DNA of 51,285 bases from Bacteroidota bacterium (lineage in GTDB: Bacteria; Bacteroidota; Bacteroidia; Chitinophagales; Saprospiraceae), in the NCBI GenBank assembly GCA_963169325.1, contig CAUJEY010000134.1, positions 1 through 51,285 on the forward strand. The letters are read 5' to 3'. The notes below the pieces were generated by a model. It did not search any database. It saw nothing but the letters and a program-made list of their open reading frames with translations, and was not told the DNA's origin. Positions 1 through 51,285 of the stretch are shown here, one piece after another (positions within the stretch are counted from its first letter, which is position 1; each line of letters starts with the position of its first letter). A program made the translations under genes and the position numbers.

Positions 1-107
1 CGAGGCACGAGCAGGCGACATCTCGAAAACCAGAAAAGAATACACCATTTGAAGTTAAAAAAGGTCTAGCTTCAACTGTTTTTGAGATGTCGCCTGCTCG
101 TACCTCG
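1..107. repeat. Inverted repeat, two 30-base arms
   Basis: Bases 1-30 and 78-107 are reverse complements with two mismatches. A second, inner pair (TTGAAG near 49-54 and CTTCAA at 70-75) extends the fold, so the 107 bases could form one long hairpin. The left arm begins exactly at the window edge, so the element may be longer. It encodes nothing evident. Size and symmetry fit a MITE-like or REP-like palindromic element, or the 3' hairpin of an upstream gene outside the window. There is no T-run after the right arm, which argues against a simple terminator. Confidence 0.75.
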
Positions 108-154
108 CAGACTACACCTCAAAAACCGGCCATGTCCGACAAACCGAGAGTTGC

Positions 155-250
155 CACTCAACCAATAACCACTCAACCAATAACCACTCAACCAATAACC
201 ACCTAACCAATAACCACCTAACCAATAACCACTCAACCAATAACCAATCA
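155..250. repeat. 15-base tandem repeat upstream of the MoxR gene
   Basis: Six copies of a 15-base unit (core AACCAATAACC followed by ACTC or ACCT) run to within about 20 bases of the MoxR start codon, the last copies decaying. There are no spacers, so this is not a CRISPR array. Any promoter of the operon must lie in or upstream of this array; I could not recognise a TAnnTTTG box between 108 and 267. Copy-number change here could alter the 5' leader. Confidence 0.85.
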
Positions 251-267
251 ACTAATCAACCAACCAC

Positions 268-1410
268 ATGGATCAAAAAAAACCGGTCGCCCAACTCAAC
301 GCGGTACTTGCCCACCTGAAGGAAATCTTCATTGGCAAAGACGATATCATCGACCTGCTGGGCATCTGTCTGGCTGGTCGCGAAAACCTGTTTCTGCTCG
401 GTCCGCCGGGCACGGCCAAGAGTGCCATGGTGCGCGAATTGTCGAAACTGTTGCACGGCAAAACCTTCGAGTATTTGCTCACCCGTTTCACCGAACCCAA
501 CGAGATTTTCGGTCCCTTCGACATTCGCCGGCTGCGGGAGGGCGATTTGGTGACCAATACCGAGGGGATGTTGCCCGAAGCGAACCTGGTTTTTTTAGAC
601 GAACTTCTGAATGCCAACAGTGCTATTTTGAACAGCCTGCTCATGGTGCTGAATGAGCGTATCTTCCGCCGGGGCCGCGAAACCCGCGCTTTGCCGGCCC
701 TGATGATTGTGGGCGCCAGCAATCATTTGCCCGAAGACGAGGCCCTGCAAGCCCTGTTCGACCGCTTCCTGATTCGGGTGCGTTGCGACAACGTTGATCC
801 GGAAATGCTGAACGCGGTGCTCGATGCCGGCTGGAAATTGGAAAAAAAAGAACCGGCTACGCAGCCGGGTATCGACTGCGAAGATATTTTCCGCCTGCAG
901 GCGCAGATCGGCGCCATTGATTTGCAGGGAATCCGGACGACCTACCTCGATCTGATCCAGAAACTGCGCAATGCCGGAGTGGCGGTGTCCGACCGCCGGG
1001 CTGTTAAATTGCAACGGCTGATCGCTGCCAGCGCCCTGCTTTGCCAGCGTACGGCGGCTATTCCTTCCGACATGTGGATACTGCGTTATATCTGGGACAC
1101 GGAGGAGCAGCGAGAAGTGATTGCCGGAATCGTCAACGGCGCGCTGGAGGCCGATATGGCCGGACCGGAACAGCATCATCCGCAAGCTTCGGCTAACGCC
1201 CTGCCCAACGCCGACGATATTTTCCGGGAGGTGACCAACCTGAGCGAAAAATGGATGCAGGCCGACCTGCCCATGTCCGAGCGGGCCGTTATCAAAGACC
1301 GCCTGCGTTACCTGAACGGCCGTTGTGCCTGGATCGGCAATGCCGCCCAGCGCCAGTTTGTGCAACAGCCGATTGATGCGTTGTGGGACCAGATTATGAA
1401 GGGTTTATGA
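268..1410 (+). CDS. MoxR/RavA-like AAA+ ATPase (first gene of ternary operon)
   Basis: A 380-residue cytosolic ATPase of the MoxR family. Walker A is GPPGTAKS at residues 45-52, Walker B is LVFLDE at 107-112, the sensor-1 region is VGASN near 148-152, and an arginine follows in DRF near 165-167. The stretch around 74-92 (FTEPNEIFGPFDIRRLREG) is the RavA-like MoxR signature. MoxR ATPases act as chaperone-like motors and usually work with a von Willebrand A (vWA) partner; the third gene of this operon supplies one. The C-terminal 190 residues are helical and probably form the lid and partner-binding part. The ATG at 268 is the first in frame after the tandem repeat. ATPase family assignment is firm; the client is unknown. 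Confidence 0.93.
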   Translation: MDQKKPVAQLNAVLAHLKEIFIGKDDIIDLLGICLAGRENLFLLGPPGTAKSAMVRELSKLLHGKTFEYLLTRFTEPNEIFGPFDIRRLREGDLVTNTEGMLPEANLVFLDELLNANSAILNSLLMVLNERIFRRGRETRALPALMIVGASNHLPEDEALQALFDRFLIRVRCDNVDPEMLNAVLDAGWKLEKKEPATQPGIDCEDIFRLQAQIGAIDLQGIRTTYLDLIQKLRNAGVAVSDRRAVKLQRLIAASALLCQRTAAIPSDMWILRYIWDTEEQREVIAGIVNGALEADMAGPEQHHPQASANALPNADDIFREVTNLSEKWMQADLPMSERAVIKDRLRYLNGRCAWIGNAAQRQFVQQPIDALWDQIMKGL

Positions 1411-1419
1411 TGGGTTTTT

Positions 1420-1452
1420 ATTCACCGGGTGACTCAAAGTCACCCGGTGAAT
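1420..1452 (+). other. Perfect 14-bp hairpin between genes 1 and 2 of the ternary operon
   Basis: ATTCACCGGGTGAC, a five-base loop TCAAA, then the exact reverse complement. It starts ten bases after the MoxR stop codon and ends 22 bases before the next start. No T-run follows, so full termination is unlikely. A role in mRNA processing, stability or partial attenuation (more MoxR than partners) is an inference. It is also symmetric enough to be a protein-binding operator. Confidence 0.8.
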
Positions 1453-1474
1453 AGCCCGAAATATCAACACTTAT

Positions 1475-2179
1475 ATGAAAGAATTCATCATCGTATTAGC
1501 AGAAAAAGATGTCGACGCCCTCGGCTATATCCGTTGCCGGCCGCAGGCGCAGGCTGCCGTACAGGAGGGGCAAATCTGGTTGCGCGGTATTTTTGCAAAA
1601 GAACAACCGGAGCTGACAATCCGGCAATTGCCGGCGCAGCGGACCTACCGGCTGGGCGATGGCAATTTGCTGTTCCTGCCGGGCGGCCTGACCCCCGTGG
1701 GTCAATTGCCCAAACTTCCCTGGCAGCCGTTGACCAGATTCCTGCCGGTTGAATTGCCGGTTTCCGCCCTGCCGGCCGTAGTGGAGCGCCGGGTGTCGCT
1801 CCGGGTAATCCCATCGGGGCGGGTGGAGCAAGGCGCTGCCCTGCTGGCGGATTGGCCTGTTTGGGCGACGTATGCAGACACTGCTCCAATTATCCGGCTC
1901 CGGCGCCTGCGTTTTGCCGCTTCGACACAGGGCAAAGCGCTGATTTTGGGTGATGTGCTGCCGCCGGTGCCGGGGCGGGAATACTGGATGCGCGACGGAA
2001 TTTTACTGCCCGGCGGTTTTGATTTTGAATTTCCCGTAGTGTCGGAACTGGTTCAAAAAAAATATAACCCGGATAATGATTCCGTGTTGCTTTTTGATGA
2101 AAACGGCAGCCTGGATAAAATTAGTCGAAGCCATTTTGTAGCGGCCACACGAAGCGCCGTGCGAGGGACCACATTATGA
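1475..2179 (+). CDS. bpX-like protein of a MoxR-vWA-beta-propeller ternary system
   Basis: A 234-residue protein with no signal peptide or membrane segment and no known enzymatic motif. It has a short N-terminal alpha/beta stretch, a motif of the type LLFLPGGLTPVGQLPKLPW near residues 65-85, and a beta-rich second half. Its position after a MoxR ATPase and its small size fit the stand-alone bpX accessory proteins of MoxR-vWA-bpX ternary systems; I cannot assign the bpX subfamily number without a profile search. Its stop codon overlaps the next start as ATGA (2176-2179), so the two are translationally coupled. Biochemical function is unknown. Confidence 0.7.
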   Translation: MKEFIIVLAEKDVDALGYIRCRPQAQAAVQEGQIWLRGIFAKEQPELTIRQLPAQRTYRLGDGNLLFLPGGLTPVGQLPKLPWQPLTRFLPVELPVSALPAVVERRVSLRVIPSGRVEQGAALLADWPVWATYADTAPIIRLRRLRFAASTQGKALILGDVLPPVPGREYWMRDGILLPGGFDFEFPVVSELVQKKYNPDNDSVLLFDENGSLDKISRSHFVAATRSAVRGTTL

Positions 2180-4560
2180 ACAATTTGAGAAAAATCGTCC
2201 TCGATTATTTCACACCACCGCCCGGTCATTTCTGGAAATGGTGTGATAACGGAGAAGCCGTCGAATGGCGGCTTCAGGGGGAGACGATATGCTATACGGC
2301 GGATTTAATGAACGTTTTGCGGGGGCTAACCGACATCGGGCTGCCTCCGCTGGGTACGGTATTGATCCTGCTGGCGGCTTGCCAGGAACGGGAGGATTCC
2401 ACCAAGCTGGATTCTTATATTCGTATGCTGTCCGAGGTGTCGAAAACCCAGTTTGGGCGGGCCTTCCGGATACATCCCCTGGCGCGTACCATGCTGCGCC
2501 AGGTGCAGACACTACCGTCCGACTTGCGCACCGGCAACAGCCGTATTCACCTGATCCGGGAAATTTTGGACACCGAAGCGACGAAGAGCCGGGCGACACA
2601 GGTTCCGCCGGAACTGGTGCAGGCGGTGCTCGACGAGTTTTCCAGTGGTAGAACCGACCGCTCTGTTTTCCAGGAACGCCGGGAGTCGGGAAAGCAATTT
2701 TTGTTGATTGAAATTATCCCGCTGGCTTTTGCCTGCCGCAAATTTCCGGAGCCCAACAGTCTGGAAGAACACCTGCGGACGGGCTTGCCGGCGCCGCCGG
2801 TACCCGCTGAACTACCTCTACCGGAACCTGGCCCGATCGACCTGCTCGATGAACTGGAAGACGACCCCAAAACGATGGGCCTGGCGCGTCTGGCGCGACG
2901 TATGCTGGCCGCCCTAAATATCCCGATGCATGCCCGCGGGGCGAGCGACCTGCCCATTGGCGGGGTTGCGGACATTTCCAACCGGGGCGATTTCGATCGC
3001 CTGCTGCTGAGCGAACTGGCGCACGACGACCTCACCCTCACCGCCCGCCTCGTGAACAATGAAGCCCTCTTTCTTCGTCGCGAAGAACCGCCGGCCAACC
3101 TGGACCGGCAGCGCACCATACTGGTAGATACCACCCTGAAAATGTGGGGTGTACAGCGGGTATTTGCTTTGTCGACGGCCCTGGGCTTTGCGCGAAACAG
3201 CCGGCACGTCACTGCCATCCGGGCCTTTGCGTTGGGCGGCAGCCGGCACGAGGAAATAGACCTGAAAAGTAAAGCGGGCGTTATGGCCGCACTCGAACAA
3301 CTCGATAGCGCCTTGCATTGCGGCAATGCCCTGGGTCAGTTTTTTGCAAAAGCCCCCCGGACCGACAACGAAGACTATGTCCTGATCAGTGATGCGGAGG
3401 CCATGCGGGACGAAAGTTTTCAGGCCGCTTTTTCAGAAATCCGCCAACGCCTGCGCTTTTTGGTTACCCTGCACCGCGATGGGTCACTGGAGTTTTTTGA
3501 ATTTGTACAAGGTCGGGGTAAACTTATCGGCAAGCCTAAATTCGACCTGGACGCGCTGCTTTTTGCGCCGCCAAAATCATCCCAAAAACCGGCCCTCCTG
3601 GCCGGGCCGAGACAATGGCCCGCCTTTTTTCAACGGGTTCCGCCCCCGCTCTTTTTCCCGCTGACGGCAGTTCGGATGACCCGGCAAAATACCTGTTTTG
3701 ATAAAGACTTCGGCGTGGTGGTGGTGACCGATCATCAGCGCGTGTTGCACTGGCCCAAGGACCGGTCCGGCGCGCTGGAATTGGCGCCCTTTATCGAATC
3801 CGGCCAATACGTGATCGGTTTTAGCAAATACGGAGAAATATTTATCCTGGTGCATCATACCGTTGGGGGCGCTTTGTATCTGTACCATTTTAACGGCCCG
3901 GGGAATGTTGCCAAAACAGACTTCCCGGAAGGATTTGCCGGCGCTTCTGCCGTCGCCTACGATCAGGGCAAATTTTACATTCAAATCTCGAAGGACATTC
4001 AGATGATTGATGCAGCAACCGGACAAAAGGCCGGCGTTTTTCTGGAACCGGACCCCATCTTCGGCTACTACCAACGCCGGCTGGCCAGGATCAATTTTTA
4101 CGACATCAAGCAATTTATCCGGCACACCTATTCCACCATTCAACGGGTAAAAAGTATCTATATAACCAGTTTCGGCGAGTTGTGCGTCGATAATCATTAC
4201 CTTCGGTTGCTCGATCAGGATCATTTGAAATGGGATGCAGGGGCCGTGGCGGAATCGCGCAATGTGGATGCCGGCGCCCTGCCTGAAAACGCGCAAAGTT
4301 TGCTTTACGAACGAACCTGGCCGAATGGCAGTCGGGCTATCGCCGATTCGCGCGGGTTTCTGCACCTGATACCGGCCGGCAAGGACCTCCCGGAAGTGAC
4401 TATCGTGCTGATTGCCAATGCCATGACAGCCGCCTGGGCTTCCAACAGCGCAACCTGCGGAAGTAACCTTTTTATAAACGACCCAACCTCGAAACACCTG
4501 CCCGCGGCCGAATTTTATGACAAGTATATAAAATCGTTTATTGATCAATGCGGGCAATGA
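2176..4560 (+). CDS. vWA-like and C-terminal beta-propeller protein of the ternary system
   Basis: A 794-residue cytosolic protein. Residues 1-300 are mostly helical and not recognised. Residues about 312-470 look like a vWA domain: strand TILVDTTLKMWG with Asp318 at the MIDAS position, CGNALG where the MIDAS threonine loop is expected, and LISDAEA with Asp406 on a later strand. The first motif is DTTLK rather than DxSxS, so metal binding may be altered. From about residue 500 to the end, repeated short beta-strand blades (for example FGVVVVTDHQRVLHWP, YVIGFSKYGEIFILVHH) suggest a beta-propeller. MoxR ATPases typically remodel or are targeted by vWA partners. Coupled by ATGA overlaps on both sides. 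Confidence 0.75.
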   Translation: MNNLRKIVLDYFTPPPGHFWKWCDNGEAVEWRLQGETICYTADLMNVLRGLTDIGLPPLGTVLILLAACQEREDSTKLDSYIRMLSEVSKTQFGRAFRIHPLARTMLRQVQTLPSDLRTGNSRIHLIREILDTEATKSRATQVPPELVQAVLDEFSSGRTDRSVFQERRESGKQFLLIEIIPLAFACRKFPEPNSLEEHLRTGLPAPPVPAELPLPEPGPIDLLDELEDDPKTMGLARLARRMLAALNIPMHARGASDLPIGGVADISNRGDFDRLLLSELAHDDLTLTARLVNNEALFLRREEPPANLDRQRTILVDTTLKMWGVQRVFALSTALGFARNSRHVTAIRAFALGGSRHEEIDLKSKAGVMAALEQLDSALHCGNALGQFFAKAPRTDNEDYVLISDAEAMRDESFQAAFSEIRQRLRFLVTLHRDGSLEFFEFVQGRGKLIGKPKFDLDALLFAPPKSSQKPALLAGPRQWPAFFQRVPPPLFFPLTAVRMTRQNTCFDKDFGVVVVTDHQRVLHWPKDRSGALELAPFIESGQYVIGFSKYGEIFILVHHTVGGALYLYHFNGPGNVAKTDFPEGFAGASAVAYDQGKFYIQISKDIQMIDAATGQKAGVFLEPDPIFGYYQRRLARINFYDIKQFIRHTYSTIQRVKSIYITSFGELCVDNHYLRLLDQDHLKWDAGAVAESRNVDAGALPENAQSLLYERTWPNGSRAIADSRGFLHLIPAGKDLPEVTIVLIANAMTAAWASNSATCGSNLFINDPTSKHLPAAEFYDKYIKSFIDQCGQ

Positions 4561-7241
4561 AACTCACCTATTCCGAAACCACCCAACACCCGGTATCGGC
4601 GGCTTTTATCGAAGGCGCTTCACCGGAAAAATGGCTCGCGGAGATCAACCGCTGGGGCGTCCCTTTTCGGGAGTTGGAATGTTATGTATTGCCTGAATCG
4701 CTGCGCTCGGTGGAGCCTGCCGGCCTGTTGGTTGTTTTTAAAAATAGCGCGGCGTTGCATGGGCTGGACATGAAAAATCCATATTGCCGGGTGGCGGATC
4801 GGCTGTTTATTCCCCTGCATACGGCCATTCACCCCGAAATCGGCGCAGAGGAGTGGCACAGGTTGCTGAGCTGGGAGGTGCAGGTGCTGCACCCCACGAT
4901 CGGGCTGGTCGGTTTTCATCATAGCGACCGCCTGGACCCCGTATCGCTGCTGGCGGAAAGCCCGGCTGCCGGCATCGACTGGTCGCTGGCCAAGCCGGGA
5001 TTGCCGCCCAAACCCGTGCTGGAATACATCGAAGTGCGGCGCCCGAGCCCGGAAGAAGTGATGAATTCTATTCGGGAGGATTTGGATACCCGCCCGCTTG
5101 CGGATATTCCGAAGGAAGAAGAAGATGAGCCCACGCCCTTGCAAAAAGCGCTCGATCAGGCCAAAAGGGGCGTTATTAAAGGTACTTTAAATGCCCTGGA
5201 CAAACTGAACGACGCTTTACCGGAGTCCAAAGGCGGCGGTTCGGGGTGGTTGAATAAATTTCAGGATTGGCTCGAACGCAACCTGCAAGAACTGGAACGC
5301 CGGCGCAATAATGAACTGCAGCGCCTGGTCAACTTGTTCGACAAAAACAGCGACGAAGCGCTCAAATACGCCATTCCGTTGGACGATTCGTATGCCACTC
5401 GCGGTACGGCGCCGCCCACTTGGAAACTTGGGCCACGCAGCGCCAATTTCGACCTGAGCCGTATCGGCGGCGGCGGTGCTGCCGATACCTGGGATGCCGG
5501 TGCGTATTACAACGATTTGCGCAGCAAATACCAAAAAGCCGCACAGGAAGCCATCGCGAGAGGCGATTTCCGCAAAGCCGCTTATATCTATGCCCACTTG
5601 TTGAGCGATTTTCATTCAGCGGCCAATGTGCTGAAACAAGGCGGCCATTTCCGCGAAGCGGCGGTATTGTACAAAGATCACCTGAAAAACCTGCCCGCCG
5701 CCGCCGGATGCCTGGAAGAAGGCGGTTTTTTTCAGGAAGCCATCGACGTGTACGACGAACTGAAGCAGTATGAAAAAGCGGGCGACCTTTGCCAACAGAT
5801 CGAACGGCCCGAAAAGGCCGCCGGGTATTACGAAAAGAGCCTGGAGGTGCTGCTGAACAACGAAGACCACCTCAATGGCGCCCGTATAACAAACGACAAA
5901 CTGCTGCAACCGGAACGCGCCCGGGACATGCTGTTGCAAGGCTGGCAGGGCAACAAGCAGGCGGAGACGTGCCTGAAGCAATATTTTGACCGGACGGTGG
6001 AAAACGAACCGGAAAAAACCCGGCAGCGGATACAGGACGTATTTGAACAACAAACTCCGCGGGCAAAACGCCCCCTGTTTTTGAATGTCCTGTTGCACCT
6101 CAACGACCAATATCCGGCGCCCGAAGTACGGGATACCTCCCGCCATATTGCTTACGAAATCCTGGGCGATGCCGCGAGCCGCGGCGACCTGAGCAAATTG
6201 AGTACGCTTTCAAAGTTTTTGCCCGGCGACCGCATGATCACAAGTGATACGAGCCGGTTTATCCACCATCAAAAAAAGGCCGCCGCGCACCGGCAGGCGG
6301 CAGCCCGGATACAACTCGACAGTAGTATTCAATGGCTGAATGCCACCGGCTATCACAATCAGTTTCTGGCCGCCGGCGTCAAAGACGGGCGCCTGCACCT
6401 GGCCCGGGGCAACTGGTACGGCTATGTGGAATACTACTCCTGGGAACAACCGGTGTACGACAATCCGCGGCCGGCATTCGTCCTGAATCAACACGAGCAT
6501 CCGCAGGTGATCATCCGTTGCGCCGGCCGGCAAAGCCTCGAACAGAAAATATTGCCGAAAAACGACCATTTCGATACGGAATTGCTCGTCGGCTGCCCGG
6601 ATTGGTTGCCTGAGCAGGCGATGGGGCTAAGTTTCGACCGCGCGGATCATCTGGTAGCCCTGGTGGATACCCATGATAAACTGGAGCTGCAATATTATAC
6701 CCGGACAGGCGAATTACAGCGCACGTCCACTTGTGTCGTTCCGGGGCCGGAGGAGATACCGGCTTCCGCTGTCGCCGGCTTTCCGGGCCTGATTGCCCAT
6801 GGCGACAGGTATTATTGCTTTATCGAAAACCTGCTGCTGCGCTTCGACGATCACGGAAAAACAGAAGTAAGCAACACCCTTTGGCGGATTCGTCAATTAT
6901 GCGTTTCGGATACGTTTCAGGATTTTCGAATGGTGGCGCTCACCGACAACGGCTGCGCCCTGATACAACTCGACTTCGAAATGGAAGTACGGGAATTGGA
7001 TTTTTTTGCCCCGAATTTTACGCCGGTCACGGGCGCCTTTCTACCCGGCGGGCGTTTTGTGGTGGCTTCCCGCGACGAGGTGAAACTGTTTCACATCAGC
7101 AAAGCCGGGGCGTTTTATCAAAAATCCCTGGAAAACGGCTCGGATGTCCGCCGGGTGGCCGTTTTGCCGGTATCCGACCGCGACCGGTGCGCGATACTGG
7201 ATGCGTGGGGGGAGATACGGGTGTATGAGATAAATCAATAA
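4557..7241 (+). CDS. bpX, helical-repeat and beta-propeller protein of the ternary system
   Basis: I chose the ATG at 4557 because it overlaps the upstream stop as ATGA, as at the previous junction, and gives an MKLTY start; an ATG at 4548 would add three residues. The 894-residue product has an N-terminal bpX-like domain (about 1-140, with RLFIPLHTAIHPEIG and HPTIGLVGF motifs), a charged linker, a TPR/clathrin-like helical repeat region (about 320-450, units such as GDFRKAAYIYAHLL and GGHFREAAVLYKDHL), and a C-terminal beta-propeller (about 590-894). No catalytic motif is visible, so it is probably a recognition or scaffold subunit. Its 3' end overlaps the convergent cydB gene by 7 bases. 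Confidence 0.75.
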   Translation: MKLTYSETTQHPVSAAFIEGASPEKWLAEINRWGVPFRELECYVLPESLRSVEPAGLLVVFKNSAALHGLDMKNPYCRVADRLFIPLHTAIHPEIGAEEWHRLLSWEVQVLHPTIGLVGFHHSDRLDPVSLLAESPAAGIDWSLAKPGLPPKPVLEYIEVRRPSPEEVMNSIREDLDTRPLADIPKEEEDEPTPLQKALDQAKRGVIKGTLNALDKLNDALPESKGGGSGWLNKFQDWLERNLQELERRRNNELQRLVNLFDKNSDEALKYAIPLDDSYATRGTAPPTWKLGPRSANFDLSRIGGGGAADTWDAGAYYNDLRSKYQKAAQEAIARGDFRKAAYIYAHLLSDFHSAANVLKQGGHFREAAVLYKDHLKNLPAAAGCLEEGGFFQEAIDVYDELKQYEKAGDLCQQIERPEKAAGYYEKSLEVLLNNEDHLNGARITNDKLLQPERARDMLLQGWQGNKQAETCLKQYFDRTVENEPEKTRQRIQDVFEQQTPRAKRPLFLNVLLHLNDQYPAPEVRDTSRHIAYEILGDAASRGDLSKLSTLSKFLPGDRMITSDTSRFIHHQKKAAAHRQAAARIQLDSSIQWLNATGYHNQFLAAGVKDGRLHLARGNWYGYVEYYSWEQPVYDNPRPAFVLNQHEHPQVIIRCAGRQSLEQKILPKNDHFDTELLVGCPDWLPEQAMGLSFDRADHLVALVDTHDKLELQYYTRTGELQRTSTCVVPGPEEIPASAVAGFPGLIAHGDRYYCFIENLLLRFDDHGKTEVSNTLWRIRQLCVSDTFQDFRMVALTDNGCALIQLDFEMEVRELDFFAPNFTPVTGAFLPGGRFVVASRDEVKLFHISKAGAFYQKSLENGSDVRRVAVLPVSDRDRCAILDAWGEIRVYEINQ

Positions 7242-8263
7242 CTCATATCATCCATCCTTACTTTGCCTTTAAAGGTCCAAAATACAAAAGCGGTGTACAG
7301 CCCGACAAGCGGAGTGCCGATCAGGGCAATCGTTAGCAGCAGTCCCATTGTTTTTTCGCTGGATGCTGCATTGACGACGGTGATACTGTTGGCGGGGTCA
7401 TTGGTCGCAAACACCAAAAACGGATACACCTCCACGGCCACGGTAACCAGCAGGGAGGCAATGGTGATGGCTGAACTGATAAACGCCCATCGGTAGTTTC
7501 CGCGTGTCAGTTGCCGCGGAATATTGGCCACCGCAAGTACCATGATGACAGGCAGGATAAACAACTGTGGGTTGGAGCGGATTTGGTCGCTCAAATGTGG
7601 GATATACAACAGTGTGTACAGCGAGGTTAGCGTAAAAGCGACAACAAAAAATATGGTGAAGTTTTTGGCCAGCACGGTCAATTTGGCAAACAGCCGGTTT
7701 TCCGTTTTCATAGCCAGAAAAATTGCCCCGTGCATCATAAAAAGTGCCAGGGTCGTGATGGCAACCAGTAGGCTGAAGGGGTTGAAAAAATCCAGCCAGT
7801 TCCCGGCAAACTCGTGGTTCGTATCGAGCGGGATGCCGAGCGCTACGTTGCCGAGAATCAGCCCGAGCGATAACGTAACAGTGGTGCATGCGAAAAAATA
7901 GATAAAGTCCCAACTCGCCCGCCACAAGCGTCCCGGTTCTTTGCTGCGAAACTCGATGGCAACTGCCCGGTAGATCAGCCCGACGAGAAAAATCATAAAC
8001 GGGACATAAAAGGCGGAAAAAATAGCAGCATAAGCCACCGGGAAGCCCGCGAACAACGCGCCTCCCCCGATGACGAGCCACACCTCGTTGCCGTCCCACA
8101 CCGGCCCGATTGCATTGAGGGCAATGCGGCGGCTTTCCTCTTTTTTCAAAAACAAATGCAGCGCGCCCGCGCCGAGGTCGAAGCCGTCGAGAATGGCATA
8201 GCCGGAAATGACTGCGCCGAAGACTAAAAACCACCAGGTGGAATATTCAATACCGAGGAACAT
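7235..8263 (-). CDS. cydB: Cytochrome bd quinol oxidase subunit II
   Basis: A 342-residue polytopic inner-membrane protein with family-diagnostic motifs near the N-terminus: ILDGFDLGAGALHLF (about 24-38) and GPVWDGNEVWLVIGGGALF (about 53-71). With CydA it forms the bd-type terminal oxidase that oxidises quinol and reduces oxygen to water, typically with high oxygen affinity and tolerance to NO, sulfide and peroxide. It follows cydA by 23 bases and must be co-transcribed. The stop overlaps the convergent ternary-system gene. No small CydX-like gene is evident downstream. Confidence 0.96.
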   Translation of the reverse strand: MFLGIEYSTWWFLVFGAVISGYAILDGFDLGAGALHLFLKKEESRRIALNAIGPVWDGNEVWLVIGGGALFAGFPVAYAAIFSAFYVPFMIFLVGLIYRAVAIEFRSKEPGRLWRASWDFIYFFACTTVTLSLGLILGNVALGIPLDTNHEFAGNWLDFFNPFSLLVAITTLALFMMHGAIFLAMKTENRLFAKLTVLAKNFTIFFVVAFTLTSLYTLLYIPHLSDQIRSNPQLFILPVIMVLAVANIPRQLTRGNYRWAFISSAITIASLLVTVAVEVYPFLVFATNDPANSITVVNAASSEKTMGLLLTIALIGTPLVGLYTAFVFWTFKGKVRMDDMSY

Positions 8264-8286
8264 ATTTTGTTTGGATTGTGCGGTTT

Positions 8287-9681
8287 TTATGATTTTTTAT
8301 GATCGCGCATCAGTGGGTTTTCCCGCCGGGAAAACGTTTCGTTTTCTTCCTGGTGTTGGGACCCGTCTTCCGGCCCGTGCTGAATTTTTCGCGTCAGCAG
8401 GTAAAGAAACAGCACAAGCAAGACCATATAAACCAAGGTGAACATTACCAGGGAAAACAAAATCTGGTTGGCCGTTACGGTGCGCGAAAAGGCATCGCTG
8501 GTGCGCAACAGACCATATACCACCCAGGGTTGCCGGCCCATTTCGGCTGCAAACCACCCTGTTTGATTGGCTATTTGCGGTAGTAGCACCGCCCATACAA
8601 ATACCTGCAGGAGCCAACGTTTTTCAAACAGTTTCCCGCGCCGCCACATCCAGGCGCCCAGCAACGACAATCCGATGAGGATCATCCCTATGGCAACCAT
8701 GATGTGGTAAAACTGGAAAACGGCATTCACCTGCCGGGGGCGTTCGTCTTCCGGGAAACTGTTCAGGCCGCGAACGGGCGTTTCAAAATCCTGATGCAGC
8801 AAAAAAGTGAGGCCGCCGGGTATGCCGAGCCCGGTTACTTTTTGCTCTTTTTGATTGACCCAGCCGAGTAAATACATATCCGCCACTGCCAGAGAGTCAT
8901 AATGTCCTTCCAGTGCAGCGAGTTTCGCCGGTTGGTTTTTAGCCACGCCGTCGGCACTGCGGTGCCCGGTGAAGAGTTGAGCCAGAGAAGCAACTACTGC
9001 CACCACCAGGGCAATTTTAAACGCGGGTTTGGCGATGGCTAAGTGGCGATTTTTTAAAATATACCAGGCGTTTACACTCAATACCAAAAAAGCCCCGGCG
9101 AGAAAAGAGCCGATCCACACGTGCGAGAGCCGGTCCACGCTGGACGGATTGAATACCATAGCCCAAAAATCGGTGATTTCTGCGCGGGCAGCCAGGCCTT
9201 CCCCCACGATATGGTAGCCGGCCGGTGTTTGCTGCCAGGAGTTGGCCACCACAATCCATACAGCCGAAAACATAGAGCCCAGCCAAACCATAACCGTTGA
9301 AAAGAAGTGGACACGCGGGCCCACCCGGTTCCAGCCAAACAGCAAGACGCCGAGGAAGCCGGATTCGAGCGCAAAAGCAAAAATGCCTTCAGCGGCCAGG
9401 GCCGAGCCGAATACGTCGCCTACGTATTTGGAATAGGTAGCCCAGTTGGTGCCGAATTCAAATTCCATCACAATACCTGTTGCCACCCCGATGCCGAAAA
9501 TGAGGGCAAATATTTTGATCCAGAACCGGGTCATCTGTTCATAAATTTTTTTTCCGGTGCGCAGGTACATACCTTCCATAATGACCAGAATCAGGCCTAA
9601 CCCGATACTTATCGGCGGGTATATGTAGTGGAAGGCGATGGTGAAAGCGAATTGGACGCGGGCGAGTATTTCAGTATCCAT
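8287..9681 (-). CDS. cydA: Cytochrome bd quinol oxidase subunit I
   Basis: A 464-residue polytopic membrane protein carrying the quinol site and hemes. Visible hallmarks are [11 protein letters not shown] with the heme-ligand His near residue 18, [17 protein letters not shown] with the conserved Glu near 104, and GRQPW in [16 protein letters not shown] before the last helices. It is shorter than the 522-residue E. coli protein, consistent with the short Q-loop form common outside enterobacteria. First gene of cydAB; a CRP/FNR-type palindrome lies about 85-100 bases upstream of its start. I did not find a convincing TAnnTTTG promoter on this strand. Confidence 0.96.
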
Positions 9682-9764
9682 GAAGTTGCAGTTACGGTAT
9701 GCATATCGTTTGAAACGGGATTAGGTTCATCATCCGGCGGGATTTCAGACGAGAATTTCAGGGC

Positions 9765-9780
9765 TGTGATAAATATCACG
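9765..9780. promoter_or_regulatory. CRP/FNR-type palindromic operator between cydA and the MBL-rhodanese gene
   Basis: TGTGA-TAAATA-TCACG contains the perfect inverted repeat GTGATA-AA-TATCAC (9766-9779). The half-site spacing TGTGA-N6-TCAC is that of the CRP/FNR superfamily, including HcpR-type regulators of Bacteroidota. It sits in the 250-base divergent spacer, 84 bases from the cydA start and 152 bases from the MBL-rhodanese start. Control of cydAB by a redox- or NO-sensing member of this family is plausible but inferred. Confidence 0.6.
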
Positions 9781-9931
9781 GAAAAGCGCCTGTACATATC
9801 CCCAACTTTGCAGCGTTGTTCCCCGGTAAAATATAAAATCAGCGCAAAACAGGGTTATCTTAGCCGTGTGTTGATACCTTCCATCGGGCATAGCACTACG
9901 CAATTATTTAAAAAATAAAATTTTCTACATC

Positions 9932-11341
9932 ATGTTTTTCCAACACGTATATGACAAAAGCCTGGCACAAGCCAGTTATTTCATCGGCTGTCAAAAAGCC
10001 GGCGTCGCCATGGTAATTGACCCTAAAAGGGATGTGGACACTTACCTCGAAATTGCCAAACAGAACAACATGACCATCACCCATGTGGCCGAAACGCATA
10101 TCCATGCCGATTTTCTTGCCGGCTCGCGCGAACTGGCCGCCCTCACCGGCGCGCAATTGTATCTGTCCGATGAAGGCGGTCCGGATTGGCAATACCAGTT
10201 CCCGCACAACGGTTTGCACGACGGCGATGTCATTAAACTGGGTAATCTTTCCTTCAAAGTGATGCACACCCCCGGCCACACGCCCGAAAGTATCAGTTTC
10301 CTGCTCACCGACCACCCGGCATCCGACAATCCCGTGATGTTGTTCACCGGCGACTTCGTTTTTGTAGGCGACATAGGGCGCCCCGATTTGCTGGAAAAAG
10401 CCGCCGGTCTCAAAGGCACGCAGGATTTGGGCGCGCAACAAATGTATAAGTCCATCAAAAAATTTGCCGACCTGCCCGACTATATCCAGGTGTGGCCCGG
10501 CCACGGCGCCGGCTCCGCTTGCGGAAAGGCCTTGGGCGCCGTACCGAGCTCCACGATCGGCTACGAAAAAGTCCGGAACTGGGCTTTTCAGTACGATTCG
10601 GACGAACCCGGTTTCGTACAATACCTGCTGGCCGACCAACCCGAGCCGCCCAAGTATTTTGCCATGATGAAAAAGCTCAACAAGGTGGACCGCCCCTTGT
10701 TGACCGAAGTGCCGAAAGTCAAAAAATTTGGCGCAGCCGAACTTATTGCCAACCTGGGCAAAGGGATAAAACTCATTGATGCCCGGAACAAAGCCGATTT
10801 CGCGGCAGGCTTCATCCCCGGCAGCATCAATATCCCCGGCAACAACGCTTTTGCCACCTGGGCCGGCTGGTTTTTAGAATACAATGAGCCGTTTATCGTG
10901 GTGGCTGCCGAAGAACAAATGGAAGACCTGACCCGCAAACTCATGCGTATCGGCTTAGACAACCTCATCGGTTATGTGGACAACGTGAACGATTGGGCAA
11001 CCCACACGGGTCAGTCGCTCGAAACAGGCAAGGTAATTTCGGTGGACGAATTCAAAAACCTGAAGCAGCAAAACAACCTGCAACTGGTAGATTTGCGCGG
11101 CGCCTCCGAATACAAAACGGCGCACATCCAGGGGGCCGACAACATATTCGTAGGTACGATCGAGAAAAATCTTGATAAAATCAGCAAAGACCGCCGGGTG
11201 GTCATCCACTGCCAGGGCGGCGACCGGGCCGCTATCGCCTATTCCATTTTGGCCAAACACGGCTACGACAACGTGCTCAACTACACTGCCGGTATGAACG
11301 AATGGATCAACGAGGGGAATCCGGTGGTGTCTGAATCTTGA
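9932..11341 (+). CDS. MBL-fold persulfide dioxygenase-like protein fused to two rhodanese domains
   Basis: A 469-residue cytosolic protein. The metallo-beta-lactamase-fold part (about 1-240) has the ETHE1-like metal motif ETHIHAD (His56, His58, Asp60), His116 in HTPGHTPES, Asp141 in FTGDF and His191 in WPGHGAG. Two rhodanese domains follow. The first (about 265-360) has FIVVAAEE where the catalytic Cys loop should be and is probably structural. The second (about 370-465) keeps Cys427 in HCQGGDRA. The expected reactions are oxidation of glutathione or other low-molecular-weight persulfide to sulfite and sulfur transfer between thiols. Divergent from the sulfide-tolerant bd oxidase, which fits a shared role in reactive sulfur handling. 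Exact substrate is inferred from the family. Confidence 0.9.
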   Translation: MFFQHVYDKSLAQASYFIGCQKAGVAMVIDPKRDVDTYLEIAKQNNMTITHVAETHIHADFLAGSRELAALTGAQLYLSDEGGPDWQYQFPHNGLHDGDVIKLGNLSFKVMHTPGHTPESISFLLTDHPASDNPVMLFTGDFVFVGDIGRPDLLEKAAGLKGTQDLGAQQMYKSIKKFADLPDYIQVWPGHGAGSACGKALGAVPSSTIGYEKVRNWAFQYDSDEPGFVQYLLADQPEPPKYFAMMKKLNKVDRPLLTEVPKVKKFGAAELIANLGKGIKLIDARNKADFAAGFIPGSINIPGNNAFATWAGWFLEYNEPFIVVAAEEQMEDLTRKLMRIGLDNLIGYVDNVNDWATHTGQSLETGKVISVDEFKNLKQQNNLQLVDLRGASEYKTAHIQGADNIFVGTIEKNLDKISKDRRVVIHCQGGDRAAIAYSILAKHGYDNVLNYTAGMNEWINEGNPVVSES

Positions 11342-11382
11342 TCAGGAAACGAGAATGGTTCCAATGCGCAATCTTGCGTTTG

Positions 11383-14300
11383 TCATCTGAACACCGTCAC
11401 GGCTCCTTTCAATATTATGGTTTCTCCCAGGGCCATGCGGAGCATATAGTAGTAGGTGCCTTGCGGCACCAATTTGCCGGTACCTGATTTACCATCCCAT
11501 CCGCCGTTGGGGTAATCGTCGGCATGCCAGACGATTTCACCCCAACGGTTCAGGATTGTCATACTGACCCTGCCGTTGGGCACGATGAATTTTTTATCTT
11601 TAAAATAAAAAAGCGGGTCAAAAGTCGGGTTGAATTCATCGTCGTTGGGGCTGAACGCGTTGGGCATTTCTTCGGCGGCTTCCACCAGGCCGTCCTGCAC
11701 TACCAGTACCACGCGGCCGGTGTCGCAGGGGCCCGTGCAGAAGGTATCGCAGAGCTGGTACGTGAACGAGTCTACGCCGAGAAAGGCGGTATTCGTCAGC
11801 CGGTACACCAGCGTGCCGCCGGGGGCGAGTATGGCCGTGCCGGCTTGGGGAGCGTCGAGCAGGGTGGTCAACCAGGCGCCGCCAACGGGGAGCAGATCGT
11901 TTTGCACGAGACTAAAGGTACGTTCCGACAGTCCGAGACCGGGCGGGTAGAACAACGTGTCGTCCAGCGCCGCGTATGTTTTGGGATCGGCAAACTCCAG
12001 GGTCAGGTTCACGGTACTGTCGCAGCCGGCAGCGGAAAGCAGCGGGATTTCGTAAAAACCCGGTTCGGTGTACGCTTTTCCTCCGACGTACCAGGGCATG
12101 CTGTCGCAAACCACCACATCGAGATCGACGGAAACAGGCATCCCAACATTTATCGTTATGTCGTCCTGCGCCCGGCAACCGATATTGTCCTGAATTTCAA
12201 CGGAATAGATTGTTTTGGTATTGGGTTTTACCAGGATAGTGTCTTTGTCGCCCGGAACACTCCATTGGACGGAGCAACCCGTGCATCCCGTCTTTTTAGC
12301 AATCAGCAGCAGGGAGTCGCCTAAGCAAATGTTTGCATCGGGGCCGAGTGTGACGTCCGGTATGCGGACACTGAGGGTCAGTTGCACCGTACTGTCGCAG
12401 CCGTTGTTGCCCATCAGGACGCGCGTGTACATTCCCGGCGCCTGCACTATGGTGTCGCCGAGGGTGTACGCATCACCGATACAAATGGCCGCCGACACGG
12501 CAGATAACACCTGTTGTACGAAGGTAACCGGCGTTCCGGGCGCTACCGACAGGCAGGCATTGTTCAGGTCGATACTGCCGGGGCCGTTTTGTGTTCCGGC
12601 TATCGCCGAAATGTAGTATTGATTGCCATATACCACCCCGCCTGTAAAGGCGAACGTGGGTACGGTATTCCAGGCGATTGGGTTGGCCAGGTTGGAGCCG
12701 CTGCCCTGGTGGAGCACGAACAGCAGAATTGCGCCCGGCGCCAGAAACTGATCCTGCTGATGAAGCGCCGTCACCGGGGTGTCGCCGCAAACGATGAGCG
12801 GGGCGGGGTCCATCGTACCGGCCTGGGTGATGCAATTGCAGTCGTGCAAGCCGTTCACCACTTGCGGCGGGCAGTCCTCCGCATCGCTGAAGCGGTAGGT
12901 ATAGACCGAACCGCTGGGGATTACCGGCCCGGTGAACTGGCTGCCGGCAATTGCGCCGAGTCCGGACAATTCCTTATACGGCGGCGTGCCGCCTGCGAGC
13001 GTGAGCGTGACCCGGTAGGAGTCGTCGGCTCCCTGACAATCTTCCAGCAGGTTCTGGGTTTCCATTGGGGCCGGGCCGAATACCTGGGCGATTTGAACAA
13101 AAGTGCATCCCCCTGCGTCGGTGATGGTGACGGTGTAGGTGCCGGCCGGCAAACCGGAAATATCTTCGGTGGTGTCGCCGGTATTCCACAAAAACGACAG
13201 CGGTGGAGCGCCGGCCGCGGGGATCAGATCAATCATACCGATAGGTTGGCCGCAGGCGGCCGGTTGGGGCAGCGCGGCGGCATTGGGGCCGTCGAGGTTG
13301 CCGACCGTGACGGTGGAAACAGCGCTGCAGTTGTTGGCGTCGGTGATGGTGACGGTGTAGGTGGCGGCGGGGAGGGTGATGCGGTCTTCTGTGTTCTGTA
13401 CACCGGGCAGGTCGGCCCAATCGAAGCGGAATGGCGCGGCGCCAGTGGGGAGGAGATCAATTTTTCCATCCGATTTGCCGCAGTGCGCCGGACTGGCTGA
13501 AGGGTTGGGAACAGGAGCAGCCCATACTTCTGCCTGGGCCGTAGCGGTTGCAGAGCAGCCGTTGGCATCGGTAACGGTGACAGTGTAGACGCCGCTCATG
13601 GCCGAGGTGGCGTCGGGGCGCTGCGGATTTTGCTGGGAGGAAGTGTAGGCGCCGGGGCCGGACCAGGTGTAAGTGATGCCGCCGGAGGCGTTGAATGAGA
13701 TAGAAGCCCCGCTGCACAATGCGCTTGGATTGGCACTAGCCACTGGTTGTGGCAAGGCGTTTACGGTGACGTTGACCGTAGCGGTGGCGGTGCAGCCGTT
13801 GGCGTCGGTGACTGTGACGGTGTAAATGCCGCTCATGGACGGGGTGGCATCGGGGCGCTGCGGATTTTGCTGGGAGGAAGTGAAGCCGCCGGGACCGGAC
13901 CAGGTGTAAGTGATGCCGCCTGAGGCGTTTAGTGAAACAGAAGCCCCGCTACACAACTCGGCTGGATTGGCAGTAGCCACTGGTTGCGGCAGCGCGTTTA
14001 CGGTGACGTTGACTGTGGCGGTGGCGGTGCAACCGCCTGGCTCCGTGAGGGTCACGGTGTAAACGCCGGCCTGCGCCGGTGCGACGGGATTTTGCTGGCT
14101 GGAAGCGAAGCCGCCGGGCCCGGACCAACTGTACCCGGCGCCCGGCCCGCCCCCGCTTGCCGACAAGCTGACCGAAGCGCCCGGACAGGCCAGGGCAGGC
14201 CCGCCAGCCAGCACCGAAGGGAAGGAAATTTTAAGTACCCTGCCGATAGCGCCGGCAGCGTAAGCCGTTGCGCTATCGGCAAAAGAGACGTCGTAGAGGG

Positions 14301-15126
14301 TTTCCGGGATGGTTGGATTGGAAATGTCCGTCCAGACCGCACCGCCGTCCTGAGTACGGAACACCTTGCCCCCCGAGCCGGCCAGCAGGGCTTTTTGGCC
14401 ACTCCAGGCGGCCAGTCCGTTCCAGTTGCCGCCGACAGCCGTTTGTGCGCTCCAGTTGTCGCCGTTGTCGGCTGATTGCCAGACCGCGCCGCCATCACCG
14501 GCCATCCATGCGCGTGTATCGGCCAGCGCCGCCACCCGGAAATTGCCGGCAACCGGTCCGCTCAGCGGCGCCCAGGTTTGTCCGCCGTCCGTACTGCGCA
14601 GCGCTACGCCGCCTTCGCCGCAGGTCAGGGCCAGATTGCCTTCCATCGCGATGGAGTACAGGGTGTTGGAAGTACCCGAGGGCGTCAGCACCCAGGTAGC
14701 CCCGCCGTCCGTGGTGCGCAGGATGACGCCGCACTCGCCGGCGATCAGCCCCGTCAGGGCCGATGAGAAGGCCACATCGTACAGGTCGCTGCGCACCGGG
14801 CTTGTTTGCATACGCCAGTTCGCGCCCGCGTTCGAAGTGTGCCGGATGAGCCCCCGGTCGCCGACGGCCCAGCCGTTGTTGTCGTCGCGGAAATACAATC
14901 CCTGAATGGTCTGCGCCGTGCGGGCATCCTGGTCTGCCCAGGTAGCCCCGCCGTCCGTGGAACGGCGCAGCGTCCCTCCCTCGCCGGCCACGTAGCCACG
15001 ATCGGGCTGGGTGAAAAAGACTGCATGCAGGCCGGCCGTCGTTCCGCTCGCGAGGGGGGATACGCATTGGCTCCGGGCCGCGAGGGGCAGGAAGAAGGCG
15101 AAGAGGAATAGGGTTGATTTATTCAT
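11383..15126 (-). CDS. T9SS-secreted surface protein: YCF48-like propeller, SprB/Ig-like repeats, type B sorting domain
   Basis: I chose the ATG at 15126 because it opens a clear signal peptide (MNKSTLFLFAFFLPLAARSQ); the in-frame ATG at 15324 would overlap the upstream gene. The 1247-residue product has YCF48/BNR-like repeats at about 22-300 (GWAVGDRGLIRHTS, ILRTTDGGATW), several SprB/Ig-like repeats at about 310-680 (PxCSGASVSLNASGGITYTW; YTVTVTDANGCTATAT), further unrecognised beta domains, and a terminal gliding-motility-type sorting domain beginning near NAFSPNDDEFNPTFDP and ending ILKGAVTVFR. This C-terminus directs export by T9SS and anchoring or release at the surface. The gene lies 110 bases downstream of the FGE-repeat gene on the same strand. 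Ligand unknown. Confidence 0.9.
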   Translation of the reverse strand: MNKSTLFLFAFFLPLAARSQCVSPLASGTTAGLHAVFFTQPDRGYVAGEGGTLRRSTDGGATWADQDARTAQTIQGLYFRDDNNGWAVGDRGLIRHTSNAGANWRMQTSPVRSDLYDVAFSSALTGLIAGECGVILRTTDGGATWVLTPSGTSNTLYSIAMEGNLALTCGEGGVALRSTDGGQTWAPLSGPVAGNFRVAALADTRAWMAGDGGAVWQSADNGDNWSAQTAVGGNWNGLAAWSGQKALLAGSGGKVFRTQDGGAVWTDISNPTIPETLYDVSFADSATAYAAGAIGRVLKISFPSVLAGGPALACPGASVSLSASGGGPGAGYSWSGPGGFASSQQNPVAPAQAGVYTVTLTEPGGCTATATVNVTVNALPQPVATANPAELCSGASVSLNASGGITYTWSGPGGFTSSQQNPQRPDATPSMSGIYTVTVTDANGCTATATVNVTVNALPQPVASANPSALCSGASISFNASGGITYTWSGPGAYTSSQQNPQRPDATSAMSGVYTVTVTDANGCSATATAQAEVWAAPVPNPSASPAHCGKSDGKIDLLPTGAAPFRFDWADLPGVQNTEDRITLPAATYTVTITDANNCSAVSTVTVGNLDGPNAAALPQPAACGQPIGMIDLIPAAGAPPLSFLWNTGDTTEDISGLPAGTYTVTITDAGGCTFVQIAQVFGPAPMETQNLLEDCQGADDSYRVTLTLAGGTPPYKELSGLGAIAGSQFTGPVIPSGSVYTYRFSDAEDCPPQVVNGLHDCNCITQAGTMDPAPLIVCGDTPVTALHQQDQFLAPGAILLFVLHQGSGSNLANPIAWNTVPTFAFTGGVVYGNQYYISAIAGTQNGPGSIDLNNACLSVAPGTPVTFVQQVLSAVSAAICIGDAYTLGDTIVQAPGMYTRVLMGNNGCDSTVQLTLSVRIPDVTLGPDANICLGDSLLLIAKKTGCTGCSVQWSVPGDKDTILVKPNTKTIYSVEIQDNIGCRAQDDITINVGMPVSVDLDVVVCDSMPWYVGGKAYTEPGFYEIPLLSAAGCDSTVNLTLEFADPKTYAALDDTLFYPPGLGLSERTFSLVQNDLLPVGGAWLTTLLDAPQAGTAILAPGGTLVYRLTNTAFLGVDSFTYQLCDTFCTGPCDTGRVVLVVQDGLVEAAEEMPNAFSPNDDEFNPTFDPLFYFKDKKFIVPNGRVSMTILNRWGEIVWHADDYPNGGWDGKSGTGKLVPQGTYYYMLRMALGETIILKGAVTVFR

Positions 15127-15236
15127 TTTTGTAGTGTCACAAAATTTCAAATAGCGTAACGGTTTTTCGAAATCCCGCCGGAAAGCGGTATGGTAAAAAA
15201 CGCTCATAAGTAAAGCCGGTATGAACTGCCAACTGA

Positions 15237-18200
15237 CTACGGGACGAGTACAAGACGGAAGCCAAAACTGCTGGCGCGGATGTAGGAGCTGAACCCGAAT
15301 CCCCCACGGTACGCCACCCGGCATTGCTCTTGATTATTTAAAAAATCGCCACCACGCATAACACGATCCAAACCTCCAGCTGATCCGGTCGGGTTATTCT
15401 GCCCAGATGGAAAAGTTCCTCCCCACCAATCCCAACACCACTCTCGAACATTACCGCTCATGTCAAACAGTCCTAGTCCATTCTGCCCTTTTTCACCTTT
15501 GGGGTGGGTACCTTGCCCAAAATGATTAGGAGTATAATTCACTTGGCTGTTATAAGAGTACCAACCTACCAAATCCAATGAATCACCGCCGGCAGACAGG
15601 TAGTTTGGCGAATTCGTCGCTCCCCGCGCCGCATACTCCCATTCCGCTTCCGTCGGCAACCGGTAGCCATTTGCGTTCCAGTTGGCGACTACGGCATCCC
15701 AAGTCGGGTCCTGCGTTGTCGGCACGGCCCCCCAATCATCGGGGTTTGTACTACCATTTATGCTATACACAGGTGTGCGGCCCTGCTGTATACTCAGCCG
15801 GTTGCAAAATACGAGGACATCATACCAACTCACAACTTCCACGGGGCAATCGCCGCCACAGGCCGTGAATAAACTTGGATTACTCCCCATCACGCTCTCC
15901 CACTCGCACTGCGTCACCTCGTACCTCCCCATATAGAAACTATCTATCGTCACCGGCGTAGTCGGATTTTCACCGCCGAGGTTGATCGTCCCGCCCGGCA
16001 CCAGCACCATATCTGGTACTCCGCTTCCGGTAGTAAACGAAAACCCGGCGCATCCCGAAGCCGGCCCGGCCGCATTGTACGGCGTTATGGTAACATGAAT
16101 AGTGGTGTTTTGCGGAAAGCAACCCGGGTAGTCGTAGCGGAGCGTATCGCCGAGGTCCAGGCCATTCACCAAGTCCGTGCCGCCGGGCGTAGTGCCGAGG
16201 GAGATGCGGTAGCCGGTGGCATTAGGGGCGGGTTGCCATTCGAAGATGGTGGTGAGGGCTACGGCGGTGTCGTTGGGAGCGGGGGTGGTGAGGGTGGGGA
16301 CGCAGCTGGGGGCGTTGGGGAGGCTTCTGGCGAGGCGGAAGCCGTAACCTAATACTCCACCGTTAGCACCAGGCCAATATCCTCCCCTATACCAAACCGA
16401 AACCGAAATCGGAGGGGATGACTTGGATCCACCCCGTTCGATACGGTGGGAGCCACCTGGAGGCCCGGTTGGATTGTTTGACCCAAATGGAAAGGTAGCA
16501 CTCCACCAGTCCCAGCACCATTCAATTGCATTGCCGCTCATGTCGTATAGCCCAAGTCCATTCGCCTGTTTTTGTCCTACCGGGTGAGTCGTATAACCAG
16601 CAAAGGGGGTAGAGGAATTGCCATTATACCATGCTACATCTTGCACTGTATTGCTGCCAGCAAAGGTGTAATTTGGTGTATCGGTGGCTGCCCGTGCAGC
16701 ATACTCCCACTCTGCTTCTGTTGGCAGGCGGTAACCATTAGCCCCTGTTTTCCAAAATATATCAACGTATATATCTTTGTTATCTACCAAGGAGTCGAAC
16801 ACTTGAGTATAACCTGCATCGAGGTAATACACAGGCTCAAATCCTTCCTGTAGGCTAAGACGGTTGCAGAAAGTTGCTGCATTGTACCAACTGACACGCT
16901 CTACAGGGCAATCTCCTCCACAGCTTGTGAAAATACTCGGGTTATAATCCATTATGTCAATCCACTCACACTGTGTCACTTCGTAGCGCCCTATCTGTAA
17001 GCTATCTATTGTCACAGCGGTGCCGCCGAGGTTAATCGTCCCGCCCGGCACCAGCACCATATCCGGCACTCCGCTTCCGGTAGTAAACGAAAACCCTGCG
17101 CATCCCGAGGCCGGCCCAGCCGTATTGTACGGCGTTATGGTCACGTGAATAGTGGTATTTTGCGGGAAACATCCCGGGTAGTCGTAGCGGAGCGTGTCGC
17201 CGAGGTCCAGGCCGTTTATCAGATCTGTGCCGCCGGGGCTGGTGCCGAGAGAGATGCGGTAGCCGGTGGTGTTGGCGGCGGGCTGCCATTCGAGGATGAT
17301 AGTGAGGGCTACGGCGGTGTCGTTGGGGGTGGGGGTGGTAAGGGAGGGGACGCAGGAAAGGGGTTGGGAGACCATGCCCCTGGCAAGCCGAAATCCGTAA
17401 TTTGCATTTCGGGTGCCAGGACCAGCGACATTCCGGTCCGCTACCCGATGGTTATGGGGAGCCACATTATAGCTGCCGCCCCGACAGACACGGTTGGGGC
17501 CTAAAAACGGGCCAACTGGGTTATATTCCGCACTATTACTGTAGTAGGCATCAGAATAAAAGTCCCAACACCACTCGAATACATTGCCGCTCATATCATA
17601 AATGCCTAAAGCGTTAGGTTGTTTTAGGCCTACTGGTCGAGTTGTGTTAGTGTTCAAAGCATACCAACTTACATCCCATACTGTGTTGCTGCCACTGTAC
17701 ACCGTCTGAGGCATTGCCCCAGCACCCCGAGCAGAATATTCCCATTCGGCTTCTGTTGGGAGCCGATAACCCATGGCATTCATCTTCCAAAAAACATCTA
17801 AATAAACTCCCAAATTCCCAATCAACGTATCAAACACATTTGTGAAGATTGGATCGAAGTAATACACTGGTTCAAGTCCTTCTTGTAGGCTCAATCGGTT
17901 ACAGTAAGTAATAACATCATACCAGCTTACCTGCTCGGCAGGACAATTGTTTCCGCAATTCCCGAAATAGTAGGTCCAATTTCCCATCAAACTTTCCCAA
18001 TTACACTGTGTCACCTCGTAGCGATTTATCCAAAAACTGTCCAAAGTGACAAGGTGAATTGGGTCTTCGTCATTACCACAACCTATTTGCTCAGCCGTGC
18101 AGCCCATTTCGAAAGTCCCAGCCGGCATCAACACCATATCCGACACTCCGCTACCCGTCGTAAATGAAAACTCCGCACATCCCACTGCATCCCCAGCCGC

Positions 18201-19292
18201 ATTGTACGGTGTGATAGTCACATGAATGGTCGTATTTTGCGGGAAACAGCCAGGGTAGTCGTAGCGGAGCGTATCGCCGAGGTCCTGGTTGTTCACCAAG
18301 TCCGTGCCGCCGGGCGTAGTACTGAGGGAGATGCGGTAGCCTGTGGCATTGGCGGCGGCAGTCCATTCGATCATGCTGGTCAGTGCCACGGCGGTGGCGT
18401 TGTTGGCAGGCGCGGTCAGCATCGATACGCAGTCCGGTAGGGTTATAGCCGGCGCCTGGTCGCTGCACACCCGGAAGCCCGTCCTTCCGTTGGCGCTGCC
18501 CGGGGCCGCGGTCGCCCGAAAGGCCAGCCGGGCCGCTGCTGCGTCCGACTGAAAATCCCCGCCCCGCAGCACGCGGTTGCTGCCGGCCACGGGGCCGAGC
18601 GGGTTGCACACGGGGCCGTCGGAGAAAGTTGCGTAATGATCCCATACCCATTCGGCTGCGTTGCCACTCATGTCGTAAAAGCCTAGGGCATTGGGTGCCA
18701 ATTGGCCGCCAGGGCGGGTACTGCCGCCGCTGTTGGCCGCCAGCCAGGCGACATCTGCGGCGGTATTACTGCCGGCATAGGTCAAGTCGTCGGCGCCGGC
18801 GCTGCGGGCCGCGTATTCCCACTCGGCCTCGGTGGGCAAGCGGTAACCACTGGCTTCGGTATTCCAGTACACCGGGCCGCTGTTGCCGTCGAATACCGCT
18901 GTCAGGTCCGCATCGGCGTAGTAGCAGGGCGCCAGGCCCGCCTGCTGACTGAGGCGGTTGCAATAGCGCAGAGCGTCGTACCAGGAGACGTTCTCCACCG
19001 GGCATTTGGCACAAGCGGCATTAGCGGCAGGGTTGTTGCCCATGACGGCGAGATATTGGGCCTGCGTCACTTCGTAGGCGCTGAGGAAAAACGAATCGAG
19101 GGTAACCGTATGGGCAGTGTTATCGGCAGCGCAAGGCTGCTGGGCGGGCGTGCAGCCGAGGGAGAAGGAGCCCCCGGGGATAGCAACCATTTGCGGCTGT
19201 TGGGCATCCAGGGGCTGGGAAGCAAGCAAAGCCAGGAGGGATAAAACCGGGACTAACCCGGACCGGCGGCCAGTTGAAAAGGGCTTACGCAT
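15237..19292 (-). CDS. Secreted protein with four FGE-sulfatase (SUMF1-like) domains and three FN3-like linkers
   Basis: A 1351-residue protein with an N-terminal signal peptide ending near residue 30 (LLASQPLDAQ). Four FGE-sulfatase domains of about 240-260 residues each start with a strand such as MVAIPGGSFSLG or MVLVPGGTINLGG and contain YEVTQ, VSWYDA, GYRLPTEAEWEYAAR, NALGFYDMSGN and RGG motifs. They are separated by near-identical FN3-like modules (TGYRISLGTTPGGTDL, GDTLRYDYPGCFPQNTTI). The two catalytic cysteines of true formylglycine-generating enzyme are not both present in any copy; only the last copy keeps the second one (EQCRVAYR). Sulfatase activation is therefore unlikely; a binding or display role is an inference. 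No T9SS sorting domain is seen, and it ends at FGFRLVLVP. Confidence 0.9.
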   Translation of the reverse strand: MRKPFSTGRRSGLVPVLSLLALLASQPLDAQQPQMVAIPGGSFSLGCTPAQQPCAADNTAHTVTLDSFFLSAYEVTQAQYLAVMGNNPAANAACAKCPVENVSWYDALRYCNRLSQQAGLAPCYYADADLTAVFDGNSGPVYWNTEASGYRLPTEAEWEYAARSAGADDLTYAGSNTAADVAWLAANSGGSTRPGGQLAPNALGFYDMSGNAAEWVWDHYATFSDGPVCNPLGPVAGSNRVLRGGDFQSDAAAARLAFRATAAPGSANGRTGFRVCSDQAPAITLPDCVSMLTAPANNATAVALTSMIEWTAAANATGYRISLSTTPGGTDLVNNQDLGDTLRYDYPGCFPQNTTIHVTITPYNAAGDAVGCAEFSFTTGSGVSDMVLMPAGTFEMGCTAEQIGCGNDEDPIHLVTLDSFWINRYEVTQCNWESLMGNWTYYFGNCGNNCPAEQVSWYDVITYCNRLSLQEGLEPVYYFDPIFTNVFDTLIGNLGVYLDVFWKMNAMGYRLPTEAEWEYSARGAGAMPQTVYSGSNTVWDVSWYALNTNTTRPVGLKQPNALGIYDMSGNVFEWCWDFYSDAYYSNSAEYNPVGPFLGPNRVCRGGSYNVAPHNHRVADRNVAGPGTRNANYGFRLARGMVSQPLSCVPSLTTPTPNDTAVALTIILEWQPAANTTGYRISLGTSPGGTDLINGLDLGDTLRYDYPGCFPQNTTIHVTITPYNTAGPASGCAGFSFTTGSGVPDMVLVPGGTINLGGTAVTIDSLQIGRYEVTQCEWIDIMDYNPSIFTSCGGDCPVERVSWYNAATFCNRLSLQEGFEPVYYLDAGYTQVFDSLVDNKDIYVDIFWKTGANGYRLPTEAEWEYAARAATDTPNYTFAGSNTVQDVAWYNGNSSTPFAGYTTHPVGQKQANGLGLYDMSGNAIEWCWDWWSATFPFGSNNPTGPPGGSHRIERGGSKSSPPISVSVWYRGGYWPGANGGVLGYGFRLARSLPNAPSCVPTLTTPAPNDTAVALTTIFEWQPAPNATGYRISLGTTPGGTDLVNGLDLGDTLRYDYPGCFPQNTTIHVTITPYNAAGPASGCAGFSFTTGSGVPDMVLVPGGTINLGGENPTTPVTIDSFYMGRYEVTQCEWESVMGSNPSLFTACGGDCPVEVVSWYDVLVFCNRLSIQQGRTPVYSINGSTNPDDWGAVPTTQDPTWDAVVANWNANGYRLPTEAEWEYAARGATNSPNYLSAGGDSLDLVGWYSYNSQVNYTPNHFGQGTHPKGEKGQNGLGLFDMSGNVREWCWDWWGGTFPSGQNNPTGSAGGLDRVMRGGDFLNNQEQCRVAYRGGFGFSSYIRASSFGFRLVLVP

Positions 19293-19458
19293 GAAACAAC
19301 AATTTTAGCGGGCGGAATCGGTTTCGCCGGGCATTGCGTTTTGTTTTGCACCCGCGAATGAGCAATAGCGCCGGCAAAATACGCTCTCTGCGGCGTGTTT
19401 CTTCCAAATGGCAGGGGGGATTTTTATGATAACCGGGTGGCAGGATGGGAATACCGCG

Positions 19459-19923
19459 CTACAACACCGGCGCAAGCCCCGTCGAAAACGGGCAGTAGCG
19501 TGCTTCGGGATCGGAAAGGTTCAGCTCCAACGTCACCGGTTTGGACACCAGCGCAACGAGGGGGCCATTCACCGTCTGCACCGTTACCGGTTCGATCACC
19601 AGCAACAAGGTTGTTCCCGTACGGCGAATGGACTGGATCGTCCCTTTGGCCCTCGCCCCGGCGGCTACGCACAGGATGTCGTTTTGAAACACGTCTTCCT
19701 GTACGGTAAAAAAGATACGTTGTCCGGGTTCGGCATCGGGGCAGGGGAAACCGGCGAGGCGGCATTGTACGGCCGGTGCGGCGGGGATAAGCGGCAGCGC
19801 GGGCCGGGGCTGGGCAGAGAGGGCGATGCTTCCCCATATCAGGGCTATCGCGGTCAGTAGCATCCGGATAATACCGGCGCCCGGTGCTTCAAACTTCAAA
19901 CTTTGAACTTCAAACTTTTTCAT
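19459..19923 (-). CDS. Small exported protein, divergent member of the DGQ-family
   Basis: A 154-residue protein with a hydrophobic export segment (MLLTAIALIWGSIALSAQ) preceded by 20 residues that are partly encoded by a simple repeat (MKKFEVQSLKFEA). Translation could start at the ATG at 19863 instead of 19923. The mature part has the pattern of the neighbouring family in weaker form: FFTVQEDVFQND, AGARAKGTIQSI, VTVQTVNGPLVAL. It lies 20 bases downstream of a second family member on the same strand. Function unknown; probably a periplasmic or surface beta protein. Confidence 0.6.
   Translation of the reverse strand: MKKFEVQSLKFEAPGAGIIRMLLTAIALIWGSIALSAQPRPALPLIPAAPAVQCRLAGFPCPDAEPGQRIFFTVQEDVFQNDILCVAAGARAKGTIQSIRRTGTTLLLVIEPVTVQTVNGPLVALVSKPVTLELNLSDPEARYCPFSTGLAPVL
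19887..19917. repeat. AACTTCAA-type simple repeat inside the start of a small exported-protein gene
   Basis: Plus-strand copies of CTTCAAA and TTTGAAC alternate over about 30 bases and encode the N-terminal FEVQSLKFE on the minus strand. The same repeat, longer and in the opposite coding orientation, lies inside the gene at 36626. Confidence 0.75.
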
Positions 19924-19943
19924 GGCGGGTGCAGATATCGAGA

Positions 19944-20390
19944 TTAGAAATTGATGCAGGTGTTGTTCATCACGGTGCCGGTGATGGTTTGGGCGGGCTC
20001 CACGATCGTGCTTTCGTTGGCGAATATGCCGCGGTAGGTTTGTTCGGCGCCGTTCAGGGCGATTTGCTGGCCGTCGACGGCTTGGGCGTATTGTACTTCG
20101 AGCGTGATTTCTTCGGGATGGTTGAAGGTGGCCCGGCTGATCGACTTTACCCGCCCGATGGCCAGGGCGCCGCCGGCGATTACGATTTTGCCATCGACGA
20201 CCACGTTCATCCGGACGCGGAACAGCAGGGTTTTACCCACGGTTACCTGATCGGAAGCGATTTTTTCGGTGGTTTCAAGCAGTACCAGTGTGCCGGCGGG
20301 CAGCACTTTTGGGGCACTGGATTGCGATTTGGCGGCGAGCGTAGCGGCGAGGCTCAGAAGGGTCAGGCAGAGTAAAGCGATCTTTTTCAT
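19944..20390 (-). CDS. Small exported protein of the AGT...GxxVxFxVxxxVxVxG...AVDGQ family
   Basis: A 148-residue protein with signal peptide MKKIALLCLTLLSLAATLAAKSQ. The mature part reads as one small beta domain with the motifs LPAGTLVLLETTEKI, VTVGKTLLFRVRMNVVVDG, AGGALAIGRVKSI and AQAVDGQQIAL, ending with TGTVMNN. It is clearly paralogous to the protein at 37320 (same order of motifs, also ending TGYVMND) and less closely to those at 20580, 36626 and 19459. I recognise the pattern from Bacteroidota and Acidobacteria proteins but no characterised function. It is transcribed divergently from the gene at 20580. Confidence 0.8.
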   Translation of the reverse strand: MKKIALLCLTLLSLAATLAAKSQSSAPKVLPAGTLVLLETTEKIASDQVTVGKTLLFRVRMNVVVDGKIVIAGGALAIGRVKSISRATFNHPEEITLEVQYAQAVDGQQIALNGAEQTYRGIFANESTIVEPAQTITGTVMNNTCINF

Positions 20391-20471
20391 GGTATAGGAT
20401 TGTTTTTTTAGCAGACAAGTTTGAATTCCTTTTGCCTGTTAGTAGAACTATTTAGCGCGGGGTACCCATTT

Positions 20472-20504
20472 TTGCCGGGATTTATTTTTGATACGATAAA
20501 TTTG
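20472..20504 (+). promoter_or_regulatory. Bacteroidota-type promoter for the 20580 gene
   Basis: TTG at 20472-20474, a 22-base spacer, and a perfect TAnnTTTG box (TAAATTTG, 20497-20504). This fits the TTG-N17-23-TAnnTTTG consensus of the phylum. A start of transcription near 20511 would leave a leader of about 70 bases and could serve the genes at 20580, 21238 and 23975 as one operon. Confidence 0.6.
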
Positions 20505-20579
20505 TGCTTTCAGCGGGCACTTCCGCCGGCGTTCTGCCACTCAGTTTTACATTTACCCAATATTCAAATATTGAAAACC

Positions 20580-21182
20580 ATGAATTCAAATCGACACAAG
20601 TATCTGATCTGTCTGTTTTGCCTGTTAACCTGTTTGTTGGGTACCGGGATGACCCTCCCGGAGCAGCCTGCCAAATCCGGTGGCGCGGGGATTATACTTC
20701 GGGCAGGCACGGAGATTACTTTCGAATTATTTGAAAACGTTTCATCCGGCACTGCGGAAGGCGGAAATCTGATTGAGTTGAGCGTGTACCGGCCGATTGT
20801 GGTGGACGGGCAAACGCTGATTAATGCCGGTCGTTACGGAGAAGGAAAAGTGATCAAGGCACGCCGGGCGGGTGTGTATGGCCGGCCGGGTAAAATAACG
20901 GTGGAGGCGATCAGCGTGGAAGCCGTGGACGGCCAGCGGGTATTTTTATATGGCACGCCGTACTCGAGTACCGGCCGCGACCGGCGCGCATTAGCCTGGG
21001 TGCTGAGTATTGGGCTGACACTCGGGGCTATGGTTGGGCTGGCCGCCACCAAATCAAGTATATTCGGCGTAGCCATTTTTATGCTTTTGTCGGGTCTGCT
21101 GATCCGCGGGCAGGACGTGGAAATACCCAGTAAAACCAAATTGAGCGGGCGGGTTCAGCAAGACATCGTCATTGCGCAGTGA
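20580..21182 (+). CDS. DGQ-family exported protein with two C-terminal membrane helices
   Basis: The ATG at 20580 is chosen over 20421 because it directly precedes the export signal (MNSNRHKYLICLFCLLTCLLG) and lies downstream of the promoter box. The 200-residue protein carries the family motifs LRAGTEITFELFENV, VYRPIVVDGQTLINAG, GEGKVIKARRAGVYGRPGKITV and VEAVDGQRVFL. Unlike the four other members in the window it has an insertion with two hydrophobic segments (about 137-155 and 159-177) before the last strand (KLSGRVQQDIVI), so it is probably membrane-anchored. It precedes the caspase gene by 55 bases. Function unknown. Confidence 0.8.
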   Translation: MNSNRHKYLICLFCLLTCLLGTGMTLPEQPAKSGGAGIILRAGTEITFELFENVSSGTAEGGNLIELSVYRPIVVDGQTLINAGRYGEGKVIKARRAGVYGRPGKITVEAISVEAVDGQRVFLYGTPYSSTGRDRRALAWVLSIGLTLGAMVGLAATKSSIFGVAIFMLLSGLLIRGQDVEIPSKTKLSGRVQQDIVIAQ

Positions 21183-21237
21183 AATACCCTTGTGGTCTTT
21201 GATGATTTTTTGATGTGATCTTTTAAACTTAAATGAT

Positions 21238-23964
21238 ATGAAAAAGTGGATATCCAATCTGTTTTTCCTGTTTGTTGCCGGTGTTGCGCCGGCGCAACAA
21301 GGGCTTCAATTGGAGATAAATTGGGATAAAACGTTCAAATCCGCCCAGCCCCAAACCATACGCGAGGCCCAGCTCTTGCAAGACGGACGCCGCCTGGCCC
21401 TCGTGGGCGAAGTGCAAACGCAAAAAGCCGGCACGGACGGCTTTTTTGCCCTTGTAGATGCGCTCACCGGCGATTCTTTACTTTTCGTCACGTTCGACGT
21501 GGCCCAACTCAACGATGTACTTACCGGTATCGCCGATGCCGGCGACGGCACTTTTTACCTGGTCGGATCTGCCGATGCCGGCACCCAGGCCGGCCGGCAA
21601 GGCTGGCTGCTGCGGGTGGATGAAACGGGTGAAATGATCGGCAACCACGTCCTGCACGGTCAGGCCGGGGAGGACCGCTTCGAAAAAATCGTTTGGCTGG
21701 AGAAAGGTTCGGGCCTGATCGCCGGCTTTAGCTCCACCCTGGAAGACGGCAGCGTGTGGATGACGGAGGTGGACGGCAACACGATAAAACCTCATTCGCC
21801 GGTGGGCGACGGCATCGTGGCCTCCCTGATGGGGATGGAAAAAGGGCCGGGCTGCGTGTGGCTGTGCGGTTACAGCAAACGCGACCGGCGACGGGATATC
21901 CGGCCCGGCGACGTGTGGGTGCATAAAATTGACGAAGACGGACGTGTGCTGGACCGGCAAAACTTTTCCGCCAGATGGAAGGAAAAAATCCACGGCATCA
22001 CCGGTACGCTCCAGGGGAAATTACTACTCGCCGGTGAATCCTGGAATTCCAACGGCGACAGCGACGTGTGGCTGGCCGAATTTGAAGACAGCAAGCGGGA
22101 AAATCTGCCCCAGGTGTTCGGATCGGACGATAAAGACTATGCCAGCGCTTTGTTCATCACCCCGGGCAATAACAAATGGCTGGTGGTGCGCCGGGTAATG
22201 TCCAATACGACCTCCGTGCAGGTGTACAATGAAAAATTCGGCGACCGGACGATTTTTGATCTCGTCAAAGACGCCGATTTCGAAGTAGTCCGCCTGCTTT
22301 GGACGGCTAAAAACACCTACCTGCTGGTGGGTACGGTGCGCAATGCCGGCAGTAAAAACGCCGCTATCCGCTTGTTGTGCCTGCGCGATAATGAAACCCT
22401 GGCTGCCCGCGGCCTGCCTAAACTGGATTACAAAGACCTATATTTCGACGACGAAGGCAACGACGGTAAACTCGATGCCGGCGAACGCGGTACCCTGCGG
22501 TTCAAACTCCGGAATACCGGCGATGTGCCTGTTACGGAGGGCACCATCACCGCCCGAGTGGTATCTGCGCCGGCGGGCGTAAAAGTGAATACGGCGCCTA
22601 TTCCCATCGGCAATTTGCCCGCCGGCACGGAACGGCCCTACACGGTTTGGGTAAAATCCGATCCCGGCGTCGTGCCGGGCAAAATTACGCTCAATATTCA
22701 GGTACAAGTCAATGGCGCCCAGTTGCTCGAATTTCCGGCCTTCGTGGAAGGTCCCGCGGCCCCGCAGCAGGCCGGTTTCTCGTCCGGCGTGACGATGGTC
22801 GTAATGGAACCAGACCTGTCGGGCAATGCCGCCCGGGAAAAAGTAGCGCAAACCAAGGACGAACGTGTAAAAGTCAGGGTGTTTTCCGCCAACGAAAACC
22901 TGAAGGCTACCGACATCAAAAAATACCAAAACGGCGTATTGGTGGAAGATGAAAAAAACGCCGCCGAACTGATCCGGAATATCAATTCGGAAAAGCCCGA
23001 CATTTTCGAATACACCTTCACGTACAACGTACAGTTGAAAAACGGGAAAAATGAATTTTATATAGAGATGGATGGGCAGCGCATCGCCCCGATCACGTTC
23101 AACTATACCGCCGAATTGCCTAATTTGCACGTGCTGGCCATTGGTGTCCCTTATGGCGACCTGAAGTACACCACCACCGACGCCCGCGACTTCGCCGGAG
23201 CCATGCGCGCCCAGGCCGGCGGCGGTTTTTTTAATGAGGTGTGGATCGATACGCTCTCCTCGCCGGAACGCACGAGCGGGAAATCCATCGAAAAAGCGTT
23301 TGAATCGTTGGCGCTTCGTTTCCGCAGGGGTAACATCAAGCCGAACGATTATTTAATTATTTTCATCTCCGGCCATGGCACCGAGCGCGAAAACGACGGC
23401 TCCTTCGGCCTGATACCTTCGGACTACGACCCCTCGTTCAAATCCACTACGACAGTGAGTTACAAGAGCATGATTGATAACTACCTGAACAAAATTGTTT
23501 GTAAAAAAGCCCTGTTCATCGACGCCTGCCACAGCGGCGTGAGCATCGGCGGCAGAGCGGATGCGGATATCCGGATCAGCCGTTTGTTGCGCGAAGCCAA
23601 CAGCATCGCTTCCGGTATGGCTACGTTCACTTCCTGTTCCGACAATCAGCTCTCGTACGAGGATGCGAGCTGGCAAAACGGCGCTTTCACCGAGGCGCTG
23701 CTGGAAGCCTTATACGGCAAAAAAGTATTCGTCAACGATACCAATGAACTGATCTCCCCCGATTCCGGGCTTCCGGGCGCCGAGGGGGCGGGTTATGCCG
23801 ACGACACCTTTTTGTCTTTCGGAGAATTAAAAACGTATCTGGAAAAACGCGTCCCGTTCCTGGTGGCTAAAAAACGCTCGGAAGGGAATAATTTGCAAAC
23901 GCCCGTCATTGAAATCCAGGCTCCCTTGCAGGAAAAAACACCTCTTTTTCAAATCATTAAATAA
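21238..23964 (+). CDS. Secreted caspase-family (C14) protease with N-terminal propeller-like region
   Basis: A 908-residue protein with signal peptide MKKWISNLFFLFVAGVAPAQ. Residues about 25-390 are repeated beta strands resembling a beta-propeller. Residues about 395-505 look like a CARDB-type domain (GNDGKLDAGERGTLRFKLRNTG). An Ig-like linker follows. The caspase-like p20 domain starts near LHVLAIGVPYGDLKYTTTDA (about 631) and contains both catalytic residues: His713 in FISGHGTE and Cys764 in IDACHSG. The tail to 908 includes a p10-like part (ASGMATFTSCSDNQLSYED). Metacaspase-like enzymes cleave after Arg, Lys or Asp; specificity cannot be read here. Export means it acts in the periplasm or outside. 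Followed after 10 bases by a PorP/SprF gene. Confidence 0.9.
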   Translation: MKKWISNLFFLFVAGVAPAQQGLQLEINWDKTFKSAQPQTIREAQLLQDGRRLALVGEVQTQKAGTDGFFALVDALTGDSLLFVTFDVAQLNDVLTGIADAGDGTFYLVGSADAGTQAGRQGWLLRVDETGEMIGNHVLHGQAGEDRFEKIVWLEKGSGLIAGFSSTLEDGSVWMTEVDGNTIKPHSPVGDGIVASLMGMEKGPGCVWLCGYSKRDRRRDIRPGDVWVHKIDEDGRVLDRQNFSARWKEKIHGITGTLQGKLLLAGESWNSNGDSDVWLAEFEDSKRENLPQVFGSDDKDYASALFITPGNNKWLVVRRVMSNTTSVQVYNEKFGDRTIFDLVKDADFEVVRLLWTAKNTYLLVGTVRNAGSKNAAIRLLCLRDNETLAARGLPKLDYKDLYFDDEGNDGKLDAGERGTLRFKLRNTGDVPVTEGTITARVVSAPAGVKVNTAPIPIGNLPAGTERPYTVWVKSDPGVVPGKITLNIQVQVNGAQLLEFPAFVEGPAAPQQAGFSSGVTMVVMEPDLSGNAAREKVAQTKDERVKVRVFSANENLKATDIKKYQNGVLVEDEKNAAELIRNINSEKPDIFEYTFTYNVQLKNGKNEFYIEMDGQRIAPITFNYTAELPNLHVLAIGVPYGDLKYTTTDARDFAGAMRAQAGGGFFNEVWIDTLSSPERTSGKSIEKAFESLALRFRRGNIKPNDYLIIFISGHGTERENDGSFGLIPSDYDPSFKSTTTVSYKSMIDNYLNKIVCKKALFIDACHSGVSIGGRADADIRISRLLREANSIASGMATFTSCSDNQLSYEDASWQNGAFTEALLEALYGKKVFVNDTNELISPDSGLPGAEGAGYADDTFLSFGELKTYLEKRVPFLVAKKRSEGNNLQTPVIEIQAPLQEKTPLFQIIK

Positions 23965-23974
23965 CGAACGCCTT

Positions 23975-24991
23975 ATGCTACCCCGTCTTCGCGCCAAATT
24001 ACTTTTTATCCTCTTGTTCGCCTTATGCGCCTACTCAGCCCTGGCGCAGCAAACGCCCTATAGTATTTTTTACCGCTCCAACTGGCAGTTTATCAACCCC
24101 GCCGCCATCGACCGTAGTCACTACCTGAGTCGAAGCCACAATGAAATGGTACTGAATGCCGGTTTCCGTCAGCAGTGGATCGGCCTGGAAGGGGCGCCCA
24201 TATTCTATTACCTGTCGGCTGAATATTGCCCCGAACTGAGCGACCGAAATATGCCCGGCAATAAATACGGCGTGACTGCCTTCGGCGACAAAACGGACGC
24301 AATCGGGACTTATGGTCTCTATGGCAACTATTCGCGTTTTATCCCTATTCCTTATACAAGTGGCCACACCCTGCACATCGGACTGAGCGCCGGTGTCTTG
24401 CTGTACCAGGTGGATCAGGACAATATCCGCCTGCAAAACCAATTAGATCCCATTTTGGCCCAACAAGGTGGCCAGACGTATGTCGACTTTGCCGTCGGCG
24501 CCATGTACCGTATCCGGAAAGAATTCTATGTCGGGTTGTCTATACCACAAACATTTACCCTTGATTTTCAGAATCGCGACGCCGCATCGGGCGTCTTCGC
24601 CACAGAACGTGTACGCCATATCTATCTGAACATCGGCGGATTTATCCAACGCGGTGAATACGACTATGCCAATTCGCTTCCGGACCAGGGCACATTGGTA
24701 CTGGAACCATCCTGCTGGATTCGTTACGTTCCCGGCGTATCGTACAGCACCTTTATCAACAACTTTCCGTTCAGTATCGACGCCAACCTGCGCGCGTATT
24801 TCAGGCAAAAATTTTGGGTCGGCGGCGGCTATGGCACTACCGGATTGCTCAACGCCGAGTTCGGCATCAGCCGTACAACAGAAAATGAGACCAAATGGCA
24901 GGTCGGCATTTCTTATGGCGTTCCGGTCGGTAAAAAATACCTGAGCCTCGGGCATAGCGCGGAAATTGGACTGGCGTATTATTTTTATTAA
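23975..24991 (+). CDS. PorP/SprF family outer-membrane protein of the type IX secretion system
   Basis: The ATG at 23975 is chosen because it opens a signal peptide (MLPRLRAKLLFILLFALCAYSALAQ) and lies just after the caspase stop; the in-frame ATG at 23909 overlaps it. The 338-residue mature protein has the family start QTPYSIFYRSNWQFINPAA and FRQQWIGLEGAP, then repeated amphipathic beta strands ending in the aromatic FYF typical of outer-membrane beta-barrels. PorP/SprF proteins often lie beside T9SS cargo genes and assist their delivery or anchoring. Here it follows a caspase without an obvious type B sorting domain. Its last 4 bases overlap the convergent CHAT gene. Confidence 0.92.
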   Translation: MLPRLRAKLLFILLFALCAYSALAQQTPYSIFYRSNWQFINPAAIDRSHYLSRSHNEMVLNAGFRQQWIGLEGAPIFYYLSAEYCPELSDRNMPGNKYGVTAFGDKTDAIGTYGLYGNYSRFIPIPYTSGHTLHIGLSAGVLLYQVDQDNIRLQNQLDPILAQQGGQTYVDFAVGAMYRIRKEFYVGLSIPQTFTLDFQNRDAASGVFATERVRHIYLNIGGFIQRGEYDYANSLPDQGTLVLEPSCWIRYVPGVSYSTFINNFPFSIDANLRAYFRQKFWVGGGYGTTGLLNAEFGISRTTENETKWQVGISYGVPVGKKYLSLGHSAEIGLAYYFY

Positions 24992-27900
24992 ATATTTCTT
25001 CGAAAAAAGCGTACCAACAAAACGCCGCACCCCATCAACCCTGCCCCGGCGAGCAGCCAAACATACCAGGGCGTCTGCCGGAAAGCCGGCGGCAGGGGGC
25101 GTTCGTCGCCCCACAGGGTAAAACCTGCCCAGAAATAGGGATGTGCGTCGGCGCCTTTGTGGTCTGCGAGATAATTCCGGCGCGCCGACGCCAGCGCCAG
25201 GCTCTTGTTTTTACCTGCCCATAACGGCTCAAACAAATCGCGCATCAAACCCGGCGTGCGCCGGTCGTCCACGTTCCAACGGGCAGCCAGCAGGCTACCC
25301 GCCCCGGCGCATTGGAAGGCCCGGGCAATACTTTGCATTCCTTCGCCACGATACAGGATGCCCGCCGCAGTTTGGCAGGCGCTGAGCACGATCAGGTCGG
25401 CGGGCAGTTTCAATCCGTAAATCTCCCCGACGGACAAAATGCCATCCTGAGGCAAACTTCCGGCCGGTTCGGTGAAGGCGATGTACGAGGCTGCCGGCTG
25501 CCGGTCGTTCATTACGCCATGCGTGGATAACAACAACACGCCGTATTGTGGCCCCAATCGTAAAAAAGCCTGTTTGCCGGCATCGGCGCCGCTGCGCGCA
25601 ATACCGCCCGCGACTTCCTGCACGGCGCCGATTTCCTGCACGTTGTGTTGCAGCGGTTTCAGGCCGCGGCTGTTATGGGTAAAATCGGGGGCGAAGGCCA
25701 GCAGCCCCGATTCGACCCGCTTTTCCGGCCTTCCGCGTATTTGCAGCCAGGCCCCGGCCGATTGAACATAAGTGACCGCATGTCGCTGTATCCAGTAGGT
25801 GTGTTGCTCGAAGCGGAAAGCCGTTTTTCCCGTTTCCGTTACCAAGGCTTCGAAGGGTAAAATATGTAAAATACCGTCGGGGATGAGGAGCACTTCGGGC
25901 TTTAAAAACGGTTCGAGCGGCGCAACCAGCCGGCGGTATAATAGTTGACCCAGGCGCAGCATATCCGCAAACGCGGCGTCGCGTTGCCGGTCGGCTACCA
26001 ACTGCGGATGCCGGGAACACCAGGCCGTGAATTGTTCTACGTCTGTGGCAGCGGGGGCGACATCCAGCGTTTTTACCAGAAAAGTATCGGCGGTGCACAC
26101 GAATGCGTACACGGCGCTATCCGTCCAGTAGTACGACAGCAGCGATTGTTGGGGGCGCAAGTGGCGTCTCACCTGATCCGGCCCGGGCACATACCGGGGA
26201 AGGCCGGACGGCGCCGGGCCGGCGGACGCCCAAAGTTGAGCCTGCCAGTCTAATTTTTGTAAAAAACTGCTTTTGAACGTTTCCGCGTATTGCCAGGCTT
26301 TGCCGGGTTGTTTAAGTGCCATACAGGCCTCCACAGCCAGATCGAAAGGGGCGTCGAAGATCTGCTGGATTTCGATCACGCCGGCTTCCGTCAATAATTT
26401 GTTTTTTAAATCGTGCAGCAGGGTAATGGCTTCCTGTGCGGCCGACAATGTCGCCTGCCAGTCGACGGCCTTTCCGGACGTCCGGGCCATCATGCGCCTG
26501 GTTTTGGCCAATGCCACGCGGGCTTGCAGGTTTTCGTAGGGGTAAAAACCCGGGGGGAGCAGCGCGAGCGCCTGTTGGTAGCGGGTCAGGGCGGCGGGCC
26601 ATTGTTTTTGGCGGTAGTGCCAGTCGCCCCGGTGCAGGGTGATGGCAAACGACACATCGGGCCGCTGCCGGGGCGCCTGTTGTCCGGCCTGTTGCAGCGC
26701 GCGCGCGGCCTTGTCGAAATCGCCGGTTTCCAGCAGGCAACAGGCTATTTTATCCAAAGCGGCGGCGTGTTCGGCCCGGGCGGACGGCAGGCCGGCCAAT
26801 TGATCGGCGGCGCGTTGGAAGTAATAGCGGGCGACCGGCCAGTCGCGCCGGTCGAAAAAACAGCTCCCGGTATTGAGCAGTGCGGCGGCGGCGCCCTGCC
26901 GGTTGGCGGAGTTGGGTTCCGATTGCAGGAACAGGTTGACGGCCTCGGTCAACAGGGGCAGGGCATCTTCGCTTTGGTCGCGGTAGCGCAACACCAGGCC
27001 GAGGCTGTTGAGGGCGTTCGCTTTTTCGGCGGGCAAGGAGAGGAGGCCGTCTAAGGCCTTGCGCAGGACGGTTTCTGCCGCGGCGAAATCGCCCAGGTCG
27101 AACAGGGCGTTGCCCAAGTGCAACAGACATTCTCCGCGCAGGCGAGGCGACAAATCCGGCAGGGAATCCGCTATCGCCAGCGCCTGCCGTAAATACTGTA
27201 CGCCGGCCTCCGGGCGCCCCTGCCGGGTAAGGGTTTTACCCAGGGCGCTGAGTAGCGACACCGACATACTGTGCCGGCGCCCCGTCGAATCTAATTGTAT
27301 CCGGTAGGCGCGTTGCAGCAGGGCAGCTGCCGAATCGGCGCGTTCCTGCTCGTCCATGACCCCGGCCAGGCCGTACAACATATTGATTAGTCGTGGGCTG
27401 GTGGGGCCGTGCCGACGTTCGGCGAGTTGCAGCGCCCGGTGGAGAAAAATACCGGCTTTTTCAATATCCGGTTCCAGCCGGTAGTATTGCCCAAGGCTGT
27501 TGTAAAGTGGAATCAACTGCGGGCTGCCCTGCCCGAAAAGCCGTTCCTTGATGCGCAACGCCTCTTTGAACCATTTGCCGGCTTCGCGGTGGCGGCCCAT
27601 ATCGAGCAGGCAGTTGCCGATGTTTTGCAGGCTGTTGGCCGTTTCTTCGTGTGCCGGACCCAAGGCCCGGCGCCGGATACCGAGCGCTTTTTGGTGGGCG
27701 GCCAGGGCTTCGTCGAGGCGGCCGCCCTGGCGCAACGCACTGCCCTGCAACGACCAGGCGAGGGCCTGTACCGGCAGCCCGGCGCCCGGTGGAAGCGCCC
27801 GCAACAAGGCGGCGCAGCTGTCGGCCGCCGCTTGCCAGACATCGTTGCGCAGCAAAGGACGCCAGCCTTCGATACGCTTTTCCAGCAGTGCCTGTTCCGA

Positions 27901-28044
27901 CTGGCCGGACAAAACTGCGGGCAGACATACGCCGGAAAGGATAAAAACGAGTAAAAAATGTATGACTGCGCCCCAGTAGGAATGCAGGGGATGACCTACT
28001 TTTACCTTCTCAAAATTTATTTTACGATTTAAGGGTACGTCCAC
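24988..28044 (-). CDS. TPR-CHAT protease-like protein with signal and C-terminal membrane anchor
   Basis: A 1018-residue protein. A hydrophobic export segment lies at about 28-46 after a long N-region (start uncertain, but the ATG at 28042-28044 is the only good one). Residues about 60-520 are tetratricopeptide repeats (for example ALAAHQKALGIRRRALG, EAGKWFKEALRIKERLFG). The CHAT domain (about 620-960) holds the presumed dyad His842 (LLLSTHGVMND) and Cys890 (VLSACQTAAG). A hydrophobic helix at about 993-1012 followed by RFFRRN would anchor it, placing TPR and CHAT parts in the periplasm. CHAT is a caspase-fold protease family often activated by partner binding through TPRs. Divergent by 20 bases from the ECF sigma gene and convergent with the porP-like gene. 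Confidence 0.92.
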   Translation of the reverse strand: MDVPLNRKINFEKVKVGHPLHSYWGAVIHFLLVFILSGVCLPAVLSGQSEQALLEKRIEGWRPLLRNDVWQAAADSCAALLRALPPGAGLPVQALAWSLQGSALRQGGRLDEALAAHQKALGIRRRALGPAHEETANSLQNIGNCLLDMGRHREAGKWFKEALRIKERLFGQGSPQLIPLYNSLGQYYRLEPDIEKAGIFLHRALQLAERRHGPTSPRLINMLYGLAGVMDEQERADSAAALLQRAYRIQLDSTGRRHSMSVSLLSALGKTLTRQGRPEAGVQYLRQALAIADSLPDLSPRLRGECLLHLGNALFDLGDFAAAETVLRKALDGLLSLPAEKANALNSLGLVLRYRDQSEDALPLLTEAVNLFLQSEPNSANRQGAAAALLNTGSCFFDRRDWPVARYYFQRAADQLAGLPSARAEHAAALDKIACCLLETGDFDKAARALQQAGQQAPRQRPDVSFAITLHRGDWHYRQKQWPAALTRYQQALALLPPGFYPYENLQARVALAKTRRMMARTSGKAVDWQATLSAAQEAITLLHDLKNKLLTEAGVIEIQQIFDAPFDLAVEACMALKQPGKAWQYAETFKSSFLQKLDWQAQLWASAGPAPSGLPRYVPGPDQVRRHLRPQQSLLSYYWTDSAVYAFVCTADTFLVKTLDVAPAATDVEQFTAWCSRHPQLVADRQRDAAFADMLRLGQLLYRRLVAPLEPFLKPEVLLIPDGILHILPFEALVTETGKTAFRFEQHTYWIQRHAVTYVQSAGAWLQIRGRPEKRVESGLLAFAPDFTHNSRGLKPLQHNVQEIGAVQEVAGGIARSGADAGKQAFLRLGPQYGVLLLSTHGVMNDRQPAASYIAFTEPAGSLPQDGILSVGEIYGLKLPADLIVLSACQTAAGILYRGEGMQSIARAFQCAGAGSLLAARWNVDDRRTPGLMRDLFEPLWAGKNKSLALASARRNYLADHKGADAHPYFWAGFTLWGDERPLPPAFRQTPWYVWLLAGAGLMGCGVLLVRFFRRNI

Positions 28045-28064
28045 GGTTAAATTTCCACCAATTT

Positions 28065-28685
28065 ATGAAAACAGTTCAGATGAGTCCGCCGGATCTAACT
28101 GCCGCTTTGCTCGGTACCGATCCACAACGACGCAATCAGGCTTTTAAAACGCTTTATATGAGTCCGGTAATCAATGGTAAAATTCGGGATTGGGCAAAGA
28201 TGTACAACCTGCGCGACAAAACATCCGACGATGTGCTGCAGGAAGGCGTTATTCTGCTCGACGAGTTGATCCGAACCGGGCGTTTTAGGGGCGACAGCCG
28301 GGTGGAAACCTTTCTGCTCGGGATTTGCAAAAACCTGATTCGCGACAGCGTGAAAAAAGTAAACCGCGTGGTGCTGAAAGATTCTTTCAACGATGCGGCG
28401 CTTTCTTCGGAAGACGATGTGGCCGATCATCTCGAACTGTCCGAACTGACCCAGGCCGAACAACGCCGCGACAACGCTTTGCAGGAAGCCATGCGCCAAC
28501 TCACCGACAAATGCCGGGAAGCCCTGAGCCTCTATTACTTCGAACAAAAAACCATGGCCCAAGTAGCCGAGGCCCGCAATCTGGCCAACGCCGAACAAGC
28601 CAAAAAAGCCGTGTTCCGCTGCCGCGAATCGCTGCGCGGATTAGTGAGCGAACATCCGGCCCTGGGCGCCGCCTTCAACCGTTAA
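28065..28685 (+). CDS. ECF-type RNA polymerase sigma factor
   Basis: A 206-residue sigma-70 family factor. Region 2 is at about 25-100 (DVLQEGVILLDELIRTGRFRG, VETFLLGICKNLIRD) and region 4 at about 145-200 (LTDKCREALSLYYFEQKTMAQVAE, AKKAVFRCRESLRGL). The length is slightly above typical ECF proteins. It is followed after 27 bases by a putative membrane anti-sigma protein and diverges from the CHAT gene with 20 bases between start codons, so their promoters must overlap the opposite coding region or lie within the leader. It probably directs a regulon including its own locus; targets cannot be seen. Confidence 0.9.
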   Translation: MKTVQMSPPDLTAALLGTDPQRRNQAFKTLYMSPVINGKIRDWAKMYNLRDKTSDDVLQEGVILLDELIRTGRFRGDSRVETFLLGICKNLIRDSVKKVNRVVLKDSFNDAALSSEDDVADHLELSELTQAEQRRDNALQEAMRQLTDKCREALSLYYFEQKTMAQVAEARNLANAEQAKKAVFRCRESLRGLVSEHPALGAAFNR

Positions 28686-28712
28686 TCGTCAAACTAAAAA
28701 AAGAAAAACGCC

Positions 28713-29477
28713 ATGAACGAACAATATACCAATTTCGACCGCATAGAGGCCTACCTGTTCGGGCAAATGACCGCCGCGGAAGCCGCCGAATTCGAACGCG
28801 CCATGGCCGCAGACGCCGCCCTCGCCGCCGAGGTGGAACAACAACGCCTCGAACACCGCGCTATGGAACTCCTGCTGCGCGAAGAACTGAAAGCCAACCT
28901 CGACAACTGGAAGGTGGAAAAGCAGTCGGCGGCAGCGGGTGAAGGCGGCGCCAAGGTGGTGCCGATCGGGTCCAACCGCCACCTGCTGTACCGCATCGCC
29001 GCCGCCGCCGTTGTGCTGTTCATCGTCGGGTTTTTCTCCCGCCAATTGTTCTTCGGCGTCGACGAGGAAGCCCTGGCCATGCAATACTTCGAGGGCAGTG
29101 GCATCGGCAGTCGCGGCGACAGCACCGATCCACTCTCGCCCGTGTACGACGCCATGAGCCGCCAGGACTGGCGCGCCGCCCTCATCGCCCTCGACGGCGT
29201 ACAAGGGGACGCCTTTCGGCAAACCGCCCTGCAACTGCGCGGCGAATGTCACTTCCGGCTCAAAGAATACACCGCCGCCGCCGATACCTTCCGCCGGCTG
29301 CTCGACAGCGGCGTAACGCCCGACCAGCAAGACAAAACCGAATGGCAACTGCTGCTGGCTTATGTGGCCGAAGGCAAACACCCGGATGAGCAACGGGAAT
29401 TAATAGAGCGTATAGTTGGGGATAAGGGGCATAGTTATAGTGGGGAGGTGGAGCGACTGAGGAATAAGTTGGAGTAA
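28713..29477 (+). CDS. Putative membrane anti-sigma factor with TPR-like periplasmic domain
   Basis: A 254-residue protein. The N-terminal cytosolic part (about 1-70) has the anti-sigma-like pattern IEAYLFGQMTAAEAAEFERAM and no zinc-binding CxxC. One membrane helix lies at about 91-109 (LLYRIAAAAVVLFIVGFFS). The C-terminal part contains TPR-like helices (RQTALQLRGECHFRLKEYTAAADTFRRLL). Position directly after the ECF gene supports an anti-sigma role in which the periplasmic TPR domain senses a signal. The pairing with a TPR-CHAT protein next door is suggestive. Anti-sigma assignment is inferred from context and architecture. Confidence 0.75.
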   Translation: MNEQYTNFDRIEAYLFGQMTAAEAAEFERAMAADAALAAEVEQQRLEHRAMELLLREELKANLDNWKVEKQSAAAGEGGAKVVPIGSNRHLLYRIAAAAVVLFIVGFFSRQLFFGVDEEALAMQYFEGSGIGSRGDSTDPLSPVYDAMSRQDWRAALIALDGVQGDAFRQTALQLRGECHFRLKEYTAAADTFRRLLDSGVTPDQQDKTEWQLLLAYVAEGKHPDEQRELIERIVGDKGHSYSGEVERLRNKLE

Positions 29478-29497
29478 AGAGATATTCATCGTTTTTT

Positions 29498-29505
29498 TAC
29501 ATTTG
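29498..29505 (+). promoter_or_regulatory. TAnnTTTG promoter box of the split PKD adhesin
   Basis: TACATTTG matches the Bacteroidota -7 consensus exactly. A TTG lies 26 bases upstream (29469-29471), slightly beyond the usual 17-23 spacing. Transcription would start about 25-30 bases before the ATG at 29540. Confidence 0.45.
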
Positions 29506-29539
29506 TTTTTTATCCTTATATGCCTGAAAATTACCCAAG

Positions 29540-30532
29540 ATGAAACAATTTAAACACTCCAACAGGCCCGGTTTCCTGTTATACCAATTGAATAATTCAA
29601 TCCGGAAATGCTTTTTAGGCTTGGCCTTATTTTTTATTTTTTTATTGAATTTAAAAGCGCAATGCCCGGGAAATTTGACTTTTACTCCCAGTGGTTTTAT
29701 CTGCAACGCTGCGCAGCAGACATATAACTTTAATTTTAACTTGCGCTCCCCTGTGAGTGTATCTCCAAACCAGTGGAATGGCTACTTGGTCACTTCGAGC
29801 GTAGGAACAGTGAGTTTGTTGTGCCAGGGAGCGGTGCCAACGCCACCTTGTATCTGGCCATTTATTTATACTCCGGTTTGTGGTTGTGACGGTAATACCT
29901 ATTCCAACGGCGATCACGCAGCTTGTTATGGGATAACAAGTTCGACATCAGGCACTTGTACCGGAAACATTCCTGTGGCCTTTGTAGTGACCGGTATACC
30001 GCAGGGGCAAACAGCCAACATCTATGTAACGGTATTCATATACGATGTTAGTAGCGGCAATGTCGTTACCTGCGAATATACTTTCCAATCACTGGCGCCT
30101 CCTACACCCGGTGTGCCGACATCGATTACTGGTCAAACGTCGATATGTACCCAAGCAGAGGCTACCTACCAGTGCCCTTCCGTGGCGAATGCGACCGGCT
30201 ATACCTGGACGGTTCCATCCGGCGCACAAATCCTCAACGGGCAAGGTACCAGAACAGTGACCGTTCGATGGGGGAACAGTGGAGGCGATATCTGCGTAAA
30301 AAGCCAAAACGGTTGTGGGATGAGCGCACCCCGCTGTGTGAGCGTTGATGTCCGGCCTCCGGTGAACATTCAAAATATCACAACCAGCGGTCTTGTTGGC
30401 ACCTTCCAGGCTTCCGGGGGCTTGCCCCAGAACAATGGCTCCACCTATGCTTCTGTGACTATGAGTTTACAGGGCAATCCTGGCGTGACGGCTACGCTAA
30501 ATACGCCGCCTTTTACACACAAGAGACGGTAA
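29540..30532 (+). CDS. N-terminal fragment of a frameshifted T9SS adhesin (signal peptide, Kazal-like motif)
   Basis: A 330-residue fragment. It has a signal peptide after a long N-region (hydrophobic core about 24-40, LGLALFFIFLLNLKA). A Kazal-type inhibitor-like motif lies at about 104-140 (YTPVCGCDGNTYSNG...C). Ig-like modules follow (about 185-330). The frame ends in PPFTHKRR-stop, whereas the paralogous protein at 38099 continues PPFTHEDTVNFTVPQAG. The matching continuation (ETVNF.CPQAGTY) is present here in the next frame from 30523. Adding one base between 30520 and 30523 would join it to the downstream 1964-residue frame. Either a recent mutation, a sequencing error, or less likely a recoding site. 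Without the join, the rest of the adhesin has no export signal. Confidence 0.85.
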   Translation: MKQFKHSNRPGFLLYQLNNSIRKCFLGLALFFIFLLNLKAQCPGNLTFTPSGFICNAAQQTYNFNFNLRSPVSVSPNQWNGYLVTSSVGTVSLLCQGAVPTPPCIWPFIYTPVCGCDGNTYSNGDHAACYGITSSTSGTCTGNIPVAFVVTGIPQGQTANIYVTVFIYDVSSGNVVTCEYTFQSLAPPTPGVPTSITGQTSICTQAEATYQCPSVANATGYTWTVPSGAQILNGQGTRTVTVRWGNSGGDICVKSQNGCGMSAPRCVSVDVRPPVNIQNITTSGLVGTFQASGGLPQNNGSTYASVTMSLQGNPGVTATLNTPPFTHKRR

Positions 30533-30564
30533 ACTTTAATTGTCCACAAGCGGGTACATATGTT

Positions 30565-33500
30565 GTGACCGCAACCGACGACGACGGCTGTAGTGGGACT
30601 GCCACCTTGACCGTTTCAGGGAGTACTACTTGTGCCGCCCCTGGCATACCGACGCTCACCAAAGCCGGCCACACCTACCTGGACCTTGCCTGGGGTGATT
30701 CCCTTCCGGGGAGTAACTACGCCTATGAAATTCGCCGCCGCATATCGCCGAATGGCGCCTGGAGTTCCGATACACTGGCGCCGTATATACCGGTTTACTA
30801 TTGCGGCGGCCCGCAAAACACAGTCGACCCACCAGCTGCCACCCGCTTAAATAACCTGCTTCCGTGTACGAGTTACGATATTCAGGTGCGCAAAATTTGC
30901 TCATATGGTGAACCGGACGAATCGACAACCACTTGGTCGGGCAGCGCGACACATTCAACCAAGGAATGCGGAAATGCCTATTACACTGCCAATTGCCACC
31001 CGGTTGCCCAGGAGCCCGATTGGATCACGATCTCGAATTTTGGTTTCGGACCGCTACAGGATACTACCGGCCATTGTAGCGCATGTGCGGGTTGCGGCAG
31101 CACCGGCGACGGCTATTTGTACCAATCGCTGTTGTCGTTCCGGATAGATACTGGACAAACGTATACCGCCGGTTATACCGTGGAGACCGGTTCGCAAACC
31201 ACAAGCGGTTACTTAAAAATCTGGCTCGACCTCAATCTGGATCTCGATTTCAATGATGCGGGTGAGTTGTTGCTGAACAAACCGGTAACTGCGGGCAGTC
31301 CGCAATCTTGGCCTGTCACCATCCCGGCAAATGCCTCGGTGGGTGGTTCGCGGATGCGGGTGCTGTTGAGTCCGGTTTCCAGTTCGGAGCCTTGTGCGGT
31401 GTTTGATGCCGGCGCCGTACGTGATTATCCGGTGCTGCTGGGGTTGGATTGTACCGGTCCGCCGACGGCTAATTTGACTTATACCTACAACGGCCTGGAC
31501 TATACCTTCAACAATACTTCGAGCGGCGGCACGACCTATCACTGGGATTTTGGCGATGGCAATACCAGTACGGCTCTGAACCCGACGCATACCTATACAG
31601 CCGCCGGTTTTTACACCCTGGTTTTGACCGTTGGAAACCCCTGTGGCACAAGTACAAAAACGGTATTAATCCATACCGTTCCCACTGCGGATTTTTCGGC
31701 GGACCCGTTTTCCGGTTGCGCTACCTTAACGGTAGGATTTACCAATGCATCTTCCTCGAATGCGACTGCGTTTGTTTGGCAATTCCCCGGAGGGCAACCT
31801 GCGTCTTCCAACCTGGCAAACCCCATTGTGCAATACCAAAACGCCGGTACCTATACCGTGACCCTGACTGTCCTTAACGGCAGTGGTGCAACAACCGAAA
31901 CGAAAACGGATTATATTGTAGTTCAAAACATTCCGGTCGCCGATTTTACAAAATCGGTGAATGGCCTCGGGGTCACTTTTAGCAATAGCTCCAGCGGCGC
32001 CAGCTCTTATCTTTGGAATTTTGGCGACGGATTTACCAGTATCCAAGCCAATCCGGTACATACCTACCAGACCGGCGGTACGTATACGGTCATGCTAACC
32101 GCCACAAATGATTGTGGGAGTGCGACTACAACCCAAACGGTTTCTCTTACCGGACCGCCTATTGCCAGTTTCATTGCTAACCCAACTTCGGGATGCGGAC
32201 CACTCACCGTACAATTTACCAACACTTCGAGCGGTATTCCAAGCTCGTACGCCTGGTCATTTCCCGGCGGAAGCCCTTCCAGTTCGACGCTGCAAAACCC
32301 CGCAGTAGTGTACAACACACCGGGTACTTATACCGTCACACTCACAGCAAGTAACGCAAGTGGCAGCAATACGGCCTCACAAGTGAATTTCATTACGGTC
32401 AATGCCGGACCTATAGCCGGGTTTACCAGTTCAGTGGCTGGTGTTGTTGCAACATTTACGAATACAACTACAAATGGTGTTTCATATAGTTGGAATTTTG
32501 GCGACAGCCAAACCAGCACAGCACAAAACCCAAGCCATGCCTATACTCAGGATGGTACATACTCGGTGACCCTGACGTCGACCAATCCCTGCGGTACAAG
32601 CACGGCAAGCCACGTCGTGGTCATCGTAACGCCGCCCACCGCTAATTTCAGCGCGACGCCGGCTACTGGTTGCGGTCCCCTGACGGTACAATTTACCAGC
32701 ACGTCTTCGGCCAATTCGATCACGTACGCCTGGGCATTTCCGGGAGGGACTCCGTCCAGTTCGACGGCCCAAAATCCGACGGTGGTGTACAATACACCGG
32801 GCGTCTATACTGTCAGTCTCACGGTCAGCAACAACGCCGGAAGTAACACGGCAACGAAGACCAACTTTATCACGGTCAATCCCGGACCCACAGCCGGATT
32901 TACCAGTTCCGTTGCCGGGGCTACTGCAACGTTTACCAATACGTCCGTAAACGGGGCGACCTACAGCTGGGCTTTTGGCAACGGCCAAACCAGTACAGCC
33001 CAAAATCCATCCCATACCTATATCAACGACGGCATGTACACGGTGACCCTGACGGCGACTAATGCCTGCGGCACCAGCACCGCAAGCCAAGTCGTGGTCA
33101 TTGTAACGCCGCCCACCGCCAATTTCAGCGCGGCGCCGGCTACTGGTTGCGGCCCCCTGACGGTGCAATTTAGTAGCACATCTTCAGCCAATTCGATCAC
33201 GTATACCTGGGCATTCCCGGGAGGGACTCCGTCCAGTTCGACGGCCCAAAATCCGACGGTGGTCTACAATACGCCGGGCGTCTATACCGTCAGCCTCACG
33301 GTCGGGAACAACGCCGGAAGTAATAAGGCAACGAAGACCAACTTTATCACGGTCAATCCCGGACCCACAGCGGGATTTACTAATTCCGTTATCGGCGCTA
33401 CCGCTACGTTTAACAATACGTCCGTAAACGGCGTAACCTACAGCTGGGCTTTTGGCGACGGCCTAACCAGCACAGCCCAAAATCCATCCCACACCTATAC

Positions 33501-36459
33501 CAGCGACGGCACTTACACGGTTACGCTCACCGCGACTAATGCCTGCGGCACCAGCACCGCAAGCCAAGTCGTGGTCATTGTAACGCCGCCCACCGCCAAT
33601 TTCAGCGCGGCGCCGGCTACCGGTTGCGGCCCCCTGACGGTGCAGTTTACCAATACATCCTCGGCGAATACAATCACGTATGCCTGGTCATTTCCCGGTG
33701 GTAACCCGTCCAGTTCGACGGCCCAAAACCCGACGGTGGTCTACAATACGCCGGGCGTCTATACCATCAGCCTCACGGTCGGCAACAACGCCGGAAGTAA
33801 TACGGCAACGAAGACCAACTTTATCACGGTCAATCCCGGACCCACAGCAGGATTTACCAACTCCATTGCCGGCGCTATCGCTACGTTTACCAATACATCC
33901 GTAAACGGCGTAACCTATAGCTGGGCATTTGGCGACGGCCAAACCAGTACAGCACAAAATCCATCCCACACCTATACCAGCGATGGCACATACACGGTTA
34001 CGCTAACGACGACCAACCCCTGCGGCACCAGTACCTCCAGCCAGGTCGTGGTCATAGCAACCCCACCCACCGCTAATTTCAGCGCGGCACAGGCTACCGG
34101 TTGCGTTCCCTTGACCGTGCAATTTACCAACACATCTTCGGCCAATACGACCGGCTATGCCTGGTCTTTCCCCGGCGGAACTCCGTCCAGTTCGACGGCA
34201 CTAAACCCTGTCGTGGCGTACAACACGCCAGGGGCTTACACAGTCACACTCACGGCGAGCAATCCAGCCGGAAGCAACACGGCAACGAAGACTAATTTCA
34301 TCACAGTTAATCCCGGACCCACCGCAGGATTTACCAGTTTCGTAGCCGGCGCTACCGCTACGTTTACCAATACATCCGTAAACGGCGTAACCTATAGCTG
34401 GGTTTTTGGCGATGGCCAAACCAGTACAGCACAAAACCCATCCCACACCTATACCAGCGACGGCACGTACACAGTTACGCTTACCACGACTAATGCTTGC
34501 GGCACCAGCACTTTTAGCCAAGCTGTCACAATAGCAACCCCGTTTACCGCCAATTTCAGCGCTTCAGATACCGGCGGGTGTTTACCTTTAACGGTAAAAT
34601 TTATAAATACCTCTTCCGCCAGTGCGACCAACTTTTACTGGTCTTTTCCCGGTGGAATCCCCACTAGTTCGACGGAGAAAGACCCGATAGTTACATACAG
34701 TGCAGACACGGGTGTTTATAGTGTTACGCTTATCGCAAGTAATGGAACCTCGGCAGACACCATTACGCTTCATGACTATATTTCGGTCCGGGATGTTCCG
34801 TTCGCTAACTTCAGCTTCGACATCACAGGGCTCACGGTATCCTTTAATAATTTTTCTACCGGCGCTGACGGTTTTATTTGGAATTTCGGCGACGGCCAAA
34901 CCAGCACAACGCTTCTTCCTGTTCACACCTATGCTGCCGAAGGCATGTACACCGCTGAACTCACTGTTTATAATACCTGTGGGGCAAGTACCATGCAGCA
35001 GCATATATATGTCTATACTTCTCAGCCGATTGCTAATTTTACGGCAACGCCGCTGAGCGGTTGTTTGCCGCTGACGGTTCAATTTTCAAATACCTCCTCG
35101 GCCAACACCTCGGACTTCTATTGGTCTTTTCCCGGAGGAATGCCGGAGAGCTCCACGGAACAACACCCGGTTGTAACCTACAATGCCCCTGGTATCTATC
35201 CGGTGGAACTTACAGCCAGCAATACGTACGGGACCGTTACTAAAACGGATTATATCACTGCATTAATCGTTCCCAATACGAACTTTTCGATCCAGGTTGA
35301 TGGGACAAACGTCACATTTATCAATTCCTCTACTGGTGCGGATGCGAATTCATATAGCTGGGATTTTGGCGATGGGCAATCCGGCATAGAGGAGAACCCT
35401 GTTCATGCATACGGAACGCTTGGCACATATACCGTTTGCCTAACCGCTGTGAATGATTGCGGAGCTAACACGGTTTGCCAGGAAATAGCGCTTTCCTGCA
35501 TCGACGTACCGGAGTTCGACTTGGGCTCAGATACTTTTTACTGTACCGGATCTTCCATAATCTTAACGGTTTCGAACACATCCGGCTCATACCAGTGGTC
35601 GACGGGCGCTACGTCCCCGGATATTGTGGTTGACAGTCCTGGCTCTTATCGAGTAACCGTCACGGACAGCGAAGGTTGTGCGGCCACGGATTCCATTTTT
35701 GTGCGGGTCCAGGATTCGATCATTACGATACTTGATGTCCGGATATGCTGGGGTGTGTCCTATACGGTGTGCGATCAGATATTTAATAGCCCGGGCGATT
35801 ACCAGATTGTTTGCACCTCGAAAGCGACCGGTTGTGATAGTATCATTCGTTTACACCTTGAAGTAATTACCGACCTGTACGCAGTCGCCTACCCTGATAC
35901 GTTCAACCTCCGGGCCAACCAGGACGAAGCCACTTTTGCCGTGGCCTTCAACGACAGTCTGTCGGCCAACAGTGCCTGGGTAGTGGAAATCCTCACGGAC
36001 GGACAACACGGACGCGCCAACCCCGAACCCGACGCCCGGGTGCATTACCGGCTGACCGATACGGATTTTCACGGCATCGATAGTTTTGTATACGAAATTT
36101 GCAACGCGGCTTGCCCTGATACTTGCGATACGGCCCTGGCTATCGTAATCATACAAAACGAAATACCCAACGCCTTTTCACCCGACGACGACGGATTCAA
36201 CGACACCTTCGACCCCCTGGGCTGGCACCTGGAAAATGATCAGCCAAATCCGCCGCCCACCGCCGCCGCGCTGACCGTCTGGAACCGCTGGAACGAGATC
36301 GTCTTCCACGCCGACCCCTACCCCGAAAACGGCTGGGACGGTAGTTCCGCCACGGGCAAAAGGGTGCCGCAGGGAACCTATTTTTATTTGCTGCAAATGA
36401 CCGGCGGCGAAACGGAACGGATACGGGGCGCGGTGCATGTGCTGGTGTCGGGGAAATAA
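30565..36459 (+). CDS. Main part of the frameshifted T9SS adhesin: FN3, GEVED, 17 PKD domains, sorting domain
   Basis: The first ATG of the frame is at 30565, but homologous coding starts near 30521, so this is the continuation of the fragment at 29540 rather than an independent gene. The order is: end of an Ig-like module, an FN3-like domain (about 15-130), a GEVED domain (about 150-290, LKIWLDLNLDLDFNDAGELL), 17 PKD domains (about 300-1640) that alternate strictly between FGDG-type and FPGG-type, an Ig-like segment, a CHU-like region (VAYPDTFNLRANQDEATFAV), and a type B T9SS sorting domain (IPNAFSPDDDGFNDTFDP to the end). Intact, the protein would have about 2306 residues. The expected role is surface adhesion or gliding-associated display. 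Confidence 0.88.
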   Translation: MTATDDDGCSGTATLTVSGSTTCAAPGIPTLTKAGHTYLDLAWGDSLPGSNYAYEIRRRISPNGAWSSDTLAPYIPVYYCGGPQNTVDPPAATRLNNLLPCTSYDIQVRKICSYGEPDESTTTWSGSATHSTKECGNAYYTANCHPVAQEPDWITISNFGFGPLQDTTGHCSACAGCGSTGDGYLYQSLLSFRIDTGQTYTAGYTVETGSQTTSGYLKIWLDLNLDLDFNDAGELLLNKPVTAGSPQSWPVTIPANASVGGSRMRVLLSPVSSSEPCAVFDAGAVRDYPVLLGLDCTGPPTANLTYTYNGLDYTFNNTSSGGTTYHWDFGDGNTSTALNPTHTYTAAGFYTLVLTVGNPCGTSTKTVLIHTVPTADFSADPFSGCATLTVGFTNASSSNATAFVWQFPGGQPASSNLANPIVQYQNAGTYTVTLTVLNGSGATTETKTDYIVVQNIPVADFTKSVNGLGVTFSNSSSGASSYLWNFGDGFTSIQANPVHTYQTGGTYTVMLTATNDCGSATTTQTVSLTGPPIASFIANPTSGCGPLTVQFTNTSSGIPSSYAWSFPGGSPSSSTLQNPAVVYNTPGTYTVTLTASNASGSNTASQVNFITVNAGPIAGFTSSVAGVVATFTNTTTNGVSYSWNFGDSQTSTAQNPSHAYTQDGTYSVTLTSTNPCGTSTASHVVVIVTPPTANFSATPATGCGPLTVQFTSTSSANSITYAWAFPGGTPSSSTAQNPTVVYNTPGVYTVSLTVSNNAGSNTATKTNFITVNPGPTAGFTSSVAGATATFTNTSVNGATYSWAFGNGQTSTAQNPSHTYINDGMYTVTLTATNACGTSTASQVVVIVTPPTANFSAAPATGCGPLTVQFSSTSSANSITYTWAFPGGTPSSSTAQNPTVVYNTPGVYTVSLTVGNNAGSNKATKTNFITVNPGPTAGFTNSVIGATATFNNTSVNGVTYSWAFGDGLTSTAQNPSHTYTSDGTYTVTLTATNACGTSTASQVVVIVTPPTANFSAAPATGCGPLTVQFTNTSSANTITYAWSFPGGNPSSSTAQNPTVVYNTPGVYTISLTVGNNAGSNTATKTNFITVNPGPTAGFTNSIAGAIATFTNTSVNGVTYSWAFGDGQTSTAQNPSHTYTSDGTYTVTLTTTNPCGTSTSSQVVVIATPPTANFSAAQATGCVPLTVQFTNTSSANTTGYAWSFPGGTPSSSTALNPVVAYNTPGAYTVTLTASNPAGSNTATKTNFITVNPGPTAGFTSFVAGATATFTNTSVNGVTYSWVFGDGQTSTAQNPSHTYTSDGTYTVTLTTTNACGTSTFSQAVTIATPFTANFSASDTGGCLPLTVKFINTSSASATNFYWSFPGGIPTSSTEKDPIVTYSADTGVYSVTLIASNGTSADTITLHDYISVRDVPFANFSFDITGLTVSFNNFSTGADGFIWNFGDGQTSTTLLPVHTYAAEGMYTAELTVYNTCGASTMQQHIYVYTSQPIANFTATPLSGCLPLTVQFSNTSSANTSDFYWSFPGGMPESSTEQHPVVTYNAPGIYPVELTASNTYGTVTKTDYITALIVPNTNFSIQVDGTNVTFINSSTGADANSYSWDFGDGQSGIEENPVHAYGTLGTYTVCLTAVNDCGANTVCQEIALSCIDVPEFDLGSDTFYCTGSSIILTVSNTSGSYQWSTGATSPDIVVDSPGSYRVTVTDSEGCAATDSIFVRVQDSIITILDVRICWGVSYTVCDQIFNSPGDYQIVCTSKATGCDSIIRLHLEVITDLYAVAYPDTFNLRANQDEATFAVAFNDSLSANSAWVVEILTDGQHGRANPEPDARVHYRLTDTDFHGIDSFVYEICNAACPDTCDTALAIVIIQNEIPNAFSPDDDGFNDTFDPLGWHLENDQPNPPPTAAALTVWNRWNEIVFHADPYPENGWDGSSATGKRVPQGTYFYLLQMTGGETERIRGAVHVLVSGK
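32632..34560 (+). repeat. About 477-base tandem repeats encoding PKD domain pairs
   Basis: Four near-identical units of about 477 bases begin near 32632, 33109, 33586 and 34063 (each marked by CCCACCGC.AATTTCAGCGC). Each encodes one FPGG-type and one FGDG-type PKD domain. The flanking units on both sides are more diverged. The high DNA identity indicates recent duplication or gene conversion and makes copy number unstable in replication and assembly. Confidence 0.85.
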
Positions 36460-36468
36460 ATTGCCCCC

Positions 36469-36514
36469 ATTGACCACATTTAAAACACATTGACCACATT
36501 AACCACATTTTTTT
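36469..36514. repeat. ACCACATT simple repeat after the PKD adhesin stop
   Basis: Four imperfect copies of a unit of about 11 bases (TTGACCACATT, TTAAAACACATT, TTGACCACATT, TTAACCACATT) begin 10 bases after the adhesin stop. The first 23 bases recur exactly at 49494-49516, again just after an adhesin stop codon. The rest of this spacer (36515-36625) shows only a small GC-rich hairpin at 36562-36580 and no recognisable promoter. Confidence 0.75.
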
Positions 36515-36625
36515 CCAAAAACATGGGTACCCCGTGAAGGTCCCTTCCACTTATTGTCAAACGCGCTTCTAAACAGCGCGGCAAACAACAAGCAATAACA
36601 ACCTTCACCGTAAAAAGAGTACGCC

Positions 36626-37150
36626 ATGTCAAAACAAACTATTCTCCGCTCCCTGATCGCTGCCGCTTTCGCTTTCGCCAGTGTCGCCGCATTCGCCGTC
36701 CCGTCCAAACTTCAAACTTCAAACTTCGAACTTCGAACTTCGAGACTTCAAACTTCAAACTTCGAACTTCAAACTGGTTTGGAGCAAATGGTCACCCTGA
36801 CCGCCGGCACCGCGGTCAATGTCAGCCTGAACGAGGCCATCGACGCGGAGACGGTATCGGTGGGCAATTCGCTCGACTTCTTTGTGCGCAGCAACGTCAC
36901 CGTGAATGGTAAAGTGGTGATCGCCGCAGGCGCCACCGCCACCGGTTGGGTGAAAAACGTGAAAAAGAGCAGCAACGGCAAATCTTACGAAATCACCATC
37001 ACTGTGGAAAATGCCATGGCCGTAGACGGCCAGATGGTTAACCTGCGCAGCATCCCGCACGTAGTCAATGCTTTCCCGAACGCCGCCAAGGCCGACATCG
37101 GCGCCAATTTGAGCGCCCGGGTGCTGAACGACACGAAAATCAATGCTTAA
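36626..37150 (+). CDS. Small exported DGQ-family protein with an in-frame simple repeat
   Basis: A 174-residue protein. The signal peptide is MSKQTILRSLIAAAFAFAS followed by VAAFA. Residues about 28-50 (KLQTSNFELRTSRLQTSNF and following) are encoded by an AACTTCAA/AACTTCGA repeat and have no counterpart in paralogs. The mature domain then starts at MVTLTAGTAVNVSLNEAI and has VSVGNSLDFFVRSNVTVNG, AAGATATGWVKNV and AMAVDGQMVNL. It is the third member of the family by order of similarity to 19944 and 37320. Located between the PKD adhesin and the second member at 37320. Function unknown. Confidence 0.8.
   Translation: MSKQTILRSLIAAAFAFASVAAFAVPSKLQTSNFELRTSRLQTSNFELQTGLEQMVTLTAGTAVNVSLNEAIDAETVSVGNSLDFFVRSNVTVNGKVVIAAGATATGWVKNVKKSSNGKSYEITITVENAMAVDGQMVNLRSIPHVVNAFPNAAKADIGANLSARVLNDTKINA
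36707..36775. repeat. AACTTCAA/AACTTCGA repeat within coding sequence
   Basis: About eight copies of an 8-base unit (AAACTTCA, AACTTCGA and variants) over 69 bases. Its length is a multiple of three, so the reading frame is kept and encodes repeated LQTSNFEL. It sits exactly between the signal peptide and the mature domain. The related repeat at 19887-19917 occurs at the start of a paralogous gene. Confidence 0.85.
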
Positions 37151-37153
37151 TTT

Positions 37154-37316
37154 AGTTATGAGATATGAGTTATGAGTTATGCCGAATATGATAACTCATA
37201 ACTCATAACTCATAACTCATAACTCATAACTCATAACTCATAACTCATAACTCATAACTCATAACTCATAATTCACAACTCATAACTCATAATTCACAAC
37301 TCACAACTCACAACTA
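37154..37316. repeat. 7-base AACTCAT tandem array with an inverted left arm
   Basis: About 17-18 copies of AACTCAT, decaying to AATTCAC/AACTCAC at the right, fill 37191-37316 and end just before the start codon at 37320. On the left, 37154-37180 has the inverse sequence (ATGAGTT copies), so the transcript could fold into a long hairpin. It occupies the whole spacer between the two small exported-protein genes, leaving no room for an ordinary promoter in non-repeat DNA. Confidence 0.9.
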
Positions 37317-37319
37317 ATT

Positions 37320-37799
37320 ATGAAAAACATACTCGTTTCCCTGACCCTTTTCCTCGCTGTTTTCTCTCAAGTACAAGCGGCTGATACCACGGAAGACCCA
37401 CAAGCAAAAGGTATTTTTTGTGACGACAAAGTCACCCTCACTTCCGGCACGCTGGTGATGCTCGAAACCGCCGAACGTTTCGGCACGGAGCAGGTGACAG
37501 TGGGCAAAAATATCCAGTTCCGCGTACGCACCAACGTCATGGCCGAGAACGAAGTGGCCATCCGCACGGGCGCCTTAGCCATCGGTCGCGTAAAAGCCAT
37601 CGAACCGGCTACCTACAACAACCCGGAAGAAATACGCATCGAACTCACGCATGTGCAAGCCGTGGACGGGCAAATGATCGCCCTCAGCGGTCAGGAACAA
37701 AGCCTGCGCGGGCAGTTCACCGGACAAGGCACAAGCGTGGAAGCGGGCACGTCGATCACAGGGTACGTGATGAATGATGTGCGGGTGAAGGTAGATTGA
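37320..37799 (+). CDS. Small exported DGQ-family protein
   Basis: A 159-residue protein with signal peptide MKNILVSLTLFLAVFSQVQA. The family motifs are LTSGTLVMLETAERF, VTVGKNIQFRVRTNVM, RTGALAIGRVKAI, ATYNNPEEIRIEL, VQAVDGQMIALSGQEQ and a final SITGYVMND. It is the closest paralog of the protein at 19944, 17 kb away, down to the shared NPEEI motif. It begins immediately after the AACTCAT array, which probably forms its leader, and is followed by an intrinsic terminator. Function unknown. Confidence 0.82.
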   Translation: MKNILVSLTLFLAVFSQVQAADTTEDPQAKGIFCDDKVTLTSGTLVMLETAERFGTEQVTVGKNIQFRVRTNVMAENEVAIRTGALAIGRVKAIEPATYNNPEEIRIELTHVQAVDGQMIALSGQEQSLRGQFTGQGTSVEAGTSITGYVMNDVRVKVD

Positions 37800-37831
37800 A
37801 CTAAATTTTGGGTAAATACTGTTGAATAAAC

Positions 37832-37862
37832 AACCGGGGGGCAATGGCTTTCCCGGTTTTTT
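37832..37862 (+). terminator. Intrinsic terminator after the 37320 gene
   Basis: AACCGGG (37832-37838) pairs with CCCGGTT (37852-37858) around a 13-base loop, followed by a run of T residues to 37862. It lies 33 bases after the stop codon and separates this gene from the promoter of the giant adhesin. Confidence 0.75.
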
Positions 37863-37863
37863 A

Positions 37864-37895
37864 TTGTTGGAAAAATCAGGATATTTCTATTTTTG
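37864..37895 (+). promoter_or_regulatory. Bacteroidota-type promoter of the giant adhesin
   Basis: Overlapping TTG triplets at 37864-37869 and a perfect TATTTTTG box at 37888-37895, with a spacing of 18 or 21 bases, match TTG-N17-23-TAnnTTTG. Transcription from here gives a leader of about 195 bases before the ATG at 38099. Confidence 0.6.
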
Positions 37896-38017
37896 CTTTT
37901 AACGGGCCTTTTACTATCGGCCCATAAGCTGATCTTTTACCCGAATCCGTTTATCGGGAACTACCCAGTCGAATGCTTTTGAAAACAGGAACTCCTGTCG
38001 TCCTGTAAAAAGATAGT

Positions 38018-38040
38018 GGCTCATCGTCAACGAGGGAGCC
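38018..38040 (+). other. Hairpin in the leader of the giant adhesin
   Basis: GGCTC at 38018-38022 pairs with GAGCC at 38036-38040, with an inner TCGT/ACGA pair; CTTTATTTT follows. It resembles a weak terminator or attenuator placed inside the long 5' leader. The rest of the leader (37896-38098) shows no other feature that I recognise. Confidence 0.4.
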
Positions 38041-38098
38041 CTTTATTTTAATCGCCTTTCAAGCATTTTTGATATCAAACCAATAAATTAAATTCCAG

Positions 38099-41000
38099 AT
38101 GCGTACCGTTTTGACCAATTTATTCTCGATCAGTAAGATAGTGGCTTTCTTGATTACATACGGGATAAGTGTGCAGACTTTGCTTTATGCGCAATTGCCG
38201 GACCCCTGCCCATCCGACACCACGCAGGCATCGGACCTGTGTAACGAGATATGTATATACGGCAATTTTAACGGCTATACGGGTACCACAATAGGGTATT
38301 CCGGTCAAACCCCACCGGGGTTTTGCGGGACGATTGAAAACGAACAATGGTTCGGTTTTATCGCGTACGATACGGTGGCGACTTTTACGCTGAATGCGCT
38401 TAATTGTATCGATGGAAACGGCCTTCAACTGGCGATTTATACCAGTTGCGGCGGTATGCCTGTCGTTTGTTACCCCGGCAATATGGCTGGAGAGACAGTC
38501 CCGATCAACCTGACCGTTCCCCTGACGCCGGGCGTCAATTATTTCTTAATGATCGACGGATATGCCGGCGACCAGTGTTCGTTTCAATTAACCGTTACCC
38601 CTGCATCAGCCGTGTCGCCGCCCCTGGTGGGGCCCACCGGGCTTTTGTCCGGCCCGGCGGGTGTTTGCCCGAACGGGAGTTTCACGTTTTCCATCCCGCC
38701 GGTGAGCGGCGCCGGCTATTACCTTTGGGATGCTCCGGCAGGTTGGCTCATCGACGGGCAAATTCCACCGGTATACCGTATTGCACCTGCCGGCCACTCG
38801 GTGCAGGTGACGCCCAATACGGCTGCCGGCGATATTTGTGTGCAACCGCTTAACTCCTTTTATCAGGGAACACAGGTATGTCAAAGCGTGGATGTGTTTC
38901 CGCCGATCAACGCCAACACCCTGATCTCAAGCGGACTTACCGGCAGTTGCCTGCTCACAGGGGGGCTGCCACAGAGCAACGGCTCCGCTTACGATGCCGT
39001 TGTCATGTCGCTGCAAGGGAACCCTGCGGTGACGGCTACGCTGACAACGCCGCCGTTTACGCATGAAGACACCGTAAACTTTACCGTTCCACAAGCGGGA
39101 ACGTATCAGTTGGTGGCCACGGACCTGAACGGGTGCAGCGGTGCGACGACGGTGATAGCCGGTAACGGCGCAGGCGGCGGTGGTTCCGGCCAGCAAGCAG
39201 GAGGATGTTGGCAATGGCAGAACCCCTTGCCCCAGGGGAATGCTTTATACACCGTACATTTCACCGATGAGCAAACGGGTTGGGCCGTAGGTTATAAAGG
39301 CACTATACTGAAAACCATCGACGGTGGCCAAACCTGGGCAGCGCAGGCTTCCGGTACCGGGAGCCACCTGATCGGCGTCGTGTTCGCCGATAGCCAAACC
39401 GGGTGGGCAGCAGGCTACGACGGCGTTATCCTGAAAACCGTCGATGGTGGTGAAACCTGGATACGGCAACCCTCCGGTACGACTAAATACCTGAATTATA
39501 TCTGGTTTGTCGATCTGCAAACCGGTTGGGCCGTGGGCGCAGACGGAACCATTTTAAAAACAACCGACGGTGGGGCCACCTGGAATCCCCAGGCATCGGG
39601 TACCGCCAAATACCTCAATTGTGTCTATTTCCTCGATAGTCAGAACGGCTGGGCTGTCGGCGCGGGCTTCACCACCCTCCGCACCACTGATGGCGGCCAG
39701 ACGTGGAGCCAGCATACTTCCGGCTTCCAAACCCTTTACCATGTGTATTTTACCGACGCCCAAACCGGCTGGGCCGTCGGGGGAAACGGAATCATTATTA
39801 AAACAACAGACGGCGGCCTGACCTGGAACGCTCAACCCAAGATGACCAATAATCCGTTGTATTGTATCCATTTTACAGACAGCCAGACGGGGTGGGCATC
39901 CGGCGTAGGCGGAACTATCCTGCGAACCCTCAACGGCGGTCAGACCTGGTTGGCGCAAAGCTCCGGTACCGGCAATTTCCTGTCGGGAATCTATTCTCTC
40001 GACGGTCAAACCGCTTGGGCAGTGGGGGATAACGGCGCTATGCTGAAAACGACTAACAGCGGAGCCTCCTGGTATAGCCAAAGCGGCGGAATTGCCAACT
40101 TGCTCGAGTCCGTCCGGTTCGTCGACGGTCAAACCGGCTGGGCCGTGGGCGCCAACGGCGTCATTCTGAAAACTGGGAACAGCGGCCAGAGCTGGTACAC
40201 CCAAAATAGCGGTACCGCAGCGTCGCTGCGCGCCGTTTTTTTCACCGACTCCCAAACCGGCTGGGCAGCCGGCGAAAACGGCGCCATTTTAAAAACTGCG
40301 AACGGCGGATTGAACTGGAACCTGCAAAACACTCCGACTACCCAAACGCTCTCCGATATCTTTTTTGCCGACGGGCAAACCGGCTGGGCGGCCGGCGTGA
40401 ATGGCGTGATCCTGAAAACCCTGGATGGCGGCCTTACCTGGAACACCCAAAACACCGGGACAAACACTGAACTCACCACCGTAATTTTTTCCGGCACACA
40501 AACCGGCTGGGCGGCCGGCGCCAATGGCATGATCCTGAAGACAACAGATGGTGGCCTCAGCTGGACGCCCCAAATTTCCGGAACTCCGGCTTTTTTAAAC
40601 GACCTCTTTTTTGCCGACCTTCAAACCGGCTGGGCAGCCGGCGACAACGGCGTGATCCTGAAAACCACCGATGGCGGAGCAACCTGGGTTGCACAAACTT
40701 CCGGAACGGCGGCACGGCTCTCGGCGATCCATTTCACAGATAACCAAACCGGCTGGGCAACCGGCGTTTCCGGCGTCCTAATAAAAACCACCGACGGTGG
40801 CCAAACCTGGATGGATGAAAATGCAGGGACGACGAACACGCTTTGGGATGTCTGGTTCTCCGATAGCCAGACGGGTTGGGTAGTCGGCCAGAATGGTGTG
40901 ATCCTGAAATATGCGGCGGCTGCACCGGTTTGTATCGCAACTATTCCTTTACATCAACAGACCGATGTGGTTACAACCGCGGCCATCGCCTGGCCCCCGG

Positions 41001-44000
41001 CCGGTATCTGTATCGACGGCTATCGACTCAGCCTGGGCGCCACGCCGGGCGGAAGCGATATTTTGAATCATCAGGACGTGGGAAACACGACTATATATCA
41101 GCCCGCACAGCCGCTGCCGGCGGGCGATACGGTATTTGTACGGGTGGCGCCGTATAATGGGGTAGGGGAGGCGAGTGGGTGTGCGGAGTTTTGGTTCGTG
41201 ACGGAATCCAACTGCCTTACCGTCACCAACACGGCCGACAGCGGGCCCGGCTCTCTGCGTGAGGCGATCAATTGCGCCAATGCCAATCCGGGGCCGGATA
41301 CAATACGGTTTAATATTGACCAGTCCCTGTATGGACCCGCGCCTTACATCATAAATTTGCTTACCTCCCTCGCGCCGATTACAGGTGACTCTACGGTGGT
41401 TGATGCTACCAGTCAACCTGGATGGAAAATGGGAAACATACAAATAACCGGAGATGTATCGCCGATGATGACTATTCAGGCAAATGGATTTTCGCTATTT
41501 GGTATTCATTTCCATGGGCCGAATTCAAATACACTTTTATATCTGAATGACGTTCCAAATCGTTGGGCCAATTTAACTATAGGAGATATTGGTAAAGGCA
41601 ATGTTTTTTCAGGCGCATTAACCGGGTTTAAAAATTCGAATAGTATTTTTAATGTTGGGTCCGGACTTTCCCTCGTGGGTAATTACTTCGGAACAGACCC
41701 CACGGGTTCCACATTGTCAGGCCAGTCCCCTGAATTTTGTGGTGTTACAATACAGTATTATTCAGCCAATTTAAAAAATAACTTATTCACCAGAGTGACG
41801 TGTATTACCTCTGCTCTTACACAATCGTTTTTTGTCGAAAATAATAAATTTGGAACAAATATTAATGAGGATGCAGTGTTTGATTTCGGAGGTTCATCGC
41901 TTCCGCTACTTAGCTGCGGGGGCCATGTCTTTATAAAAAGCAATGTTTTTTCAACTGCTAACATAGCAATCAGTCTAGGCTCCACATCCAGTATGGACAT
42001 ATCCGAAAACAAAATAGGATTGAAGTCTGATGGCGTCACTCCGTTTCAACCAACAACTAATTTTGACGCTGTAATACTTATGTGCAGTGGTTTTGCAGGA
42101 AAGACTTATAATGTTATGAATAATACAATAACTGGCTTCAGGAATGGGATAACTGCCTGTGCCGTACCCATTGCCTATCGTTATAATATTTCAAGAAATT
42201 CTATTTATTGCAACAGTAACGCCGGCATATTTATCTCCAATAATACTGTTAGGGCTACTATTACGGCAGCTACGCCTATTAAAATATCAGGTTCATCTGT
42301 TAATGCATCGGGCAACCTATTAACAGTGGAAGTATTCCGGAATAATGACAGTAATTGTATCGGATATCCTTGCCAGGGAAAGGTCTTTTTAGGATCTGCC
42401 GTGTTGGACGCTTCCGGAAACTGGTTTTTAGATTGTCCTGGAGGTGTATCGCCTTCCGGTGTTGCCTTAAATGTAAATGACAAAATTACCGCTACTTTAT
42501 TGCCCAAATTGGCTGGCGGCGCTACGAGTAATTTTTCCATGTGTGCTTCCATAAGCTGTCCAAATGAAGTGCCAGCATGCTTAAATCCATCATCCTCACT
42601 TATGGATGGCTTGGTTGCCAATTATACTTTCGACAGCCACGCTTGCGACGTCAGCGGCAACAACAACAATGCCACCCCCAACGGCGGTTTTGCCTACACC
42701 TCCGACCGCTTCGGCAACCCGGGCGGAGCGGGGAACTTCAATGCTACCAATTCGTACGTTGCGGCGCCTTCTTCCAATTCGCTTAACTCGCCCACCACCA
42801 GTATCACGCTGGCGGGCTGGGCTAAAGCGAATCTTCCGGTACCGGAATTACATGGATTCCTGACCAAAATTTCTGACCAGACCATTCAATATCGCATGGG
42901 CGTGGCGCCGGCATCTGATCCCGCAAAGACGAATATTTACCTTAGCACAAGTTTCAGTAATATTTTGGTACCCCTCACCGGTGATTACGATGCGTTACAA
43001 TGGAACCATTACGCCGTTAGCTGGAATGGCACAGAAGTGCGTTTCTTCCTGAATGGCATACAAGTCGATACGGAGAAACCGTTTTCAGGGACGATTGCAT
43101 CAAATACAGGCACGAATCTGGAGATCGGACGCGATATCCATGGCGGCGATGAATGGACCGACGGCGTCCTCGACGACTTGCGCGTGTACAACCGGGACCT
43201 CACGCCGAACGAAGTAAAATTACTCGCCGGTATTTATGCTGAAACTTCAGACACCCTAGTCTGTTCCGGCGATACGGTCACGCTCAGCAGCACCATTCCT
43301 AATGCAAGCAGCTATGCCTGGCGGCATCTTCAATCCAATACAATAGCGGGAACAGGGGCTACTGTTACCGCTACCGTTACCGCCGACGCTGCTTTCGAGC
43401 TGACGGTCATGGTGGATACCTGCGCCTATGTAGACACGCTTTTCGTGATGGTCGATTCTCTTGCGGCGACCTTCACGGGTTTGGGGCCCGACATTGTACT
43501 ATGCGAGAGTCAGCCGGTTCTGTTGGTCATAGCTGCGCCCCCCGGCTGCGCGGGGTGCTCCATCGTCTGGAGCGACGGCAGTACCGATACTCTGCTGACT
43601 GTTACACCCGATTCCACCACCGTTTACAGCGTCACATTAACGAATATCAACGGCTGTGCCGCAACGGACAGCGTATTAGTCACTATTGACAATCTGGGCA
43701 TTGACTGCGGGCTGGTGGCCCATTACCGCTTCGACGGTGATGCCCAGGACGCCAGCGGAAAAAACAACCACGGCACGCCGGCCGGCTCTTTCACCTGGAG
43801 CCGCGACCGCTTCGGCAACTGCGAAAGCGCCTTACATCTGAACGGCTACTTCCAAAAAGGTTGGGTTAAAGTTCCCAACAGCCCCTCCCTTCAGTTCAAT
43901 GCCGCCAAACAAATGACCGCCGCACTTTGGGTGGAACTGGATACCCTGGCAGGCATGTCCGGTACGGGAGCTTATTCGCCCAACGGCCTTCATATTCTGA

Positions 44001-47000
44001 TGGCCAAAGCCGGCGACGGTATCGCTACGCCGGACGGTTTTTATCACCACATTAATGGAAGCGGGAGCGATTTGCGATACTCCGCCGGTAGCAGTAGTGG
44101 CAATATGAATATCGGTGCGCTTGTTCATCCCGGCTATTCCAAAACCTGGAAACACCTGACCCTGGTGATGACCCCGGATTCCATCAAGCTGTATGTCGAT
44201 GGTGTTTTGACCGCGCAAAATGTATCCAATACCGACTTTTCAGCCGCCGACGCCGAGGATTTGTATCTGGGTATCATGGGCGGCTTTGGCGCGGGCAAGC
44301 CATCCTGGTATCCACTGCTGGGCAGTCTGGACGATGTACGGCTATACAACAGGGCGTTGTCTGCCGCAGAAATTACCCAACTTGTTAATTTGCCTAACCC
44401 CGGCCCTGCCGTGTCTATTGTACCGGATACGCCGGCGGTTTGCTCCGGCACCCCGCTCACCCTCACGGCCTCCGGTGGCGTAACCTACCAATGGAGCGAC
44501 GGCGGCCCGGCTACCGCACAGTGGACAGTTACCCCGACTATGACGAAAACCTATACCGTGACCATTACTGATGCAAATAATTGCGCCAGAGTGGATAGCG
44601 TACTGGTCACCATAGACCCTGCCTGTGACCTCATCGCCCACTACCCCCTCGACGGCGACGCACAGGATGCCAGCGGGAATGGGCTGCACGGTCAAAATTT
44701 TGGGGCTATCCCGGCCCGGGACAGGTTCGGCAATTGCGGCCGGGCGATGTATTTCAATAGCAGTTCGATCAATGTTCCACACGATGACCGGTTGAATTTT
44801 ACGAATGATTTCTCCTTTGCTTTTTGGTTTCAAAAAGAAGGCGCCACCTTCGGCCACGTCATCGGGAAAGGGCGGGATAATCAAAACGCTTATTACTTTA
44901 CAGCGAATAATGGCCCCAGCCAGAATATTGACGCCTTTTCTGTGTACAATGCCCCGCAGAATATGGTTTTGTCGAGCGCCTCAACGGCTGCCCAGGAATG
45001 GCATCACGTGGTTTGTATTTATGATAAAACCGACATGATGCTTTATCTCTATGTGGATGGCGTACTCGCAGCATCGGAAACGGCGACAAACGATTTTGTT
45101 TTTAACAACGTGCATCCGCTTGTATTGGGTCGTCATTGTACCATCGCGAACGGGTGTGGGGCATTCCCTTATTTTTTTAAAGGCTGGATTGACGACGTGC
45201 GCCTCTACGCCCGCGCCCTCACCCCCAACGATATTGCCTATCTCTACAATCTCCCCAATGACAACCCCAATCTTGCCCCGGCAGCCGCACTCACCACCTC
45301 CAAACCTGCCCTCTGCTCCGGCGAATCCGTGCTCCTGAACGCCTCACCCGTGCAGACAGGTTACACCTACACCTGGTACCGCGACGGCAACCTGCTGAGC
45401 GGCGCTACCGATACCACATACCTGGCCACTCAGCCCGGTAATTACCAGGTGCGGGTGAGTGCCGCCGGATGCGACAGCTTGTCTGCGCCGGTAACACTCA
45501 CCGCCGCACCGGCCGTCGCTGCCGCCATCCTTGCACCCAACGGCAACACCCTAACCTGCACCCAAATCTCGCTTGCCCTTCAAGCCTCCGGCGGCGACAC
45601 CTTCGCCTGGTCGAACAACCTCGGCAGCAGCGCCACCGCGACGGTCACCGCCCCCGGTACGTACACCGTCACGGTGACCGATAGCGCCACGGGCTGTTCC
45701 GCCACCGCCACCGCCTCGGTTAGCCAAATTGCAGACCTGCCCAATGTATCCGCCGCGGGTGGTACGCTCACCTGCGGTAATCCGGTTATTTTGTTGCAGG
45801 GGAATTCCTCTACGCCAGGCGCTATATTTACCTGGACCGGGCCGAACGGGTTTATATTCAACGGCCAAAATCCACCCGTCAACACTGCGGGGACCTATAC
45901 CCTCACCGTGACCGATCCGGCTAACGGCTGTACGGCTGTCGCAATGGCCATAGTATCGGGCGACAATGCCCTGCCATCGGCCGCTATCACAACGCCCTCC
46001 GGCGCCCAAATCACCTGTACGACCAATTCGGTGGCGCTGCAAGTGCCCGCTGTGGGCGGCTACACCTACGCCTGGTCGGGCGGACTGGGCAACAATGCCG
46101 CGGCCACCACTGCCGTGCCTGGCACGTACACCGTCACCGTCACCAACACGGCCAACAACTGCTCCACCACGGGCTCTGTCGTCGTGACGCAAAACACCGC
46201 CGCTCCCAATGCTGCGGCTGCGGGCGGCGCACTAACCTGCGCACAACCCTTTGTAATCCTGCAAGGGTCGTCGTCCACCCCCGACGCCACTTTTTTCTGG
46301 AACGGCCCCAACGGATTTGCCGCCGGGCAACCCAACCCGCCGGTCAACGTGGCGGGTACGTACACGCTCACCGTCACCAACCCCCAGAACGGCTGTACGG
46401 CCACGGCCACGGCATCCGTAATACAAAACAACGCCCTGCCGGCCCTCTCACTCGCCACACCCAACGGCACGGCGGTTACCTGCGTGCAGCCCTTGGTGTC
46501 CCTGCAAGCATCGGCGCCCGGTCCGATGGCTTATACCTGGAGCGGCCCGAACGGATTTACCTTTAACGGTCCCAATCCGGCGGTGAATACGGCCGGCACG
46601 TACACCGTTACGGTGACCAACACGACCAGCAGTTGTTCCAACACGGCCTCGGCAACGGTTACGGTAAACAATACCCCGCCAACCGCGGCGCTCAACCTGC
46701 CCAACGGCGCCCAACTGAGCTGCGCGCAGCCCGCAGTCGTGCTGGAAGTTATCGGCGGCGATAACCAGTCCTGGGCCGGGCCCAACGGCTTTACTTTCAG
46801 TGGGCCGGCGCCGACGGTAACTGTCCCCGGCATTTACACCGTCACGGTAGCCAATGCCGCCAACGGTTGTTCTTCGGCGATCACGGTGACGGTGACGCAA
46901 AACAAAACGACGCCCACCGCCACCGCTGCTGCCGGCGCGATCACCTGTTTGCAACCCTCGGTAACGCTTCAGGGCATATCGTCCACGCCGGGCGTCAGTT

Positions 47001-49483
47001 GGTTGTGGAGCGGCCCGGGAGGTTTTACTTCCAACCTGCAAAATCCGACAGCCAGTGCCGGCGGTACGTACTTGCTCACCGTGACCAACCCGCAAAACGG
47101 CTGCACCGCCACCGCCACGACGGTGATTCAGCAAAATCAGACCCCGCCGGTCGTATCGCTTTCCCTGCCCAACGGCGCTCAACTTACCTGCGCTCAACCG
47201 GCCCTCACGCTTCAGGCTTCCGCGCCCGGTACCATGGCATATACCTGGAGTGGCCCGGCAGGTTTCATCTTTAACGGCGCCAACCCGGCGGTTAACGCGG
47301 CGGGTACCTACACCGTGACGGTCACCAACCAGGCCACCGGCTGTACCGCCACCGCTACGGCCGCCATTTCGGAAAATAAAACCCCGCCCACCGCCGGCAT
47401 CGCGGCGCCGGGCGGGCAATCGATCACCTGCGTACAACCGCTCGTAACGCTGCAAGGCAGCGGGGGCGGCACATATACCTGGGCAGGGCCGAACGGCTAC
47501 CAGTTCAACGGCCCGAACGCGACCGTCAACGTGGCCGGGACGTACACCCTGACCGTGACCAACCCGGCCAACGGCTGCACGGGCAGCGCCACGGCCGGCG
47601 TTTCCGAAAATAAAACCCCGCCCATCGCAGCCATATCGCCCACCGGCGCACAAATTACCTGTGCGCAACCGTCGGCGGTATTGCAGGGCAGCGGCGGCGG
47701 GTCGTACAGCTGGGCGGGGCCGAACGGCTTTACGTTCATCGGCCAAACGCCGGCGGTCACTGCGGCCGGCGTGTACACCCTTACCGTTTCCAACCCGCTC
47801 AACGGCTGTACGGCCTCGGCCACGGCTACCGTGAGCGCGGACCAGGCGCCACCGGGTATCAATGCGGCGGGCGGCCAGTTGAGTTGCCAGACTATGGCGG
47901 TGATATTGCTGGGCGGCTCCAATACGCCGGGCGCCGGGCTTAGTTGGACGGGGCCGGGCGGCTTCGTGTTTAACGGTCCAAATCCGGCAGTCAACCTGCC
48001 CGGGGCTTACACGCTCACCGTCACCCATCCGCTCAACGGCTGCACCGCCACGCAGGAAGTAACCGTGACCCCGCCCCCAACCCTGACCCCGGCGGTGAGC
48101 GGCCCCGCCAAACTATGCCCCGGCGGCTCGCTTACCTTGACTGCCGGCAGCGGTTATGCCGCATACCTGTGGTCGAACGGCGCCGACACGCCGGCCATCA
48201 CCGTGAGCCAGGTGGGCACTTACACCGTAACGGTGACCGATGCCGGTCAATGTACCGGTGCAAAAACGGTGGTCATCACCCTCGCGGAACCGCCGGCGCC
48301 GGTCATCGCCGGTCCGTCGACGTTGTGCAGCGGTAGCAGTATCACACTCGATGCCGGCGGTGGTTATGCACAGTACGACTGGTCGAACGGGCAAAAAACG
48401 CAAACCATTGCGGTGGATATGGCCGGCACGTACAGTGTTACCGTCACCGACGTAAACGGTTGTTCCGGTACGGCCACAACGGTAGTGGGGCTGGTGGCCG
48501 CGCCCAATCCGGGCGCCGGCAGCAACAGTCCCTTGTGCGCGGGGGAGCAGTTGAAATTATTTACCGGCAGCGGCGCGGGTTGGAAATATGCGTGGAGTGG
48601 CCCGGCCGGGTTTGCATCTACCGTACAAAATCCGGTGCGCAATGCGACTACGTCCGCTATGTCGGGTCAGTACCTCGTTGCGGTGACGGACGGTAACAAC
48701 TGCACGGGCACCGCCACGGTAGTCGTGCTGGTGGCATCCGATTATCTGACGGAAACCGATACGGTGGTTTGTTCCGGCAACACCCTGTTGAACGGCAAGC
48801 CGGTGACGGCAGATACCACGATTCAGCAGGTGTACACGACGGCTGCCGGTTGCGACAGCCTCGTGATCCTGACCGTGACGGTTGTCGGTGAAAACACCAT
48901 TCAGGCCGTTGAGGATAAAACGTTTCTGCTGCCCGGAGAAACCACGCTCACCATTAACGTCACGGCCAACGATACCCTGCGCACCGATTGGACGCTCGAC
49001 ATTTCCCAGCAACCCGGAAAGGGGACGGCGCAGGCGCTCAATCGCGACGAGCTGCGCTACACCCGCATCCAAAACGATCAGTTCGGTTACGACGTGTTCC
49101 AATACATCCTGTGCGCCGCGGACAATTGCACCGACCTGTGCGATACGGCCAGCGTATACATTTATTTACAGGGAAGTACGCTGGAACAGGCCAAAACGAC
49201 GATTCCCAACGGTTTTGTACCGGAGAGCACCATCGACAGCAACCGCGTCTTCGATCCATTGGGCGCCCTGAATGCTTTCGGGATATTGATTCCGCTGGAA
49301 AATGCTAAATTCTATGTGTATAACCGCTGGGGAGAAACCGTGTTTCAGGCAAATCCCTACGCACCCTGGGAAGGTCGGCAAAACGACCGCCCATTGCCGC
49401 AGGGTACTTATTACTACCGGCTCGTGTTTATCCGGGACGACAAGGATGAGTGGATAGAAGGGCCGGTACATTTGTTGCGGTAA
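38099..49483 (+). CDS. Giant T9SS adhesin: YCF48-like repeats, beta-helix, LamG domains, Ig/SprB-like repeats
   Basis: A 3794-residue protein with a signal peptide (hydrophobic core about 12-30, ending LLYAQ). In order: an N-terminal beta domain resembling pre-peptidase modules (about 35-165), Ig-like modules (to about 360), 14 YCF48/BNR-like repeats (about 373-944; QTGWAVGxNGxILKTTDGGxTW), an FN3-like module (to about 1035), a parallel beta-helix-like region with lower GC (about 1040-1500), three LamG-like domains (about 1500-1715, 1866-2100, 2178-2385, each with LVAHYRFDGDAQDASG-type starts), at least 14 Ig/SprB-like repeats (about 2440-3470; GTYTLTVTNPxNGCTATA), and a CHU-like tail ending in a type B sorting domain (IPNGFVPESTIDSNRVFDP, VYNRWGE). 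Predicted to be exported by T9SS and to bind carbohydrates or surfaces; ligands cannot be inferred. Confidence 0.92.
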   Translation: MRTVLTNLFSISKIVAFLITYGISVQTLLYAQLPDPCPSDTTQASDLCNEICIYGNFNGYTGTTIGYSGQTPPGFCGTIENEQWFGFIAYDTVATFTLNALNCIDGNGLQLAIYTSCGGMPVVCYPGNMAGETVPINLTVPLTPGVNYFLMIDGYAGDQCSFQLTVTPASAVSPPLVGPTGLLSGPAGVCPNGSFTFSIPPVSGAGYYLWDAPAGWLIDGQIPPVYRIAPAGHSVQVTPNTAAGDICVQPLNSFYQGTQVCQSVDVFPPINANTLISSGLTGSCLLTGGLPQSNGSAYDAVVMSLQGNPAVTATLTTPPFTHEDTVNFTVPQAGTYQLVATDLNGCSGATTVIAGNGAGGGGSGQQAGGCWQWQNPLPQGNALYTVHFTDEQTGWAVGYKGTILKTIDGGQTWAAQASGTGSHLIGVVFADSQTGWAAGYDGVILKTVDGGETWIRQPSGTTKYLNYIWFVDLQTGWAVGADGTILKTTDGGATWNPQASGTAKYLNCVYFLDSQNGWAVGAGFTTLRTTDGGQTWSQHTSGFQTLYHVYFTDAQTGWAVGGNGIIIKTTDGGLTWNAQPKMTNNPLYCIHFTDSQTGWASGVGGTILRTLNGGQTWLAQSSGTGNFLSGIYSLDGQTAWAVGDNGAMLKTTNSGASWYSQSGGIANLLESVRFVDGQTGWAVGANGVILKTGNSGQSWYTQNSGTAASLRAVFFTDSQTGWAAGENGAILKTANGGLNWNLQNTPTTQTLSDIFFADGQTGWAAGVNGVILKTLDGGLTWNTQNTGTNTELTTVIFSGTQTGWAAGANGMILKTTDGGLSWTPQISGTPAFLNDLFFADLQTGWAAGDNGVILKTTDGGATWVAQTSGTAARLSAIHFTDNQTGWATGVSGVLIKTTDGGQTWMDENAGTTNTLWDVWFSDSQTGWVVGQNGVILKYAAAAPVCIATIPLHQQTDVVTTAAIAWPPAGICIDGYRLSLGATPGGSDILNHQDVGNTTIYQPAQPLPAGDTVFVRVAPYNGVGEASGCAEFWFVTESNCLTVTNTADSGPGSLREAINCANANPGPDTIRFNIDQSLYGPAPYIINLLTSLAPITGDSTVVDATSQPGWKMGNIQITGDVSPMMTIQANGFSLFGIHFHGPNSNTLLYLNDVPNRWANLTIGDIGKGNVFSGALTGFKNSNSIFNVGSGLSLVGNYFGTDPTGSTLSGQSPEFCGVTIQYYSANLKNNLFTRVTCITSALTQSFFVENNKFGTNINEDAVFDFGGSSLPLLSCGGHVFIKSNVFSTANIAISLGSTSSMDISENKIGLKSDGVTPFQPTTNFDAVILMCSGFAGKTYNVMNNTITGFRNGITACAVPIAYRYNISRNSIYCNSNAGIFISNNTVRATITAATPIKISGSSVNASGNLLTVEVFRNNDSNCIGYPCQGKVFLGSAVLDASGNWFLDCPGGVSPSGVALNVNDKITATLLPKLAGGATSNFSMCASISCPNEVPACLNPSSSLMDGLVANYTFDSHACDVSGNNNNATPNGGFAYTSDRFGNPGGAGNFNATNSYVAAPSSNSLNSPTTSITLAGWAKANLPVPELHGFLTKISDQTIQYRMGVAPASDPAKTNIYLSTSFSNILVPLTGDYDALQWNHYAVSWNGTEVRFFLNGIQVDTEKPFSGTIASNTGTNLEIGRDIHGGDEWTDGVLDDLRVYNRDLTPNEVKLLAGIYAETSDTLVCSGDTVTLSSTIPNASSYAWRHLQSNTIAGTGATVTATVTADAAFELTVMVDTCAYVDTLFVMVDSLAATFTGLGPDIVLCESQPVLLVIAAPPGCAGCSIVWSDGSTDTLLTVTPDSTTVYSVTLTNINGCAATDSVLVTIDNLGIDCGLVAHYRFDGDAQDASGKNNHGTPAGSFTWSRDRFGNCESALHLNGYFQKGWVKVPNSPSLQFNAAKQMTAALWVELDTLAGMSGTGAYSPNGLHILMAKAGDGIATPDGFYHHINGSGSDLRYSAGSSSGNMNIGALVHPGYSKTWKHLTLVMTPDSIKLYVDGVLTAQNVSNTDFSAADAEDLYLGIMGGFGAGKPSWYPLLGSLDDVRLYNRALSAAEITQLVNLPNPGPAVSIVPDTPAVCSGTPLTLTASGGVTYQWSDGGPATAQWTVTPTMTKTYTVTITDANNCARVDSVLVTIDPACDLIAHYPLDGDAQDASGNGLHGQNFGAIPARDRFGNCGRAMYFNSSSINVPHDDRLNFTNDFSFAFWFQKEGATFGHVIGKGRDNQNAYYFTANNGPSQNIDAFSVYNAPQNMVLSSASTAAQEWHHVVCIYDKTDMMLYLYVDGVLAASETATNDFVFNNVHPLVLGRHCTIANGCGAFPYFFKGWIDDVRLYARALTPNDIAYLYNLPNDNPNLAPAAALTTSKPALCSGESVLLNASPVQTGYTYTWYRDGNLLSGATDTTYLATQPGNYQVRVSAAGCDSLSAPVTLTAAPAVAAAILAPNGNTLTCTQISLALQASGGDTFAWSNNLGSSATATVTAPGTYTVTVTDSATGCSATATASVSQIADLPNVSAAGGTLTCGNPVILLQGNSSTPGAIFTWTGPNGFIFNGQNPPVNTAGTYTLTVTDPANGCTAVAMAIVSGDNALPSAAITTPSGAQITCTTNSVALQVPAVGGYTYAWSGGLGNNAAATTAVPGTYTVTVTNTANNCSTTGSVVVTQNTAAPNAAAAGGALTCAQPFVILQGSSSTPDATFFWNGPNGFAAGQPNPPVNVAGTYTLTVTNPQNGCTATATASVIQNNALPALSLATPNGTAVTCVQPLVSLQASAPGPMAYTWSGPNGFTFNGPNPAVNTAGTYTVTVTNTTSSCSNTASATVTVNNTPPTAALNLPNGAQLSCAQPAVVLEVIGGDNQSWAGPNGFTFSGPAPTVTVPGIYTVTVANAANGCSSAITVTVTQNKTTPTATAAAGAITCLQPSVTLQGISSTPGVSWLWSGPGGFTSNLQNPTASAGGTYLLTVTNPQNGCTATATTVIQQNQTPPVVSLSLPNGAQLTCAQPALTLQASAPGTMAYTWSGPAGFIFNGANPAVNAAGTYTVTVTNQATGCTATATAAISENKTPPTAGIAAPGGQSITCVQPLVTLQGSGGGTYTWAGPNGYQFNGPNATVNVAGTYTLTVTNPANGCTGSATAGVSENKTPPIAAISPTGAQITCAQPSAVLQGSGGGSYSWAGPNGFTFIGQTPAVTAAGVYTLTVSNPLNGCTASATATVSADQAPPGINAAGGQLSCQTMAVILLGGSNTPGAGLSWTGPGGFVFNGPNPAVNLPGAYTLTVTHPLNGCTATQEVTVTPPPTLTPAVSGPAKLCPGGSLTLTAGSGYAAYLWSNGADTPAITVSQVGTYTVTVTDAGQCTGAKTVVITLAEPPAPVIAGPSTLCSGSSITLDAGGGYAQYDWSNGQKTQTIAVDMAGTYSVTVTDVNGCSGTATTVVGLVAAPNPGAGSNSPLCAGEQLKLFTGSGAGWKYAWSGPAGFASTVQNPVRNATTSAMSGQYLVAVTDGNNCTGTATVVVLVASDYLTETDTVVCSGNTLLNGKPVTADTTIQQVYTTAAGCDSLVILTVTVVGENTIQAVEDKTFLLPGETTLTINVTANDTLRTDWTLDISQQPGKGTAQALNRDELRYTRIQNDQFGYDVFQYILCAADNCTDLCDTASVYIYLQGSTLEQAKTTIPNGFVPESTIDSNRVFDPLGALNAFGILIPLENAKFYVYNRWGETVFQANPYAPWEGRQNDRPLPQGTYYYRLVFIRDDKDEWIEGPVHLLR
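39268..40930 (+). repeat. Fourteen tandem repeats of about 123-129 bases encoding YCF48-like blades
   Basis: The motif encoding QTGWAVG or QTGWAAG recurs 14 times at intervals of about 42 codons. Each unit also encodes ILKTTDGGxTW. Fourteen units would make two seven-bladed propellers, which is an inference from number only. Confidence 0.8.
45500..48480 (+). repeat. Tandem Ig/SprB-like repeats of about 225-240 bases
   Basis: Thirteen units with the pattern TCxQPxVxLQGS...WSGPNGFxFNGxNPxVNxAGTYTxTVTNxxNGCTATA follow each other, and a fourteenth, more diverged unit ends near 48725. Identity between units is moderate at DNA level and locally high, suggesting ongoing duplication or conversion. 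Confidence 0.8.
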
Positions 49484-49535
49484 CGTGTATTAAATTGACC
49501 ACATTTAAAACACATTACCGCAACAAATACACCGG
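49463..49535. repeat. Inverted repeat formed by the converging 3' ends of two adhesin genes
   Basis: The 21-base arms 49463-49483 and 49515-49535 are reverse complements with two mismatches. They encode the final residues and stop codon of the two convergent adhesins (GPVHLLR-stop and GPVYLLR-stop). The 31-base spacer contains the 23-base sequence shared with 36469. The structure could act as a bidirectional terminator, although no strong T-run follows. Confidence 0.75.
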
Positions 49536-51285
49536 ACCTTCGAGCGATTCGTCGTGGTCGGCGCGGATAAAAACAAGCCGGTAGTAATAGGTTCCTTGCG
49601 GCAATGGGCGGTTGTTTTGCCGACCCGACCATGGTTCATAAGGATTAGCCTCATGCACGATTTCACCCCAGCGGTTGTAAACGAAAAAGCGGGTGTTTTC
49701 GACCGGAATTTCGATTCCGTAGGCCGTTAAATAGCCTAATGGATCGAACACCCGGTTGCTGTCGATGGTGCTCTCCGGCGCGAAACCGTTGGGAATTTGT
49801 TTTTTAGCATCTTCCAGATCGCTGCCCTGCAGAAATAAATACACCCAGGCGGAATCGCACAATCCGGGGCATTGAGCGAGCGGACACAATACATATTGCA
49901 GCGTGTCGTAGCCTATTGCGTCGGCGTTGGTACGGATGTAGCGGATTTCATCGCGGTTGAGCGTATCGGCCGTTCCATACTTCGGTTGTTTCACAATAGA
50001 GAGTGTCCAATCTGTTTGCAGGGTATCATTGGCTGTGACGGCCAGTGTCAGTGCCGATTCGCCGGGCAACAGGTATGTTTTGTCGGAAACGGCATCCACG
50101 GCATCCGTCGTCAGGTACTGAACCGTCAGTGCCACGGTGCTGTCGCAGCCGGCTGCCGTCGTAAAATTGCCGGTAAAGGTGCCGGGTTGCTGGATGACGA
50201 TGGGGCCGAAATTCATTTGGCTGCCCGGACAAAGCGCCGTGTCGATTTCTACCAGAACCGCCTGCTGCACCAGCACCCGCACGGTATCGCTCGCTGTGCA
50301 GCCGGTGGCGGACTGCACGGTTAAAATATACACGGCATCGGCGGTGGGATTCACTACGATTGCCGGGGTGGCCGGACCGGTATTCCATTGGTATTTGCAG
50401 CCGGCGCAACCGTTAATGGCGGGTGAAAGTGTAAGCGGCGGTGCGCCGGAACAACGCTGCCGGTCGGAGCCCAGCGATACGGCAACAGGGTCGATGCTCA
50501 GTTGGAGGCGGATAATACTGTCGCAACCGGCGCTGTTTTGCAAGGTATCGATGAAGAGTCCCGGTGTTGTAAGTATTTTTCCATTGAAATTATAGGTTTT
50601 GCCTGGGCAAATGGTCTCGCCGATATCTGCCGTGACAGCCCCGCCGGTGCTTGTCACCGAGGCCGAAGCCGTTGCCGAACAGTTGGCCGCATCGGTCACC
50701 GTAACCGTATAGACGCCCGCCGGCAGGTTCTGCGGGTCTTCCACGGTGGGGCCGTGGCTCCATTGGAAGCCAAAGGGCGCTGTGCCGCCACTGACCATGA
50801 GATTGATGCTGCCGTTGGAGAGGCTGCAACCGGCCGGGGTAGCCGAGGTCGAAGCCGTGGGCGCGTTCGGATTGGTCACCGAGGCCGAAGATGTTGCGGA
50901 ACAGTTGGCCGCATCGGTCACCGTAACCGTATAGACGCCCGCCGGCAGATTTTGTGGGTCTTCCACGGTGGGGCCGTGACTCCATTGGAAGCCAAAGGGC
51001 GCCGATCCGCCACTGACCGTGAGATTGATGCTGCCGTTGGAGAGGCCGCAGCCGGCCGGGGTAGCCGTGGCCGAAGCCGTGGGCGCGTTCGGATTGGTCA
51101 CTGAAGCCGAAGCCGTGGCCGAACAGTTGGCTGCATCGGTGACCGTAACCGTATAGGCGCCCGCCGGCAGGTTTTGCGGGTCTTCTGCGGTGGGGCCGTG
51201 GCTCCATTGGAAGCCAAAGGGCGCCGATCCGCCACTGACCGTGAGGTTGATGCTGCCGTTCGAGAGGCCGCAACCGGCTTGGGTA
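49515..51285 (-). CDS. C-terminal part of a T9SS adhesin with SprB repeats (5' end beyond window)
   Basis: The frame is open to the right edge, so the apparent start at 51101 (a GTG inside a repeat) is not the real one. At least 589 residues are visible. Three nearly identical 74-residue SprB-type repeats (CGLSNGSINLTVSGG, WSHGPTVEDPQNLPAGVY, TVTDAANCSAT) come first, then Ig-like and CHU-like segments (DAVSDKTYLLPGESALTLAV), and a type B T9SS sorting domain (IPNGFAPESTIDSNRVFDP, VYNRWGE, ending EGPVYLLR). SprB is the gliding adhesin of Flavobacterium; here the repeats indicate a surface protein but not necessarily gliding. The sorting domain is almost identical to that of the convergent 3794-residue protein. 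Confidence 0.9.
   Translation of the reverse strand, partial: TQAGCGLSNGSINLTVSGGSAPFGFQWSHGPTAEDPQNLPAGAYTVTVTDAANCSATASASVTNPNAPTASATATPAGCGLSNGSINLTVSGGSAPFGFQWSHGPTVEDPQNLPAGVYTVTVTDAANCSATSSASVTNPNAPTASTSATPAGCSLSNGSINLMVSGGTAPFGFQWSHGPTVEDPQNLPAGVYTVTVTDAANCSATASASVTSTGGAVTADIGETICPGKTYNFNGKILTTPGLFIDTLQNSAGCDSIIRLQLSIDPVAVSLGSDRQRCSGAPPLTLSPAINGCAGCKYQWNTGPATPAIVVNPTADAVYILTVQSATGCTASDTVRVLVQQAVLVEIDTALCPGSQMNFGPIVIQQPGTFTGNFTTAAGCDSTVALTVQYLTTDAVDAVSDKTYLLPGESALTLAVTANDTLQTDWTLSIVKQPKYGTADTLNRDEIRYIRTNADAIGYDTLQYVLCPLAQCPGLCDSAWVYLFLQGSDLEDAKKQIPNGFAPESTIDSNRVFDPLGYLTAYGIEIPVENTRFFVYNRWGEIVHEANPYEPWSGRQNNRPLPQGTYYYRLVFIRADHDESLEGPVYLLR
50630..51285 (-). repeat. 222-base tandem repeats encoding SprB-type domains
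   Basis: Successive units recur at 222-base intervals (for example ATTGGTCAC at 50871 and 51093) with only scattered differences, and continue past the window edge. The near identity implies recent expansion and a risk of collapsed assembly. Confidence 0.85.

What the first reader, a model, noticed from the sequence alone, without database searches (positions are those of the whole stretch)
268..7241. Complete MoxR-vWA-bpX ternary operon of unknown mechanism
Four genes in one direction, two of the junctions ATGA-coupled, encode a RavA-like AAA+ motor, a small bpX-like protein, a vWA-like protein with a C-terminal propeller and a bpX/helical-repeat/propeller protein. This matches ternary systems predicted computationally as NTP-dependent conflict or stress devices. 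No toxic effector or nuclease is visible inside the operon, so either a propeller protein is the effector platform or the effector lies left of the window. The altered vWA metal motif (DTTLK) adds to the interest.
Basis: partly seen in the sequence, partly recalled or inferred. Interest (0 to 1): 0.75.

Follow-up and report, generated by a model that had tools for sequence, protein, structure and literature searches.

The report
MoxR-vWA propeller operon, one gene short
Four neighbouring genes encode a known but unstudied ATP-driven protein machine whose fifth gene lies just off the contig, and in related bacteria the same machine sits beside RNA-repair genes and rows of tRNA genes, which gives a first testable hint of its job.

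Summary
The operon is real and belongs to a described kind, the beta-propeller-containing MoxR-vWA ternary system (Kaur 2020): Pfam bpMoxR, bpX2, bpX0/bpX1, bpX3. It is not complete. A fifth gene, bpX4, stands upstream of moxR in 87 of 89 relatives. Here it is on contig C80, whose end equals the window's first 105 bases inside a dispersed repeat that broke the assembly. No conventional effector was recognised among recurrent neighbours (unannotated clusters judged by eye). DTTLK is a family trait: D 55/55, S/T 54/55, K/R 51/55. The surprise is in relatives: in Flavobacteriales the operon sits in islands with RNA ligases, nucleases, a cyclic-phosphate receiver, SPFH proteins and tRNA arrays. 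Of 36 loci with such neighbours, 29 hold 3 or more tRNAs and 12 hold 10 or more; ARAGORN puts 276 of 276 on the operon's strand, Rfam adds one on the other. The window's own clade shows no such linkage, so an RNA-damage role is carried over by homology only.

The parts
1..130 (.). copy of a dispersed palindromic repeat at the contig end (assembly break); its first 105 bases equal the end of contig C80, which carries bpX4 (L051:206-841, minus strand of C80)
   Evidence: 86 matches in the own genome, the window's own included; exact 105-base overlap; RNA fold -58.9 kcal/mol, z -9.28
154..262 (+). 7.2 copies of a 15-bp tandem repeat directly before moxR
   Evidence: Tandem Repeats Finder
268..1410 (+). 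gene 1: bpMoxR AAA+ ATPase, P-loop GPPGTAKS, RavA-like
   Evidence: Pfam PF20030 3.9e-102; PDB RavA 2.7e-56; alignment A2
1420..1452 (.). perfect 15-bp inverted repeat between genes 1 and 2; one of 20 sites in the genome at up to 3 mismatches
   Evidence: RNA fold -33.8 kcal/mol, z -8.32
1475..2179 (+). gene 2: bpX2 protein
   Evidence: Pfam PF19918 3.3e-67
2176..4560 (+). gene 3: bpX0 (residues 35-198), conserved block 226-306, divergent vWA (about 306-470, pseudo-MIDAS DTTLKMWG at 318-325), propeller-like region (about 470-716), bpX1 (714-792); the vWA and propeller assignments are inferred
   Evidence: Pfam; alignments A3, A6; motif counts; ViaA alignment; hhalign
4557..7241 (+). gene 4: bpX3, soluble linker, TPR-like helical repeats, C-terminal propeller-like region (upstream alternative start at 4548)
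   Evidence: Pfam PF19919 6.1e-48; PDB profile hits; hhalign; no TM-like segment

Best explanation
The locus is four of the five genes of a beta-propeller MoxR-vWA ternary system: bpX4 - MoxR - bpX2 - bpX0/vWA/propeller/bpX1 - bpX3/TPR/propeller. Shown: family membership, gene order, the first gene on the neighbouring contig. Inferred: MoxR forms a RavA-like hexamer. The vWA protein docks on it as co-chaperone through its most conserved block (residues 226-306). It uses a metal-poor pseudo-MIDAS with a lysine or arginine in place of the third serine to hold a partner or client. The bpX3/TPR/propeller protein is the scaffold that holds the client; many relatives seem to anchor it in the membrane, this copy is soluble. 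ATP turnover then remodels the client, as in RavA-ViaA and NorQ-NorD. The likeliest client is a protein complex of an RNA-damage or translation-stress response rather than a self-killing effector, because the sister subtype in Flavobacteriales is built into islands of RNA-repair genes and tRNA arrays.
For: Pfam hits. Five components in the same order wherever present in 89 relatives: MoxR 89, bpX2 89, vWA 88, bpX4 87, bpX3 84; misses lie at contig ends except bpX4 in L055. RavA match. ViaA alignment. Gene 3/gene 4 C-terminal similarity. TM-like segments in bpX3 ORFs of 55 of 84 relatives. RNA-repair neighbours and tRNA arrays. In 199 Flavobacterium genomes the island's ATP-grasp-like gene (E up to 1e-40) is in 12 of 13 with bpX2 and 6 of 186 without (p 4e-14), the island's SPFH gene (E up to 1e-60) in 9 of 13 and 41 of 186 (p 7e-4); shared ancestry is not corrected. 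Distances to bpX2 are 4.7-11.6 kb for the ATP-grasp-like gene in 11 of 12 genomes (the twelfth 3.4 Mb) and 3.3-10.0 kb for SPFH in 9 of 9.
Against: The window's own clade (Saprospiraceae, Chitinophagaceae, Hymenobacter and others) shows none of the ten RNA-repair families nor a tRNA array. In the quick MoxR tree, loci with two or more of these families (24 of 80 rows) all lie in the flavobacterial part of the other deep clade. Three Flavobacteriales loci (L106, L110, L126) have none of them either. The own genome has no island-type SPFH (best 61.7 bits); its 48 detected tRNAs include ordinary clusters of 3 to 5 away from the operon, so small clusters alone mean little. RNA-repair islands may be hotspots for accessory systems. 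No structure could be predicted, and the vWA profile finds nothing in PDB at E up to 1.
Confidence: 0.45

Rival explanations
1. Counter-invader conflict device as proposed by Kaur et al.: MoxR-vWA sets a threshold, and the variable, often membrane-spanning middle of the bpX3 protein (or, in Flavobacteriales, a neighbouring nuclease) is the effector.
For: Kaur 2020 section 22. Patchy presence: 8 of 120 family genomes and 10 of 395 phylum genomes, own genome included in both. The middle of bpX3 is polymorphic: no TM-like segment here, one in 55 of 84 relatives, and bpX3 and TPR split into two genes in others. Nucleases recur beside the operon in Flavobacteriales.
Against: This copy has no TM-like segment in genes 1, 2 or 4 (one borderline segment at residue 51 of gene 3). 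No toxin or peptidase was recognised among recurrent neighbours, and nucleases recur only in the flavobacterial islands. PADLOC gives only E of 0.009 or more. tblastn with the window's bpX2 finds 0 of 50,697 phage records and 1 of 72,556 plasmids at E up to 1e-5, a search that reaches near relatives only. The bpX3 head of long forms is not the least conserved part.
Confidence: 0.3
2. Housekeeping-like chaperone for a respiratory or cell-envelope complex, like RavA-ViaA or NorQ-NorD.
For: RavA-like motor; cytochrome bd genes (PF02322, PF01654) directly downstream in the window; membrane segments in many relatives.
Against: The cytochrome bd genes face the other way, and no neighbour on the window's contig among those clustered groups with a neighbour of any relative. 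Presence is too patchy for housekeeping.
Confidence: 0.15
3. The Flavobacteriales linkage is hitchhiking in a hotspot; the RNA genes say nothing about function.
For: Island genes occur without bpX2: SPFH in 41 of its 50 carriers, the ATP-grasp-like gene in 6 of 18. Linked loci are clustered on the tree. Two of the 7 neighbour clusters shared by both flavobacterial groups are not RNA genes: a dehydrogenase-like and an acyltransferase-like protein (the latter named by eye).
Against: Exonuclease, SPFH and metallophosphoesterase recur mostly upstream in Flavobacteriaceae and downstream in Weeksellaceae, so the link outlived rearrangement. Of 47 neighbour clusters with at least 3 loci, 7 span both groups; 5 of the 7 are these three, DUF434 and the DUF4919 cassette, the last two through the single locus L113. 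ARAGORN tRNAs agree with the operon's strand in 276 of 276.
Confidence: 0.35

Closest known systems
Beta-propeller-containing MoxR-vWA ternary systems (Kaur, Burroughs, Iyer, Aravind 2020, eLife, PMC7159879; Pfam families bpMoxR, bpX0-bpX4, bpX6 seen)
   Same: MoxR with GxxxTAKS P-loop, divergent vWA with long extra N- and C-terminal regions, TPR/propeller third component, further conserved linked genes, no conventional effector; ribosomal L12 inserts in 12 of 55 vWA proteins, as they describe
   Different: This copy's third component has no TM-like segment; bpX4 is separated from moxR by a palindromic repeat; the RNA-repair/tRNA linkage of relatives is not in the text (the words RNA repair occur only in its reference list; its source data were not seen)
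RavA-ViaA of E. coli
   Same: Closest solved MoxR (E 2.7e-56); the vWA aligns along the domain including the MIDAS strand
   Different: ViaA keeps DTSGS, here DTTLK; no bpX gene is annotated beside ravA-viaA
NorQ-NorD (PMC13036017, abstract and passages read)
   Same: MoxR hexamer that twists a vWA partner; model for the action proposed here
   Different: Metal-insertion client, conserved five-residue MIDAS; no propeller scaffold in what was read
Bacterial RNA-repair systems with SPFH modules (Burroughs and Aravind 2016, recalled; paper not held) and the Anabaena trn operon (PMC10272220, passages read)
   Same: Flavobacteriales loci join RNA ligases, SPFH and tRNA arrays; in Anabaena a silent tRNA array is induced by translation stress, and TrcR also controls rtcB, a slipin and rimK
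   Different: No MoxR-bpX operon in the Anabaena passages read; the window genome has no such island at this locus

Membership tests
beta-propeller MoxR-vWA ternary system | MoxR component of the bpMoxR family with GxxxTAKS P-loop | tested here: met
   PF20030 3.9e-102; GPPGTAKS invariant in 14 of 14 aligned, window included
beta-propeller MoxR-vWA ternary system | vWA component with N-terminal bpX0 and C-terminal bpX1 | tested here: met
   PF19915 and PF19917 over cut-off; 55 of 55 proteins aligned, window included
beta-propeller MoxR-vWA ternary system | vWA fold between bpX0 and bpX1 | tested here: inconclusive
   ivWA 0.033, below cut-off; ViaA alignment, probability 30; no PDB hit at E up to 1
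beta-propeller MoxR-vWA ternary system | beta-propeller C-terminal to the vWA | tested here: inconclusive
   similar to the gene 4 C-terminus (probability 57); no Pfam propeller hit; structure prediction off
beta-propeller MoxR-vWA ternary system | third component with TPR and propeller regions | tested here: met
   bpX3 6.1e-48; profile matches to the WDR19 helical repeat (E 1e-4) and RIC1 (E 0.0023); the window's own TPR hits are below cut-off, so the propeller part rests on weak evidence
beta-propeller MoxR-vWA ternary system | membrane-spanning segment in the third component | tested here: not met
   none in this copy by a hydropathy scan; 55 of 84 relatives have one. Kaur et al. describe it as part of the variable region, so it is not treated as defining
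RavA-ViaA family proper | ViaA-type partner with intact DxSxS MIDAS | tested here: not met
   DTTLK; third Ser replaced by K/R in 51 of 55
catalogued anti-phage defence system | match to a PADLOC model | tested here: not met
   best E 0.0094 (genes 1-4; bpX4 not scanned); PADLOC-DB 2.0.0 may lack the family
RNA-repair island | linked RNA ligase, end-processing enzymes or tRNA array | tested here: not met
   no tRNA in the window, two single tRNAs on 20 kb of contig C80, none of the RNA-repair profiles in window 1-16000 or that stretch; met in Flavobacteriales relatives

The most novel reading that the evidence does not exclude
Propeller-type MoxR-vWA systems are ATP-driven machines of an RNA-damage response: they remodel a client complex so that cells hit by tRNA-cleaving agents (toxins or phage-triggered nucleases) can repair RNA and refill tRNA pools from a linked array. 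In the window's lineage the machine works in trans with unlinked RNA-repair functions.
Probability: 0.35. Interest if true: 0.8.

Novelty: new member of a known kind. Interest (0 to 1): 0.55.

Why it matters
Kaur et al. called these systems enigmatic because they carry no conventional effector. The genomic tie of the flavobacterial subtype to RNA ligases, nucleases and strand-matched tRNA arrays turns that into a direct experiment. The constant five-gene order adds bpX4 as a near-constant part, and the conserved D-x-[ST]-[IL]-[KR]-x-W-G motif points to a vWA site that may work without metal.

Tried and rejected
Linked effector: ORF clustering over 16 relatives, then over the nearest five genes on each side of 87 relatives with flanking genes plus the two own contigs, showed none that I recognised. 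PADLOC gave chance-level hits only. The hairpin between genes 1 and 2 is not an operon-specific regulator but a dispersed repeat: 20 sites, 0 for the reversed pattern. Mobility is not supported: 1 plasmid, 0 phage records. The nearest relative L055 (89% MoxR identity, MAG labelled Thermoanaerobaculia) speaks against a strict five-gene rule: no bpX4 in its 1.5 kb upstream and a foreign ORF inside the operon. A large tRNA array and an island SPFH in the own genome were looked for and not found (in one search, 150 of 359 candidates were scored). The Flavobacterium association is not corrected for shared ancestry.

The 36 loci were chosen because they had at least one neighbour family; L047, L070 and L114, which also had one, were left out there. 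L070 and L114 were scanned, L047 never (88 of 89 relatives scanned for tRNAs). The vWA alignment used 55 of 77 full-length proteins, the gene 4 alignment all 28 long forms found, window included in each. The first TM count, 58 of 93 ORFs, included duplicates and the window; one search recounts 55 of 84 relatives.
Full report
Observation. The junctions at 2176 and 4557 read ATGA; gene 4 also has an upstream ATG at 4548. Between genes 1 and 2 is a 64-bp gap with a perfect 15-bp hairpin, found at 20 sites in the genome at up to 3 mismatches, with 0 for the reversed control. Pfam places every gene in the set named after the 'MoxR-vWA-beta-propeller ternary system': bpMoxR, bpX2, bpX0 and bpX1, bpX3. 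PADLOC finds nothing convincing in genes 1-4 (best E 0.0094).

The operon is not complete. The window is the whole of contig C134 of a fragmented genome (349 contigs; contig length). Fifteen of them, aligned as A1, all match Pfam bpX4; the sixteenth (L048) has its copy one gene further upstream. Searching the own genome with A1 finds one copy, on contig C80 (E 2.6e-52), Pfam bpX4 4.4e-64. The end of C80 and the start of the window share exactly 105 bases, inside a repeat with 86 matches, the window's own included; C80 is the only other long match at 100 percent, the next full-length copies are at 92 percent. bpX4 therefore lies 367 bp upstream of moxR. The join gains support from L056, a near relative: it has bpX4 directly before moxR and, upstream of that, the same patatin-type gene as C80 (Pfam of the C80 copy). 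In relatives the bpX4-moxR gap is mostly small, and each of the ten gaps larger than 367 bp holds extra genes.

Family survey. A scan with the MoxR alignment gave 80 named relatives, the best 80 of 545; with the 16 and minus 7 duplicates, 89 remain. Six-frame profile searches find MoxR in 89, bpX2 in 89, vWA in 88, bpX4 in 87 and bpX3 in 84, in the same order wherever present, all five in 82. The misses are contig ends, except bpX4 in L055, the nearest relative, which has two other ORFs upstream (one looks like lipB, my reading). Presence is patchy: 8 of 120 genomes of the family and 10 of 395 of the phylum, own genome included in both, and 13 of 199 of the genus of G400, taken as Flavobacterium.

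The vWA. Over 55 proteins, window included, the motif is D318 55/55, S/T320 54/55, K/R322 51/55, W324 and G325 55/55, while the fourth-strand Asp is kept in 12/55 and the place that aligns with the ViaA MIDAS Thr is not conserved. hhalign with E. coli ViaA runs along the domain and lays DTTLKMWG on DTSGSMGG (probability 30, single-sequence template). So DTTLK is a family-wide pseudo-MIDAS. The most conserved stretch of the protein is residues 226-325, a candidate contact to MoxR (inference).

Gene 4. Residues 1-568 are shared with shorter relatives of about 575 aa; 28 long forms, the window included, were aligned. The helical region matches WDR19 (E 1e-4) and the C-terminus RIC1 (E 0.0023). 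Gene 3 and gene 4 C-termini resemble each other (probability 57; one control pair 1.3), in line with the homotypic contact suggested by Kaur et al. A hydropathy scan finds TM-like segments in bpX3 ORFs of 55 of 84 relatives, mostly between bpX3 and TPR (positions), but not in this copy. In Weeksellaceae and a few Flavobacteriaceae bpX3 and TPR are separate genes.

Neighbourhood. No neighbour on the window's own contig, of those clustered, groups with a neighbour of any relative, and the C80 patatin does so with L056 alone. In Flavobacteriales much recurs: RNase_T exonuclease (22 loci), RNase H-like (15, one of them L114, a Saprospiraceae MAG), SPFH (13), an ATP-grasp-like protein of 261 aa (13; that name is my reading, Pfam finds nothing), DUF434 (12), metallophosphoesterase (11), RLIG1-type RNA ligase (9), cyclic-phosphate receiver (7), endonuclease V (5), Rnl2-type RNA ligase (3), out of 91 sequences examined: 89 relatives, and window 1-16000 and C80 1-20000 without any hit. 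Pfam was run on one representative of each of these families. Exonuclease, SPFH and metallophosphoesterase sit mostly upstream in Flavobacteriaceae and downstream in Weeksellaceae; DUF434 is upstream. Of 47 neighbour clusters with at least 3 loci, 7 span both groups: these three, DUF434, the DUF4919 cassette, a dehydrogenase-like and an acyltransferase-like protein.

tRNA arrays. In 36 loci chosen for having such neighbours ARAGORN finds at least 3 tRNAs in 29, at least 10 in 12, up to 22; 276 of 276 are on the operon's strand. In the six loci given to Rfam there are 53 tRNA matches against 59 ARAGORN calls; one Rfam match, L113:7397-7467 at 40 bits, is on the opposite strand. Some upstream ARAGORN calls are odd (unclear or SeC anticodons). 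Downstream arrays of Weeksellaceae hold 175 tRNAs and no Ala, Gly or Val tRNA. Of 53 other sources (52 relatives and own contig C80) none has 3 or more. The own genome has 48 detected tRNAs with ordinary clusters of 3 to 5 elsewhere, so small clusters alone prove little.

Association. In 199 Flavobacterium genomes the ATP-grasp-like gene is in 12 of 13 bpX2 genomes and 6 of 186 others, SPFH in 9 of 13 and 41 of 186. One bpX2 genome (G694) has a weaker ATP-grasp-like match 3.4 Mb away, and one (G400) has none. In ten loci the bpX4-moxR gap carries a DUF4919-type protein and/or a membrane protein; one of the latter weakly resembles peptidase M50 (E 1.4e-4, below cut-off), another matches nothing.

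What this means for the window. The MoxR tree (quick method, midpoint root) splits into two deep clades; the window belongs with Saprospiraceae, Chitinophagaceae and Hymenobacter, and loci with at least two RNA-repair families (24 of 80 rows) lie only in the flavobacterial part of the other clade. The own genome has no island-type SPFH. The RNA link is therefore evidence about the family, carried to the window by homology.

Mechanism. I commit to an ATP-driven remodelling machine without its own effector, acting like RavA-ViaA or NorQ-NorD (PMC13036017, abstract and passages read), with an RNA-damage or translation-stress client as the best current guess. Membership itself I hold at about 0.97; the full statement at 0.45. 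Among the papers held, five contain both 'MoxR' and 'RNA repair'. Passages read in four show no link of this kind; the fifth, PMC10542128, bears the title of a preprint of PMC11090510 and was not opened. Burroughs and Aravind 2016 is not held, so a mention there cannot be excluded. Three papers combine at least three of the terms MoxR, ternary system, anti-phage and beta-propeller; in the sections and passages of them that I read I saw no experiment on a propeller-type system.

Noticed in passing
L112, L123, L130, L134, L100, L113 and others: tRNA arrays of 3-22 genes beside the bpX operon in Flavobacteriales; the 175 tRNAs of Weeksellaceae downstream arrays include no Ala, Gly or Val tRNA.
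   Followed up: yes
L112:9395-9976, L124:9263-9982, L125:7061-9347, L113:8654-9986: Cassette genes between bpX4 and moxR in ten loci: DUF4919-type proteins and multi-TM proteins, one weakly M50-like.
   Followed up: partly
window 1420-1452: Perfect 15-bp inverted repeat inside the operon, one of 20 sites in the genome, RNA fold -33.8 kcal/mol.
   Followed up: partly
window 1-130 and contig C80 end: Palindromic repeat with 86 matches in the genome, inserted between bpX4 and moxR and breaking the assembly.
   Followed up: partly
window 21238-23964 and 24988-28044: A caspase-domain protein (908 aa) next to a CHAT-TPR protein (1018 aa), on opposite strands, 14-21 kb right of the operon; both domains are common in conflict systems (recalled).
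   Followed up: no
window 15237-19292: 1351-aa protein with four FGE-sulfatase-type stretches.
   Followed up: no
window 38099-49483 and 49515-51285: 3794-aa ORF and, at the contig's right end, a SprB/CHU_C (type IX secretion) protein with 222-bp tandem repeats.
   Followed up: no
L055 (MAG labelled Thermoanaerobaculia): Operon 89% identical to the window in MoxR in a MAG labelled as another phylum, perhaps misbinned; no bpX4 upstream and an FG-GAP/UnbV_ASPIC ORF between bpX2 and the vWA gene.
   Followed up: partly
L109:3784-5493: A 569-aa ORF inserted between bpX2 and the vWA gene; by eye an ATPase-like protein, not searched.
   Followed up: no
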